Assembly (NCBI GenBank): GCA_030278955.1
Contig: JAOANR010000003.1
Location: 61,497,628 to 61,561,627, forward strand
DNA length: 64,000 nucleotides
From: Hygrophila difformis
Taxonomy: Eukaryota > Streptophyta > Magnoliopsida > Lamiales > Acanthaceae
Direction of reading: 5' to 3'
Shown here piece after piece: positions 1 through 64,000 of the stretch. Under the pieces are notes generated by a model. It did no database searches, was not told the DNA's origin, and saw nothing but the letters and a program-made list of their open reading frames with translations. Each line of letters starts with the position of its first letter. Positions within the stretch are counted from its first letter, which is position 1. Both the position numbers and the translations under genes were made by a program.

Positions 1-348
1 ATCTGTAGAACTGAGGTCTAGATGATTAAGCTCTTCTAATTCAAGCAAAGAAGGAGTGATCATCTTACCTCGCAAGTATGGAAACGCAGAAAGATCCAGG
101 GCAACCACATGAGCTGTTCGGTTCTGGCATAGGACTCCTTTCCACTGGCAGCAGTCCTTTCCAGTGTCCCAGGAATGGAAAAGATCACCAGAAAAATTAT
201 CAATTAGGCCAGCCTTGAATTGGATCAGCGCTTGTTTTTCCCTCTCCAGGCACTTCACTCCATGGTTTGCAAACACTCCAACCACTGCAGGTATTATCAA
301 TAAAATGGCTTGGAGGAAAATGAGAGATATTTTACTAGAGATGGTCAT
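1..348 (-). CDS. LRR receptor-like protein, N-terminal part (runs off the left edge)
   Basis: The minus strand is open from an ATG at 346-348 to the edge of the window, about 116 codons. It starts with a hydrophobic signal peptide (residues about 1-27). The plant LRR N-terminal cap follows, with a Cys before REKQALIQFKAG and then SWDTGKDCCQWKGVLC, and the first LRR ends in NHLDLSS. The order matches RLP1, RLP2 and RLP3 in this window, so this is a fourth member of the EIX-type receptor-like protein family, in the same orientation as RLP1. Such proteins sit in the plasma membrane and, in known members, detect microbial or apoplastic ligands through the LRR ectodomain. No lesion is visible in the part present. 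Whether the rest is intact cannot be seen. Confidence 0.8.
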   Translation of the reverse strand, partial: MTISSKISLIFLQAILLIIPAVVGVFANHGVKCLEREKQALIQFKAGLIDNFSGDLFHSWDTGKDCCQWKGVLCQNRTAHVVALDLSAFPYLRGKMITPSLLELEELNHLDLSSTD

Positions 349-1406
349 GATGATTAAAGCTAAAGTTGCAAATGCAGTATTTGTATATATCAAACCAGAA
401 ATATACAGTATGTTCCAGGATCCCTTAGCTATATAATAATTTGAAGCGCATGGCTCACAAATTTGAGTGACTAATGGAGTCAATGTTTATTTCATAGTAG
501 TATTTGAAGTGACAACTGACAAGGTCATTAGTTTCAAATCCGATTGACACTTGATAGTCCATATGGAGCTCCCCAGATAAGGCCTTATTACCTCGTATTG
601 CTGAGATGGTCACATTGAAATATTGTCTTGCCTTTAATATATAAGTACTTCAATAGAGATAGCTGCATCATATTATATCATATCGAAATAGAAGTAGTAT
701 TTAATACAAGTGGGGCCAATTATACTGGTTTTTGAAAGAAAAGACCGGAAGGAAGGGAAGGCATGGCGTATAATGTTATGTAAGATGGGCTAATCACCAA
801 TTGGTCATCATCATCAATGTAAGATATTATTATTATTATTATTGTTGTTAAAATTTTAATTATAATATCATTATTTTGTATGAATTATTTATCTAGTAGT
901 AATAGTATTACTTAATTGTCCAAATTTGAATGTTTTTCTTTAAAAACACATTTTCTCCCATGCATTGCAATCATGATCGATGGACTCTCTTAATTACTTT
1001 TTCCACACAGAAGCACGAGCCCACAGCAGCACAGGTTTTGATTTCGAAATTCTACAGAAATTAAGAACAATTAAGTGGATATGGATGAGGAGTATTTTTT
1101 CTTTGCCTCGGGCAAGCCTGGGAAGACGCGCACCCAAGCTTGGTCCGAGGAATTTTTCCTTGTGTTTTTGGGGCGCCCGGAAGAAAGGCATGCGCCCCGA
1201 ACACCCAAAATTATTAGATTCAAATTGAAAAGTTGCAACTAATTTTCATGCAATGAGCGCATCATTTCCCCATTGCTGCTACCTTTATTATGGACGACTT
1301 TGGTCATTTAAAAACATATAGTACTAATGTGCAAGACTATGAATTTTATACAGCAGTACTGGTTTAAACCAAAGAGAAAGTTGTTGACTTTGAAGTCAAG
1401 TTCACA
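349..1406. other. Intergenic, no gene seen
   Basis: This is the region upstream of the partial RLP gene. It contains a short ATT microsatellite near 826-846 and AT-rich sequence. Short open frames overlap on both strands at 980-1228 but have no recognisable domain, so I do not call a gene. A GTTGTTGACTTTGA block just to the right, at about 1381, also occurs upstream of two other RLP copies. Confidence 0.5.
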
Positions 1407-1650
1407 CATGCCTCCTTTGGCCATTTTGGGGTTGAGTACATACAGTGGGTATCGAGTTGCCAGGAATCTTCTAAATTATTACTCATACTAATAATTAAAT
1501 CCATTCAAGTGGAAGACCTCTGATTTCTATGCCAATGCATTAGTACTGGCTTTGGCTTTGGCTTTGGGAGGGAGTCAATTAAGGGGTTCACAAATCAGGG
1601 CCTTTAATAATCTACATATAAGACCTTTTTGGAGAGGTTCCCGCCTTTAT
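1407..1650. repeat. Duplicated intergenic block, copy 1 (copy 2 at 11680-11935)
   Basis: The segment beginning CATGCCT..TTGGCCATTTTGGGG and running through GGAAGACC and TTGGCTTTGG to a CCGCCTT end recurs with substitutions and small indels at 11680-11935. No gene is visible in either copy. It appears to have been carried along when RLP copies duplicated. Confidence 0.65.
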
Positions 1651-1971
1651 GTCCCCACAATCCTGATAAGAGACTTAAGAAATTTTGCCAAAAAAAAAAA
1701 AACTATCAGAGGACCAAGTCGTCTTCCTAGAATAAAATCCAATAGTTTCATTAATTTTACCAGAGCTGATCGTGGTTAAAGAAAGCTAATGTTGATGTTG
1801 GGGTATTATCATATTTCACCCCACAGATATATGCTCCACAATCCCTTTATACTATTATCACTGTCGAAATTTTGTCTGTCACCAATAATTTCAAATGCCT
1901 GCCTCGCAAAATTTCACGGACTAATAGAGCCTGTTCACCCAGACTTATTACTTATTCTTATTAAATTTACA

Positions 1972-2155
1972 TCAGACGAGATCAGATCAGACCAGACTCA
2001 TTCAGATCAGATCAGACCAGATCAGACCACTCTATATATATAGCTGTAATCAGATCAGATCACATCAAACCAGACCAGACCAGACCAGATCCAATCAGAT
2101 CAGACCAGAAATATTCAGATCAGACCAGATCTTATAAAATTCAGATCAGAACACT
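1972..2155. repeat. Degenerate pentanucleotide repeat (AGATC/AGACC)n
   Basis: About 180 bp is made mostly of AGATC and AGACC units in head-to-tail blocks (for example CAGATCAGATCAGACCAGAC), broken by short AT-rich interruptions. It has no coding potential beyond the short frames that such repeats leave open. Confidence 0.8.
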
Positions 2156-2204
2156 TTATTTCAGGTAAAGAGAACATGGTCTTAGGCCGATAGGTAGAAC
2201 TTAG

Positions 2205-2441
2205 CGGTGGCACGGGACACCACTTAAATTGATGAAACTGTTACTTTATGGTAAATATTTTTTTACATTTAACTAAATTAGGCTTGATGACACCACTTAA
2301 TTTTTACGGTGACACCACAATCATTCATTTCAACCAAGTTTTCTTTTATATTTTTGTGTTGTAACTACTATCCCTAATTTAAATATAGCTTCCACTATTT
2401 TTTGGGACACCACTTAAAAAAAGTTTCTAGATCCGCCACTG
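2205..2441. mobile_element. hAT-like MITE remnant
   Basis: The right end reads ..CTAGATCCGCCACTG, the reverse of the CAGTGGCGGAtCTAG end typical of plant hAT elements. The left end reads GCGGTGGCACGGGACACCAC. Both ends share an ACACCACTTAA block in inverted orientation. I found no clear 8-bp target duplication, so the borders are approximate. The same kind of right end (GGATCCGCCACTGC) occurs alone near 10526. Confidence 0.5.
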
Positions 2442-3011
2442 CGTCCCATTATGGAAAGAGACCAAAAAACAACATTAGTCAGTAGGAATTTAGCATTGAT
2501 TTCGCAGCAGAACAATACTAAACAATACTATTTGCATGTTTATAAAATCACTTCAGTATATTTGCATTAAACAACGGTTGGTGTTTGTAGGAGAATAATA
2601 AATGAATGGAAGAAGGGAGAAGACTCCAAATACTTTTTATTCACTTCATATTACCTAAACCCCACAGGAATATTCCCACAAGAATATTAATGTCGTTGAA
2701 CAACTTGTGCAATAATAATTATTATGATTATTATTTTGTGAAATCTTAAACTGCCTGTGGTATCTGGCCTGATTGGTGTCTCTTGCTGAGGGTTTCTGGG
2801 ATTAATAACTTGGTTCCTTGCATTATCATCAAACAAGCACATTCTTGGGATCAATTGATCTGTAGGCGTCTTAGAATCTGATACATTGATTTCAGCCTTC
2901 GGTTATATTGGGTTTCTGCACAGCCCATATGTTCTCTCCTGTTACTATGTTTATCGAGACTGTATATTCAATTGGGGGGATTTCTCTGTTCTGGAAGCCT
3001 TCCCCTTCAAT
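2442..3011. other. Intergenic, no gene seen
   Basis: AT-rich DNA between the hAT remnant and the start of the duplicated block that contains RLP1. The short frame at 2886-3080 has no recognisable domain. Confidence 0.4.
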
Positions 3012-3415
3012 TTTGTAAGATTTGCTTTGTTGTTAAAGAACATTTTAATAATGACACTCGAAGTCCTATTCACCATTTAATGTAACGGCTACATTCAAGT
3101 TGGCAGAAACATATAGTAAAACACTAGCGAGCATTTCTTAACCAGACATTGGTGAGGGGACATCAAACCGGCCAGATTCCATGACCAACAAACAGAGATT
3201 CACACAACACATCAGATAGGATACAATTTATATTTGGAAAGTTAGTTCTACAATAGAAGCTCTTCAATGCGCATATAACAACACAGACAATATTTACAAC
3301 TCATACTTCTCCACACAAATGAGAACATTTATTTGTATGGAAACGTTTAGCCTACTAATGCGCCGAATTTGAATTTTGAGAATACCTTTGCAAACGTCTC
3401 TTATTCAGGTGTATC

Positions 3416-6400
3416 TTAACATACATACAACCAGTCCTCCGCCACAGTGAACCCTTTGGCAATCGCTAAATTCCATCTCTTACTCAAGTATAAAGTTCCA
3501 AATACTCCCCAAAAGCAAGGAATGAAGCCAAGTACCATACTGATATAAAACTCTCTTGTTTTGAGCATATTCTCCTGCTGTGTCTTTTTTCCCCTGTCAA
3601 CAGATGATGGCTTCGTTGGCATCCCAATGTCTTCAGGACAAGGTCTGGATACAAGAGGAGGACCACAGAGTGCCGGATTTCCAATGTAAGAAGAAGCATT
3701 GAAAGTATCCATGTGAGTACCCTGTGGGATTTTGCCAGACAAGTTGTTGTATGACAAGTCCAAAACTCCGAGGTGACTCAATTGGGAAAGGGTGGAAGGA
3801 ATCTTTCCGGAAAGCTTGTTTTGAGACAAATCAAGAAAGTTCAGAAGTTCAAGTCGGTTGATGTCGCCTGGAATGGATCCAATCAAGTTGTTCATCGAAA
3901 GATTCAAGGCGACAAGCCCTTCCAGGGTTGTAATTTCATGAGGAATTTCTCCAGAGAAATTATTACTAGCAAAATCCATTACTTTCACCAACCAAAGAGT
4001 GTTTCTGTACTCAGCAAGCTTTCCTTTCCAAATGATACCAGCACTATCTTGGAAGCTTGTCCAACCATTTAGATGTGACCAAATTTCAAGAAACCTTGGG
4101 TTGAAATTTGATTTTGAACTCATGAAGGTGAAATTGTTGATGCAGTTTGGTATGGAACCAGAAATGTTATTAACAGAAATGTCCAGCACTTGAATAGACG
4201 CAAGATGACATAAGGTCGAAGGAACACTTCCATTGAGTTGGTTGGATTTTAGGTTCAAAACGACCAAATTAGGCATGCTTTCTCCAAGCCAACCGGGTAT
4301 GGCTCCATAAAATTTGTTCTCTCCAAGATGAAGTGAGATCAAACCACCACAACCAGCCAAGAACCTCGGAAGGTATCCTGTGAAGCTGTTGTTCCTCAAA
4401 TACAATGAAATAATACTACATCTAGTGCTGTTTGCTTCAATGCTTCCAGAGAAATTATTATTTGCCAAGTTAACATAAAATGTACCGGTCAAATTCGTGA
4501 AGCAATCAGGAGAGATAGACCCGGATAATAAGTTGTCTGAGACATCAAGAACAAGCAGGGAATCACGTCCATTTTTGCAAAGGTTGATAACTGAACCAGA
4601 AAATTTATTTCTTGAAAAATTGATGTCGCTGAGAAACAATGGGGGCATGGGTGGCAGTGTACCGGTTAACTGATTAAAGCTCAAGTCCAATGCTTTAAGG
4701 CCAATGAATCTGGATGACAAATCAGGAAGAGCACCATGTATGTCATTATGTGACATATTCAAATACTCAAGCTTGAGAGTATTGCCCCAGAGCCAATCTG
4801 GGATGGTATCCGAGATTTTGGCATTGGAAATGTCAAGATATGTGAGATCTCTGAAAATTTGGAGCCATTTGGGGAAACCTGGCCCCAATCTGCAATCTCT
4901 CAAAACTAGCTCACCCAATTGGAAAGGGGGGTTCCAAGAAGGATCTATTCTTAGACTAAGATTAGAGTTGGATATGTTGAGTGAATACAGCCACGAAAGA
5001 TTAAGCAGATGAGCTTCAGAGATTAAACCATTCAAGTGGTTTGAACCAATATGTAAGAAGGCCAAGTTGGAAAGATAGCCTATACTTTCAGGCAAAGTGC
5101 CATTGAACATGTTGTCATTTAAATATAACCTCCTTAGTGACAAACATGATGAAAGATCAGGTATCCTTCCATTAAGCTTATTTTTGGACAAATCTAGAAT
5201 TTCTAGATTGGGAAGCTTAAACTCCACTCCTCCAATTGATCCATTCAAGTGATTGCCAGTGAGTTTCAATGCCCACAAACTCTCAAATCTAGACATATTT
5301 GGCAAAGAACCAAAAAGTGCATTCTCGCTCAAATCAATCATCATTAACGATGTGGAATTCCATAGGTGCATCAATAAATGTGCCAATTCTATTTCTAACT
5401 TGTTCTGACTCAAATCCAGATACATTAAGCTACTCAAATGCTCATCAAGAAACTCAACTTGCAGTTGATTATTGGACAGATCAAGACGGGAAAGGGACTT
5501 GAGACTTCCCAAGGACCGGGGGATGATACCTTGTAATTGATTGTCTGACAGATCAAGATAAGAAAGAGACATTAGACTTCCTAAAGCACTCGGGATGCTA
5601 CCTCGAAGTTGATTTTCAGAGAGAGCAAGATGGGAAAGAGACACTAGATTTCCTAAAGCACTAGGGATGCCACCTTGAAGTTCATTTTGAGAAAGATCAA
5701 GATGGGAAAGAGACCTCAGATTTCCCACACTGCTTGGGATGCTTACATTTTGCAGGCGGTTATTGGAAAGATCAAGGTGTGTAAGAGAGATTAGATTTAG
5801 CAAATCATCGAAGATGCCACCTTGTAACTGATTGTTGGACAGATCAAGATAGGTAAGTGACATCAGATTTGCTAAAATATTGGGGATGTTCTCTAGAAAA
5901 ATATGATTATTTGACACGTCAAGGTAAGAAAGGTTGGTTAAATTTCCAAAGGACTTTGGAAAGTAGCCTGTAAGACTATTAAAACTGAGGTCAAGATGAG
6001 AAAGAGATCTACAATACTTCAAAGTATCAAGGCTTCCCCACCAAGTAAGGTTGATATTATGAGATAGATCAATGTAACTCAAACTACAGCTAATGTTGAG
6101 TGCCAAAGGACTTAGTGAGGAGGGTAAAACAGATGGAAGGGAACACTGTCTCAAGTGAATTTCTTTCACCTTTGGAAGATTGCTTACCACTTGTAACCAC
6201 GAACTCGCTCCGCTAAGATTGACTTCACTGAAGTTAAGATATTCCAAGGATGGAAAACCAGAATAATGCCAACCAAGGTTAGAACGGGCATCCCTATTCT
6301 CACTAAGGTCAAGAAATTCCAACATGGATAGGTTTTGGAGTGAATCTGGGATCACACCCTCAAAGTTACAAGAAGCCAAATTGAGATACTTTAAATTGGC

Positions 6401-6811
6401 AAGGGAACCAATGAACTCAGGAATATGGCTTCCACTAAAATCAATATATCTGAGGTCTAAATGATTAAGCTCATCCAATTGAAGCAAAGAAGGGCTAATC
6501 ATCTTACCTCTCAAGTAAAGAACTCTGTAATCCCCAGAGAGATCCAGAGCAACAACGCCATTCGTCAGGTTGTCACACAGAATACCTCTCCACTGGCAGC
6601 AGTCCGTTCCATTCTTCCAGGAAGACAGGATACCGTCATCATCATCATCTATTAGCCCAGCTTTGAATTCCAGCAGCGCTTGGCTTTCCCTCTGCAGACA
6701 TTGAATCCGATTTTGTCCGGAGCTTAAATGGTCTCCACAAACTACTGCAATGATCAGAATAATGAAAACAGTTTGAGAAGGAAGAAATCTTTTGGGGGGG
6801 ATAATGTTCAT
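3416..6811 (-). CDS. LRR receptor-like protein RLP1 (EIX-type), C-terminal tail lost
   Basis: The 1131-residue protein has a signal peptide (about 1-31), an LRR N-terminal cap (about 37-80, with CCQWRGILC), and a long array of about 24-residue extracellular LRRs. A non-LRR island (about 885-930) follows, containing a WKGKLAEY..TLWLVK segment, and then four more LRRs. A GNPALCGPP cap, one membrane segment (about 1088-1110, ending FWGVFGTLYL) and a very short tail complete it. There is no kinase domain. The layout matches tomato EIX2-type RLPs, which act at the plasma membrane with SOBIR1-type adaptor kinases. Compared with RLP2, a 4-nt insertion (repeated CATA, about 3421-3428) shifts the frame right after DWLYV and stops it after one Cys. 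About 19 basic tail residues are lost. The lost frame is still readable down to about 3365. The ATG is supported by the signal peptide and a TATA box about 105 bp upstream. Confidence 0.9.
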   Translation of the reverse strand: MNIIPPKRFLPSQTVFIILIIAVVCGDHLSSGQNRIQCLQRESQALLEFKAGLIDDDDDGILSSWKNGTDCCQWRGILCDNLTNGVVALDLSGDYRVLYLRGKMISPSLLQLDELNHLDLRYIDFSGSHIPEFIGSLANLKYLNLASCNFEGVIPDSLQNLSMLEFLDLSENRDARSNLGWHYSGFPSLEYLNFSEVNLSGASSWLQVVSNLPKVKEIHLRQCSLPSVLPSSLSPLALNISCSLSYIDLSHNINLTWWGSLDTLKYCRSLSHLDLSFNSLTGYFPKSFGNLTNLSYLDVSNNHIFLENIPNILANLMSLTYLDLSNNQLQGGIFDDLLNLISLTHLDLSNNRLQNVSIPSSVGNLRSLSHLDLSQNELQGGIPSALGNLVSLSHLALSENQLRGSIPSALGSLMSLSYLDLSDNQLQGIIPRSLGSLKSLSRLDLSNNQLQVEFLDEHLSSLMYLDLSQNKLEIELAHLLMHLWNSTSLMMIDLSENALFGSLPNMSRFESLWALKLTGNHLNGSIGGVEFKLPNLEILDLSKNKLNGRIPDLSSCLSLRRLYLNDNMFNGTLPESIGYLSNLAFLHIGSNHLNGLISEAHLLNLSWLYSLNISNSNLSLRIDPSWNPPFQLGELVLRDCRLGPGFPKWLQIFRDLTYLDISNAKISDTIPDWLWGNTLKLEYLNMSHNDIHGALPDLSSRFIGLKALDLSFNQLTGTLPPMPPLFLSDINFSRNKFSGSVINLCKNGRDSLLVLDVSDNLLSGSISPDCFTNLTGTFYVNLANNNFSGSIEANSTRCSIISLYLRNNSFTGYLPRFLAGCGGLISLHLGENKFYGAIPGWLGESMPNLVVLNLKSNQLNGSVPSTLCHLASIQVLDISVNNISGSIPNCINNFTFMSSKSNFNPRFLEIWSHLNGWTSFQDSAGIIWKGKLAEYRNTLWLVKVMDFASNNFSGEIPHEITTLEGLVALNLSMNNLIGSIPGDINRLELLNFLDLSQNKLSGKIPSTLSQLSHLGVLDLSYNNLSGKIPQGTHMDTFNASSYIGNPALCGPPLVSRPCPEDIGMPTKPSSVDRGKKTQQENMLKTREFYISMVLGFIPCFWGVFGTLYLSKRWNLAIAKGFTVAEDWLYVC

Positions 6812-6916
6812 GTTTTAGGCTATCTATGTTTGCAGGAACTAATTAAGATGGGTGAAGAAAGGAGGAGGATTGTTGGTACGTGACAAGATGATGCTCCATG
6901 CATCATCATCCATCCG

Positions 6917-6924
6917 TTTATATA
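6917..6924 (-). promoter_or_regulatory. TATA box of RLP1
   Basis: TATATAAA on the minus strand lies about 105 bp upstream of the RLP1 ATG. The matching position in RLP2 reads TATAAA. Further upstream, both copies keep a CTTTGACTTG block (about 7028 and 16926), whose TTGACT matches the WRKY W-box core. Confidence 0.5.
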
Positions 6925-7329
6925 TTATCAAGAAGAGCGTAAACGAATTCAAACCTGTGAACATTAGGCCACAAAAGTCACCCCATTAAGCCCACTGGTG
7001 TCGAAAGTAGGATTGTTTTCAGAAGATGCTTTGACTTGAGTCGCAGTCCTTGTCCGTCATTATATTATATTGCACCAATAATAATAACACGCCCTAAACA
7101 GAAAAATGGAAATTGATGTCCGCAACCACAGTCCACAAATTATAGGTAATTAGTGGCGTGGACTCTCCTTTGCTGAGTATATAACCCAACATGCAGTCAA
7201 CTCATGAAGGTGATTTTCATTTTTCTACCCTCAATGTTCATTCATTTTTTTTGGTAAAAAGATACATCTAAACTACGAAGAGAGAGGACACTCCTATTCC
7301 ACCGTGATAAATTCATGAAACTGTAATAC

Positions 7330-7445
7330 CTGAAGGGGTTGGGAGTTTGACCACCGATAGCATCTTCTCCAATTCGATCTCCGTTCACCATCACCATCAC
7401 CAGGTGCCAAATCTGGAAAGTTCTCTTGAGTGGTTGGTTCATCAA
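7330..7445 (-). other. Exon-like segment of unknown gene, copy A
   Basis: A 116-nt minus-strand segment is bounded by a good acceptor (TTTCTGTGCAG) and donor (CAG|GTATTA). Its copy at 17225-17336 keeps both splice sites but is 112 nt long, so the two copies cannot be read in the same phase throughout. An upstream minus-strand frame (to 7557) would add a hydrophobic, signal-peptide-like start. I do not recognise the product. It may be a remnant exon of a gene fragment carried in the duplication. Confidence 0.3.
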
Positions 7446-7560
7446 CTGCACAGAAATCCACAGGGAAAAAAATGTTGCCATTAAAGAAAGATGAAGAGAA
7501 CAGAAACAATAAAAAAATAATATATATCAAAAACTTAAGCAGACGTTTCTCCATCAATTC

Positions 7561-8004
7561 CTCAAATAGGAAGGGGGAGGTAGAGACAAAGGGTCCACTT
7601 TTATTTCAAAAAAAATAAACATAGATAATGGGGGATCAAGATTCAAGCGAGACATTTCCTCCACGCCTCTCTTCCCGTCTAAAAATCAAAATTTGGGGAA
7701 AATAGAAATCCTAATCAAATCAATCATGCTTGATCGCAAATTGGGAAATGTTTCTGGAAATGGGACGGCGGGGAAGCGAGACGATGACTGGGTAGAGGCA
7801 ATGGCGGTCGGCGAACAAGAGAAGTGGCTCTAATTAAGACCAGTAAAAATGGACATTTTTTATATAATTAATACTTAAGAGTTAAATACTACTAGTAGTG
7901 TATAATTAATTGTCTTAGGTCTAACATGACTTAAGGATAAGCGGTAATTCACAAAAAAGAAAATAAGAAAATAAATACTACTATCATTAATCAATATCTA
8001 GTGT
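7561..8004. other. Intergenic, no gene seen
   Basis: About 440 bp between the duplicated block and the broken plus-strand RLP. No open frame with a recognisable domain and no clear repeat. Confidence 0.4.
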
Positions 8005-9293
8005 AATGTGGAAACGAAAAGCGTTGGTGAGTATGTCAAGACTAGTCTTTGGTTACGTTGCTGAAAATCATTGATCTTTCCAGTGATCAATTGCATGGAG
8101 AAATTCCAGGTGAAGTTACAAGCCTCCGGTGGCTGAATTGGCTTGAATCTTTTTAGGAACAACTTGGTTTTGTCAGTACCTCCCAGCATCGGCAAATTGG
8201 AGCTTCTGGACTTTCTGTTGGGGGATTTTCGCAGTATGTGGATATGAGAATCAAAATAGGAAGAACTTGGATAATCAATTGGATCGTGTGTAGAACACTT
8301 TCCTAAAGTTGTATTTTGCCACTGCAAATCAACTTTGGGATAATCCAAAAGATGCACTCGAATTTCGAAAGAAATAAGAGAATTGGCTTGGATGATTGCT
8401 GAATTATTGTGTTTGTAGTGTTTTGTGTTTCACGTTCTATCTTTTGTTGTGTATATGAATTCTGCAGGAATTCATATTTGTAGATGAATAATGCAGTAGA
8501 TATGGAAAAGATACAACTAATTATGAATGGGTGCATTAGTTGAGATTCAAATTTGATTTTCAAGTTCAAATCTAAATTCAAATCAGATTTGAATTCAAAT
8601 TTCAAATCCAATTGCTGATAGTTTAATTTATCCAGCAATACGAATTTAAATTAGTCATGACCATAACTAAATACCCCCCATAACTGCACAAGGAAAAAGA
8701 CAAAACAAGTTCCAGCAAACTACACTGGTCTTATTCATGACCATGAGTAAGCATATTCTCGTTTGCTGTATTGAAAGATAGAAGAGAATGAAATTCCAGC
8801 AACCTATCTACAATTTAGTCATGGTCATGACTAACCCATAGGCTGCTTAGGCTGCTTGCTGTCTTTCTTTTCCTTCCACATCTTTTCATATACCTCCTAA
8901 TTCATTCCTCTTGACCTCTAGCTTCCTCTTGACCTCTCGCTAGGTCATCCTTTATCGTAGTGGCTTATGTGAATGTGCACTCCGCACCTCCTAACCCACA
9001 TTATATAGCTCGACTACAACATAAGTCAAACTTTAGTAAATCCAATTACACCAAAATCATCAACACTTTCTTGATTTATCTCAGAACAAGCTTGCAGGCA
9101 ACATTCCTTCAACCATTTCCCAACTGAGCCACTTCGGAATCTTGGACTTGTCATTTAACAATTTATCAGGTAAAATTCCATACATCAATCACATTGATAC
9201 TTTCAAAACTATTTGGGATAGTTCTGCCAGCGCGTTATTGTCAATTCAGCTGCTGTTCAATCCACAGTTGTTCTTGCTAGATTGACCCATCTT
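8005..9293 (+). pseudogene. Broken 3' part of an LRR receptor-like protein, split by a solo LTR
   Basis: Plus-strand remnants read like the end of an EIX-type ectodomain. First comes the VGEY..SLWL island end and an LRR beginning IIDLSSDQLHGEIPGEV, then a stop and frameshifts. After the LTR insertion come FLDLSQNKLAGNIPSTIS, QLSHFGILDLSFNNLSGKIP and a decayed HIDTF region. The transmembrane part is not recognisable. Order and orientation match the RLP3 3' end, and the sequence that follows (to about 9.83 kb) also matches the RLP3-to-kinase spacer, so this is a broken copy of the 22-24 kb junction. It cannot encode a protein. Confidence 0.8.
8216..9065. mobile_element. Solo LTR, 850 bp, with 5-bp TSD CTTTC
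   Basis: The insertion starts TGTTGGGGGATT and ends ATCATCAACA, so it has perfect TGTTG...CAACA termini. The flanks are CTTTC at 8211-8215 and CTTTC at 9066-9070. Removing the insert and one CTTTC restores the LRR reading CTTCTGGACTTTCTTGATTT across the junction, which shows the precise insertion point. No internal retrotransposon domain is present, so it is a solo LTR left by LTR-LTR recombination. It includes an ATTCAAAT-rich internal stretch at about 8540-8625. Confidence 0.88.
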
Positions 9294-9299
9294 CATTTT

Positions 9300-9534
9300 C
9301 TGAGTTGTGTGCTTGTGTGTGGGCAAAAGACACAAAGGATTTAGTTTGTCCTTAACAGCTACAAGTGTGGTGTTCTATCAAATGTTCTGTTATGGCCTGT
9401 ACTAAAATGGTTGAGCTTCCTGCTTCTGAATAAACAGTATTGTTGCTTTGTTCAGTTTAGTTACATTTTTTAACATCAAATTTGAATACACAACTTTTAA
9501 TGAGGCAACAGCTAATCATGAAGCAATGCATTCT
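9300..9534. repeat. Copy of the RLP3-to-kinase spacer
   Basis: This stretch matches the RLP3 3' spacer at about 23205-23415, with shared blocks such as TTTAGTTTGTCCTTA, ATGGTTGAGCTTC and GAGGCAACAGCTAATCATG. It shows that the RLP pseudogene to the left and the kinase exon remnant to the right came together as one duplicated unit. Confidence 0.7.
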
Positions 9535-9821
9535 TCCCAAGAATTCCTTAGCCTGCAATAAAAGTAATGAACTTAAGAATCTCTCAAGGCTTCAGATAAT
9601 TACAGGCTAGGAAACTCCACGATTTCTCACCCAATCGATTAATCGCCCTTTGTCTTTCCTGTGGAGAGGCCTTCCACTGACAATTTCGAGTAAAAGGATT
9701 CCAAACGCGTAGATGTTTCCCTGGATATCCAGCTGACGTCCCTCCAAAGATTTTGCAAGGGCAACCTAAGCTCTCTTCTGATCTGGTGAGGAATGTCTTC
9801 CAGCATTCAAAATCAATCAAC
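9535..9821 (-). pseudogene. Fragment of the At1g63430-like kinase gene (exon 12 and stub of exon 13)
   Basis: The minus strand carries a close copy of exon 12 of the kinase gene at 23.6-27.0 kb, including DFECWKTFLTRSEESLG, plus the first few bases of exon 13 and the intron between them. Most of exon 13 is deleted. About 28 bp inside exon 12 is also missing relative to 24030-24062, which shifts the frame. No other kinase exons are nearby. Not functional. Confidence 0.85.
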
Positions 9822-9829
9822 TGTATGTA

Positions 9830-10695
9830 AAAAGTTCAAAAGTACTCAGAAACAGGATTCTTGTGATATGATCAACAAGCATAGATTTTGTTTTCATGTA
9901 TGTTAGTACCTTCGGAAAAAAAAATCTTCAGTCAGATAAATGGTATTATAATTTTTGCAATATTGCCACCCTTGACCGGGGGAGGGACCGAGGGAGTCTC
10001 TGATAATTGATTATTTTGAATGTGTGGTGATCATTTGAGTTTGTGTGGTCCGTGGGGGAGCCCATCAGCCGGCCCTTATAGATTATCATATCAAAGTAAT
10101 ATTAGTCACCTCATACATAAATTTTTAATCAATATGCAAAAGAAACCAACACGTAACATTTGTAGTTTTGTACTTGGCATGAATCGGACAGAGTTGTTGA
10201 CTTTGAAATTAATGCAGCTAGTCTTCGTTGTTCACCCAGCCGTGGTCATGCCACTGGCACAAAATCAGTCTCTTTCCTTTCCTTGGTTCATTTAAGAAAA
10301 AAAAAATACTTCCTCCCTTCCTTAATAAGTTATACTTCATTTGCATATAGTTGTATTGTTTATTATGTTATAGTATTTTCTAATTTGTGCCATAGAAAAA
10401 GAAGCATTCCTCTATGTTACAAACAAATGTTTTAATTAATTGAGATTTGGGAATAGGTAGGGGTAATGGGGATAGAAATTTCTAATTTATATTTTATCTA
10501 TTATTTTACCACTTTACACTTTTCTGGATCCGCCACTGCAAAAATATATAATACTCCGATGATAACCGATGATTTTGAATGTGAAGTGATCACGAGCCGT
10601 TGAATTTGTGTACTCGGTCTTGGTCGATAACACTTATAAATCATGCATGAAATGGTTGCAGTAAGTGAATCCTCATCAACTTTTCTTGTTGCAAC
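9830..10695. other. Intergenic region upstream of an RLP pseudogene
   Basis: No gene seen. It contains a CATGAATCGGACA..GTTGTTGACTTTGA block at about 10178-10206 that is shared with the RLP3 upstream region (about 19870-19901). It also has an isolated hAT-type end (GGATCCGCCACTGC) near 10526. Confidence 0.4.
10197..10201 (+). promoter_or_regulatory. Candidate W-box in a shared RLP upstream block
   Basis: TTGAC sits inside the 14-mer GTTGTTGACTTTGA, which also occurs at about 1381 and 19888. W-boxes bind WRKY factors and are common upstream of defence genes. The regulatory role is inferred. Confidence 0.3.
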
Positions 10696-10719
10696 TTGAA
10701 ACTCCTCTTATCTTTCAAC

Positions 10720-11660
10720 ATGATCATTGGGAAAGAAATATTTCTAGCTTTGCTCCTAGTTGTTTTATTGATTGTACCAGTCATACCTGGAGCCCTTTTT
10801 AACTCTGAGAACAATGGAGTTAAGTGTCTGCACAGAGAAAGACAAGCACTGCTCCAGTTCAAGGGTGAGCTAATTGATGATCAAAGACAACTCTCCTCCT
10901 GGGAAAATGAAGAGGACTGTTGCCTATGGGAAGGTGTCCATTGTGACAATCAAACTCGTCACATAGTTGATCTGGATTCTGGAACTCTCTGAATTTGCTC
11001 CGCTGAGAGGTAATGCTATCAGCCCTGCTTTGCTTGAATTGGTTGATCTTAATCATCTAGACCTCAGTTTCATCGATTTTAACCTCAGTGAAATTCCTGA
11101 GTTCATTGGATCCCTTGGGAAATTGCAGTATCTGAAACTGAGGTCATGTAATTTTTCTGGTCGTATACCGTCTTCCCTTGGGAATCTGTCCATGTTGTAT
11201 TTTCTGGACCTCAGTAGAAATCAGTATTTGCATGCAGTTTCACCTCTTCATTATTGGCTTTCTAGTCTTCAGTCTTTGGAATTTCCTGATCTCAGTTTTT
11301 TAAATCTCCAATCTGCTGATGTTTGGCTGCAAGCAATACTGAAGCTTCCTATGCTCAAAGAAATTTACTTAAAGAATAGTGGACTGTATATGGTGCCGAG
11401 AACCACTTTAGCTCTGGTGAATTTTTCTGCTTCTCTTGAAGCTCTTGATCTATCAGGTAATAATTTGGATTTCACTACAATTTCTCCTGGGGTTCTTAAC
11501 TTCAGCACTAGCTTGAGTCACGTCGATTTATCTTCTAATGAGGGTGATTGGACCATTCTTGGTGCCTTGAAGAATTTGCGGTCTCTTTCTTCATATGGTC
11601 TTAAAGGCAATATTCCTGATTCTTTGGTGAATTTAAGAATCTGTCATGGATTTAGATAAT
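10720..11660 (+). pseudogene. LRR receptor-like protein, 5' part only, frameshifted
   Basis: The frame from the ATG at 10720 (MIIGKEIF; an in-frame upstream ATG lies at 10696) encodes a signal peptide. It continues into the N-cap, with VKCLHRERQALLQFKGEL and EEDCCLWEGVHC, up to IVDLDS. A frameshift near 10975-10985 moves the rest into another frame, which continues to 11659 with normal LRRs (NHLDLSFIDF, IPEFIGSLGKLQYL, IPSSLGNLSML and more). Homology stops abruptly at about 11640-11660, where the sequence changes to a block resembling the kinase 3' region and then the intergenic repeat at 11680. The LRR island, membrane segment and tail are absent. It is a truncated, frameshifted copy most like the partial gene at 1-348. 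Confidence 0.85.
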
Positions 11661-11679
11661 TACAGGCTCTGAAATTCCA

Positions 11680-11935
11680 CACATGCCTTTGGCCATTTTG
11701 GGGTTGAGTGCAGTGGATCGAGTTGACAAGAATCTTCCAAATTATTACTCTATCATAATTAATTAAAGCCATTCAAGTGGAAGACCCCTGATTTCCATGG
11801 AAGTGCACAAGTATTGGCTTTGGCTGTGGGAGGGAGTCAGTAATTAACGGGTTCAGTTCACACAATCTGTACAAATCGAGGTCCTTAATCTATAAGACCT
11901 TGTTTGACAACTTGGAAGAGGTTTCCGCCTTCTCC
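11680..11935. repeat. Duplicated intergenic block, copy 2 (copy 1 at 1407-1650)
   Basis: It begins CATGCCTTTGGCCATTTTGGGG and follows the same order of blocks as 1407-1650, with indels. It forms the junction between two RLP pseudogenes in opposite orientation. Confidence 0.65.
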
Positions 11936-12920
11936 TTCAAATGTTCAAATCCTGACATATTTGGCAAAGTGCCAAACAGCAAATTGTCACTCAAATCAAT
12001 ACTGTAATCTATCATTGTGGAGTTCCTAATCTTTTCATCAGGTGTGTCAACTCACCTTGTAATTTGTTCTTGGACAGGGAAAAATAAGCTAAGTTACTCA
12101 GATGTTGGTCAAAGAGACTCAACCCCGTCGCCGCCGATTGTCAGATAGATCCAGATGAGAAAGTGACCTTAGATGCCCCAATGCATTCGGGACACTACCC
12201 TTTAGTTGGTTCCTGGAAAGATCTAGATGTAAAAGAGAAACTGAATTTCCCAAAGCACTAGGGATTCTACCTTGAAGTTGGTTCTTGGAAAGATCTAGAT
12301 GGTTAAGAGACAGATTTCGTAAAGTACTCAGGATGCTCTACCTTGAAGGAGATTGTAGGATAGATCTAGATAGGATAGAGATGTGCAGGTTTCCTAAACA
12401 GTTAGGTATGTTAACTTCAATTCCATTAAGGGAGAGATCCAGATAAGAAAGGGGTGTGAAATTCGTAAAGGACTCAGGAATGATACTACCCATACATAAG
12501 ATAATTAGACCCGAGTTTAAGATGAGATGGGGACAAAAGTCTTCAAGAAATCAAGAATCCCCCATTTGAAGACAAATCTATGTTTATAACCTGCAGAGGA
12601 ACTTGTGAGGTGCGCAGAGCAGATGGGAGCGAACAGTCTCCTAAATGAATTTCCTTCACCATTGGAAGTTTGATCATCCCTTGTATCCAACCATTTTGGC
12701 CTTAGTGAGATTAACCGAAGTGAGGTCAGGATATTCCAATGATTCAACACCAGAAAGCCAATCAAGATTGTTTGAATGGACCATGTAGTTGTCTCTAAGG
12801 TCAATAAATTGCAACATGGATAGGTTGGTTAACGACTGCAGTATCATGCATTCCCTTGAAGTAACAAAGACTCGAATTGAGAAATTGTAATTTGCCAAGA
12901 GAACCAATGATTCAGGAACT
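11935..12920 (-). pseudogene. Heavily decayed LRR receptor-like protein remnant
   Basis: Reading right to left on the minus strand gives recognisable but frame-broken LRR text. It includes QSLTNLSMLQFIDLRDNYM, then a DWLSGVESLEYPDLTSVNL segment equivalent to RLP1 residues about 180-200. After several frame changes there is a run of degenerate LRRs related to the SLSHLDLS repeats of RLP1/RLP2. No signal peptide, island, membrane segment or tail remains. It ends at about 12925, where the RLP2 duplicated block starts. Confidence 0.75.
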
Positions 12921-13270
12921 GAAATTTGTAAGATTTGCCTTCTTGTTAGAACATTTAATCACGATGATACACAAAGTCCTATTTCACCATTTAATATAAC
13001 GGCTACATTTAAGTTGGCAGAAACATGAAGTAAAACACAATCGGCCATTTCTTAATCAATCATTGGTGAGGGGACATCAAACCGGCCAGATTCCATGAGC
13101 AATAAACAGAGATTCACACAACATATAAGATAGGATAGAATTTATATTTGAAAAGTTCTATGACAGAAGTTCTTCAATATGCTTATAAGTAGAACACAGA
13201 CAATATTTACAACTCCTACACCTCCTTAAAAGCACAAAGTAAGAACATTTGTACGGAAACGTTTAGCCTA

Positions 13271-16200
13271 CTAATGCGCCGAATTTGAATTTTGAGAATA
13301 CCTTTGCAAACGTCTCTTATTCAGGTGTATCTTGACATATAACCAGTCCTCCGCCACAGTGAACCCTTTGGTAATCGCAAGATTCCATCTCTTACTCAAG
13401 TATAAAGTTCCAAATACTCCCCAAAAGCAAGGAATGAATCCACATGCCATGCTGATGTAAAACTCTCTTGTTTTGAGCATATTCTCCTGCTCTGTCTTTT
13501 TTGCCCTGTCAACAAATGATGGCTTCGTTGGCATCCCAACGTCTTCAGGACAAGGTCTGGATACAATAGGAGGACCACAGAGTGCCGGATTTCCAATGTA
13601 AGAAGAAGCATTGAAAGTATCCATGTGAGTACCCTGTGGGATTTTGCCAGACAAGTTGTTGTATGACAGGTCCAAAACTCCAAGGTGACTCAATTTGGAA
13701 AGGGTGGAAGGAATCTTTCCGGAAAGCTTGTTTTGAGACAAATCAAGAAAGTTCAGAAGTTCAAGTCGGTTGATGTCGTCTGGAATGGATCCAATCAAGT
13801 TGTTCATCGAAAGATTCAAGGCGACAAGCCCTTCCAGGGTTGTAATTTCATGAGGAATTTCTCCAGAGAAATTATTACTAGCAAAATCTATGACTTTCAC
13901 CAACCAAAGAGTGTTTCTGTACTCAGCAAGCTTTCCTTTCCAAATTATACCAGCACTATCTTGGAAGCTTGTCCAACGATATAGATGTGACCAAATTTCA
14001 AGAAAGCTTGGGTTGAAATTTGATTTTGAACTCATGAAGGTGAAATTGTTGATGCAGTTTGGTATGGAACCAGAAATATTATTAACAGAAATGTCCAGCA
14101 CTTGAATTTTCGTAAGATGACATAAAGTCGAAGGAACACTTCCATTGAGTTGGTTGGATTTTAGGTTCAAAACGATCAAATCAGGCATGCTTTCTCCTAA
14201 CCAACTGGGTATGGCTCCATAAAATTTGTTCTCTCCAAGATGAAGTGAGATCAAGCCACCACAACTACCCAAGAACCTCGGAATGTCTCCTGTGAAGCTG
14301 TTGTTCCTCAAATACAATGAAATAATACTGCATCCAGTGCTGTGTGCTTCAATGATTCCAGAGAAATTATTATTTGCCAAGTTAACATAAAATGTACCCG
14401 TCAAATTCGTGAAGCAATCAGCAGAGATAGGTCCGGATAATAAGTTGTCTGAGACATCAAGAACAAACAGGGATCTAGGCCCATCTTTGCAAAGGTTGAT
14501 AATTGAACCAGAAAATTTATTTCTTGAAAAATTGATGTCGCTCAGAGACAATGGGGGCATGTGTGGCAGTGTACCAGTGAACTGATTAAAGCTCAAGTCC
14601 AATGCCGTAAGGCGAATGAATCTGGATGACAAATCAGGAAGAGCACCATGTATGTCATTATGTGACATATTCAGATACCCAAGCTTGAGAGTATTATCCC
14701 AGAACCAATCTGGAATGGTATCCGAGATTTTGGCATTGGAAATGTCAAGATATGTGAGATTTCTGAAAATTTGGAGCCATTTGGGGAAACCTGGCCCCAA
14801 TCTACAATCTCTCAAAACTAGCTCACCCAATTGGAAAGGCGGATTCCAAGAAGAATTTATTCTTAGACTCAGATTGGAGTTGAGAGATATGTTGAGTGAA
14901 TACAGCCGCGAAAGATTAAACAGATGAGCTTCAGAGATTAAACCATCCAAGTGGTTTGAACCAATATGTAAGAAGGCCAAGTTGGAAAGATACCCTATAC
15001 TTTCAGGCAAAGAACCATTGAACATGTTGTCATTTAAATATAACCTCCTTAATGACAAACAAGATGACAGATCAGGTATCCTTCCATTAAGCTTATTTTT
15101 CGACAAATCTAGAAATTCAAGATTGGGAAGCTTAAACTCCACTCCTCCAATTGATCCATTCAATTGATTGCCATTGAGTTTCAATTCCCACAAACTCTGA
15201 AATCTAGACATATTTGGCAAAGAACCAAAGAGTGAATTCTCACTCAAATCAATCCTGATTAACGATGTGGAATTCCATAGGTGCATCAATATATGTGTCA
15301 AGTCTTTTTCTAACTTGTTCTGACTCAAATCCAGATATGTTAAGCTACTCAAATGCTCATCAAGAAACGCAACTTGCAGTTGATTATTGGACAGATCAAG
15401 ACGGGAAAGGGACTTGAGATTGCCCAAAGACCGGGGGATGATACCTTGTAATTGGTTGTCTGACAGATCAAGATAGGAAAGAGACATTAGACTTCCCAAA
15501 GCACTCGGGATGCTACCTCGAAGTTGATTTTTAGAGAGAGCAAGATGGGAAAGAGACACTAGATTTCCTAAAGCACTAGGGATGCTACCTTGAAGTTCAT
15601 TTTGTGAAAGATCGAGATGGGAAAGAGACCTCAGATTTCCCAGAGTGCTTGGGATGCTTGCATTTTGCAGGCGATTGTTGGAAAGATCAAGGTGTGAAAG
15701 AGAGATTAGATTTATCAAATCATTGAAGATGCCACCTTGTAATTGATTGTTGGACAGATCAAGATAGGTAAGTGACATCAGATTTGCTGAAATGTTGTGG
15801 ATGTTCTCTTGAAAAATATCATTATTTGAGACATCAAGGTAAGAAAGGTTGGTTAAATTTCCAAAGGACTCTGGAAAGTAGCCTGTAAGATTATTAGAAC
15901 TGAGGTCAAGGTGAGAAAGTGATCTACAATACTTCAAAGTATCAAGGATTGCCCAAGTAACATTGACATTCTGAGATAGATCAATGTAACTCAAACTATG
16001 GCTAATGTTAGCGAGTGCCAAAGGACTTAGTGAGGAGGGTGAAACAGATGGAAGTGAACACTGTCTCAAGTGAATTTCTTTCACCTTTGGAAGATCGATT
16101 ACAACTTCTAACCACGTACTCGCTCCGCTAAGATTGATTTCACTGAGGTTGAGATATTCCAAGGATGGAAAACCAGAAGAATGCCAACCAAGGTTAGAAC

Positions 16201-16615
16201 GGGCATCCCTATTGTTACTGAGGTCAAGAAATTCCAACATGGATAGGTTTTGGAGTGAATCTGGGATTACACCCTCAAAGTTACAAGAAGCCAAATTGAG
16301 ATACTTTAAATTGCCAAGGGAACCAATGAACTCAGGAATATGGCTTCCACTAAAATCAACAGACTTGAGGTCTAAATGATTAAGCTCACCCAATTGAAGC
16401 AAAGAAGGGCTAATCATCGTACCTCCCAAGAAAGGAAATCTGTAAACCCGAGAGAGATCCAGAGCAACAACGCTATTTGTCTGGTTGTCACACAGAATAC
16501 CTCCCCACTGGCAGCAGTCTGTTCCATTCTTCCAGGAAGACAGGATACCGGCATCATCAATTAGCCCAGCCTTGAATTCCAGCAGCGCTTGGCTTTCCCT
16601 CTGCAGACACTGCAA
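13271..16615 (-). CDS. LRR receptor-like protein RLP2 (EIX-type), signal peptide frame lost
   Basis: An open frame of about 1114 codons is a close paralogue of RLP1: N-cap (CLQRESQALLEFKAG, CCQWGGILC), LRR array, WKGKLAEY island, four LRRs, GNPALCGPP, a membrane segment (about 1052-1074) and a full basic tail after DWLYVKI. The tail contains YVKI, a YxxPhi motif of the kind reported as needed for EIX2 endocytosis. There is no usable ATG at the start: the frame opens with TTG at 16615. The ancestral ATG is at about 16676, but RLP2 lacks 44 nt found in RLP1 between GATCATTGCAG and TGTCTGCAG, so its signal peptide is out of frame with the ectodomain. Unless an unseen upstream exon supplies a start, this copy cannot be secreted. 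It could be called a pseudogene, but the remaining 3.3 kb shows no stop. Confidence 0.8.
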   Translation of the reverse strand: MQCLQRESQALLEFKAGLIDDAGILSSWKNGTDCCQWGGILCDNQTNSVVALDLSRVYRFPFLGGTMISPSLLQLGELNHLDLKSVDFSGSHIPEFIGSLGNLKYLNLASCNFEGVIPDSLQNLSMLEFLDLSNNRDARSNLGWHSSGFPSLEYLNLSEINLSGASTWLEVVIDLPKVKEIHLRQCSLPSVSPSSLSPLALANISHSLSYIDLSQNVNVTWAILDTLKYCRSLSHLDLSSNNLTGYFPESFGNLTNLSYLDVSNNDIFQENIHNISANLMSLTYLDLSNNQLQGGIFNDLINLISLSHLDLSNNRLQNASIPSTLGNLRSLSHLDLSQNELQGSIPSALGNLVSLSHLALSKNQLRGSIPSALGSLMSLSYLDLSDNQLQGIIPRSLGNLKSLSRLDLSNNQLQVAFLDEHLSSLTYLDLSQNKLEKDLTHILMHLWNSTSLIRIDLSENSLFGSLPNMSRFQSLWELKLNGNQLNGSIGGVEFKLPNLEFLDLSKNKLNGRIPDLSSCLSLRRLYLNDNMFNGSLPESIGYLSNLAFLHIGSNHLDGLISEAHLFNLSRLYSLNISLNSNLSLRINSSWNPPFQLGELVLRDCRLGPGFPKWLQIFRNLTYLDISNAKISDTIPDWFWDNTLKLGYLNMSHNDIHGALPDLSSRFIRLTALDLSFNQFTGTLPHMPPLSLSDINFSRNKFSGSIINLCKDGPRSLFVLDVSDNLLSGPISADCFTNLTGTFYVNLANNNFSGIIEAHSTGCSIISLYLRNNSFTGDIPRFLGSCGGLISLHLGENKFYGAIPSWLGESMPDLIVLNLKSNQLNGSVPSTLCHLTKIQVLDISVNNISGSIPNCINNFTFMSSKSNFNPSFLEIWSHLYRWTSFQDSAGIIWKGKLAEYRNTLWLVKVIDFASNNFSGEIPHEITTLEGLVALNLSMNNLIGSIPDDINRLELLNFLDLSQNKLSGKIPSTLSKLSHLGVLDLSYNNLSGKIPQGTHMDTFNASSYIGNPALCGPPIVSRPCPEDVGMPTKPSFVDRAKKTEQENMLKTREFYISMACGFIPCFWGVFGTLYLSKRWNLAITKGFTVAEDWLYVKIHLNKRRLQRYSQNSNSAH

Positions 16616-16766
16616 TGATCAGAATAATGTAAGTAGTTTGAGAAGGAAGAAATATTTTGGGGGGGATAAAATTCATGTTTTAGGCTATGTTTGCAGGAAC
16701 TAAGATGGATGAAGAAAGGAGGATTCTTGGCACGTGAGTCCGTGACAGATGCTCCATGCATCACCT

Positions 16767-16772
16767 GTTTAT
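16767..16772 (-). promoter_or_regulatory. TATA box of RLP2
   Basis: TATAAA on the minus strand, homologous in position to the RLP1 TATA box at 6917-6924. Confidence 0.45.
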
Positions 16773-17224
16773 ATTAACAAGAAGCGCGTGGACGAGTTCA
16801 AACCTGTTAACAAATTTGGCCACATAAGTCACCCATTAAGCCCACTGGTAATAACTATGTTTATGAACTAAATATTACACCTGCTGGCTGAAAACTGTGC
16901 GTTTCCCATTGTTTTCAGAAGATGCTTTGACTTGTGTGGCAGCCCGTGTGTTTCATTTCATTATACTTATACTTATACTAGTGGCGTGGACTCTCCTTTG
17001 ATGAGTATATAACCCAACATAGAGTCAACGCTACGGATTTAATTATTTCATCGTATGCATTATTATATTGTTATTCTTAATAAGGGTGCATTTATAGTCC
17101 AACAGATTTTGTTTTCTTTGGGAAATATATACATCATCTAAATTACGTAAAGAGGACACACCGATTCCACCGTGATAATATAGTCTATTCACATTTTTTC
17201 CCCAAATTCATGAAACTGTAATAC

Positions 17225-17336
17225 CTGAAGGGGTTGGGAATTTGGCCACCGATAGCAAATTCTCCAATTCGATCTCCGTTCACCATCACCATCATCAGGT
17301 ACCAAATCTGGAAATTTCCTTTGAGCGGTTCATCAA
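17225..17336 (-). other. Exon-like segment of unknown gene, copy B
   Basis: Counterpart of 7330-7445 with conserved acceptor (TTTCCGTGCAG) and donor (CAG|GTATTA) but 4 nt shorter. In one frame it reads MVNGDRIGEFAIGGQIPNPF. I do not recognise it. Confidence 0.3.
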
Positions 17337-17836
17337 CTGCACGGAAATCCACAGGGAAACAAATGTTGCCATTAAAGAAAGATCAAGAGAACAAAAACAC
17401 AATAGAAGTATATCAGAAACTATAGCAGCCCTTTCTCCATCAATCTTTAAAATCGCTTGATGGCTTCTGCAGAGTTCGGAAGCAATGAAAAGAGGAATTG
17501 AATAACCGTTGTTGAATTTCATTGATGGAAGTTTGTTACAGCAAAATGTGAAGAACAAAAGTGCTTAAATACCTAACAAAAGCGCGCACACGCTTTAGCC
17601 TAACGGATCAAAAAATAACTAACAATAACAATAAAGAAACAAATGGCCCACTACAACTAAAGGAGAGGCCCAATACACTGAAAGCCCAAAGGCCCAATAA
17701 CATCTCAGCCTATGCCTGCATTTGATCTTCTGCCGCATGCATGCTTCATTTACTCATATTCATATATTACCGGTATAATTCAGTCTTCATTATTTTTGAC
17801 CAACTCTTGAGACTTGAGAGATCCTTAGATTATGAA

Positions 17837-18533
17837 TAGGGGTGATTAATGAGTATTGCTACTCGACTTGGAACTTGGCTCGAAAAAAATTCGACTCGTA
17901 CTCGATTATTATTACTCAACTCAAGCGAGCTTGAGCTCGTATCAAGTCAAGCTCTAGTATTTTAGTACTCGAGCATTTGAGCTCGACTCGACTCGATAAC
18001 ACTTGACACACATTTTAATTAATTTTCATTTCATACTTTTCCTCACACCCCCACTCTATATCACATTAGAAAATATGTCACTTATTTAAAATATCTAAAT
18101 GAGAAAAATAGTCACTCTTAAAAAATTAAAATATTCTCATTTTTAAAGAATTTTATTCTATCTTAATTGTACAATAACAAACACAATATTCAAATATCAA
18201 ATTGAATTGTGTCTTTTAGGCTATGGTTAAAAATTCAAAATCAAATGTTATAAGAAAAAAAATAAAATAAAATTCAAACTTAAGCTACAGACTTGAGCTC
18301 GAGCTCAGCAGAAAAATAAAAAAATAAAAAATAGAAAAAAAAAACTCGTGAGCTACTCGAACTCGATGATATCCGAGCTCGAACTCGAACTCACGATACT
18401 CGAACTCGATGATATCCGAGCTCGAACTCAAACTCACGATACTCGAACTCAAGCTCAAACTCGAATATATGCGGTCAAACTAAAACTCAAGTACCACAAT
18501 ACTCGAGCTCGACTCAACTTGATAACACCCCTA
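17837..18533. mobile_element. CTCGA-rich hAT MITE, 697 bp
   Basis: The termini are TAGGGGTGATTAATGAG on the left and ..TTGATAACACCCCTA on the right. The flanks are ATTATGAA (17829-17836) and ATTATAAA (18534-18541), a 7/8 match as expected for an 8-bp hAT target duplication with one mutation. The interior is packed with CTCGA, GAGCTCGA and ACTCGAACTCGATGATATCC units. No transposase is present. The element at 46848-47619 belongs to the same type. Confidence 0.75.
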
Positions 18534-18557
18534 ATTATAAATTGTTTTACTTGCAAG

Positions 18558-19752
18558 CAGTGGCGGAACTACTTCTTCGCCAAGGTGGTCATCTGACGCA
18601 CCTCAATTTTCAATTTTTTTTTTTTTTGTGTTGTGTGTGTGTGGATGGGCGGGCCACGTTCTGGAGCAGAAATGGAGGCGAAGGCAAGCCAGCGAGATGG
18701 AGAAGATGATAATGACAGGCGGCGGCTGGAGATGAGGATTCGCCGGCAAAGCAGCTGGCCGGATCTGGGAGATAGACAGCCGGAGTTGATAGTGGAGAAG
18801 GTGACCGGAGGATTGGAGTTGCTGGCCGCCGTCGTGAAGACTTGCCGGCGACGGAGATGGGCTTGCCGGAGATGATGGCTGGACATGGTGAAGATGGTGA
18901 TGCCGACAGGTTGCTGCTGTTGCCATTTCCAATTCTGAAATTAGAGATTTGCGGAGGAAGACACATATGAGTCCCACCTACAATCTAGTTATTTATTATT
19001 ATTTTTTTTTTATTTGGGGAGTTTATATGTACATACATAAATACTTATATTTTTATATTTCTTTTATTTTGCTTTTTCCAGCACAAATGTAATAAAATTA
19101 TAAAGTTGAAGTATTTTTAGTGGTATAGATTTTCAGTTGAGAGTTAAATGATATTTTGACAACACCAACATCGAGTTGCTTGGATTGATTGCTTGTTTTG
19201 ATCCAAGTAAATCATTTGCTGCATTTGATAAGAAGACTGTGATCAAGTTGGCTATAATTAATCCATATGAGTTTTCTGATGATGCACTAATGCTTGAAAA
19301 CCAATTTGAGAACTATATTAGGGATGGGAGAAATGATCCCGACTTCTCCGATTTGGTTATACTAGTGGATTTGCTAAGAAATTGGTTGAAAAGAACAAGG
19401 ACGAAACTTATCAATTAGTGTATTTGTTGATCAAATTATTCTTAATTTTTTCCGTGGCAACTGCGACAGTAGAAAGGGTATTTTCTGCAATGAAAATTGT
19501 CAAATCTGAGTTACGTAATCGGATGGGTGATGAAATATTGAATGGTTCTTTATTTTCTTTTGTTGTAAAAAGAATTATTCGATGAGGTAATTGTAGATGA
19601 AGTCATGAATTATTTTCAAGAAATATCGGTACGTCGAAGAGTATTTAATTATCATTTGAACGATAAAAAATATAGTTTGATTATTGTTGCGTAATATTTT
19701 AATTTTGCTTAAATTCCGACCACCCTGGACTGGAATCCTAGTTCCGTCACTG
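18558..19752 (+). mobile_element. hAT transposon, 1195 bp, with decayed transposase
   Basis: The termini are CAGTGGCGGAACTA and TAGTTCCGTCACTG. The flanks are perfect 8-bp duplications CTTGCAAG at 18550-18557 and 19753-19760. The interior holds a GC-rich island (about 18620-18960) and the C-terminal remnant of a hAT transposase (19176-19585). The element is internally deleted compared with autonomous hATs of about 3-4 kb. Confidence 0.9.
19176..19585 (+). pseudogene. hAT transposase C-terminal remnant (dimerisation region)
   Basis: Two overlapping plus-strand frames join by a frameshift near 19382-19418. The second reads LLIKLFLIFSVATATVERVFSAMKIVKSELRNRMG in order. The ATATVERVFSAMKIVK..LRNRMGD part is the hallmark of the hAT C-terminal dimerisation domain in plant transposases of the zinc-finger MYM-related group. 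The N-terminal zinc finger and catalytic core are missing, so it is not functional. Confidence 0.85.
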
Positions 19753-20002
19753 CTTGCAAGTGAAAAGTGGGCATGACTTAATGTGGAAAATGAAAAGGGT
19801 GGAGAAGCAACCCGATTGTTGCTCCATTGATTATGCAGAAGAAATATGAACACGTAATATTTAGTACTTCGCATGAATCGGACAAAGTTGTTGACTTTGA
19901 CATTAAAGTTGCTAGTCTTCGTTCCCCCAGTCGTGTCCCCAACAGAAAAAGCAAAAAACAAATCAATTCAAACAAGAGCTAAATTCTTATTACCAAAAAA
20001 AA

Positions 20003-20039
<37 letters not shown>

Positions 20040-20184
20040 GGAACATAATGCTTTCATCCAATCCTTCACAATATAAGAAGATGACACAACGCATCGAGGA
20101 TCGGATGTGATATGCAAGTCCTCTCGTTGACATATCCGATCCTACGTTTTCTGTAAACTTAGCATTCAACATACATACAACCAA
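19753..20184 (+). promoter_or_regulatory. RLP3 upstream region
   Basis: About 430 bp between the hAT element and the RLP3 start. It contains two adjacent W-box cores, TTGAC at 19891-19895 and 19897-19901, inside a block shared with other RLP upstream regions. An AAT microsatellite lies at about 20007-20038, and a TATAAG box at 20072-20077 is about 108 bp before the ATG. The hAT insertion lies about 430 bp upstream of the RLP3 ATG. Confidence 0.45.
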
Positions 20185-22941
20185 ATGAAAATCTTCACTC
20201 CAAAAACATTCTTTCTTGTTTCTCAAACTATTTTCATCATTGCAATTAGAGCGCTTGGAGTTGGAGGCCTTGCAAGCTCTGAGAAAAATGCGATCAGGTG
20301 TCTAGGGAAGGAAATGCAGGCACTGTTAGAATTCAAGGCTGGACTAAGTGATGATGATGAACGTATCCTCCCTTCCTGGAATAAGACTGGAAAGGATTGC
20401 TGCCGGTGGGATGGCGTTCAATGCCACAACCGAACCAATCACGTCGTTGTGCTGGATCTTTCTGGAGATATGCTCTCAGAAGGTAACATGATCAGCTCTT
20501 CCTTGCTTAAATTGAATGAGCTTTATCATCTCGATCTCAGTTCCATTAAATTCAATGAAACTCAAATCCCCAACTTCATTGGTTCCATTGGAAAATTGAG
20601 TTATCTCAATCTGGCTTCTTGTTCTTTCGATGGTGTGATCCCTCATTATTTGGGAAACCTATCCTTGTTGCAATACCTTGACCTCCATGGTAATGATCTT
20701 GAAGGTAGCATTCCTGTTTCAATAGGGAATTTGACACGCCTTTCTTATCTCGATCTGTCCTACAATCGACTAGGAGGCAGCATCCCTAGAGGTTTAGGAA
20801 ACCTAACTTCTCTTTCCCATCTTGATTTGTCCAGTAATCAACTACAAGCAATTGAGTTTCCTGATCAACTTTCTTTCAGTGAGTTGGTATTTTTAAGTTT
20901 GGCAAAAAACAAGTTGGTAGGAGATTTGACACGTCTGTTGATGCAGCTCTGGAATTCCACATTGCTGGAACAAATTGATTTGAGTGAGAATTCTCTCTTT
21001 GGTTCCTTGCCAAACATGTCGGGTTTCCAGCGTCTGAATGAACTGAAGCTCAAAGATAACAACCTGAATGATTCTATTGGAGAGGAGAGTTTCAGGCTTC
21101 CTAGTCTAGGAATTCTTGATTTGTCCCAAAATGAGCTTACTGGAAAGATTCCCAATCTCTCATCCTGTTCATCCTTAAGAGAGTTGCATCTGAATGACAA
21201 TATGTTCAATGGCACTTTGCCAGATAGCATTGGCTATCTCTCCAACTTACAAACATTAGATTTTGGTTCAAATCACTTGGAAGGATTAATCTCTGAAGCC
21301 CATCTGTTTAACCTTTCCCAGCTACAGAGCGTCGATTTGTCATTCAACTCCAATCTCACTATAAGGATCGATGGCACCTGGAATCCTCCTTTTCAATTAA
21401 GGACTCTTCTCCTCTCCAGTTGCAGACTGGGGCCATACTTTCCTGAATGGCTTGAAAACCAAACAAAAATTGATGCACTGGACATCTCAAATGCTGCAAT
21501 CCTGGATACCATCCCAAAATGGTTCTGGAATACTTCTCTGTCTACTTATCTGAATATGTCACATAACCAGATATATGGTGCTCTTCCCAATCTGTCCTCT
21601 TTGTATGTTGGTTCAATAGACTTGAGCTTCAACCAGTTCAGCGGTACACTTCCTGCCCTGCCTCCAGCTACAGATGAGATGTATCTCTCAAACAACAGAT
21701 TTTTTGGTACTGTCATTAATATTTGCAAAGCCGTGCCTACATATATTCTTGATTTTGCACACAACCAATTATCTGGACAGATTTCTCCAGATTGTTTCAC
21801 AAATTTCGCGAGTCTATATTATCTTAATTTAGGTGACAATAATCTGTCAGGGGAAATCCAAATAAAGGGCTCATCAGGCTGTAATCTTCTTTCGTTACAT
21901 TTGAGGAACAACAGTTTTACAGGATACATCCCAAAGTCTTTAGGTAGGTGCCGTGAATTGATTGCACTGGATCTCCAAGAGAACAAATTCTATGGGACTA
22001 TACCTGAATGGCTGGGAGAAAGCATGCCTAATTTAGTTATTTTGAGCTTTAAGGCCAATAAACTCCATGGCAGTCTTCCCTCAAGTTTATGCCACCTACC
22101 AAAACTTCAGCTGTTGGACATTTCTATGAACCATATTTCTGGTGGAGTACTAAAGTGTGTGACAAATTTCACCGCATTGAGTTCAGAAACGCAATCAAAT
22201 CTCGGCCCAAATGGTCTTGTGGATTTGACCAAGGTAAGAAATGGGACAATTTTCCTTGACGCTTCTACTCTTCTGTGGAAAGGACAGGTGGCCGAGTACA
22301 GCAACACTCTTTGGCTGCTGAAAGCCATTGATTTCTCTAATAACAATTTGTCTGGAGAAATCCCTCCAGAAATTACAACTCTGGTGGAGCTTGTGGGCTT
22401 GAATCTTTCCAGAAACAACTTCATTGGATCCATTCCTCGTGACATTGGCCAGTTGAAAGTTTTAGACTTTATAGATTTGTCCCACAACCATCTTTCTGGA
22501 AGCATTCCTCCCGCCCTATCCCAGTTGAGTCACCTCGGAATGTTGGACTTGTCGTTCAACAATTTGTCTGGCAAAATCCCAGGGGGCATGCACATGGATA
22601 CTTTCGACGCTGCTTCTTATATTGGAAATGCAGGCCTGTGCGGTCGTCCTCTTGTATCAAAACCTTGTCCTGAAGATGTTGAGATGCCAAACAAACCAAT
22701 AGTTGATGGGACAAACAAGATAGGACATGAGGTTATGTTCAGAACAAGAGAGTTCTATATCAGCCTGGTAATCGGGTTCATTGTCTTCTTTTGGGGTGTG
22801 TTTGGAACTCTATACTTCAGTAAGAGGTGGAACTGTGCCATTGTCAAGATGTTCACTACTGTGGACGATTGGTTCTATGTCAAGATATGCATTCATAAGC
22901 GTCGTCTGCAAAGATTTTATCGGGATGAAGAGTGTAGCTAA
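20185..22941 (+). CDS. LRR receptor-like protein RLP3 (EIX-type), apparently intact
   Basis: The single-exon gene encodes 918 residues. A signal peptide (about 1-31) is followed by the N-cap (CLGKEMQALLEFKAG, CCRWDGVQC) and a long LRR array. The island (about 670-700) includes the WKGQVAEYSNTLWLLK segment, followed by four LRRs and a GNAGLCGRP cap. One membrane segment (about 857-879, FWGVFGTLYF) and a basic tail with YVKI after DDWF complete it. It is shorter than RLP1/RLP2 mainly because several LRRs with the SLSHLDLS pattern are missing. Unlike RLP1 and RLP2 it has both a signal peptide and a full tail, so it is the only complete receptor of the cluster in this window. Expected role: plasma-membrane pattern receptor working with an adaptor kinase. 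The ligand is unknown. Confidence 0.93.
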   Translation: MKIFTPKTFFLVSQTIFIIAIRALGVGGLASSEKNAIRCLGKEMQALLEFKAGLSDDDERILPSWNKTGKDCCRWDGVQCHNRTNHVVVLDLSGDMLSEGNMISSSLLKLNELYHLDLSSIKFNETQIPNFIGSIGKLSYLNLASCSFDGVIPHYLGNLSLLQYLDLHGNDLEGSIPVSIGNLTRLSYLDLSYNRLGGSIPRGLGNLTSLSHLDLSSNQLQAIEFPDQLSFSELVFLSLAKNKLVGDLTRLLMQLWNSTLLEQIDLSENSLFGSLPNMSGFQRLNELKLKDNNLNDSIGEESFRLPSLGILDLSQNELTGKIPNLSSCSSLRELHLNDNMFNGTLPDSIGYLSNLQTLDFGSNHLEGLISEAHLFNLSQLQSVDLSFNSNLTIRIDGTWNPPFQLRTLLLSSCRLGPYFPEWLENQTKIDALDISNAAILDTIPKWFWNTSLSTYLNMSHNQIYGALPNLSSLYVGSIDLSFNQFSGTLPALPPATDEMYLSNNRFFGTVINICKAVPTYILDFAHNQLSGQISPDCFTNFASLYYLNLGDNNLSGEIQIKGSSGCNLLSLHLRNNSFTGYIPKSLGRCRELIALDLQENKFYGTIPEWLGESMPNLVILSFKANKLHGSLPSSLCHLPKLQLLDISMNHISGGVLKCVTNFTALSSETQSNLGPNGLVDLTKVRNGTIFLDASTLLWKGQVAEYSNTLWLLKAIDFSNNNLSGEIPPEITTLVELVGLNLSRNNFIGSIPRDIGQLKVLDFIDLSHNHLSGSIPPALSQLSHLGMLDLSFNNLSGKIPGGMHMDTFDAASYIGNAGLCGRPLVSKPCPEDVEMPNKPIVDGTNKIGHEVMFRTREFYISLVIGFIVFFWGVFGTLYFSKRWNCAIVKMFTTVDDWFYVKICIHKRRLQRFYRDEECS

Positions 22942-23577
22942 GTTTTCGTATAAATCCTTATAAGCTGTTGCTTTGCAAAAGGTGCAGTGGATTCACAGAG
23001 TAAACGTAGTTAGTGAATGTTCTTCAATTTCTTGACTGTAATGTTGGAAGTATTACATTTTTCTTGTGTTGTGTTTGATATGTAACAAATCCGCTTTGAA
23101 TTGTGCATGTTCTGCTTTTCTAATAGGCTGGATTGTTTTGATGAGTTGAAAGCACTGTTTGTATGTTAAAGTATTGGTGAGCAGCTGACGTGTGGAAAGG
23201 TGCTTTCATACATTCAAGGATCTAGTTTGTCCTTACAGGTGTTGTGTTGTATCAAACGTTCTTTTATGGTCTGTAAAATGGTTGAGCTTCATGCTTCTGA
23301 TTAAACAGTTTGTTGCTTTGTTCTGTGTAATTACATTTTTATAGCATCAAATTTGAAATTTGAATACACAACTTTAATGAGGCAACAGCTAATCATGAAG
23401 CAATGAATTCTTCCCAATCAAATAACATCAGATGAGAAGGCCTGTGTTCTTACAAAGAATCGAACCAAAGCCTGCATTTCATCATACACCACCACCACAC
23501 ACGATTACATCAAATGGTATTCTTAACCTCTATTCATCAATTCTCATCACCTACTATGTTAGTTTTCGAGTTATGTA
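22942..23577. other. Spacer between RLP3 and the kinase gene (tail-to-tail)
   Basis: It holds the 3' UTRs of both genes. Part of it (about 23205-23415) was copied to 9300-9534. No gene is seen in it. Confidence 0.5.
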
Positions 23578-26500
23578 TTATGGAGAGAGCGCGAGTTCAG
23601 CCCACGCCAAGGAAGACGCCCTCATCTCTGCAGATATCGACATGTCTATGCCACTTTCTAACATGGAGCACAGTTCTTGCATCGATGTCCTTGTGCTTGA
23701 ACTCTCGTTGATGCATAATTTTACCACCTCACAGATGACTTTGAGGTCCTCCAATCTGAAATGTTTCAACTCGGGATCCACCAAGTTAGAAATCTTATCC
23801 GGTGCTCCCAAGAATTCCTTAGCCTGCAATAAAAGTAATGAACTTAAGAATCTCTCAAGGCTTTAGATAATTTCAGGCTTGGAAACTCCACGATTTCTCA
23901 CCCAATCGATTAATCGCCCTTTGTCTTTGCTGTGGGGAGGCCTTCCACTGACAATTTCGAGTAAAAGGATTCCAAACGCATAGATGTTTCCCTGGATATC
24001 CAGTTGACGTCCCTCCAAAGATTTTGCAAGGGCGCAGATGACACCTCCATTGCTCTTCGAACCTAAGCTCTCTTCTGATCTGGTGAGGAATGTCTTCCAG
24101 CATTCAAAATCAACCAACTGTATGTAAAAAGTTCAAAAGTACTCAGAAACAGGATTCTTGTGATATGATCAACAAGCATAGATTTTGTTTTTGTGTGTGT
24201 TTGTACCTTTGGAGAAAAATCTTCAGTCAGATAAATGGAATTAGAATTCAACTCTGATATAGTAAATGGAGGATCAAGTTCAGTGTGAAGATACTGCAGT
24301 CCCCGGGCAATGCCTATGCCAATTCTCATCCGTCGTGCCCAAGAAAACTGGCATCCTTCGCCATCTGCTAGAATATACGAGATCAATATAAGCTCATAGA
24401 AGCTGTGGAAACGTCGAATTGATGCTCCAAAAGAAAAGAAAAGAAATGGGGAATTCTTACAATGAAGGTGCTCGTGTAGAGTCCCGTTTGATGCATATTC
24501 AAATACCAGCATCCGCGTAAAGGGATCGTTCTCTCTGCAATAGCCCAGGAGCTTCCCTGTATTCTCATGATTTATCCTTGCCAGATCTGCCACCTGAATC
24601 ACAAACACAGCAAAAGATACACCATCTTGATATAAGAATGTAAATTTTCCCAACATACCCAGTAAAAACGCTTTAATTGAGGAAGAAGGCAGACCTCCTT
24701 TTGAAAGCAAAGCTCGAGATATTCAGCCCAGAGCTCTTCTTTGATACAAAGGGATACTACAGCAATTTCGGGTCCACCTCTGATGGTGCCTTTGTATACA
24801 AGACTATCCGGGGAGGAACCAATTATGTTGCTGAAATCTTCACAGGCTACCTCAAGCTCTTGCCGGCTGTATTCCACAACATCCTTCATTGCCTCAGCAT
24901 CTGCAGAAGCATTCCACTTAAAGTTAACAGTGGCAATAACCACCATTTTGGGATGTAAAAGAGATTGACATTGAGAACAATGTGTTAGGTAAAGAGGGCA
25001 TTAACTGATGTAAATTGTTGTGTAGTCTTTTGCACTTGCAGACTTCTTCCATGGGATTATTGAAGGCTTTCTCTTGTACTTCTGAAATACAGTTAAAACA
25101 ACAACAATAACAAACAAACCGACCATTATCCCTGTTGCTATTTCAAGAGCCAAACGCAATGTGTGTTTCGAATCCTTGGATTGATGCTTTGATCCATTTT
25201 CATTAGGTTTGTGCTTTGAGTAAACTCCTAAATGTGGTTTAGGAGGGGGAGAACCTGTTATACGAAAACCATAGCATCACTCAAAACGTAAATATGCACA
25301 TGTTTACAGTTACTATATTGGTGAAAATTTATGTTAGCTGATGATGAGCATAATCAGCTAGCCATACCACACTGTGTAGCAGGGCGCGGCTTGGAATCTT
25401 TATCTTGAAGGCAATTTCCTTGAAAGCTCGATCTACATTGAAGGTCCGAAGAATGAACTTTAGTCATAAAGTAATAGACGAGACAAGACGATATAGATAA
25501 AGAGTAAAGATGATAAACTAATCAACAGACAACTGTACCTCTGTAGATACTTCAAGCATTTCGGTATGGTTCCAACCAAAAAATTGTCAGATAAATCAAC
25601 AACTTTCAACTGGGAGAATCCACAAAAACCTTTGGACCTGCCACTTGAAGCATACCTAATGTGGTTTATAGAAATGTACAGACTCGTTATTTCTCCTCAA
25701 AAATGAATAATAAAAAGAATAAACAAGTTAATGTCAGCGTCTAAAAATACTAAGATTTGAAGGATCAATAGTTTGCAAAACAAATATTTGAAAATTCGAG
25801 TGAGTTCCAGACTCACATTCTTTGTGAGTTGGATGGAAATGGCGAGCTATTGCTAGCAGGGATGCTCCCACGAAAGAAGTTCCTATCAAGACGAAGCTCC
25901 TGAAGGTACTTCAAATTACCAAGTTCATATGGCAACCTTCCTGCCAATTTATTGGACTGAAGGTTTCTGCAAAGAGCCAAAAATCAAACATAAAAACTGG
26001 TGAGAGGAAACAAAAATACTAACATAAAAGACGAAGAATGTCTAATTCTAGTAATGTATCAATTCGACCAATGGTCATTTCGCACAAACATTTTCTGAAG
26101 GCCTGGTATGTTTCCAATCTCAGCCGGTACCATCCCTGTTAGTTGATTGGACCCCAAATCCAACACCTTGAGGTTCTTCAACATCCCAATTTCCTTTGGT
26201 ATCACACCGATCAACAAATTTCCATGTAAAACTCTGATAACCATGGGAAGAGTTAATCAGCATAATAGTTGTGCAGTGTGAATCCAACATTTGAAGCAAA
26301 ACCACTTACAACACAAATTCTTACAATGTTTGCAATCCGGATAGCTTGTATAACTCTGGTGCAATAAAACCCCTTATAGATGCCGTAGATATGTTACTGC
26401 AATTTGAATGCAATCACAAATACGAAAACCCTCTAATTAGGCCAACAAAAGATTATACATATTGACATGTCATGTAGCTGTATCAATTTTGACATCAAGG

Positions 26501-27050
26501 ATTAAATGTAAATCCAGCAACATGCCAGCAAAGTGATAATTCTTACAGCTTCAAGACATAGCCTCCAGGCATGGAACAATAAACACCAGTCCAGTCACAA
26601 GGATCTGATGATACCAAAGGATTCCAATTTGACAGCATCAATAAAGGGTCCTCAATAATAGCTCTCTTGAAGGAAGTCAACCCTTCAACTGAATAGAAAA
26701 CAGAAATTACTCTAGTGAGACAAAAAAAACCTTCATTCATAAATGAAAGTAATCAATAAACTCAACCACAAATAAGTTGCAAAAAGTCAATATAATTCCA
26801 TCCGACTATTCCACCGTGTAATGGATAATTTATGCATACAGCAAGTATACAATCAGTGCATATACAGTTCTTGAACAGAGCAATCCGATCAAGAACCAAG
26901 ATCTATTAAGAACTAAAAATAGTAAGCCTTAAGGTGCAAAAACTTGCCTTCATTTCTTTGAACAGCATCAATTTCCACAAAGAAAATGCCTAAACTGAGC
27001 AACAGAACAAGAATTGAAGCTAAAGATTCCATCTTTCTTCTACCCAACAT
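23578..27050 (-). CDS. LRR receptor-like pseudokinase, At1g63430/At5g41180 type, 13 exons
   Basis: Exons (minus): 27050-26948, 26688-26547, 26396-26325, 26233-26090, 25966-25817, 25655-25539, 25432-25368, 25254-25006, 24900-24695, 24593-24461, 24367-24207, 24117-23902, 23823-23578. They sum to 2004 nt, a complete frame of 667 residues, close to the Arabidopsis relatives. Order: signal peptide, DPCDWTGVYC cap, about four LRRs (IPKEIGMLKNLKVLDLGSNQ), a membrane segment (LALEIATGIMVGLFVIVVV), then a kinase-like domain starting YSRQELEVACEDFSNIIGSS. The kinase lacks the glycine loop, has no HRD (LDPPFTISEL instead) and DFE in place of DFG (VDFECWK), so it is a pseudokinase like its family. Intron 1 uses a GC donor (AAG|GCAAGT). 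All other introns are GT-AG. An alternative in-frame ATG is at 27030-27032. The protein is likely a plasma-membrane signalling scaffold; its partners are unknown. Confidence 0.9.
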
Positions 27051-28139
27051 CGCTTAAATTAAGTCAGAAGCCCCAAAAGAAAAACCCATCAAGAAAGAGA
27101 GGAAACAACGGAAGGGAAAAAGGAGAATAAGAGAAGAAGAGAATAGAATTTATAACAAAAAGGAATGAAGCAGTTAAAGCTTGGAGAATGTTCAACTGTT
27201 TGTTTATCAGTTTAGTATATAAAGAATGTGACCAAAACCCCACACCAAGAAACCAAGAAAAGGATGCCCACGAAGTGTTTGAACAAAACTAAAGGCGGGT
27301 AATCTTAGGATAAAATCCTGAATCCAAATCAGCAACAAACCATGAAAGCAAAGTTCACTGGGAAATGAAAGTGAGGTTCAAAAGGCCTCCACAAATTGGG
27401 GGAGACTTGGATTCAAAGAGAGGTGTGTTTGGTGTCAGAAACGGAGAGAGACGGGCAATGACAGACAGACAACAGAATCACCACTCCGAATTCTTGCAAC
27501 ATAAAAGGGAAAACGGATAATTTTTTTCCAAAAAGAAAAAAGAGAATAATCCAACACTCTACACTATAGCGGCTGCAGAAAGTGTCTGGGAAATTGAGGG
27601 AACAAAGAAAGAGGGCTTTGAATGAGTTTGTTGTGAGGAGTGAATGTGAGGGTTGAAAGGGGCCGTTTTTTGAATTCAATTTAACGTCTCTGTTATTTGT
27701 GGGGCTGAACTGAAGATGACACCAAGAACAAGACAAAATGGGGGATTGGGTAGTGGTTTAGTGGCGTAATAAAAAGATCTCTCTTTTCTTCTTGCTTCGG
27801 CTAATCTTGTAATTATTATTTTTCAGAAAAGATTAGAGTAAGGAAAAAAGGGGGTTTGTGTTTACATTTTTCATGTCATCAAATTATAAGTAGTTTGGAT
27901 TGCACTCAAAGACTTTATTACATACTCCAGGTTTATAGAGTTTGCATTTTTTAACCTTTGGGAGCTTCTACCAATTAATAGACCATCTGGAAATTCAAAA
28001 ACTATCTGTTCAAGAATTCAAATTCAAAATATAATTATTATTTTTTTCAAGCCGAAGCCTGAAAAGAAAGAGAAAGAAACAAAAGAAAAGCAAAGCAGTA
28101 AGAAAACTAAATCCATCAATCTAATCAAATCCTAGGGAA
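27051..28139. other. Upstream region of the kinase gene; no further gene seen
   Basis: About 1.1 kb of AT-rich DNA with purine-rich stretches (AGAGAGGAAACAACGG region and GAAAAGAGAAAGAAA). It probably contains the kinase promoter and 5' UTR. The minus-strand frame at 27413-27736 has no recognisable domain. Confidence 0.4.
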
Positions 28140-30240
28140 CCATACGCCGGACGCATCCGCCGCCATGTCCCTTAAAACGAAATTCGGAGGGAACGCCCAT
28201 GTAGTGAAAAAATCTTGAATAGACGATCCATGCTTGGCAAGACGATCATCCACCTTGTTCCCCTCCTTAGGACATGAAAAATGTGACACTCCACAAAGGA
28301 TGCCCTCAAGTCCTTCACCTGTCTTATCAAGGCCAACAAAGGATGGAAATCCTCCATAGAATCCAACAAGGTAATAGCTGTGGTGGAGTCAGAATATACA
28401 CAAAGCCTCTCCACGCCCAAGCTCTAGGCGAAGGAAAGGCCTGCCGAGTTGGTATTCTCACCTAGAAAACCACATCCGCCTCCTTTCCACTGACCCTCTT
28501 CACTCCGAACCACGAATCCAAAACACGCACGTCCCGGATTCCTCGCCGAGCTGCCATCTACATGAAGGATAGTATCATATCCTCTTTTCATATGCCAATT
28601 GACCAAACGTCCAGCAGGAAGACCAACCGAAAGCATAGCCTGGGATTTCACAACTTCAGATACCAGGAAATAGATATCCCTCTAAAGCCGCCACCTGGTT
28701 TTATAGACACCATGGAAAACTCGTGCATTCCTTTCCACCCACAGAGTCCAGAGGGTAGCCAGAAAGAGCATCCCATGGCATTTGTACAGCCCTTTCAAAA
28801 ATTCACAAATAAATTCCTTGGGGATGGAGTTGGCATCAGGGGGGGATATCTATCTGAAGCGAATGCCAAACAAAACTAGCCCAGGGGCAATAAAAGAAAC
28901 AGTGCGACCAAGTCTCTGCATCGCTCCCACATATTACACAAAGTGGAGAAGAGGCCAAACGCCGCTTGTACCTCAAGGAATTTACGGGCAGCGCATCATG
29001 GCTTACTAACCACACCAGGAACCACACCTTTTCGGGGACATCAACCTTCCATAGCCAACTCCAACCCGAGCCATGCAAAGTATCCAAAGAGATAAATTTA
29101 TAAGCTGATTTGACTGTGTACACGCCAGAGGAACTCCAATCCCAAACCCATAAGTCAGCCGCTGCATCATGTAATGGAGGAGGGGGAGCACTGTTGAGAT
29201 CGGCCATCAATTCAGGAAGAATAGGCGTGTAACGATTGGACCAATTCCACTGTCCTGACTTAATCACATTATTAACCTTGAGATCAAGATCCTGAGTGGC
29301 TACATAAGGAAGCTGTGGCCCGAGCATGCGCCCCTTCCACCATCTAGAAAACCAAAGTGAGACATCACCCTTCCCAAGTCTGAGTTTAAATCCAGCCTGA
29401 AGAAATGGTTGCACTTTAAACAACAGGCGGGAGACATAGGACCGAGTCCGGGGGGCTGTCAAAGGCAAGAAACCTGAAGGCTGCCCGGAGCCGACCACCA
29501 ACTGGACCCAAGTTTTATTCGGGCAGTGTAGGACACTCCATAACAGCTTTCCCAAAAGTGCGATATTCATAAGACGTGCACGTCAAAGACCTAAGCCCCC
29601 AGCAGCCCTTGGCCTGGAAACTGTATCCCAACTCACTAAATGTAAACCCTTACCACACCTATCCTTCCACAGAAAACGACTTATTCTTCGATCAATACCA
29701 TGGCACACCGACTCGGGGAGCCAATGGATCTGCATAAAATATGTGGGAATGGCCGCAAGGACCGATCGACAGAGGGTTAGACGTCCGGCCTTATTCAAAA
29801 GCTTAACGGCCCACCCCTCAAGACGAGCATCCATCTTCTCCAATAAAAAAGCGAAGTCACTGCAACGCCGCCGCCCTCGAAGCATGGGAAACCCCAAATA
29901 AGAGCCAAAATTATCAACTTCAGAAATGCCTAAGGTGGACACAACCCACTGTCTGTCCGCATCCGATACCGCCGGGGAAATGAGGAATGATGATTTCTGA
30001 ATATTAAGCACTAATCCCGACTCCTTGGCAAATCTCTTCAATGTGTGGGAAATAGTCTGAATACTTTCTGTGTTCATCAAGGAGCACAAAATGAGATCGT
30101 CTGCAAAGCACAGATGAGATAGTCCGATGCTTGATCCCGGGAGCCTAATGGCTTTCCAACGGCCATCACTAACCAGAGAGTTAATGAGTACAGACAACTT
30201 CTCCATCACCAACAAAAACAAATATGGCGACATGGGGTCA
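28140..30240 (-). mobile_element. 5'-truncated LINE retrotransposon (RT end, zf-RVT, RNase H)
   Basis: The minus strand first reads the second half of a non-LTR reverse transcriptase (30233-29583). It includes the catalytic CFADDLILC and the SYLGFPMLRGRRR and WLPESV..RRISRFLWKD blocks. The plant LINE zf-RVT region (29570-28836, CVICGSDAETWSHCFFYCPW) follows, and then an RNase H domain (28651-28172) with HVDGSSARNPG and SDSTTA. The first two parts share one frame, broken only by a TGA at 29583-29585 where an Arg (CGA) is expected. The RNase H is frameshifted near 28420. The endonuclease, ORF1 and first half of the RT are missing, since homology begins at GDPMSPYLF by 30233. This is typical 5' truncation on insertion. 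Not functional. Confidence 0.9.
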
Positions 30241-30680
30241 CCAAAAAAAAAAAAAAATGTTCCACAATAATTAGTAAAAACTTTTATATACTCCCTTCAT
30301 TTTTAATAGTTTTAAAAATGTTCCACAATAATTTATTTATAGGTAGTTACGTTTACTTTAGTATAATTATTATTTATTGATATTTATTACGAAATACTCC
30401 CTCAATTTTATATAAATGTCACATTTCCGTAGTTGTTACTATTCATTGAATAACTTAAATACAATTTTTTAACACAATTATATAAGATAAACATAGTCAA
30501 GTGAGATCTTATTGGATTCGTCTAATCGATTAGTTTTATAATATCAATTTTCTAAAATTTTTATTTTTATCCAATTTGAAATATTAAGTGTTAAAAATAT
30601 GTACTACTTATTAAATTACGTGTATTGCAGGATTGTTGCAACTTTTTTAAAAGGGATGGAGTAGTTTAGTTGAAGGATAA
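30241..30680. mobile_element. Stowaway-like MITE remnants, nested
   Basis: Stowaway-type ends ACTCCCTTCAT (about 30289), ACTCCCTCAATTTTAT (about 30395) and GGGATGGAGTAGT (about 30653) suggest two nested or rearranged copies. The interior GAGATCTTATT..GATTCGTCT block is shared with copies at 33.3, 47.2, 47.65 and 48.3 kb. The block AAAAATGTTCCACAATAATT is repeated at about 30254 and 30313. Confidence 0.55.
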
Positions 30681-30794
30681 AAATAAAAATTTATAGGTTA
30701 ATTAATGCAAATCTTAATTATTAAAAATTGACCCGAAAAAAAATAATTATTTAGAAACAGAGATGAGGTAGTACATAGTATCAACTTAACATGA

Positions 30795-30950
30795 AGTAGT
30801 GGTTGGTGACTTACTCTTGTGGTCAAGTGCCTCGAAATCCGAATCCCCACCCGACCCTCCATCCCTCTCATTTGTTCCCTTTGTAATTTGTGTGGCATGG
30901 GCTCACACCACCTATTTCCTAGACCATCAATTAATGGCTCCTTAAATAAA
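30795..30950 (+). mobile_element. SINE (tRNA-derived), copy 1
   Basis: The TACTCTTGTGGTCAAGTGCC head, CCCCACCCG..CCC core and TTTGTAATTTGTGTGGC tail are shared with four other copies (32860, 33120, 33930, 46230). The B-box is degraded here. The 3' end runs into an AAATAAATAAATA tract. Confidence 0.65.
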
Positions 30951-31012
30951 TAAATAAATAAATAATAATACTTTAAAAAAAAAAATGAAAAACCTTAACA
31001 TGAAGTAGAGTC

Positions 31013-31752
31013 CGCACATGCAGTGCCAGGTCAGTACCTGACAATTATCTTTTTTGCCAGCCGCCAAAATTCCTTAACTTTTGTACCCGAAAAGGCCAAA
31101 AAGTCCCTGGTTCGTGTGGTGGTTCGTATACGAACCAGTTTATGAAGCACGATCCAGGAGATTAATTAATAAGGGTGATTAAGAACCATGGTTCGCGGTG
31201 TGGTTCGTGCACGAACCACATATTCAACTACGAACCATGAATTAATTAATAAGAGGTGATTAGAGAATGATTTGTGTCTCATGGACCGTAGTGGGACCGG
31301 ACTGTTTTAGACAGATAGCGTATGGTTCGTGGGTTGAGGAAAGGATGATACGAACCACATAATGTAGAGGTCAATTGGCTCTTGGTATACATGCAAGGTT
31401 CGTGGTATACATGACCGGTTCGTGAGCCAAATATTAATCACATGGTATACATGCAAGGTTCGTGAGCCAAATAATAATAATATTAAGAAGTAATAAAAAA
31501 AACTAAGAATATATGGCCGGTTCGTGGTATGCATGTGTGCAAGTATCTGGTTCGTGCACGGTCCACTGGTTTGTGCACGGTCCATTTGCTTTTTAATCAC
31601 TTTGACTAATTAATCACATGGTTCGTGGTACTGAGACGGTTCGTACACGAACCACTTCACGAACCATGATTAATTTCGTCTTTTCGGGTATAAAAGTTGA
31701 AGAATATTGGCGGCTGGTATAAAAGATAAATGTCAGTACCTGACCGGGTACT
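31013..31752. mobile_element. Long-TIR element with GGTTCGTG/CACGAACC repeats
   Basis: The two ends are inverted copies of each other over about 65-70 bp. The left starts GGTCAGTACCTGACA and continues GCCAGCCGCCAA..TACCCGAAAA. The right end, reversed, gives GGTCAGGTACTGACA..CAGCCGCCAA..TACCCGAAAA. The interior carries about 20 copies of GGTTCGTG or CACGAACC plus GGTATACATGCAAGG units. There is no transposase. The long TIR suggests a Mutator-type MITE. I could not define a target duplication. Confidence 0.65.
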
Positions 31753-32320
31753 GTCCATAATTTCTTCACATGAAGTATATACAGAAAACAGAATCTTGAG
31801 TAAGTAGTATTCATGTGCTAAAATCTAAATGCATGTTAGATTTGAATACATTGAATTGACCGTACATCCATTATCTCATGTCAAGTACATTGTCTCGCCA
31901 ATATATCGCGATAGTAAATGCTACTACTTGCTTAATGGCATAGTAATTAATTTTGTAATATTTTGAATTGAATTCAACAAGTATGACATAATCGAGTTCC
32001 ATTGTGAGAGTTCACTTGAATATATTCAACAGGAGGAGGTTTATATCTCATGAACATCTGAATTTTATGTGTTTTATGATGTTTAATATATATGTAATTT
32101 GGGCCAATTTAATCGGATATTCATTCCCTAAATACAATATTTAATTAGTCAATTACACTATTAATAGAATGTTGCGATTGTGGCAAAATAAATATGAAAC
32201 TTTAATTGCGCCGATTTTTTGGGGAGTTATGTAGGGAAAGATTGTTTCCATTATATTAATTTTTTTTTTTTAATTCCATATGATGCTTTTCTTCATTTGA
32301 ATATATTTATGTTAGAGGAT
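31753..32320. other. AT-rich intergenic, no gene seen
   Basis: No open frame with a recognisable domain and no clear repeat boundary. Confidence 0.4.
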
Positions 32321-32325
32321 TTTAC

Positions 32326-32840
32326 TAGTTTAGATTTAATTAAATCAAAACAAGCATTTTATTAATTTCATACAACATGATTTTACTTTCATCTAGCATG
32401 ATATAAATCAAATAAAAATAATTAAAATCAAAACAAGCATTTTATTAATTCCATATATACATCATAATTTTACTTCTATCTAGCATTATATAAATCCTAC
32501 ACAGCATGAAAATAATTAAATACAGTGCAAAAATCTTAAATCAAATGAATAAAAAAAACTCATAATCTTGAAATTAAAAGAAACATTTTTATTAATTTTA
32601 CATAACATGATTCTACTTTAATCTAGCATGATATGAATTCCGTACAGGAAAATAATTAAAATGTAGCACAACAATCTTAAGCTAGATTAATAAAAAAGAA
32701 CTTAGTAATTTTCAAATTAAAACAAGCATTTTATTGAGTCCACACAGTATAAAAATAACTAAATATAGTGAAGGAATCTTAAATTAAATAAATAAATAAA
32801 TTTCATAATATGAAAATAAAAATAAGTATGTTACTACTTC
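32326..32840. repeat. Degenerate tandem repeat, about four units
   Basis: The block AAAACAAGCATTTTATT recurs at about 32347, 32422 and 32720, with a variant AAAGAAACATTTTTATT at about 32577. Shared followers are ACATGATTTTACTT, TCTAGCATGATATAAAT, AAAATAATTAAA and CAATCTTAA. Unit spacing varies (about 75-150 bp). AT-rich and non-coding. Confidence 0.65.
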
Positions 32841-32865
32841 CAAACAAGTACACAAGCACACAAGT

Positions 32866-33025
32866 ATGTTACCCTAGTGGTCAAGTCCCCCGCTCCCAAC
32901 CAATATGTTGGGGGTTCGATCCCCACCCGGCCCCTATCCCTCCCCTTTGTTCCCCTTTGTAATTTGTGTGGCTTGGGCTCCCACACACCTTTGCCGACAC
33001 ATGAGTGTCAATGTTTACCAAAAAA
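32866..33025 (+). mobile_element. SINE (tRNA-derived), best copy
   Basis: It has an A-box-like ACCCTAGTGGTCAAG and a perfect B-box GGTTCGATCC (32913-32922), as in RNA polymerase III promoters. A CCCACCCGGCCCC body, a TTTGTAATTTGTGTGGCTTGGG segment and an A-rich end (AAAAAATAAAG) follow. A folded functional tRNA is not formed; this is the tRNA-related head of a SINE. Confidence 0.8.
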
Positions 33026-33114
33026 TAAAGTACACAACTGTAATGGAAAGGGATCATTAATCACATTAATTACCACCCATAGTGAATATTTTTTCCTATT
33101 TAAGTAATGAGCTT

Positions 33115-33210
33115 TTATAAGGGGAAGGATAGGGGGTCGGGTGGGGATCGAACTCCCAACCATAGGTTGGAGAAGGGGGACTTGACCACTAGAGTAAGTC
33201 TCAACCCTGG
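33115..33210 (-). mobile_element. SINE head fragment, inverted copy
   Basis: In reverse it reads the same A-box (TCTAGTGGTCAAGTCCCCC) and B-box-like GGGAGTTCGATCCCCACC. The 3' body is missing. Confidence 0.65.
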
Positions 33211-33292
33211 AAATAAGATAACTTGATGATTTAACTTTAAAACATCATGAGTTTAATATAAACTTATAGTATATGATAATAACTAAATAGAT

Positions 33293-33560
33293 AAATTTAA
33301 AAATTGTTGTTATCTTTATTACTTCATTTTTATTTGTTTGTAACATTGCAAATTATGCTACAATTCATTTGATTATTTTGACTTCAATTTTTATAATAGT
33401 TATACAAGTTAAAATACAGTCAAATGAGATCTTATTAAATTCGCCACGTCTTGTAGTTTTTAAATATCGAATTTATTAAATTATTAATATTTTAAAATGT
33501 GTATTGAACTGCGTACACTGTGGGTCCGTAGCAAACAAATAAAAACAGATGAAGTATTAA
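33293..33560. mobile_element. Stowaway-like MITE, degraded
   Basis: It carries ACTTCATTTTTATTTG at the left and ACAGATGAAGTATTA at the right, with the shared internal GAGATCTTATTAAATTCGCC and TGGGTCCGTAGCAAA blocks. Confidence 0.6.
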
Positions 33561-33756
33561 TTACTACAATGCTTTACTCACATTCATGCATTTCCTAGTT
33601 GAGAAATTTTGTGACTCATTTTAAATAATGTCACAAATTTAATTAAGTTTTTATAAGCATGCAGTACAATTTTTTTCAAGAAATATGTACCCTTATATAG
33701 TGTTAACAATTCACTAGCACCTTGGGAAATAAATTTTAGTCAATTAATTTTAAGAA

Positions 33757-33920
33757 GGTGTTTAGATTCGATATGAAACAAATTATCTAATTATTGCGTT
33801 TTCAAAACGCAAATAATCAGGTTTTCAGCATCTTTTTTAGGGATTAAACTGATTATTTCCGTTTTGAAAACGCAATAATCAGATAATCAATTTTCTTGCA
33901 GCTTATCCAAACACCCTCTA
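33757..33920. mobile_element. Fold-back MITE
   Basis: The left arm GGTGTTTAGATTCG..TTATTGCGTTTTC and the right arm (reversed) GGGTGTTTGGATAAGC..TTATTGCGTTTTC form a long hairpin around GATTATTTCC. Termini of this GGGTGTTTGGATAAGC type are common in plant MITEs. The target duplication is not clear. Confidence 0.6.
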
Positions 33921-33929
33921 AGTCCATTG

Positions 33930-34065
33930 ACTTCCAACAAAATATTGGAGGTTGGATTCTCCACCGGCTCCCTATTTCTCTGTTTTTTCCTTTTATAATT
34001 TGTGTGGTATGGACTCCCACCACCCATTTCCCAAACCTTCAATAACTTTTTTTAAAGAAAATAAA
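33930..34065 (+). mobile_element. SINE 3' part, degraded copy
   Basis: GTTGGATTCTCCACCGGC corresponds to the B-box region, followed by CCCTATTTCTC and TTTATAATTTGTGTGGTATGG, as in the other copies. The A-box half is decayed. Confidence 0.55.
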
Positions 34066-34434
34066 AAAAAAATATCCATCAACAAGAAAAAAAATTAAAC
34101 TAATAAGTTAGAGTAAAACATGACCTATACATGTAGGAGTACAATACAAGTGTGTATATGCATACTATACGTACACATTCTTCATAAATAGTAATTGAAA
34201 ATAGGGAAAATTCGAAATAAATACCTCCCTTCTCATCCTTATTACCTCTTCAGTACCCATAGGGGTTTTTTATCCCTTTTCAGTACCCAACACTTTTTTC
34301 GTAGGAGAGAGATTAATATTTTGACAGTTTTGCCCTTACTTAAGTCTAGTACGTTTTCCTTATCAGTTTTGTACATTTTGCATATAATTTCAGTACTTTT
34401 TATATTGGGTTTCAATACTTTTTCTGGATATTTG

Positions 34435-34439
<5 letters not shown>

Positions 34440-34478
<39 letters not shown>

Positions 34479-34499
34479 GTTTAAAAAAAAATTTTTATT
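34440..34499 (-). terminator. Poly(A) signal followed by an A-tract, end of the extra-ORF cluster
   Basis: On the minus strand, AATAAAAATTT (about 34491-34500) lies just after the last small ORF and is followed within about 20 nt by about 35 consecutive A. This looks like the 3' end of a polyadenylated transcript copied into DNA. It lies inside the left end of the element. Confidence 0.5.
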
Positions 34500-34516
34500 A
34501 GGGATTTTAATTGTGA

Positions 34517-34771
34517 TTAACCGGTATAATTAACCTGCCACTGTTTTCTTTCCCGATCTAATCCCTTTTCATATGCCTGTAGGTTGTTGATTTCATCATT
34601 TATCCAAAAACTTAAATCTAATTCTTCCATTATGAGATTTTTTCTGTTTAAGATCTGCAAGCATTTTATTTTTGCTTCGATTTGGATTTTTACAATTTCT
34701 TTTTTAATGCGATATCTTTCAATCGCAGTTTTCTCCCATTTACTGTAGTCTCTTATTGTTTTATAAGTCAT
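34517..34771 (-). CDS. Small ORF C of the caulimovirid unit, unknown
   Basis: 84 residues, charged and mostly predicted helical (many K, E and I), with one Cys. I recognise no family. The ATG overlaps the upstream stop region: ORF B ends in TAA two bases before it, a spacing typical of compact viral genomes. It is the last gene before the poly(A)-like end. It is called real because of that spacing and because three consecutive intact frames are unlikely by chance in AT-rich DNA. Confidence 0.5.
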   Translation of the reverse strand: MTYKTIRDYSKWEKTAIERYRIKKEIVKIQIEAKIKCLQILNRKNLIMEELDLSFWINDEINNLQAYEKGLDRERKQWQVNYTG

Positions 34772-34773
34772 CT

Positions 34774-35157
34774 TTAATGTTGATTTCTGATATGATTAAT
34801 GAATTCTGTTTTAGAAGTGTTCAACTCTTCTATTTTTGTTTTGAGGTCTGTTGATTGGTAACTTATAACTTCTTCATATATATGAACTGAATTTAGAATA
34901 GTTTTTATTTCTTCATCACGGTTTAACACATATATGAGTTCATGTGCTTCTTCTTCTTCGTCTTCTTTAGATTCTGTTAACCTTATAATTGTTTCTTTAA
35001 GGTCTTTTATTTCTTTTTCTATTTTCCACATGATTTCTCCAAGTTTTCCACATTCAGGACAAATATCAAAAGGTATTTGTACTTCCATTTTTAAATCAGT
35101 TATTTCTTGCAAAACGTTCTTCTTGTAATTTTTTCCACATTTTTTCTTCATATTCAC
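34774..35157 (-). CDS. Small ORF B of the caulimovirid unit: CxxC plus coiled coil, unknown
   Basis: 127 residues. A CPEC pair (about residues 33-36) precedes a long helical, acidic segment (IEKEIKDLKETIIRL, then a run of E). Its start overlaps the end of ORF A by about 60 nt in another frame, and its stop abuts the ORF C start. No known family is recognised. The CxxC-then-coiled-coil layout resembles the N-terminal parts of the polyprotein and of ORF A. Confidence 0.5.
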   Translation of the reverse strand: MNMKKKCGKNYKKNVLQEITDLKMEVQIPFDICPECGKLGEIMWKIEKEIKDLKETIIRLTESKEDEEEEAHELIYVLNRDEEIKTILNSVHIYEEVISYQSTDLKTKIEELNTSKTEFINHIRNQH

Positions 35158-35518
35158 ATGCTATAAAATAGTTTTCACATCTTTTTATATGGTTATCCTG
35201 TAATTTTTCAAAAACATTATAGATTTTAGTATGCTTTTGATAACTGTTTTCTAGAATTTCTATTTCATTTTTTAGAAATTCAGTCTCCTTAGTCACTTTC
35301 CATTTTATAATATTTTCAAACAATCTTTGTTTTCTGCAAATCATGTCTATTTGATTTCGCTTATTCATCAGTCTAATAAGCCAAATTTCACATTCTTGGC
35401 ATAGAAAGTGTGTTTTCGGGTAAGGTACAATAACAAACCTTGTTTCTGTGTTTTCAGAAGTTTCTACTTTAAACAAATCTGTTTTAGAGTTTTCAGCAGT
35501 TTTAGTCATATTCTCCAT
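35096..35518 (-). CDS. Small ORF A of the caulimovirid unit: CxxC plus coiled coil, unknown
   Basis: 140 residues with a CQEC pair (about 40-43) followed by a helical, charged region rich in K and E. No known family is recognised. It lies about 800 nt downstream of the viral-type TATA box and poly(A) module at 36.2-36.35 kb. On a circular genome it would therefore fall within the pregenomic leader region, ahead of the primer site. A T/A homopolymer of about 40 bp sits just upstream (35548-35586). Confidence 0.5.
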   Translation of the reverse strand: MENMTKTAENSKTDLFKVETSENTETRFVIVPYPKTHFLCQECEIWLIRLMNKRNQIDMICRKQRLFENIIKWKVTKETEFLKNEIEILENSYQKHTKIYNVFEKLQDNHIKRCENYFIACEYEEKMWKKLQEERFARNN

Positions 35519-35547
35519 TTGTTTTGATAAAAGATATTAGTTATTTC

Positions 35548-35586
35548 AGATAAAAGTTTTTTTTTTTTTTTTTTTTAAAAAAAAAA
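35548..35586. repeat. T-run/A-run homopolymer
   Basis: About 22 T are followed by 10 A on the plus strand, forming a near-perfect A/T palindrome upstream of ORF A. Confidence 0.8.
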
Positions 35587-36203
35587 CACTGGTTTTTATG
35601 CGCGAAAAACTTATATGTCGTGATGTCTTACTAGGTACTTGCCATCTCCTATTGTTCTCTTGGTCGTGTTAAATTTCTGATTATGTGTTATGGGTCCGAT
35701 TGTCCTTTGTTATGGAAATATTATTATAAACATTAAGTCCGCAATCCTTTTATTACTGTCACTGATGAGATATTTTTCTGGGCCTGTTTCGGGTTTCAAA
35801 TTCAAATTAGCATTATCCAGACCTAGATCTGAAATGTAAGCAGGGGGTCTAAGGGGCAAATCAAAAGGGACAACAGTAACAAGACACCATTATGTTTAAC
35901 AAACATCCCTGAATTGTGGTTCCCCTAACGAGTCTTTCTTACAGCTTTTTATGGCATAAAGCCTTTTAAATTTTTATCTTACTTCCCTAATGGCATATCT
36001 CATCAATTAAGTTTTAAAAGGTCACATATTTATGTTTATAACATTATCGTCCATACATAGAACAATCATACCACAACATAAATCATAAACTAACCCATAC
36101 CTTGAGAGAGGAGAGGCTTTCCCGTTCAGACGGGCCCCTGTATTTCAGAAAGTAAAGAAAAGAGGAAGCAATCCACACCGGGTCTTTCTTTACAAACTGA
36201 AAT
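35587..36203 (-). other. Leader-like non-coding region of the caulimovirid unit
   Basis: This lies between the poly(A) signal and ORF A. No long ORF. On a circular viral genome this would be part of the pregenomic RNA leader. Confidence 0.4.
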
Positions 36204-36209
36204 TTTATT
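36204..36209 (-). terminator. Viral-type poly(A) signal (AATAAA)
   Basis: AATAAA on the minus strand lies about 135 nt downstream of the TATA box. Caulimovirids place promoter and poly(A) signal this close together, so that the pregenomic RNA is terminally redundant and the signal is skipped on the first pass. Confidence 0.65.
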
Positions 36210-36343
36210 ACTGAAAGGGTTGGGAATACAAGAGAATTAGAGAGAGAAAGAGCTTTCGAGAGTAGCAAGAATGCAGTCTCAAAAACCTTAGAGAGCTAAA
36301 GAGCTAAGAAGTGGGTGTGTGTTACAAGTGAAGACCATCCCTC

Positions 36344-36351
36344 TATTTATA
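36344..36351 (-). promoter_or_regulatory. Pregenomic RNA-type promoter, TATA box
   Basis: TATAAATA on the minus strand (context CATCTATAAATAGAGGG) lies between the viroplasmin-like ORF and the poly(A) signal. This is the same order as the 35S promoter module in caulimoviruses. The predicted start would be near 36315. Confidence 0.65.
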
Positions 36352-36685
36352 GATGGGAATGTCATCTAAGTAATCCACAACAACCAATAAAAACGTGCCA
36401 AGTGGCAAAGCTATCCGATAAGGTTCGGATGAAAAATCAAACAACTAATAATGCAACAATATAATAATGAGGGGCCTAGTGCCCATTAACGTGGTTTTCC
36501 AAGAGTCACATGGCTCTTGTCTGCCTTTTGGTTTTATCCGCCTCGGATTCCTTCTTTCACATGGTTAGTGGTGCTTTTTGGCTCCACTGGCATTTTGTTT
36601 TCTTCTTGACTTTTTTCTTTTCAGGATTCCTTCCTTCACATGCTGGTATTTATTGTGAATTCCAGCTCATTTCTGCGTGGCTCCC

Positions 36686-38152
36686 TTAGTACTCTTCATC
36701 ATTGTGGGGTCCGCCACTTTCTTTTTTCTGGTTTTTTATGATTTTATTGGCCTGGAATTTTGCTTCATTTTTCTTTAGTGCTACCAGTGCACTAAACCTT
36801 CCATTTTTTCTGGTTGCCATTGCTTCAGCAAAAGTAGGCTTTAATTCAATTTCAAGCTTATGAAGAATTTCTTCTTCACTGAGGTTCTCAAATTTTCCAG
36901 TCTGTACTGGACTCATAGTTTTTGGCAAACTACCAGCCATAACCGGAATTGATGTGCTTTTACCATCTACCGGACTAGATGGGTTTAGTTCAACATTTTG
37001 GTCCTCAAAGACCTCAGGGTTAGAACTTCCCTGGTTTGGTTCAAAATTATCTGAACTTATGCTTTTTAGCAAAGCATCAGCTATCAACGGACTTGATTCG
37101 TCTTTACCGTCTGCCGTTTGAGACGGACTAGATTCAAACTTTTGATCCTTAAAGATCTCAGGAGTTGAATTTTCCTGGTTTTGCTGCATCCAGGCTTTTG
37201 CCAATTCTACTGCAGTCATAGAACTGGTGGGTTTGGGTTCTGGACCATAGACTGGTTTTTCTTCTGGCTTTGGTGTTTTTAGTGTGAGGGACACAATTTT
37301 TGAGGTCAATTTCTCATTTTGGTTTTGAAGGATTTCAAGTTTCTTGGTGAGGGTTTCAATCTGGGCCTCTGCTTCAAGGGTTTTCATTTTTTGGTTTTCA
37401 AAATTCTGTAACCATTCGGCCTTTTGGGCTTCATATTTACAGACTTCCTTGGCCATTTTTTCACAATGGTCACAAAACACAATGTGGGTTTTAGAAGAAT
37501 GTCCAATTGAATATTGGACTGGGCCTGTAGGATTTTGGGTTTTTGGCCTCAAACCATCAACAATGTTTTTCAAACTTGGGCTTACAAAGAAATCTGGGCC
37601 CATTGTGGTTTTTGCAAATTGAATTGCAGACATTATGTCATAAAATCCTTTATGAAGAGGTTTTTCATTATCTTCATTAAGAGGTAAAATATCATTTTTA
37701 TCATAAATTCCTTTTTTATAACCTTCATAGATTACATAATATAAAAATGGTTTTATGTTATTGAATTTCTGGAAATACATGCTTAAAGCAGAGAGACAAG
37801 TAACAATATACCTGCTGTTGTTTTTGTCAAATGATGCTCTCCAGATGTTATCACAAAGGCAGATCTGTTCCTCTGTGTAGTTCAACCCTGTGATAGGCCT
37901 GTACTTCATGTTATCAAATAAGATTAATTCTACATTATTGCCTGTTTCTGCTCTTTTGCCAAAGCAGATTTTCACTCCTTTTTCTGGGAGTTTATCTTTT
38001 TTCTTCCCTTCTGGGATGCTGGTTTTAGAAGGGATTGTGTAATATCCCTCTGGGGTTTTCACCATCCCTGTGGTTTTTACTCCATTTTCATTGCTGATTT
38101 TCAAAGAGTTTTTCTGGGAGTTTTCTGCCATTCCTGTAACAATATTATTCAA
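36686..38152 (-). CDS. Viroplasmin/translational transactivator-like protein of an endogenous caulimovirid
   Basis: 488 residues. The segment around 136-180 (YYVIYEGYKKGIY ... KGFYDIMSAIQFA) has the pattern of the viroplasmin RNase-H-like fold found in caulimovirus inclusion-body proteins, which let ribosomes reinitiate on polycistronic RNA and form virus factories. A CDHC pair (about 227-230) and a coiled coil (about 240-292) follow. Near the C-terminus there are two imperfect copies of a unit of about 50 residues (PEIFKDQKFE.. / PEVFEDQNVE..). The ATG overlaps the polyprotein stop by 4 nt, the promoter module follows, and the frame is intact. The family assignment rests on the short viroplasmin pattern, the position and the need for such a protein in a polycistronic virus. 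A structure-based search would settle it. Confidence 0.6.
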   Translation of the reverse strand: MNNIVTGMAENSQKNSLKISNENGVKTTGMVKTPEGYYTIPSKTSIPEGKKKDKLPEKGVKICFGKRAETGNNVELILFDNMKYRPITGLNYTEEQICLCDNIWRASFDKNNSRYIVTCLSALSMYFQKFNNIKPFLYYVIYEGYKKGIYDKNDILPLNEDNEKPLHKGFYDIMSAIQFAKTTMGPDFFVSPSLKNIVDGLRPKTQNPTGPVQYSIGHSSKTHIVFCDHCEKMAKEVCKYEAQKAEWLQNFENQKMKTLEAEAQIETLTKKLEILQNQNEKLTSKIVSLTLKTPKPEEKPVYGPEPKPTSSMTAVELAKAWMQQNQENSTPEIFKDQKFESSPSQTADGKDESSPLIADALLKSISSDNFEPNQGSSNPEVFEDQNVELNPSSPVDGKSTSIPVMAGSLPKTMSPVQTGKFENLSEEEILHKLEIELKPTFAEAMATRKNGRFSALVALKKNEAKFQANKIIKNQKKESGGPHNDEEY

Positions 38153-41100
38153 TTCTCAATATTCCAGTCCTCCCTGTAAAATTGATCCCATTTTAATTTA
38201 TATTTTTCCTCATCATTTTCATCATAATTATTAATTGATTCATTTTTAAATTCAGTGTCATATAATGGTTTTTCCCTTTCTTTAATCAGAATTCTAGATA
38301 GTATATCAGCAATTTTGTTATCTTCTCCTTTAATATGTTCGAATTTTATTTTGTAGCCTTTCTGACTAATAACATCTGTAAAATTCAACCACCTTCTCCT
38401 AGACATTGATCTTTTTTCTTGGAGTTGGCTATGAAATTTTACTATGGCTTCACAATCAGTTCTTACTGTAAATCCTGGTTTTCCTGTTAGAAACAGTTCA
38501 AATTTATCAAGTGCATATTTTATTGCCAACAGTTCTGCATCAATTGAGGAAAGGTTACCCTTTTCTCTATATTTTCCTGATGCATACTGGCAAATTTCTT
38601 CCTTACTTTTAGGTGAGTAGACATCCTTTTTTCGCAAAAGGATAGCTCCCCATCCTTCATGTGATCCGTCAGTTTGCACAATAAGATAATCATTATCTTC
38701 TGGCAAAACCAATTCTGGAAGTGTTTTTAATGCTTCTTTAATTTTTTGTACATTTTTTATATCTTCTTGGTTAAAATATCTTTGACCGTTTTTTCCCAGT
38801 TTATTATATAATGATCCTGTTAATGAGGATAAGTTTTTAATGTATGGTCTAGCATAATTAACCAATCCTAAAAATTGTTGTAATAGTTTTGTATCTTCCA
38901 TTTTATCAGGAAATTCTATAGCCTTTTTAGCAATATGATCTTGGAGTTTTATTTTTCCTTTTCCAATTTCTGCTCCAAGGAATGCTATTTTAGTTTTATT
39001 GATTTCCATCTTTTTCTTTGAGATGATTATTCCATGTTTTTCGAATAGCCTAAACACTGTGTCGAGGTGACTCATATGTTCAGTACTATTTTTTGAAAAT
39101 ACTAGAATATCATCAATGTATACCAAAACAAATTTTTGGTATGGTTTAAAAATTTTATCCATTTTTTGTTGAAATATAGCTGGTGCATTTTTTAGTCCGA
39201 ATGGCATTACTAGCCATTCAAATAAACCTTCTGGACATGTGAATGCAGTCCATTCGACTGACTCAGGATGCATTTTTACCTGCCAAAATCCTGACTTACA
39301 GTCAAATTTGCTATACACTTTTGAGTCTTGAATTCTATTTATTAAGACTGTTTTATCTGGTATATTGTAAGCAAAATCCTTTGTATTATCATTAAGTCTT
39401 TTATAATTAATGACCATTCTTGATTTTCCTCTTACAATTTCAGAATGTTTTCTTACAATAAAAGCTGCAGACCTATGTCTGGAGTTTGATTCTCTAATTA
39501 CTTTTAAAGCTTTTAATTCATCAATATGCATTTTGAAATCTGCTATATCCAGATTTGTAGGATTTATTTCTGCAGTTGAGATTCTCAATTCTGGATTTAT
39601 TATTTCAAGCTTACATATTGTTCCATCTTTTTCCCAATATTTCTGGATGTTATCTCCAATAATTTGGGATTTTTCTAACCTCTCAATCCATTTTGTTATG
39701 GTTTCTTCAGGCTTAAACCTAGTTATACTTATTAATTCTTTCAGCTTTGGGGTTTCAGGAATGTATTCTTCTTCAAACTCCGTAATCTCTATGTTTTCTT
39801 TACAAGTTTGTTTACATGCTCCTTTTATTTTGCATTTACAGTTTTCAATATCTTTATTTTTTAAAAGTTTTTTATTTTTTGTTTTTGTATTATTAGGGGT
39901 TCCACCACGCTTCTCTCGCAACTCTGATGTTGTTAAGAGCTTGGTTCCCGCATTACTAATACTAGGTGCAAACATTGCCAAAGTTGCTTTTTCAACAATT
40001 TGGATATAATCTTTTGTAATAAATAATCCTCCATTATTTTGTAAGAAGAATTGTAATCCTAAGATTACATCTGCATTTATTACTAAGTCTTTTATATATG
40101 AATTATCAGGAACTCCATAGGGTTCTGATATTCCACAATTGGTTTCAAAGAATATTTGTCCACCTGAAATAGGTTGTTTTGTTGTATATGATATTCTTCC
40201 ATCCATTAATTCTGATTTAATGGGTTTTGCTAAGTTTTTCTGTAGATGTTCTGGGATAAGTTTCTCATTTATTATTATTCTTGTACATCCTGTATCGATT
40301 ATTGCATTAGTACGGAATACCAATTCCCTTAATTTAAAGATTATTGGTACCCTTAGTGTAGTTAATGATGAAGGATCGTGGCACACAGGTATGTACTCAG
40401 GGTTTTGTGCTAACATGTACTCCGTACTAGGATTTTGTTTATCATTAGATTCTTCTTCAGGAACTTCTTTTCCTTTATTTTCCGTATTTTTAGGACTTAA
40501 CATATTATAATCTTCTAAGATTTCTTCTATGTTTTCAATTCTGGTTTTTAATTCCTTAGGATTCATTATATCTTGTAAATCAAAAAGTTTTCTTTCTATT
40601 ATATCTATTCTTTTTGTGATGAATGTATAATTATCATCAATTTTTGTTATTGGCATTTCTTCGGGGAATTTAATTTTATAATATTTTAACAAGCATATTT
40701 GGCATATTTCCACATGACATATTGTACATTTAGCTCTAAGTTTTCTTGATGGGTAATAAGAGCATTTTATACAAGGTGTAGAATCAGTGCCTACCCTGAA
40801 AAGCCAATTATGGTTTTCGCATTCATTAATTTCTCTCATCATATACTCAGTTTCATATGGCATCATATACTCTTTATATGTGATACCATTATATGAGTTT
40901 TCATTTGCAAGCATATTAATCAATTCATAGGGATCATCATCCCCTTGTTCTTCTATAACATTTTCTTCCACTGTTACTATGCTATATATTGTTTCAGTCT
41001 CAGAAACATCTGAGTCTACATCCAATATATCTTGTTGTATACATTCTGTAAGAATTGCTTCTCTTGAATGTTGGTTTTTTCTTTTAGGACATGCTGTTGC

Positions 41101-42876
41101 CAAATGGCTTTCATCACCACATGTGAAACAAGCAAGTTTCTTTGTATAATTTCTACTAGGATTATATTTTCTGACGTGATGTTTTTGTTTCAAGAAAGGT
41201 TTTCTGCTATTTGATTGTTTTATAAAATACTTCTTTCTTGTTATGAATTTGGGTTTTTTCCTTAATGGTTCCGGCCTACCATATCGTTGAGGAGTATATA
41301 TCCTTTTACAGAATGAATAATCAGTTTTCTTAAGTTGTTTTTGTGCAATTATATTTGTACACTTATCTTTTAATATTTTTACCACATGAACAGCCCTCAT
41401 ACTAATAGTGTATTGTTGGGGATTCTTTTCAACCATTTTATTCCATGTATCCTGAATTTCTTGACCAATTGGTCTTGGTATTTTCATAAATAATTTTTCA
41501 CCTAACTCTTGGTTAAAAGCACCTCCTGCTAGGCCTGTATAGTAGACATATTCATTTAAGAAGTCTACTGTTCCATATAAGTCATCTAGATGCATTTGGT
41601 CTAGATGGATTAAGGCATCCATTTGTGTTGTTATATGTCCTGAATTACCATCTTCACCCGTTATTAGACTTGATATTTTATTTACAAAGTTATAAGGATT
41701 TGGTCCTCTTTCTATTAAGTCTTGATAATCCATTGGATAGTCTCTTTTAAATACTTCCCACATTGACTGTGCGAATTCTCCTAAATAGGTTTCAAGATAT
41801 CCATACATTGATTCAGCTGTATCATTATAATCATTTTTGTTTTTGATGTAATCAGCCACAACTATGTTTTTCCATTTTGCAATTACTGAGCCCCATTCTT
41901 GAGGGCTCACATTTGTTACTTCTAATATTGCTGGGTTATGATAATATCCTCTTTCTAAAGGTTGCCTAATTCCTCTAGGTTTTGTTATCATCCCAGGTTG
42001 TATTTTTCCATAAGGATATTCTGGATGAACATGTGTGATTGAGTGTCTAGAATTGTTTCCAGTATAATTAGTTCCAGGTCTCCACTCAGTACCTCTTTGG
42101 TATGGGGCAAAGGGAGTTCCAGGGACTCTTGTTATACTGTCTCCTGTATTTTTCATGACAACATCTTTGTTCATGAATTCCTTAGCTGTTTTATTTGTTT
42201 TCTCAGAATGTAAGGAGATATGGTCTCCCATATATTGTTCCATTAATATATTATCAGAACTTTGTCCTACTTCTGGTGAGTTTTCCTTTAAGAACAAATG
42301 AGCTTCTATATCTGCTTGTTGTTCTTCTTTTATTTGTATTTTTTGTAACCTTTTCTGTACTTCTTTCTCAATAATATCTTCTAAATTATTCTTCCATTCT
42401 TTATTTTTTCTTTTCATTTTATCCTTTAATTCTTGTTTTTGTTCATTTAGTTTTGATATTTCTCTTATCATTTCTTCATAATTTTCTATCCAATTCTCAA
42501 AATATCCACTATGTTTTGGACATTCTACTAAGTGGATCATATGTTTTAACTTATCAGAATATCTTCTATCAAGATCAATTTTACAATCTTGACAATTGTG
42601 AGGTAATATTCCTTTGTTTTTGAATTTTTTAGTCAAGGCAGAATGCACATGTTGTGAGAAAACTCTTTCATACCTGTCATGATACTCTCTTTTATTTAGA
42701 ATTTTTCCTTTCTTAAAGTTTTCAAATTTTCTTGTTTTTAAACAAATATGTTGAATGTCTTTAGCAATTCTTTCCACTTCATCTTCACTAGGGTGGAATA
42801 TTTGTTTTCCTTCATATTTTACATAGTTATCCGTTACTGGTTTTTCTACAATAAATCTTTTCATTTGTCTATTCAT
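38149..42876 (-). CDS. Caulimovirid polyprotein: coat protein, protease, reverse transcriptase, RNase H
   Basis: 1575 residues with no internal stop. Order: a charged N-terminus with coiled coil (about 130-195) and the coat protein region (about 300-600). The coat ends in a zinc knuckle CX2CX4HX4C (583, 586, 591, 596). A second cluster CX2CX11CX2CX4CX2C (702-728) follows; this spacing is described for badnaviruses. Then come an aspartic protease (DTG at 861-863), a reverse transcriptase with YIDD (1253-1256), and RNase H with all four acidic residues (D1403, E1448, D1474, D1524). There is no integrase, which separates it from LTR retrotransposons. The ORF starts 8 nt inside the end of the movement protein gene and overlaps the next gene by 4 nt, so translation is probably coupled. 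All catalytic motifs are present. This is an old or recent nuclear copy of a plant pararetrovirus, described here only as found. Confidence 0.93.
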   Translation of the reverse strand: MNRQMKRFIVEKPVTDNYVKYEGKQIFHPSEDEVERIAKDIQHICLKTRKFENFKKGKILNKREYHDRYERVFSQHVHSALTKKFKNKGILPHNCQDCKIDLDRRYSDKLKHMIHLVECPKHSGYFENWIENYEEMIREISKLNEQKQELKDKMKRKNKEWKNNLEDIIEKEVQKRLQKIQIKEEQQADIEAHLFLKENSPEVGQSSDNILMEQYMGDHISLHSEKTNKTAKEFMNKDVVMKNTGDSITRVPGTPFAPYQRGTEWRPGTNYTGNNSRHSITHVHPEYPYGKIQPGMITKPRGIRQPLERGYYHNPAILEVTNVSPQEWGSVIAKWKNIVVADYIKNKNDYNDTAESMYGYLETYLGEFAQSMWEVFKRDYPMDYQDLIERGPNPYNFVNKISSLITGEDGNSGHITTQMDALIHLDQMHLDDLYGTVDFLNEYVYYTGLAGGAFNQELGEKLFMKIPRPIGQEIQDTWNKMVEKNPQQYTISMRAVHVVKILKDKCTNIIAQKQLKKTDYSFCKRIYTPQRYGRPEPLRKKPKFITRKKYFIKQSNSRKPFLKQKHHVRKYNPSRNYTKKLACFTCGDESHLATACPKRKNQHSREAILTECIQQDILDVDSDVSETETIYSIVTVEENVIEEQGDDDPYELINMLANENSYNGITYKEYMMPYETEYMMREINECENHNWLFRVGTDSTPCIKCSYYPSRKLRAKCTICHVEICQICLLKYYKIKFPEEMPITKIDDNYTFITKRIDIIERKLFDLQDIMNPKELKTRIENIEEILEDYNMLSPKNTENKGKEVPEEESNDKQNPSTEYMLAQNPEYIPVCHDPSSLTTLRVPIIFKLRELVFRTNAIIDTGCTRIIINEKLIPEHLQKNLAKPIKSELMDGRISYTTKQPISGGQIFFETNCGISEPYGVPDNSYIKDLVINADVILGLQFFLQNNGGLFITKDYIQIVEKATLAMFAPSISNAGTKLLTTSELREKRGGTPNNTKTKNKKLLKNKDIENCKCKIKGACKQTCKENIEITEFEEEYIPETPKLKELISITRFKPEETITKWIERLEKSQIIGDNIQKYWEKDGTICKLEIINPELRISTAEINPTNLDIADFKMHIDELKALKVIRESNSRHRSAAFIVRKHSEIVRGKSRMVINYKRLNDNTKDFAYNIPDKTVLINRIQDSKVYSKFDCKSGFWQVKMHPESVEWTAFTCPEGLFEWLVMPFGLKNAPAIFQQKMDKIFKPYQKFVLVYIDDILVFSKNSTEHMSHLDTVFRLFEKHGIIISKKKMEINKTKIAFLGAEIGKGKIKLQDHIAKKAIEFPDKMEDTKLLQQFLGLVNYARPYIKNLSSLTGSLYNKLGKNGQRYFNQEDIKNVQKIKEALKTLPELVLPEDNDYLIVQTDGSHEGWGAILLRKKDVYSPKSKEEICQYASGKYREKGNLSSIDAELLAIKYALDKFELFLTGKPGFTVRTDCEAIVKFHSQLQEKRSMSRRRWLNFTDVISQKGYKIKFEHIKGEDNKIADILSRILIKEREKPLYDTEFKNESINNYDENDEEKYKLKWDQFYREDWNIEN

Positions 42877-43834
42877 CTTCCTGACCTTCTTCTTCTGTAA
42901 AATCTATTGGTCGTTTTGCAGTTTCATAATCATTAAATCTTACTGACGTTTCTCCTCTGGAGTTAATGAAGTAATTTACATTTTTTGGAGTTAAATTTTT
43001 AACATTTGGTTTTTCAAAGAATTTTGATAGATCCCAATTTTTCCCAGCATTTTCTTCCGATGATATTTCAGTTGGTCCTATCATTTTTACTCCTTCACTT
43101 CCTATGATACTTACCACAGTTTCAATTTTTGTTTTATGCCTGGTTTGGCCATTGTTTGTGATTCTTCCTAAGAAGCCTACACACACCATTAGGTTGTGAC
43201 CAGTTTCCATTTCTTCATATCCTACAGTTTGAATTCCTATTTGGATATGCTTCATAAAATCTGTTATTTGTATCATATAATCTGGTGCCAAATAACATAC
43301 TCCCACATTAGGGTTCATATCAATTTCCATTAATCCTATGATAGCTTGGGTTGGATTAGTCCACCTTGTATCTAGAACAGTCATTAGGACTTTAGTTCCT
43401 AAGTTTTTTCTAGTTAAACCTTTTACTCCTATGGAGATTAATCCCATATGCATGTATTTTTGTCCTTGTCTTTGAAGCCTAATTGCTTCATTATTGCTTA
43501 TTAATTTTATTAATTTTTTGTCATCTTTTAGACAGCTTATTGGTTCCGTATAATGATATTTGTAATATCCTGTGTTCCAATTAAGGAATCTTTGGTCATA
43601 CAATAATCTTGGTTCCAATTGGATTAATGTTCTTTTCTTGAAGTTTTCAAATTCAATATCAGGGTCAATTATTTCCTCAATTATTGTTGGCCCTTCTTCA
43701 AGTTTGGTTTTTTCTCTGAACATTCTATCTATTAAGGTTTTTTCAAAGTTTGAGCTTTCAATCCTTTGAGAATTACTTCTTTCTACTAGACTGTTTTTGG
43801 ATTCATTAGTAAGAGAAAACGATCTTCTGCTCAT
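42869..43834 (-). CDS. Caulimovirid movement protein (30K-like)
   Basis: 321 residues in its own ORF. The central part (about 120-235, including GLMEIDMNPNVGVCYLAPDY) matches the pattern of caulimovirid movement proteins of the 30K superfamily, which enlarge plasmodesmata for cell-to-cell spread. In badnaviruses and tungroviruses this domain is fused to the coat protein; here it is separate, as in caulimoviruses. The ATG overlaps the stop of the preceding ORF by 4 nt. Intact frame. The call rests on motif and position. Confidence 0.75.
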   Translation of the reverse strand: MSRRSFSLTNESKNSLVERSNSQRIESSNFEKTLIDRMFREKTKLEEGPTIIEEIIDPDIEFENFKKRTLIQLEPRLLYDQRFLNWNTGYYKYHYTEPISCLKDDKKLIKLISNNEAIRLQRQGQKYMHMGLISIGVKGLTRKNLGTKVLMTVLDTRWTNPTQAIIGLMEIDMNPNVGVCYLAPDYMIQITDFMKHIQIGIQTVGYEEMETGHNLMVCVGFLGRITNNGQTRHKTKIETVVSIIGSEGVKMIGPTEISSEENAGKNWDLSKFFEKPNVKNLTPKNVNYFINSRGETSVRFNDYETAKRPIDFTEEEGQEDE

Positions 43835-44310
43835 TTTTGTAAATATTTTTCGTCTGGTTTTACAACCCAGAAGTTTAGTTTTTCTTGTGGTTTAGTTTTC
43901 CTTCTAGCTTCTGCAGGTAACTTTGCAATTTGTTCAGCTAGTTGTTTTATTGTATTATCTTCAGGTATTCTAACAGCTTGTATTCTTTCAAGTTTTTCAT
44001 CTATGCTTTCAATGGCTATTCTTAATGCAGGGTCTTGATATTTTTTCATGTTTTCCATTTGAACATGTACATCATCAATTTTTTTCTTTAGTATTTCAGT
44101 TGTTACAAGCTCTTTTATTTTCTTGTCAATTAGACTAATATTTGTATTATTTGTTTTATTATGGTCTGTCATTTCGCCAATCTTCTTATGAAGATTATTA
44201 ACATTTAGCTTTATTTCTACTAATTCTTTGTTTAATTCTTTGAATTTATTATTAATTTCTTGTTTAAAGTTTTCTATTGTTTCTTTAACCTCTTTTAAAG
44301 CTGTTTCCAT
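43831..44310 (-). CDS. Virion-associated-protein-like coiled coil of a caulimovirid
   Basis: 159 residues. The N-terminal two thirds is a coiled coil with regular I/L/V spacing (FKELNKELVEIKLNVNNLHKKI). The C-terminus is basic and proline-containing (EARRKTKPQEKLNFW). Caulimovirus VAP and badnavirus ORF2 proteins share this plan: a coiled-coil multimerisation part and a basic nucleic-acid- or capsid-binding tail. It lies directly before the movement protein (4-nt overlap), and its ATG overlaps the previous stop by one base (TAATG). The assignment is by architecture, not sequence identity. Confidence 0.55.
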   Translation of the reverse strand: METALKEVKETIENFKQEINNKFKELNKELVEIKLNVNNLHKKIGEMTDHNKTNNTNISLIDKKIKELVTTEILKKKIDDVHVQMENMKKYQDPALRIAIESIDEKLERIQAVRIPEDNTIKQLAEQIAKLPAEARRKTKPQEKLNFWVVKPDEKYLQK

Positions 44311-44711
44311 TATCCTTTAATGATTTTTATAATTTTGTTACACATTTCATTTACATTTTCAATATTGTTTTCAACAATATTTTTAATTTCCTTTATCTCT
44401 TTATCAAGTTTTTCAACCTTATCTTGTAGTTGTTTTAATTCCTCACTATGGTTAATGATTTTTCTCGGATTTGGGATATCATTAACTAGTTTAGAATTTT
44501 CATATTGAAGTGTTGTTATGGTTTTAGATAAGTTTTTCATTCCACTGGATGATTTATCATACTGGGTTGATAAGTATGTTTGGTTTTCTAATATTACTTT
44601 AAGATTTGTATTATTTTGTTTTCCTAATAATTCTAACTTATCTAGTTTTGCTTCAATTGATTGAAGACTTCTTTGTATATCCATGTTTTTATTTGTTAAC
44701 ATTTTATTCAT
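44310..44711 (-). CDS. Coiled-coil protein of the caulimovirid unit, unknown
   Basis: 133 residues, nearly all coiled coil (IEAKLDKLELLGKQ, then LQDKVEKLDKEIKEIKNIV). It overlaps ORF 44704-44958 by 8 nt and the next ORF by 1 nt. It may correspond to a badnavirus ORF1/ORF2-type or an aphid-factor-like protein, but I see no decisive motif. Confidence 0.5.
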   Translation of the reverse strand: MNKMLTNKNMDIQRSLQSIEAKLDKLELLGKQNNTNLKVILENQTYLSTQYDKSSSGMKNLSKTITTLQYENSKLVNDIPNPRKIINHSEELKQLQDKVEKLDKEIKEIKNIVENNIENVNEMCNKIIKIIKG

Positions 44712-44958
44712 GAGTTTTTAAGTGTTGTCTTAAAGCTTCTAATCTTACGATTAGTTTGCAATAATTTTTAAAAGTTCTATTTTTCTTGAGTTTTATTCTT
44801 TTGATTTTTATTTTATTTTGTTTACAGATCTTACAATCTTTAGTTTGGTTTTTGAATAGCCTTTTCTTTTCAATATCAATTATTAAAAATTTTTCGTAAT
44901 TAATATTGTCATTTAATTTAATTGTGTTTTGATTATCTTTTAATCCGTCATTAGCCAT
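44704..44958 (-). CDS. First small ORF of the caulimovirid unit, basic, unknown
   Basis: 84 residues with a very basic centre (CKICKQNKIKIKRIKLKKNR) containing a CxxC pair. Its ATG lies 23 nt after the tRNA primer site, the position held by the first small ORF in caulimoviruses. Function unknown. Confidence 0.5.
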   Translation of the reverse strand: MANDGLKDNQNTIKLNDNINYEKFLIIDIEKKRLFKNQTKDCKICKQNKIKIKRIKLKKNRTFKNYCKLIVRLEALRQHLKTHE

Positions 44959-44980
44959 AAGCCCTAAAATCGCAACTTAT

Positions 44981-44992
44981 GCTCTGATACCA
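44981..44992 (-). promoter_or_regulatory. Primer binding site for initiator Met-tRNA
   Basis: The minus strand reads TGGTATCAGAGC, which pairs with the 3' end of plant initiator Met-tRNA and primes minus-strand DNA synthesis in caulimovirids. It lies just upstream of the first ORF. No LTR end (..CA) precedes it, so this is not an LTR retrotransposon. Confidence 0.85.
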
Positions 44993-45250
44993 ATTTTTTA
45001 GAGGGGGTGTGTTTTTTGGGCACTTTTTAGAGAAGTGTTAAACTCTTTTAGGTAATTTTTAGATATTATTTCTTTGATTTTATGTTTTAAGGGTAAAATG
45101 GTCTTTATTTTAAAATTTTATCTCTCCATGTACCTTATATGAATTTTTGTTTTTGGTTGGGGGGTTTAGAGGAAGAAAAATTGTTTGGGGTATTAAAGTG
45201 GTAAGTTCTTTTGGAATTAGGTATTTTTTAGGTATTTTCCCTTGAAAATA

Positions 45251-45905
45251 TTCCTCACGTCATTAATTAACTTAAACAAATTATTAAAGCCCAAATCTAA
45301 AGAGGGGTCATGTGGCAGGTACATTGTCACATTGATGATTGAAATAGTAATTATTAAAGATGAAGAATATATTCAATATGGCTTGTATGTCTCAAATTAA
45401 ATCTCCTAAAACATTTCATCTTCATTTTCATGATCCACACATGCATGTTTATCTGAACTAAATTATTGAATTATTGGGTCAGTTTTAATTTATTGGCTTG
45501 TCTCACCCATTATTACATCAATTTGTTTTTCTTGCATATCATATCATATGCATATGTACATTACATAAATTTATTTCTATTACGCCGTTTCTTTAATTTT
45601 TATATCTGCATATTACACGATTACGAATCACATTGATTTTAAATTAAACAATACGAAGTATAATATATGCGTGAATAAAAAATATGCATTTTAACTTAGA
45701 ATTGTACATAAAGGAGAGTACTAATGTACTATTATTCCACTAAAAAAAATATTTATTATATGAAAAAAAAATTATAATGAATCAATATCAATTTATTATA
45801 CTACACGCATATAAAATATAGAGAAATAACAATATAATTATAGTTTCTTCAACTTACATGATACTTTTAATTAAATTATACTTATAATATGCATTTTAAC
45901 TGAAT
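45251..45905. other. AT-rich intergenic, no gene seen
   Basis: DNA flanking the right end of the element. No domain or repeat boundary is recognised. Confidence 0.4.
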
Positions 45906-45909
45906 TATA

Positions 45910-46165
45910 TAATTCATCCATTTTTTTAGTGTTACAGTTTGACTTTTGCTACTGTTAATTGTAGTACTTTGACTTCAATTTTTATCATAATTATACAAGA
46001 AAAACTATAGTCAATGGTATTTTGTTCGATTTGTCTCATTTTTAGGTCTCAAATATCAAAATTTTAGAATTTTTATTTGAGTAAATATGTTATATATTAA
46101 TATGCATTTTTACATACTTCATATAATACGCTATCTCTGTGTCTGCATTCTACAATAAGGAGTAT
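45910..46165. mobile_element. Stowaway-like MITE, degraded
   Basis: Left end AATTCATCCATTTTTTTAGTG and right end AATAAGGAGTATC, with the shared TTTTATCATAATTATACAAG interior. Confidence 0.5.
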
Positions 46166-46225
46166 CGACGCCCCCACCCCCTCTCTATATAATATTTTAT
46201 GTATTATGCTTGTTTCTGTATTTTT

Positions 46226-46400
46226 TTTTTTTTTTTAGGAGCCATGGAAGGCCTGAAAATGGGTGGTGGGAGTCCATGCCATATAAATTACAAAGGGGAA
46301 TAAAAGGGAGTGATAGAGGGCTGGTGGGGATCAAACCTCCAACATTCCGTTAGAAGCCTAGGGACTTAATCACTTGGGTTAAGTCCCCAGCCCCTGTTTT
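46226..46400 (-). mobile_element. SINE, inverted copy
   Basis: Reversed, it reads the A-box-like AACCCAAGTGATTAAGTCCC, a B-box-like GTTTGATCCCCACC, the body and TTTGTAATTTATATGGCATGG, ending in an A-rich tract (T-run at 46220-46236). Confidence 0.7.
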
Positions 46401-46839
46401 TGTATGTGTTCTCGTTTTATACTTCGTTAAATTTCTTTTTCTTAAAAGAAAAAAAAAATAAAATACGTGAGACCTATAAGCGTGAAATTTATATTTTTAG
46501 AATGAATGTAAAGTATTGTCTACATCAGCTAAAGATGGCTAACATACATTTATGATTTATGCAATTAATTAAAGAGAGGACAAAAGATTGAAGTTGCATA
46601 AATCGGAATGGAATTAAATGTGGGGATGGTCCAATTGCCATTAATTATTTATTGCAATAGAATCAAAATAAAAAGATAAATAAAGAAAAAGAAATTGGTG
46701 CTATCAAACTTGAATTCGAAGGTAGGAACTAGGAAGAGGGCATTATTGCATTTATTTGCTGTACCCCATCTGCCTGAATGATCATACCACCCTCACAATT
46801 TCATTAAGGTAGAAACCAGGTAGCTTGTATACTTTTAAA
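46401..46839. other. Intergenic, no gene seen
   Basis: AT-rich DNA without recognisable features. Confidence 0.4.
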
Positions 46840-46847
46840 GTGTAACC

Positions 46848-47619
46848 TAGGGAGTGAATGAGACTGATATGCTCGTAAAATATTCGGGCTCGACTCGATC
46901 AAAGCTCGACTTGAAAAGGCTTGACTCAAATTCAAGATTGGCTCGGAATATTAATGAGCTCAAGCCGAGCTAATCAATAATCGGCTCGAAAGCTCGATAA
47001 TAGGCTCGAATATATATATTATATATATACATATATTTTTTCTTTCTTAAAAATTTAGTATATTTTCTTTCTTAATAAAGGTGAGGAAGTCCAATTTTTG
47101 ATATATATCATTTCGTGAGTTGGGACTATTAACATTAACTAGAAATAGTGGTTTAATGTGCATCCTGGTTGTATATTTTGATACATATCATTTTGTAAGT
47201 TAGAAGTTAGCAGGAACTATGAATAGTTTAATACTTCATCCGTTTTTTTTTGTTAGCTACATTTGACAAAATGTTACTGTTCGCTCGTATACTTTGATTT
47301 AAAGTTTTATCATGGTTATACAAGTTAAAGTATAGTTAAGTGAGATCTTATTAGATTTGTCTCGTCTTGTAGTTTTTAAATATCAAACTTTTAGAATTTT
47401 TATTTGTACTGAATTTGAAATATTAATAATTTAAAATGTGCACTGGACTGCGTGCTGGGTGGGTCCGTAGTAATCTTTAAAAAACAGAGGAAGTATATTT
47501 GTACAGAACTCCATCTTTCAAGTTTTTAAGCTCATTTCTTGAAGCTCGTCGAGCTTCTGAGCTCGAGTCGAGCCGAGCCACACCAGGCTCGAGCTCGGCT
47601 CGACTCGTTTTCACCCCTG
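46848..47619. mobile_element. CTCGA-rich hAT MITE, 772 bp, with nested Stowaway
   Basis: The termini are TAGGGAGTGAATGAG and ..CGTTTTCACCCCTG. Perfect 8-bp duplications GTGTAACC flank it at 46840-46847 and 47620-47627. Subterminal regions are rich in GCTCGA and GAGCTCG. A Stowaway-like MITE (about 47236-47492) is inserted inside. Same type as 17837-18533. Confidence 0.85.
47236..47492. mobile_element. Stowaway-like MITE nested in a hAT MITE
   Basis: The ends are ACTTCATCCGTTTTT and AACAGAGGAAGTA, flanked by TA. The interior GAGATCTTATTAGATTTGTC and GGGTCCGTAGTAA blocks match the other copies. Being inside the hAT MITE, it is the younger insertion. Confidence 0.7.
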
Positions 47620-47647
47620 GTGTAACCATAGATATATATCATTATAC

Positions 47648-47911
47648 TTCCTCCATATCTAATTAATTGCAACATTGCAAATTTGGTCATTATTCATTGG
47701 CTTGCTTTGATTGCAATTCTTTTATCATAGTTATACAAGTCAAAATATAGTCAATTGGGATCTTGTTAGATTCATCTCGTCTTGTAGTTTTTAAATATTG
47801 AACTTTAAGATTTTTTACTTGTACCGAACTTGAGTTATTAATAGTTTAAAATATGCATTACACTGCGTGCACTGTGAGTCCGTAGCAAATAATAGAAAAC
47901 GGAGGAAGTAT
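47648..47911. mobile_element. Stowaway-like MITE
   Basis: The ends are TACTTCCTCCATATCTAATTA and AAACGGAGGAAGTATA, with TA at both borders and the shared interior blocks. Confidence 0.75.
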
Positions 47912-47929
47912 ATACGTATGAATGATAGG

Positions 47930-48260
47930 TTTTCTGACACGTGAAATGACGTCTTTGCCCTTATTTAGTTTCTTTATTACAACCCAACCAGTTAGTTGAA
48001 ATGACATCTTTGCCCTTCTTTGATTTTTCTATTTACAACCCAAGCAGTCAGTAGTACGCGGAATTTACTAATTTGCACTTATTTGTTTTTTTATTTACTT
48101 CAAATGACGTGGGGTACACTGATCAATACCATGTAAAATATCCCTTTTGTCCTTGAAAGTATTAAGGGTTTTTAGTTGGCTACATGAAATAACTATTTTA
48201 CCCTTGAAAGTATTAATAGTTTTTACTTTACTACGTAGAATGACTATTTTACCTTTAAAG
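47930..48260. repeat. Short degenerate repeats around TTTGCCCTT/ACAACCCAA
   Basis: GAAATGACGTCTTTGCCCTT..TACAACCCAA is repeated with a period of about 57 bp at 47943 and 47999. A second pair (CCTTGAAAGTATTA..GTTTTTA) recurs at 48152 and 48203. Non-coding. Confidence 0.5.
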
Positions 48261-48265
48261 TTGTA

Positions 48266-48525
48266 CTTCCTCCGTTCCTTTTTAATTGCCGCGGACCCAC
48301 ATTCCACGCAATCCAATACACGTTTTCAATTCGTAATAACTCAAATTCCATACAAGTAAAAATTATAAAAATTTGATATTTTAAATCTATGCGATTAGAC
48401 GAATCCAACAAGATGACACTTGACTATATTTATTTTATATAATTGTATTAAAAAAGTCGAGTCAAAGTTACTCAATGAACAGTGACAAAAGTCAATCTGT
48501 GTCAATTAATAAGGAACGGAGGAAG
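48266..48525. mobile_element. Stowaway MITE, 260 bp, TA target duplication
   Basis: The ends are CTTCCTCCGTTCCTTTTTAATTG and its inverted CAATTAATAAGGAACGGAGGAAG. TA lies at 48264-48265 and 48526-48527. This is the cleanest Stowaway copy in the window. Confidence 0.85.
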
Positions 48526-48569
48526 TATTGTTTTACTACATTACCAATTATTATTATCTTAAGTTATTT

Positions 48570-49075
48570 TTCTATTTACTTCAAATGTCATCAGTGGGTC
48601 CCATTTCCTTTTTGATTTATTCCAAATAACTTTAGTTTGGCATTTGACAATGCTAAGATTTGCATAAAAAGAGCCATAAAGTCCTTACATTAAACTAATA
48701 TTTAAAAATACAAATGCCATATTTTCCCCTTAGATTTTAATATCGTTAAGGCTATCAGATGTAGTTAATTCTACATGAGACAATTGAAGCAATCATACCA
48801 TTATGATATTATCGTCACCATTTAAATATCAAATCTTACAACCGAGGGGTGTAACCTGCTCCTAACAAGGACTAGTACATATATATATATTTCCATATAA
48901 TTATCTTTATTATAAATTCAAAATAAAAAAGAATAATCTATCTAAGTTAACGATATGGGATGGGCCGAATTACAGGTCGTTTTTTGAGTTTCGGGCCACT
49001 GTATGCTAATGGGCTTTTCGGGATCCGACAACTTACATGGAATGGAGCCTTAATTTTTCATATATAGATCCGTTA
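48570..49075. repeat. Duplicate of the STA1/PRP6 upstream region, copy 1
   Basis: About 505 bp match 56497-57001 almost base for base. The match runs from TTCTATTTACTTCAAATGTC through GGCCACTGTATGCTAATGGG to CATATATAGATCCGTTAC. Differences are scattered single bases and a longer TA run in copy 2. The copy ends where the gene 5' UTR would begin, and no gene follows it. Confidence 0.92.
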
Positions 49076-49214
49076 CTCGATGTCTAAGCCCACTAACTAA
49101 AACAAAACAATTGAATAAATAAACGAAAAGGGCCCAACCCAAGTTTAAAGCGATTGATCTAACATTGAAGTGTTCTGCCATGGCTCTTGCTGGTCGGTCT
49201 CGGTAAATTTGGGC

Positions 49215-49790
49215 CCAGGCTCTTTTTAAAAAACTTTCCTTTTTTTTTTAGGTTCCATTCCAATTTTATTACACTTTGCACCCCATCACATGTTTGACTT
49301 GGTTTACCACGTCATTGTATGTGCCTTACCTAAGTACTATATGATATTTACCAGGTTAATGATATGTAGTTTACCACTGTATTAGTATGTGTTTTATCAC
49401 AGCTACCATATATTAGTACTTACTAAGTTACTGATACGTGGTTTACCACAGATACCATATGGTATTTACCAAGTTTTTGGTATGTACTTTACCAAAAATA
49501 CTTTATGGTGTTTACCAAGTTATTCCACATATACCATATGGTATTTACCAAGTCTTGGTATGTGCTTTACCAAAAATATCCATGGTGTTTACCAGGTTAT
49601 TGGTATGCACTTTACCACATATATCTTATGATGTTTACCAAGTTATTCCACATATACCATATGTGCTTTACCAAGTTTTTAGTATGTGATTTACCACGAT
49701 TACCTTATGTGTTTACCAAGTTATTGGTATGTGCTTTACCAAGTTCTTGGTATGTGATTTACCAAGTTATTACATAGGGCCTAAAATACA
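49215..49790. repeat. Tandem array of TTTACCAAGTT/GGTATGTG units
   Basis: More than ten imperfect units of TTTACCA(A/C).., alternating with TTGGTATGTG(C/A)TTTACCA and TATACCATATGG. There is a higher-order period of about 80 bp (TTTACCAAGTTATTCCACATA recurs at 49512 and 49632). TACCAAG and CTTGGTA can pair, so the array can form many hairpins. All three frames stay open and give repetitive peptides, but I regard it as non-coding. The array lies between TTTGGGCCCAGG and ACCGGGCCCTAG, which may be the ends of a small element. Confidence 0.7.
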
Positions 49791-49849
49791 ATATTTGAAA
49801 TTAAGGGGATTTGACTCTCATAATATTTTTCCCATGGGTACCGGGCCCT

Positions 49850-50470
49850 AGTTTTCCCCTCTTTATTAGTACATTCAATAGGAAAATGGTGTTTGTGATA
49901 ACGAAGGTTTTAAATATCGATTTCGGTATCTATATCGGACATATAAATTTAGGAAAATTTTGAAGATATTTGAAATTTCGGGAGAAATTTCGGAGATATT
50001 TGTAATTTTTTGAGAAAACTAATTCGAGTTTCTGAGATGATGAAAATGAAGATATTTCAAAATTCCTCATCTCCGTTGCTATATAAATTAGTAATATGCT
50101 AACAATACTCAGTTAATGATATAATATGCTAGTAATATTATTGATATCATGCACCACTAGTTATGCACCCGCGGTACCCGCGGCTTTCATTACAAAGATA
50201 ATTTAATAAAAAAATAGAAACACAAATAAACGAGAATATTGTATATGGTTATGAAATTTATAAATTGTTAGACACTTACATCTTGAAAAAAAATTACAAA
50301 TTATATAAATTGTTAAACACAAACTCTAGTTATGCATGTATGGTACGCGACGATTTTATTAAAAATAGATAATTTGATTAAAAAAAAATACGAACACAAA
50401 ACAAATGAAGTACTGCAAATATATATGCATTTTCCAAAATAAAAAACTTGATAATTAGAAGTGGACCTAA
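49850..50470. other. AT-rich intergenic with repeat fragments
   Basis: It contains degenerate GAGATATTTG/TTTCGG repeats (about 49920-50070). The block TGCACCCGCGGTACCCGCGG at about 50163 has a relative (CACCCGCAGTATCCGCGG) at about 55648, on the other side of the Copia element. No gene seen. Confidence 0.4.
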
Positions 50471-50475
50471 ATAGG

Positions 50476-50506
50476 TCAGTCCGCGGGCTGACCGCCCGCG
50501 GACTGA
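50476..50506. other. GC-rich perfect hairpin
   Basis: TCAGTCCGCGGGC and GCCCGCGGACTGA form a perfect 13-bp inverted repeat around the 5-nt loop TGACC, in very AT-rich DNA. Its role is unknown. Possibly a transposon-end or terminator-like hairpin. Confidence 0.7.
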
Positions 50507-51099
50507 TCAATTTAGATCCATTGCAATACGCAAATTAATAAATTTATGTCCTATCGAATTTAATAATTGATATAGATAATAATAATATATAATTTGTTTT
50601 TTGATAAATTCAAAAATTTCTTAAGTATAAAAATATAGTTATCAATCCAAAATGAGAGTATATATTAATTAAATAATGATAATAAAATTAAAGTCTACAA
50701 GTAACTAATTGTTATAATTTTATATATATTAATATGTTTGTATCTGTAGTAAGTAAATAAAGGAAACTGGGAAGTGGACAAAGATGCGGTAGAAATTGTG
50801 GATAGAAACGTAATGCATTGAGCAATGAAAGGAAAATTGTAAACTAATCTCACACCACTTCATTAACAATTCATACACATATTTATAGGCCATTAAAGCG
50901 GCCATACATTCGACACATAATGTCCACGTAGTGACTACAAATTACATACGTGGTGTCGACGTAGTGTTGTAACACTCCCCCTTGGCTGCTTTAATACAAA
51001 GAATATGCCTCGTTAAAACCTTACTAGGAAAAAACCCTATGGGAAAAAATCCTAGTGAAGGAAAAAGAGTACAATATTCTTGTATTTATTTTCTCCCCC

Positions 51100-52210
51100 T
51101 GATTTGGACATCACTTTATATCTCGAATCGGCCGCATTCCAATTTTCTTCACAAGCTTCTCGAATGTCGCAGTCGGCAATGCCTTTGTCAACAGATCCGC
51201 TAGATTTTCTTCTGATCGAATTTATTGTACATCAATTTCATCATTCTTTTGAAGATCATGGGTATAGAAATTTTTTGGTGAAATGTGTTTAGTCCTATCT
51301 CCTTTAATATAACCCCCTTTCAATTGGGCTATACAAGCCGAATTATCTTTAAATTAATTGTTGGGGGCATTTTTTGGTTTAGTGACCAAACCACAATTTT
51401 TCAATATATGATTTGTCATTGTCCTCAACCAAATACATTCTCGACTAGTCTCATGGATTACTAATATTTCGGCATGATTTGATGAAGTAGCTGTTAATGT
51501 TTGTTTCATAGATCTCCATGAGATAGCTATTCCACCACACACAAAGATATAGCCTATTTGAGATTTGGCTTTGTGTGGGTCTGATAAATATCCTGCATCG
51601 GCATATCCGATCAACTCATATCGAGAATTCTTTGGATAAAATAATCCGAGGTCAACTGTTCCCTGGAGATAGCGAAATATGTGCTTTATCCCTTTCCAAT
51701 GTCGTTGAGTAGGGCAAGAGCTAAATCTTGCAAGTAAATTAACAGCAAACGCGATATCCGGTCGCATGCTATTTGCAAGATACATTAATGCGCCAATTGC
51801 GCTTAAATATGGCACTTCTGGGCCAAGTTCTTCATTATCTTCTTTTGGCCTAAATGGATCCTTTACAGGATCAAGTGCCCGAACGACCATTGGATTACTT
51901 AATGGATGAGAATAATCCATTCTAAATTGCTTGAATACCTTTTGGGTATAAGTTGATTGATGAACTAATATGCCCTTATCCAAATGCTCAATTTGCAGGC
52001 CAAGGCAAAATTTCATTTTTTCGAAACCTTTGATTTTGAACTCCATTTTAAGATATTCAACTGCCTTTTTCAACTCTTCAGGAGTTCCAGTTAAATTTAA
52101 TCGTCAACATAGACTGCAACAATTACAAATTCCGACCCATTTTTCTTTATAAAAACACAAGGGCATATAGAGTCATTTATATAACTTTCATTTATTAAAC
52201 TTTCGCTGAG
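51100..52210 (-). pseudogene. Copia reverse transcriptase/RNase H, broken
   Basis: The minus strand reads RT sequence up to the catalytic YVDD (about 52110). A small deletion makes a stop right after YVDD. A long frame (52073-51354) then carries KFCLGLQIEHL, YLSAIGALMYLANSMRPDIAFAVNLLARF and the RNase H region with YADAGYLSDPHKAKSQIGYIF. After another frame change it continues to NLADLLTKALP..FEKLVKKIGM near 51100-51200. At least two frameshifts, so it is inactive. Confidence 0.88.
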
Positions 52211-55200
52211 GCTGGTAAATAACGTGCATTTAGATTGCACATAATACCAATATTTTCTTTAACCGACATTCATCAACCGATTTAGGTTTGCAATATAATT
52301 TCATCTGAGTTCTAAATATTTTATTTGTGACAATTGCTTGAGATCTCATTCCTTTTAAGGGCCCTGCTCTTTTTGAGCTATTTGCTCATTTCTAGAGCTT
52401 GTTTCATCAATTTTGTCACTTTATAGAATTTGTAAACCTCGAGGATTTTACCTTTAGAACCAGATGATTTATCGCACTTTTGGCGTGAAAGAAATTTATC
52501 TTTCATATTTGTAATTGGTCCATTTAGGACATACTCGACACCAAGTGATTATCTTGTGCAATAAGCATTTTACTCAGGCTACAAGTTTTCCTTGGGCAAT
52601 GTCGATATGTGGGATTTAATAACCCTTTTAGAGTCACATGATATGTTTGGCAGTGAATTTGCAATTTTTTCGGTTGATCCACATCTCCCCCTAATGTCGG
52701 TAAATAATTTGCAAACCTTATATAAAATCACCAAATTTTGGTACCAAATAATTTATTAATGGTGATTTGTATCCGACATTTATATACCCAATCGTCATTG
52801 GGAGCCCAATTAGGGTGGCATAATGGGGACGTATATCGCGCACCCATATATTTTCAATTATGCATTGGGCTTATATCAATGTTAGGGAAGAGAATTAATG
52901 ACAGTTTGTCGGCTTTATTTACACAAGCGTTGATGTATAGTATGTCCCCGAACTGTTGTAGGTAACTTTGACCTTATCAGTTCAGCGTGCACTTTAGTTA
53001 TTACTTACTTTGGCATATACTTTGGCCAGGCCTGGCTTGCACGCAATTAAAATTCAGTGGCATTATCCAATCTTATTTTCTTTATTGGATGTCATTGTGC
53101 TCACAATTAATTATGTGTGTAGGCAACGCATATAGATTCATTTGAATTTGAATCTTCAATAATTCACCTCAGCATGATGCTTTTAGAATGATGCCTAAGC
53201 CGATCGTGCCAATAAAAGACTTCAGGTCTATCACATAATATGTTTCAGTGACACTCATCTTTAATTTGTATAATACATACAAGATTGCAATTTTCTTGAA
53301 CAATTTTGTTCGCATCATGATTTGAGTAATCAAGAGTCTTATTGCCTCATTCAATGTTTCATAGTGATATCAATTTTTCCCAATATCACTGAAGCTTAGT
53401 AAGCTCTTACAAGATTTTCATAATCATAGTGCATTTTCAAGCACAATTTTTATTCTCCTTCAGGAGGGTGTACAATGACACTTCCAGAGTCTTTTTGAAC
53501 TTCCACTGATTAAATTAGCAGTGGGTTTTTCCCATCTTCAGTTGGGATAATGGCTATTGCATTTTTGTATAACATGCGTAATAGCACTTTCGAAGAGACA
53601 CATATATGTGGCTTTATTTGGCATCCAAATTTATTATAATTTATTTTATTTTTTTTCAATAAGTGTATAATTTATATACACAAAGGGAGATTATAACAGG
53701 GAATAAATACGTGCATTTTCATTTTATTTGGCACTAATATTGTGCTCAATAAATTTATTTAATCTCATGTGCGTGATATCATATTTCACTTCTATTATCA
53801 AGTGGATAATCATGATCAATATACCCGATTGCAAAATCTGGCCTTTAATGTTTACTCTTTTGAGATTAATATAAGCGAGCCAGATGTCCAGTCAGGTTAC
53901 ATTTAAATGTCCAAAGACTTTTTCGATATCACAATAATGTGTATTTCCTAGCATAACGATACTAAACCTCTTTTGGGTTTAACAGGCTTTTTGTCACCAT
54001 ATGGACAATTTATTTAATTTCAGGGAATTTATATTTGCATTATTCGCCAATATGGCTTAACCCTGTTTCAATTTCGATCAGGATTTGGTCAATATTTTGC
54101 CTTTTTGCATAACAATAATCACACCATGGATCATCATATTCAATCATTTTTCCCTTTGGAAAAAACCAATCACTTGTTGGCTTGAATTCATAATTTTTAG
54201 CAATGTTTCATTTCTCAGCCAAGAAAGCCAATATGATCTTCAATGACGGTATAATTTTCCCACATTTTAGTGGATTTTCAATACCCTTTTTCATATATAG
54301 GCGTAATGGTCTTTTTATACCATTTTGAGTATTTCATAATTCATCCGGTTTAACCGGGCACAAATATACCCTCTTTTCGGTTTACTTTCATTTTGGATTT
54401 GGCAGCATTTCATCATCATAAAGACGATTTGATTCGTACCAAAATTTATTTGATTCCAGCCAAATATTAGCCAATAACACAAATTGCTTTCCCAAGCCGA
54501 GTGTGATATTTTTATCACCACAATATTTTTAGGCTCATTAAGGCCAATTTCATTTCCATATCGTTGGCTCAAAATATGGCTATTCGGATAGAACCCAATT
54601 CTGCAAGGTTAGTTAAAATAATAATAATATTGGAAATAATAAATAAAGAAGTATACCTCTGATTTTGGTAGATTTAAATCTTCATTCAACAACACCATAG
54701 ATATTTTGATTCAGTGGAATGGAGGAACACTTGTTGTTCTGGATTCATAATATTTCATTGCTTTATTCGGCCAAGAGAAACATTACGATCATTTTCAGGT
54801 GATCGAATAATATTTTCCACAATTTGGTGGATTTCAAGTATGACATATTGTCACTTTAAAAACTCATCAAAGTGATGGCAAAAATATATAATAGCAGTTA
54901 CTCTGTCGGTATACATGACCAAACTAAAGATCCATTAAATCTGTTGGTATAACCAAACTAAGACCTATGGACCCTGTTGGTATTCATGACCAGGACTAAG
55001 AGCAAGCTTGTTTGGTGCAATTTACTCGATCTTGGCTTATTGCCCTTTTATCGGGGTAATAGTATCTTCTAACTCCATTGAAGCCAGGTGCCTTTTAACG
55101 TCTCGTGCCCAGGACATGTGTTTATCACCAGGAACTTTTAACGGGAGAAATTCCTGCTTTGAGAGATTAGCCATAATTATATTGAAAAGTAACTATAGAA

Positions 55201-55260
55201 AATTATACCTAAGACAGAACCCCGATAGTACTCCGGTAGAGACTTCTCGTGCTGATAACG
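52211..55260 (-). other. Unreadable interior of the Copia element
   Basis: About 3 kb where gag, protease and integrase would be expected. No frame over about 90 codons and no motif that I can identify. Confidence 0.5.
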
Positions 55261-55530
55261 TGTTATAATTTTATATATATTAATATGTTTGTATCTGTAG
55301 TAAGTAAATAAAGGAAACTGGGAAGTGGACAAAGATGCGGTAGAAATTGTGGATAGAAACGTAATGCATTGAGCAATGAAAGGAAAATTGTAAACTAATC
55401 TCACACCACTTCATTAACAATTCATACACATATTTATAGGCCATTAAAGCGGCCATACATTCGACACATAATGTCCACGTAGTGACTACAAATTACATAC
55501 GTGGTGTCGACGTAGTGTTGTAACACTAAT

Positions 55531-56496
55531 AGAATTATCTAACAAAATAAAAATCCAAACAACAAAATAAATACAGATTGTTTCATCAATGTTCGAGCAA
55601 AAATAGAAAATCATAAACATAGTTATAATAAAGTTTCACCCTAGATATACACCCGCAGTATCCGCGGCTTTTATTAAAGAAAATATCATTTATTATAATA
55701 TACATAAAAATAACTATATAGAATATAAAATATTGTAAATGAGTCTCTGTAGCATTACAAATGTACATTTGTTAAATATTCATGTTTCTAACAAAACCAA
55801 TTACTTATCCAAAAAATTAAATCGATTATTTTATGAATTATATAAGCAAAAAGTGGCCAACAAATATTAATCACCCAAAAAAATTATTGAACAAAAAAAT
55901 CAAACAAATTAAGATTTCTTAAATAAAACAAACATCTTATAAATTACTTCCTCTGTCTCACTATTTTTGTTACGGACCCACCCAGCACGTATGCCGATAC
56001 ACATTTTTAACTGTTAATAACTTAAATTGTGTACAATGAAAAGTTATAAAAAGTTAATTGTCTAAAACTACAAGATTAGACGAATCTAACAAGATCTCAA
56101 TTGACTATATTTTTTCTTACATAACTATGATAAAAATTCGAATCAAAGTTAAACAGTGAATAATGCCAAAAAACCATCCGTAACAAATTTGCCGAGACGT
56201 AAGAAGTAATATATTAATCGCCCAATGAAATATTTGAATATAAAGTGTTCAACATGAATATATTTAAATTTAATCTCAACGACATTGAGATAATCTCAAT
56301 CACAGAAGGTACTTTATTTTATCTTATAATATAAGATAATTACTAAAATTTCTATACAAAAATAAGTTGGATATTAGTTCATAAAAAATAGTTAAAAACT
56401 TAAATCAATATTAGTTCGATCATAAATAATACTTCTAAAAACCATATAATCAGGTTTTGAAATAGTTTTAATATATAAACTTTATAATCAAGTTTT
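55531..56496. other. AT-rich intergenic with a Stowaway-like MITE
   Basis: A degraded Stowaway-like MITE lies at about 55946-56212 (ACTTCCTCTGTCTCACTA.. / ..CGTAAGAAGTAATA). A CACCCGCAGTATCCGCGG block sits at about 55648. No gene seen. Confidence 0.5.
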
Positions 56497-57001
56497 CTAT
56501 TTACTTCAAATGTCATCAGTGAGTCCCATTTTCTCTTTGATTTATTCCAAATAACTTTAGTTTGGCATTTGACAATGCTAAGATTTGCATAAAAAGAGCC
56601 ATAAAGTCCTTACATTAAACTAATATTTAAAAATACAAATGCCATATTTTCCCATTAGATTTTAATATCGTTAAGGCTATCAGATGTAGTTAATTCTATA
56701 TGAGACAATTGAAGCAATCATACCATTATGATATTATCGTCACTATTTAAATATTAAATCTTACGACCGAGGGGCGTAACCTGCTCATAACAAGGACTAA
56801 TATATATATATATATATTTCCATATAATTATCTTTATTATACATTCAAAATAAAAAAGAATAATCTATCTAAGTTAACATATGGGATGGGCCCAATTACA
56901 GGTCGTTTTTTGAGTTTTGGGCCACTGTATGCTAATGGGCTTTTCGGGAGCCGACAACTTACATGGAATCGAGCCCAAAATTTTCATATATAGATCCGTT
57001 A
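56497..57001 (+). promoter_or_regulatory. STA1: STA1/PRP6 upstream (promoter) region, copy 2 of a duplicated block
   Basis: About 505 bp directly upstream of the STA1/PRP6 leader, duplicated at 48570-49075. It contains a (TA)n run at about 56801-56817 and conserved GGGCCGAATTACAGG/GGGCCCAATTACAGG and ATGGGC blocks of the kind seen in promoters of housekeeping genes. The match between copies stops at about 57001, roughly 157 bp before the ATG. Confidence 0.6.
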
Positions 57002-57158
57002 CCTGATACCCATCTCTCAGCAGCGTCTCTATTTGTCGCCTCGCCTCCTCTCAACCTCGGATAACCAGAACAACCTCTCCCTATTGCTGCTTTCGCATCT
57101 CGGAGTTCCCCAAATTCAACCCTAATCAACCCTACACGTCCCTTTTTTTCTCGGCGGT
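57002..57158 (+). pseudogene. Remnant of the STA1 ubiquitin-like domain, now 5' leader
   Basis: The sequence from about 57017 reads, with indels and frame changes, like the C-terminal half of the STA1 ubiquitin-like domain: LLLSHLGVP (about 57086-57112), STL, HVP, then LGG next to the ATG. An in-frame TAA at 57123 and frame breaks prevent translation as one protein. Confidence 0.55.
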
Positions 57159-60002
57159 ATGCAAGCTCCCGTCCCACCAAAGCCTAGGTTAGATTTCCTC
57201 AACACAAAGCCCCCGCCCAATTATGTCGCCGGGCTGGGACGTGGTGCCACGGGTTTCACTACCCGGTCTGATATTGGTCCCGCTCGGGCTGCGCCTGACT
57301 TGCCGGATCGATCTGCTGCTGCTGCTATTGGTGCTCCTGCAGGAGCTTCCGGAGGAGTCGGCCGTGGCCGCGGGAAGGGCCCTGGCGAGGAGGATGAGGA
57401 AGAGGAGAATGATGAGAAGGGGTATGATGAGAATCAGAAATTTGATGAGTTTGAGGGAAATGATGCTGGACTATTTGCGTCTGCTGAATACGATGATGAG
57501 GATAAGGAGGCTGATGCAGTATGGGAAGCTATTGATAAGAGGATGGATTCGCGGAGGAAAGATAGGAGGGAGGCCAGGCTTAAGGAGGAGATTGAGAAGT
57601 ATCGAGCATCAAATCCGAAAATAACTGAGCAGTTTGCTGATTTAAAGAGGAAATTATACACTTTGTCCGCCGATGAGTGGGATAGCATACCTGAGATTGG
57701 GGATTACTCTTTGAGGAACAAGAAGAAGAGGTTTGAGAGTTTCGTTCCAGTTCCGGATACCCTTTTGGAAAAGGCTCGGCAGGAGAAAGAGCATGTGAGT
57801 GCTCTGGATCCCAAGAGCCGGGCGGCTGGAGGAACTGAAACCCCATGGGGGCAGACCCCTGTGACGGATTTGACCGCTGTTGGTGAAGGGAGAGGAACTG
57901 TTTTGTCGTTGAAGTTGGATAGGTTATCTGATTCCGTCTCTGGATTGACTGTGGTGGATCCTAAGGGTTACTTGACTGACTTGAAGAGTATGAAGATTAC
58001 TAGTGATGCGGAGGTTTCTGATATCAATAAGGCTAGATTGTTGCTCAAATCTGTCACACAGACGAATCCTAAGCATCCACATGGTTGGATTGCTGCTGCA
58101 AGGCTGGAGGAGGTAGCAGGGAAACCGCAGGTTGCCCAGCAATTGATCAAAAAAGGATGTGAGGAATGCCCAAAGAGTGAGGACGTTTGGTTGGAGGCTT
58201 GTCGTTTGGCGTCCCATGCTGATGCCAAGGCTGTAATTGCAAGGGGTGTTAAGGCAATCCCAAATTCGGTGAAGTTGTGGATGCAAGCGGCAAAGCTTGA
58301 GCAGGATGATGTTAATAAGAGCAGGGTGTTGAGGAAAGGACTTGAGCATATTCCAGATTCAGTGAGGCTTTGGAAGGCAGTTGTCGAGCTTGCCAGTGAG
58401 GAGGATGCCAGACTTCTGCTGCAGAGAGCTGTGGAATGCTGCCCGTTGCATGTGGAATTATGGCTAGCTCTTGCGAGGTTGGAAACTTATGAAAATGCGA
58501 AGAAGGTATTGAATAAAGCTAGGGAGAAGCTTCCAAAGGAACCAGCGATATGGATAACTGCTGCAAAGTTAGAAGAAGCTAATGGGAATACTGCAATGGT
58601 TGGTAAGATAATAGAAAGAGGTATTCGAGCTCTGCAGAGGGAAGGTGTGGAAATTGACAGAGAAATGTGGATGAGAGAGGCCGAGGCAGCTGAAAGAGCT
58701 GGTTCTGTTGCAACTTGTCAGGCTATTATCCACAACACGATCGAGGTTGGAGTTGAGGAAGAAGATAGGAAGAGAACCTGGGTGGCTGATGCTGAGGAGT
58801 GCAAGAAGAGGGGATCAATTGAGACTGCAAGGGCAATTTATGCTCATGCCCTTACTGTGTTCCTGACCAAGAAAAGCATATGGCTTAAAGCAGCTCAGCT
58901 TGAAAAGAGCCATGGTACCAGAGAATCATTGGATGCATTGCTTCGTAAGGCGGTTACATACATTCCTCATGCTGAAGTTTTGTGGCTAATGGGCGCTAAG
59001 GAGAAATGGCTTGCTGGTGATGTGCCTGCTGCTCGAGCAATTCTTCAAGAAGCATATGCTGCAATCCCTAATTCGGAGGAGATTTGGCTTGCTGCATTCA
59101 AACTTGAGTTTGAGAACCAAGAACCTGAAAGAGCTAGAATGCTTCTTGCCAAGGCACGAGAAAGAGGAGGAACCGAAAGAGTTTGGATGAAGTCTGCAAT
59201 TGTTGAGAGGGAATTGGGAAACACCGCAGAGGAAAGGAGGCTGTTGGATGAAGGGCTGAAGCTCTTCCCCTCGTTTTACAAGCTTTGGCTGATGCTTGGG
59301 CAGTTGGAGGAGCGGCTTGGTAACTTGGATCGAGCTAAGGAAGCCTATGAGTTGGGATTGAAGCACTGCCCTAATTGTATTCCTTTGTGGCTCTCACTTG
59401 CTCACCTGGAGGAGAGAGTAAGTGGGCTAAGTAAAGCTCGTGCTGTTCTGACAATGGCCAGAAAGAAGAATCCTCAGAATCCCGAACTCTGGCTTGCTGC
59501 AGTGCGTGCTGAGGCACGACATGGTCACAAGAAGGAAGCTGATATATTGATGGCAAAGGCTTTGCAGGAATGCCCTACTAGTGGTATTCTCTGGGCTGCC
59601 TCCATTGAGATGGTTCCTCGGCCACAACAGAAAACCAAGAGTAGGGATGCATATAAACGATGTGGAGATGATCCTCATGTTCTTGCTGCTGTGGGAAAGA
59701 TATTTTGGCATGACAGAAAAGTTGATAAAGCTAGATCCTGGTTGAACAGAGCTGTTACCCTGGCTCCTGATATTGGGGACTTTTGGGCATTGTACTACAA
59801 ATTTGAACTTCAGCATGGTACTGAAGAGACTCAGATTGATGTACTTAACAGATGTGTTGCAGCTGAGCCAAAGCACGGTGAGAAGTGGCAGACGATATCC
59901 AAAGCTGTGGAGAATTCACATCAGCCTACAGAATTCATTCTGAAGAAGGTGGCTATTGCAATTGGAAAAGAAGACCATGCAGTTGAAAGCAGCCGACAAT
60001 AG
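57159..60002 (+). CDS. STA1: Pre-mRNA splicing factor PRP6 / STABILIZED1 homologue
   Basis: 947 residues in a single exon. The N-terminal PRP1 domain (about 1-150) contains [22 protein letters not shown] and the acidic EEDEEEEN and [16 protein letters not shown] stretches. A long series of HAT/TPR helical repeats (about 290-930) follows. The PRP6 protein is a U4/U6.U5 tri-snRNP component that bridges U5 and U4/U6; in Arabidopsis STA1 is needed for splicing and stability of stress transcripts. The Arabidopsis protein (about 1029 residues) carries an extra N-terminal ubiquitin-like domain of about 85 residues. Here the frame opens at the Met that follows that domain. The twelve codons between an in-frame TAA (57123-57125) and this ATG still resemble the end of the domain (HV..LGG), and decayed matches such as LLLSHLGVP lie further upstream. 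The body is fully intact. Loss of the domain, or a frameshift in this copy, is the likely reading. Confidence 0.93.
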
Positions 60003-60429
60003 TGTGTATTGCAATTGGAAAAGATCATGCAGCTGAAAACAGCAGTCAGCAGACAATAGTGTATTCTGTAATTCCATTGTCACTTTGTCACTTTTTTGGT
60101 TTTCATATCAGCTTGAGTAGTTTATGTGAGTTTCTACTTTATTACATGTCCAGATTACTATAGACTTCTTGTTGGAGGACTGAATATGCTTTTAGTTTAT
60201 TGATATTAGTGGCAATGATAATACTTTGGCTGATGATATCCAATTCTTTGGTTTATTAATGTGGGATTGAGCTTCAATTTTTTATTTTTTTTTAATTTTT
60301 TTAAAATCAAGTTGGACCTGAACCCGAAACAAATTGGTTCGTTGAAAGCTCTCTGTAGCTGATGCATTTATTTGGTTCCTTATGTGATTGATGAATTGTT
60401 ATGGGCTCAGTGATTGGTATGATTTACAG
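60003..60429 (+). other. STA1 3' UTR and spacer
   Basis: The region begins with a near-repeat of the last coding bases (GCAATTGGAAAAGA..CATGCAG..GAAA at 59956 and 60009), an imperfect tandem duplication of about 50 bp across the stop codon. No gene seen in the rest. Confidence 0.5.
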
Positions 60430-63278
60430 GTATGATCCAAGAAAAAGAATAACAGCTGCCCAAGCTCTTGAACACGAGTATGTAATCGACGTACTCTTCT
60501 GCTAGCTTGTTATCTGTCTCTTATATGCTTTCACATTGGTTATCTTTTACATTCATTTAGAGAACTTTAAACTATGACTTGTTAATACCTGCTTTGTGCT
60601 AAGGGCAACTATTATTCCGGCTCCAAAGTGGTGCAAACAATGTTTTCCTCAACTCATTAAACAGCTGCTTTAGTACATGTATTGTGGATCTTTTTATTTT
60701 TTCTTTCTGTTCGTAAGTGTTTCAGAATCAAATCTATTCTGAAACTTTTAACAGATGCATGATGTAGTCATATTATACTCATATATGATGTCTAAAGTAG
60801 TTCCTCAATGAAGTTTATAACCACACAGGTGCTTGCACTTGACATGTGTAGTTCATGTAGCTGCAGTTTACTTGTCCGCCCTTTCATTGCATTCTGTTAT
60901 TTTCTTGGTAAATTTACAAAAAAATTGATATTAGTGTTGCGTTTTAGGACTTTATGTAAGGCCCTTAATCAAATCAGTTAGTACTTAAGTAGTGGTATTT
61001 TTACACGGGAGTTTTTAACCATTTCTGATCATGATATATTTCCCTCATATGTTGTAGTCAGAACCTTATTGTTTCTCTAACTTCTTTTGCTTTGTTATCT
61101 TGCATTCTACTGTACCTTTTTATCTATCAAGAATATTTGTACCTCTTAGTTTGATCCCTTCTTATAATGCCATAAAATGTCCAATCTCTGCTTTCTTAAG
61201 TTATGATGTCTCTCACTTGGTTTTGGAGCACCGTGATAGATCATCATTATCATCATCGTCTAATCATTTGTTTCTTCCCTTATCCTTTCCTTTTCTGATT
61301 TACAGGTATTTTCGGATAGAAGCTTTGCCAGGACACAAGTATGTAGTATCACTTACTGTCGCGATTATTGTTTTCTTGGAGTGATTTATATTAATTGATA
61401 GTATTTGTCAATAGCACACCTAATTTAGTAATTTTGGTATTACCATAAAATGCAACAGTGCCCTAGTGGCACCACAACCTTTAGAGAAAGCTGTAAATCA
61501 TCCAACTCGACCAGTGGACCAAAATACAGATATTGAAGGAACAATAAGTCTCCAGCCCTCTCAACCAGTATGATTTCTTAGTTTAATAGTGGTTGATTTC
61601 ATTTAATTTGAAAGTTCTTAAATTTTAGTGTTGACTGATTGCCGATAGATGAATAGTGGATAAAAATTGCATGATCTGTGATGGAAATGATCAAATGTAA
61701 GTAATAAAATCCATCAGAAGTTAGTCTAAGGTACTCCACATTACATATAATCATTTTTTGTGGAGTTTTTACTGTTAAACAAGCAACAGAGTAATTCTTG
61801 CCACATATCTTAGGAGGGGCAGTCTGTTCATAGATTTACTAAAAACAATCCATGTGTATCTTCTACTTATGTAAAATAAAACATCAGTATGCTATGTAGT
61901 GTAAAATTATTATTAATATGTTTGTTTTTTTTTTTTAAAAAAAAATCTTATTTACTTTAACTAAGCTTTGTAGACACCATTGTGCCGTGAGCAGACTGGT
62001 CATTATCCTTGCTGATATAAATTTTCCCATTTCTTTTCATTCTTTTTAGAATTTCCCATTCCTCTCTGTTTTTTCCTAAGGGATTGTGACCTGGATAACT
62101 TTCCAACCTGTGTAGAGTGAATCTGGTTCTTTTATGAAGTAGTAGTTATAATCAGGTTAACCTTCTCTATTATCAGTGGCTTGGTCTTGACATATGTGCT
62201 GTATATTGGTAGTGAACTTTTAGCCATTTAACTCATTACTGAACTAATAATTCTTTAGTTATATGTATCATAATCAGATTTCAAATTTCAAGCTACAGTA
62301 GGAGTCATGTAACGTGTTCCACTAACTATTGACTTCTACCAGCAGCTGGGCTTTTGAAAAATGCTGGTGGGTTTTGCTTCTCAACAAGCACTTATTAGTG
62401 TGTTTGGATAGTGTTTTTTAAAAGCAAAAGCACCACCACCTCAAAAGTGTTTCTCTAGAAGTAACCCAGGGTTTGCTTTTGGCTTCTACGTTTGACTTGC
62501 GGTATTTTAGAATCGCATCTAAACTGGGTTTTTCAACTGTTTGTTTGAGAGTTTTGTGTCAGTTAATTTTTGAGAAATATATAAGCTTTCAAAGGTGTCT
62601 GTCCTGTGTGTTAAATAAAATCTTGTAACATTGTAAACTTTACCATAAAACTCAAAACTGGACTGTAGATCATAGTGGAACTGGTTTTTCCTTATAATAT
62701 TTCGACTGAAATGGAATTAGTACAGAAATTAGTGATCCAATCCTGTCTCCTCTAAATTATACTTCTATTTTGCATGTGGTAGACCAACATGAAATAAGGA
62801 GTAATATTTTGTAATAGTCGTCTATTTACATCATTTCCTCACATAATACTCTAATCTATGATTAGGTGTCATCTGAAAATGCTATGTCTGGCATGGGGCA
62901 TGGCAGGTGCTCACGTAATAAATGCAAAATAGATCAATGCCCCGACCAATATATACACTTGCCAGGCATGCAACCAGCGTATGCCTGCACCTCCTGGGAT
63001 GCAAGCTTATGGTCTTGCTCCACAGGCAGGAATGGGCGGGCGGGGTAAATGCTGCTGGTGGAATCATGATGCAACGGGGAGTTTCAGCACAGGCACATCA
63101 ACAGCAACAACAGGTTTATTTATCAAGATGGAGATGGTGTTCTTAATTTTGCATTCTTTTTAGTACATACTATTGAGTGTATTCTTTTGTTACAGTACAG
63201 ATGAGAAGGAAGGACCCTGGAATGGGAATGGGTGGGTGGATACCCACCGCCACAGAAATCAAGGGCACTTCTGAGGTG
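60430..63278 (+). pseudogene. CDKE (CDK8-type) kinase 3' exons, decayed fragment
   Basis: Plus-strand exons with good splice sites read in order. They are 60430-60477 (YDPRKRITAAQALEHE), 61306-61338 (YFRIEALPGH), 61459-61567 (ALVAPQPLEKAVNHPTRPVD..GTISLQPSQP), 62866-63112 (VSSENAMSG, then frame changes, GMQAYGLAPQAGMGG, VSAQAHQQQQQ) and about 63197-63278 (MRRKDPGMGMGG, frame change, YPPPQKSR). This is the end of the plant E-type cyclin-dependent kinase, the Mediator kinase-module subunit (HEN3 in Arabidopsis). The kinase core upstream of YDPRKR is absent. Instead, the STA1 gene lies there. Several frameshifts in the last two exons show decay. The first three exons still join in frame. Confidence 0.85.
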
Positions 63279-64000
63279 ATTTCCCTAGCAGTCTATATCC
63301 TGATGCTATAGAATTATTTTGTGCTATATACCCTGGATCCAAATCGGATTAGAATTTCCCTACTGGAATCTAACATTTAAATGTCCGGTTTCAAATTGTT
63401 TCACATGAAAGGAATTCTTTAAAAAAAAAAAAAAGAAAAAACATTACACTTTTAACCATAACAATAAGAATTGAATGCAATGTTTAGTATTGAGTTCTAG
63501 GAAGAGAGTATTTTTAAGTCAAATTAATAAAAATTACTACTTTAGTATTGTTTCTGCAGTTAGATTCCTTCACATTTTCTAATGTAGAATATGGTTGTGA
63601 TATATGTGCTTTAATTGTGTTTGTCATCAGCTGTCCTTTTGTGAAGTCCAGCACATAATAATAAATACTCCTACTAGGTTGTTATGCAAAATAGTACTGG
63701 GTCTCTCTCTCCCCAGTACAGTTCAGCGTCTCAACCCTCATTTCTTATGGATGATTTTGTTGTCAAAAGTGTTTTTAACCTCATCACTTGTAATACTGTC
63801 CAGATGCTAATAATACCATTTGAAAGCTATTACAGTTGTCGATCTGGTTCTGGATTATTGTACCTTGTTTCTTTCTTGTATGCAGACTGCAGATTCAAGA
63901 GGAGTTGGATTTTGATATCACCAGTGCTGCAACCAAAGTGTTGAAAGACAATTCTCGTATAAATCCATTCAGATTTTGTACCTTGAAACTGGCCTCTCAT
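63279..64000. other. End of window, possible exon near 63890-64000
   Basis: Non-coding for most of its length, with an A-run at 63421-63434. After an acceptor-like TGCAG at 63884-63888 the plus strand is open to about the window end, reading IQEELDFDITSAATKVLKDN in order. I do not recognise it. It could be an exon of the next gene or chance. Confidence 0.3.

What the first reader, a model, noticed from the sequence alone, without database searches (positions are those of the whole stretch)
34195..45250. A complete caulimovirid gene set bounded by Mutator-like inverted ends and a perfect 9-bp target duplication
Caulimovirids have no integrase, and their genomic copies are usually scrambled, partial and without target duplications. 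Here an 11,038-bp unit starts GGGAAAAT and ends ATTTTCCC, with an inverted AAATACCT about 15 bp in from each end. Weaker inverted similarity extends about 150 bp, and TTGAAAATA flanks both sides exactly. That is how Mutator-superfamily elements insert. No transposase is inside; the cargo is an entire pararetrovirus. This suggests a virus moved by, or permanently packaged in, a DNA transposon, a combination I do not know from described elements. Seen: termini, duplication, gene content. Inferred: the mechanism.
Basis: partly seen in the sequence, partly recalled or inferred. Interest (0 to 1): 0.95.

Follow-up and report, generated by a model that had tools for sequence, protein, structure and literature searches.

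The report
Plant pararetrovirus with transposon ends
In a plant genome, a complete gene set of a virus family with no known way of inserting itself sits between transposon-like ends and occurs in dozens of copies, nearly all of those checked flanked by the 9-base duplication that a jumping gene leaves, which points to a defined insertion route for such viruses.

Summary
The unit 34204-45241 is one of at least 45 copies with both ends in the same 915-Mb genome (host probably Lamiales). Of 37 other copies whose flanks could be compared, 33 carry an exact 9-bp target duplication, 3 have one mismatch, 1 has three; mismatched pairings agree in 6 of 1406. Ends GGGAAAAT...ATTTTCCC, ~150 bp of weak inverted similarity and 9-bp duplications are Mutator-like. 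No transposase was recognised in the seven ORFs tested. The cargo is a caulimovirid gene set and does not look like a dead passenger: an RT fragment from 20 other copies has no stop, and pN/pS among copies is ~0.065. Ends and virus body are reassorted, with a breakpoint zone around the tRNA primer site; one of six variable left-end sites is strongly linked to the far right end. I favour a caulimovirid that replicates as a circle by reverse transcription and is inserted by a host MULE transposase in trans; circle and helper are inferred. Against: 22 of the 40 best RT copies lack a recognisable left end, no joined-end junction is in the assembly, and no helper with matching ends was identified.

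The parts
34195..34203 (.). left copy of the 9-bp target site duplication TTGAAAATA
   Evidence: read; 33 of 37 assessable other copies have an exact 9-bp duplication
34204..34436 (.). left end of the unit (Mutator-like, GGGAAAAT...), 3' side of the virus genes
   Evidence: boundary read in 40 copies; 71 sites genome-wide with up to 3 mismatches, reversed control 0
34399..34404 (-). TATAAA box candidate on the coding strand in the left end
   Evidence: motif match only
34437..34474 (.). T38 run (A38 on the coding strand); 6-50 long in 19 other copies
34774..35157 (-). ORF of 127 aa, no Pfam family; intact in 11 of the 18 copies in which it was found
35096..35518 (-). ORF of 140 aa, no Pfam family; intact in 14 of the 18 copies in which it was found
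36686..38152 (-). ORF of 488 aa; remote match to the C-terminal part of caulimovirid polyprotein P0008, so perhaps TAV-like; coiled coil
   Evidence: 25% over 134 aa, E 7e-7 for the single comparison; P0008 bears PF01693, position not shown; Pfam gave no family
38149..42876 (-). polyprotein of 1575 aa: coat domain, aspartic protease, reverse transcriptase, RNase H
   Evidence: PF22909, PF21024, PF00078, PF17917/PF17919
42869..43834 (-). movement protein, 321 aa
   Evidence: PF01107, E 7.8e-10
43831..44310 (-). ORF of 159 aa; part compared, pN/pS 0.108 over all pairs, 0.081 for diverged pairs
44310..44711 (-). ORF of 133 aa, intact in 35 of the 36 copies in which it was found
44981..44992 (-). 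primer binding site TGGTATCAGAGC (complement of initiator tRNA-Met; motif recalled)
45025..45241 (.). right end of the unit (Mutator-like, ...ATTTTCCC); two haplotypes among copies, about 18 bases apart
45104..45109 (-). AATAAA candidate polyadenylation signal in the right end
   Evidence: motif match only
45242..45250 (.). right copy of the 9-bp target site duplication TTGAAAATA
   Evidence: read

Best explanation
A caulimovirid lineage has acquired Mutator-type ends, and these ends are part of the genome that the virus propagates. Shown by comparison of copies: the unit inserts end to end with 9-bp target duplications at many sites; RT and two leader-proximal ORFs carry the mark of purifying selection among unit-bounded copies; ends and body are reassorted. 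Inferred: the virus replicates as a circle in which the two ends lie side by side within the leader or promoter region; a MULE transposase supplied by the host recognises the ends, opens the circle there and inserts it; an integrated copy can return to the circle by excision or copy-out. The linear copy shows no terminal redundancy in the repeats listed, so a terminally redundant pregenomic RNA would need the circle.
For: Same ends, mostly ~11 kb, and exact 9-bp duplications in 33 of 37 assessable copies, plus 6 further end pairs by coordinates. RT fragment: 0 stops in 20 of 20 other copies; pooled pN/pS 0.065; shared changes 12 N: 54 S against ~1195 N: 302 S sites. ORF133 intact in 35 of 36. 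Right-end haplotypes A and B each occur with more than one adjacent leader type; breakpoint zone 44926-45050 holds the primer site. Left-end site 34352 has r2 0.90 with right-end sites 11 kb away and 0.04-0.10 with the sampled neighbouring leader sites. No direct repeat joins the two end regions in the 20 of 42 families shown (minimum 20 bp). PF10551 MULE transposases are abundant, many with identical scores. IS256-type transposases, similar to MULE ones, insert circles with joined ends (passages of PMC7780238).
Against: No end-to-end junction with 0-25 bp between the ends in the assembly (exact pattern only; episomes need not be assembled). 22 of the 40 best RT copies have no recognisable left end, so RT selection may have acted partly in relatives without ends, followed by recombination. 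The linkage argument uses the best of six left-end sites; block means are 0.30 for left end-right end, 0.25 for RT-right end, 0.14 for left end-RT and 0.05 for left end-leader, so it is suggestive only, and lineages are few. RT and right-end haplotype are also associated (3 changes on the tree against 6.1 in shuffles). No helper with matching ends was found, though only 150 of 2395 MULE candidates were scored. By its title (reference list seen) a study of MULE transposition finds it like hAT and V(D)J recombination, not copy-out.
Confidence: 0.5

Rival explanations
1. Pack-MULE-like passenger: a virus copy became trapped in a non-autonomous MULE, and the unit has since spread only as DNA by host transposase. 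The selection signal dates from free viruses whose genes entered units through several captures or recombination.
For: Unit structure, 9-bp duplications, no recognised transposase in the ORFs tested; RT copies without recognisable left ends exist; changes private to one copy are less constrained than shared ones (23 N: 26 S against 26 N: 82 S, Fisher p 0.005).
Against: The 21 RT sequences compared all lie inside units and the most diverged pairs have dS ~0.15 with dN/dS ~0.04-0.06; this needs several separate entries into the same ends at the same junction. Ends and body are reassorted, which DNA copying alone does not predict.
Confidence: 0.36
2. A caulimovirid with its own integrase-like function encoded in one of the unassigned ORFs.
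For: Five ORFs have no Pfam family; the AlphaFold model of the 488-aa protein was poor (mean pLDDT 43.5), so its fold is open. A 92-aa stop-to-stop frame (34517-34795) and the non-ORF stretches were not scanned.
Against: The 488-aa ORF resembles the tail of polyprotein P0008; the other four ORFs are 127-159 aa, short for a DDE transposase; no integrase or transposase family among the rows shown at E up to 10 (for two ORFs 25 of 36 and 25 of 79 rows were shown).
Confidence: 0.08
3. Ordinary scrambled endogenous caulimovirid; ends and duplications are chance or unrelated flanking repeats.
For: Endogenous caulimovirids are usually fragmented and rearranged (PMC4241990 passage).
Against: 33 of 37 exact 9-bp duplications with a 6 of 1406 control; one left boundary in 40 copies.
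Confidence: 0.01

Closest known systems
Teratorn (herpesvirus fused with a piggyBac transposon, medaka)
   Same: a virus genome between DNA-transposon ends with target duplications (passages of PMC10175614); several copies per genome is recalled
   Different: Teratorn carries its own transposase and is a 180-kb herpesvirus; here an 11-kb reverse-transcribing plant virus without a recognised transposase, Mutator-like ends, 9-bp duplications
Endogenous caulimovirids (florendovirus, eBSV, ePVCV and others)
   Same: caulimovirid gene content; RT 64-68% identical to several mostly unnamed relatives, 56% to Dioscorea nummularia-associated virus, about 45-53% to badna- and tungroviruses (120 of 849 listed)
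   Different: described copies are nearly all fragmented and rearranged and the integration mechanism is called speculative (PMC10377300 and PMC4241990 passages); the unit of 11.0 kb exceeds the 7.1-9.8 kb stated for the family (passages)
Mutator-like elements and Pack-MULEs
   Same: 9-bp target duplications and inverted ends (Mu: start of the PMC2774946 abstract in the listing; Pack-MULE recalled)
   Different: cargo is a whole pararetrovirus gene set with signs of purifying selection; the two ends match each other only weakly
IS256-type copy-out/paste-in elements
   Same: proposed circle with joined ends; transposases similar to MULE ones (PMC7780238 passages)
   Different: bacterial, encode the transposase, 8-bp duplications in the example ISCth4; a circle is only inferred here

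Membership tests
Caulimoviridae | movement protein, coat, protease, RT and RNase H domains in one genome | tested here: met
Caulimoviridae | tRNA-Met primer binding site in the leader | tested here: met
   TGGTATCAGAGC minus strand from 44992 (motif recalled)
Caulimoviridae | genome of 7.1-9.8 kb (range of described members) | tested here: inconclusive
   unit is 11,038 bp with its ends; length of any episome unknown; range from passages of PMC13308828 and PMC10741241
Caulimoviridae | circular DNA replicating by reverse transcription | not testable with these tools
   only indirect: selection on RT, linkage of the ends
Mutator-like elements (MULE) | target duplication of about 9 bp (8-11 recalled) | tested here: met
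   33 of 37 exact 9 bp
Mutator-like elements (MULE) | terminal inverted repeats | tested here: met
   8 terminal bases perfect, weak similarity over ~150 bp
Mutator-like elements (MULE) | MULE transposase in the element or an identified helper with matching ends | tested here: inconclusive
   none recognised in the ORFs tested; many MULE domains in the genome, not linked to matching ends
Teratorn-type virus-transposon fusion | virus genome mobilised as a unit by DNA-transposon ends | tested here: met
   by comparison of copies; no mobilisation assay
Teratorn-type virus-transposon fusion | own transposase gene | tested here: not met
   (seven ORFs; other frames not scanned)

The most novel reading that the evidence does not exclude
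A reverse-transcribing plant virus has made DNA-transposon ends part of its own genome and uses them as its attachment site: it multiplies as a circle by reverse transcription and enters the host chromosome precisely through the host's MULE transposase.
Probability: 0.42. Interest if true: 0.95.

Novelty: new variant of a known kind. Interest (0 to 1): 0.86.

Why it matters
How caulimovirids enter plant genomes is described as speculative (PMC10377300 passages), and the mechanism of their integration and propagation as unknown (PMC10175614 passage). This element gives one concrete, repeated and testable route, and joins a reverse-transcribing virus to a DNA transposon. If the circle model holds, it would be a hybrid life cycle with RNA-based replication and transposase-based integration.

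Tried and rejected
Chance or artefact: rejected by the copies. Transposase in the 488-aa ORF: Pfam at E up to 10 listed none, the PDB sequence search gave only E 0.64 and 0.83, the AlphaFold model was poor; the P0008 match points to a TAV-like protein. Joined-end junction in the assembly: 0 matches. The inverted end pair at C5:8231100/8243953 looked like an autonomous MULE, but both ends are the virus left-end type, 186 of 186 identical to each other, without a target duplication: probably a rearranged palindrome. Other-end sites (15 of 98 with GGGAAAATTATAGATAAATACCT) are a possible helper family; reading coordinates by eye, none of the 150 scored MULE hits lies near them, but 2395 were candidates. 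Viral contig scan with the RT: 5 pattern matches, none a relative. Literature; in the titles and abstract beginnings listed (not all matching papers are listed: 20 of 166, 20 of 49, 6 of 18, 8 of 16) none describes caulimovirids with Mutator ends. Papers were seen only as passages, one reference-list part and listings; preprints and most subscription papers are not held.

Limits: letters fetched cover ends and one RT fragment. Copies are not independent. MP, coat, protease and the 488-aa ORF were not compared among copies. First-look counts of 113, 260 and 674 are loose; only 40 of each were scored.
Full report
WHAT IS THERE. The window lies at G000:C9:61497628-61561627 in a 915-Mb assembly. 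The unit 34204-45241 begins GGGAAAAT, ends ATTTTCCC and is flanked by TTGAAAATA on both sides. The two ends align over about 150 bp with score 27.5; 500 mononucleotide shuffles reached at most 19.5. On the minus strand lie ORFs of 133, 159 and 321 aa (movement protein), 1575 aa (coat, protease, RT, RNase H), 488, 140 and 127 aa. A primer site complementary to initiator tRNA-Met starts at 44992 (motif recalled).

IT IS A MOBILE UNIT. A search with 226 bp around the left end scored 40 of 113 candidates; all 40 are 96-100% identical and their alignments start at query position 1-10. The boundary was read in all 40, the window copy included. For the 39 other copies I fetched the stretch where the right end should lie and the missing left flanks. 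In 37 of 39 the right end is there, at 9.9-11.1 kb; in one more it lies 18.9 kb away, which suggests an insertion inside; in one (L074) it was not found. One right flank reads N. Of the 37 others, 33 have an exact 9-bp duplication, three have one mismatch and one has three; among the 33, the match goes on beyond 9 bases only at two TTA-repeat sites. Left 9-mers against right 9-mers of other copies agree in 6 of 1406 comparisons. Six more end pairs 10.9-11.2 kb apart were found by coordinates only. With the window copy this makes at least 45 units with both ends. A 29-base left-end pattern with up to 3 mismatches has 71 sites, its reversed control none.

THE VIRUS GENES DO NOT LOOK LIKE A DEAD LOAD. 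ORF133 is intact in 35 of the 36 copies in which it was found, ORF140 in 14 of 18, ORF127 in 11 of 18. A 499-codon RT fragment fetched from 20 of the 39 other copies has no stop in 20 of 20; 4 of 20 have deletions (6, 1, 6 and 2 bases), and one match stops short. Pooled pN/pS over distinct haplotypes is 0.065 for RT, 0.108 for the part of ORF159 held, 0.154 for ORF133, 0.286 for ORF127 and 0.562 for ORF140. In RT, changes shared by two or more copies are 12 nonsynonymous to 54 synonymous, although nonsynonymous sites are about four times as many (1195 to 302); private changes are 12 to 14. Pooled over RT, ORF133 and ORF159, shared changes are 26 to 82 and private ones 23 to 26 (Fisher p 0.005). 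For close pairs the ratio is higher (RT 0.18, ORF133 1.2, ORF140 1.7, ORF159 5.3); choosing pairs by low silent divergence biases it upwards, and ORF159 rows are partial. All 21 RT sequences lie in units with these ends, so the plain reading is that RT was needed while the units diversified.

RECOMBINATION AND THE ENDS. The right end exists as two haplotypes that differ by about 18 bases between 45050 and 45219. Haplotype A occurs with several adjacent leader/ORF133 types, including the diverged one in L009; haplotype B (16 of 38 rows) occurs with a type close to the common one and with the diverged type (L019, L065, L075). The breakpoint zone, 44926-45050, holds the primer site 44981-44992, where a template switch of reverse transcription would be expected (recalled); ordinary DNA recombination can also do it. 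Left-end site 34352 is linked to the right-end haplotype with r2 0.90 over 11 kb, with one exception (L077), while sampled neighbouring leader sites give 0.04-0.10. This would fit a circular map. It is suggestive only: 34352 is the strongest of six left-end sites (the other five give about 0.05, 0.33, 0.33, 0.12 and 0.45), mean r2 is 0.30 for left end-right end, 0.25 for RT-right end and 0.14 for left end-RT; the RT tree is poorly resolved, with 8 of 15 inner branches open, and by my reading shows only about five or six lineages.

WHICH MOBILITY SYSTEM. 9-bp duplications, GGG...CCC termini and long imperfect inverted ends point to Mutator. The genome has many MULE transposase domains; 150 of 2395 candidates were scored, and dozens have the same score, which suggests a recent burst. 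Fifteen of 98 sites of a relaxed end pattern carry a related but different end, GGGAAAATTATAGATAAATACCT. The helper is not identified.

RESULTS AGAINST. (1) A search with 401 bp of RT gave 674 loose candidates and 40 scored, 97-100% identical. 17 of 40 have a left end in the right orientation within 14 kb; the 3-mismatch list adds one, at C4:21799386 (read by eye), so 22 of 40 have none, and by eye none of the 40 scored right ends lies beside them. They may be truncated or rearranged, hold larger insertions, or be virus copies integrated in another way; I could not read them. This weakens 'permanently packaged' and leaves room for selection acting in relatives without ends. (2) No joined-end junction is in the assembly (exact pattern). 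(3) A study of MULE transposition is titled as resembling hAT, Transib and V(D)J recombination (reference list of PMC7780238), so the copy-out circle is an analogy with IS256.

MECHANISM PROPOSED. Shown by comparison: precise end-to-end insertion with 9-bp duplications; constrained RT; reassortment of ends and body. Inferred: circle, split leader or promoter (a TATA candidate at 34404 and AATAAA at 34499 lie on the left side, the primer site and another AATAAA at 45109 on the right, motif matches only), and insertion by a host MULE transposase. The linear copy has no direct repeat of its two end regions among the families listed (20 of 42 shown), so a terminally redundant pregenomic RNA would have to come from a circle.

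RELATION TO KNOWN THINGS. The RT is 64-68% identical to several database proteins (mostly unnamed, on contigs of 3-10 kb; also Lolium and Cornus), 56% to Dioscorea nummularia-associated virus and about 45-53% to badna- and tungroviruses (120 of 849 listed). The 488-aa ORF has two database relatives and matches the tail of caulimovirid polyprotein P0008. Teratorn is the nearest concept (passages of PMC10175614). Reviews call caulimovirid integration speculative (PMC10377300 passages) or unknown (PMC10175614 passage).

VERDICT. Observation confirmed and strengthened. It is a virus-transposon fusion of a combination that I did not find in print within the searches named in Tried and rejected. The mobile unit itself is close to certain; that reverse transcription is part of its propagation is more likely than not but unproven; the host MULE helper is inferred.

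Noticed in passing
G000:C5:8231100-8243975 (L130, L131): Two left-type ends facing each other 12.9 kb apart, 186 of 186 identical, no target duplication: probably a palindromic rearrangement of the unit.
   Followed up: partly
G000:C9:1912532 and 1913369: Two left ends back to back only 837 bp apart: two insertions close together or a rearrangement.
   Followed up: no
genome-wide, e.g. G000:C8:54463780, C1:63056281: Fifteen sites with the end GGGAAAATTATAGATAAATACCT: a second family with the same terminal design, possible helper or MITE.
   Followed up: no
genome-wide PF10551 hits: Dozens of MULE transposase exons with identical score and mostly a 353-aa open frame: a recently amplified MULE family; one (C13:12434442) lies about 11 kb from unit copy L009.
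   Followed up: partly
34437-34474 and L002-L020: T run (A run on the coding strand) of 6-50 bases with varying borders next to the left end, in the window 19 bases after an AATAAA on the coding strand; could be a trace of a poly(A) tail or slippage.
   Followed up: partly
L011 / L030: Copy of 9.9 kb that lacks about 1.1 kb next to the left end.
   Followed up: no
L013, L016, L020: Copies with a left body segment only ~89% identical to the window but RT and right end ~99% identical: mosaics.
   Followed up: partly
L128, L129: Two right ends share the same outer flank with TTTAGGG: duplicated locus, perhaps near telomere-like repeat.
   Followed up: no
window 3416-22941: Three large LRR ORFs with N-terminal LRR caps, receptor-like.
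   Followed up: no
window 28836-30233 and 51354-52073: Reverse transcriptase remnants: RVT_1 with zf-RVT (non-LTR-like), and a weak RVT_2 match below its cut-off (copia-like).
   Followed up: no
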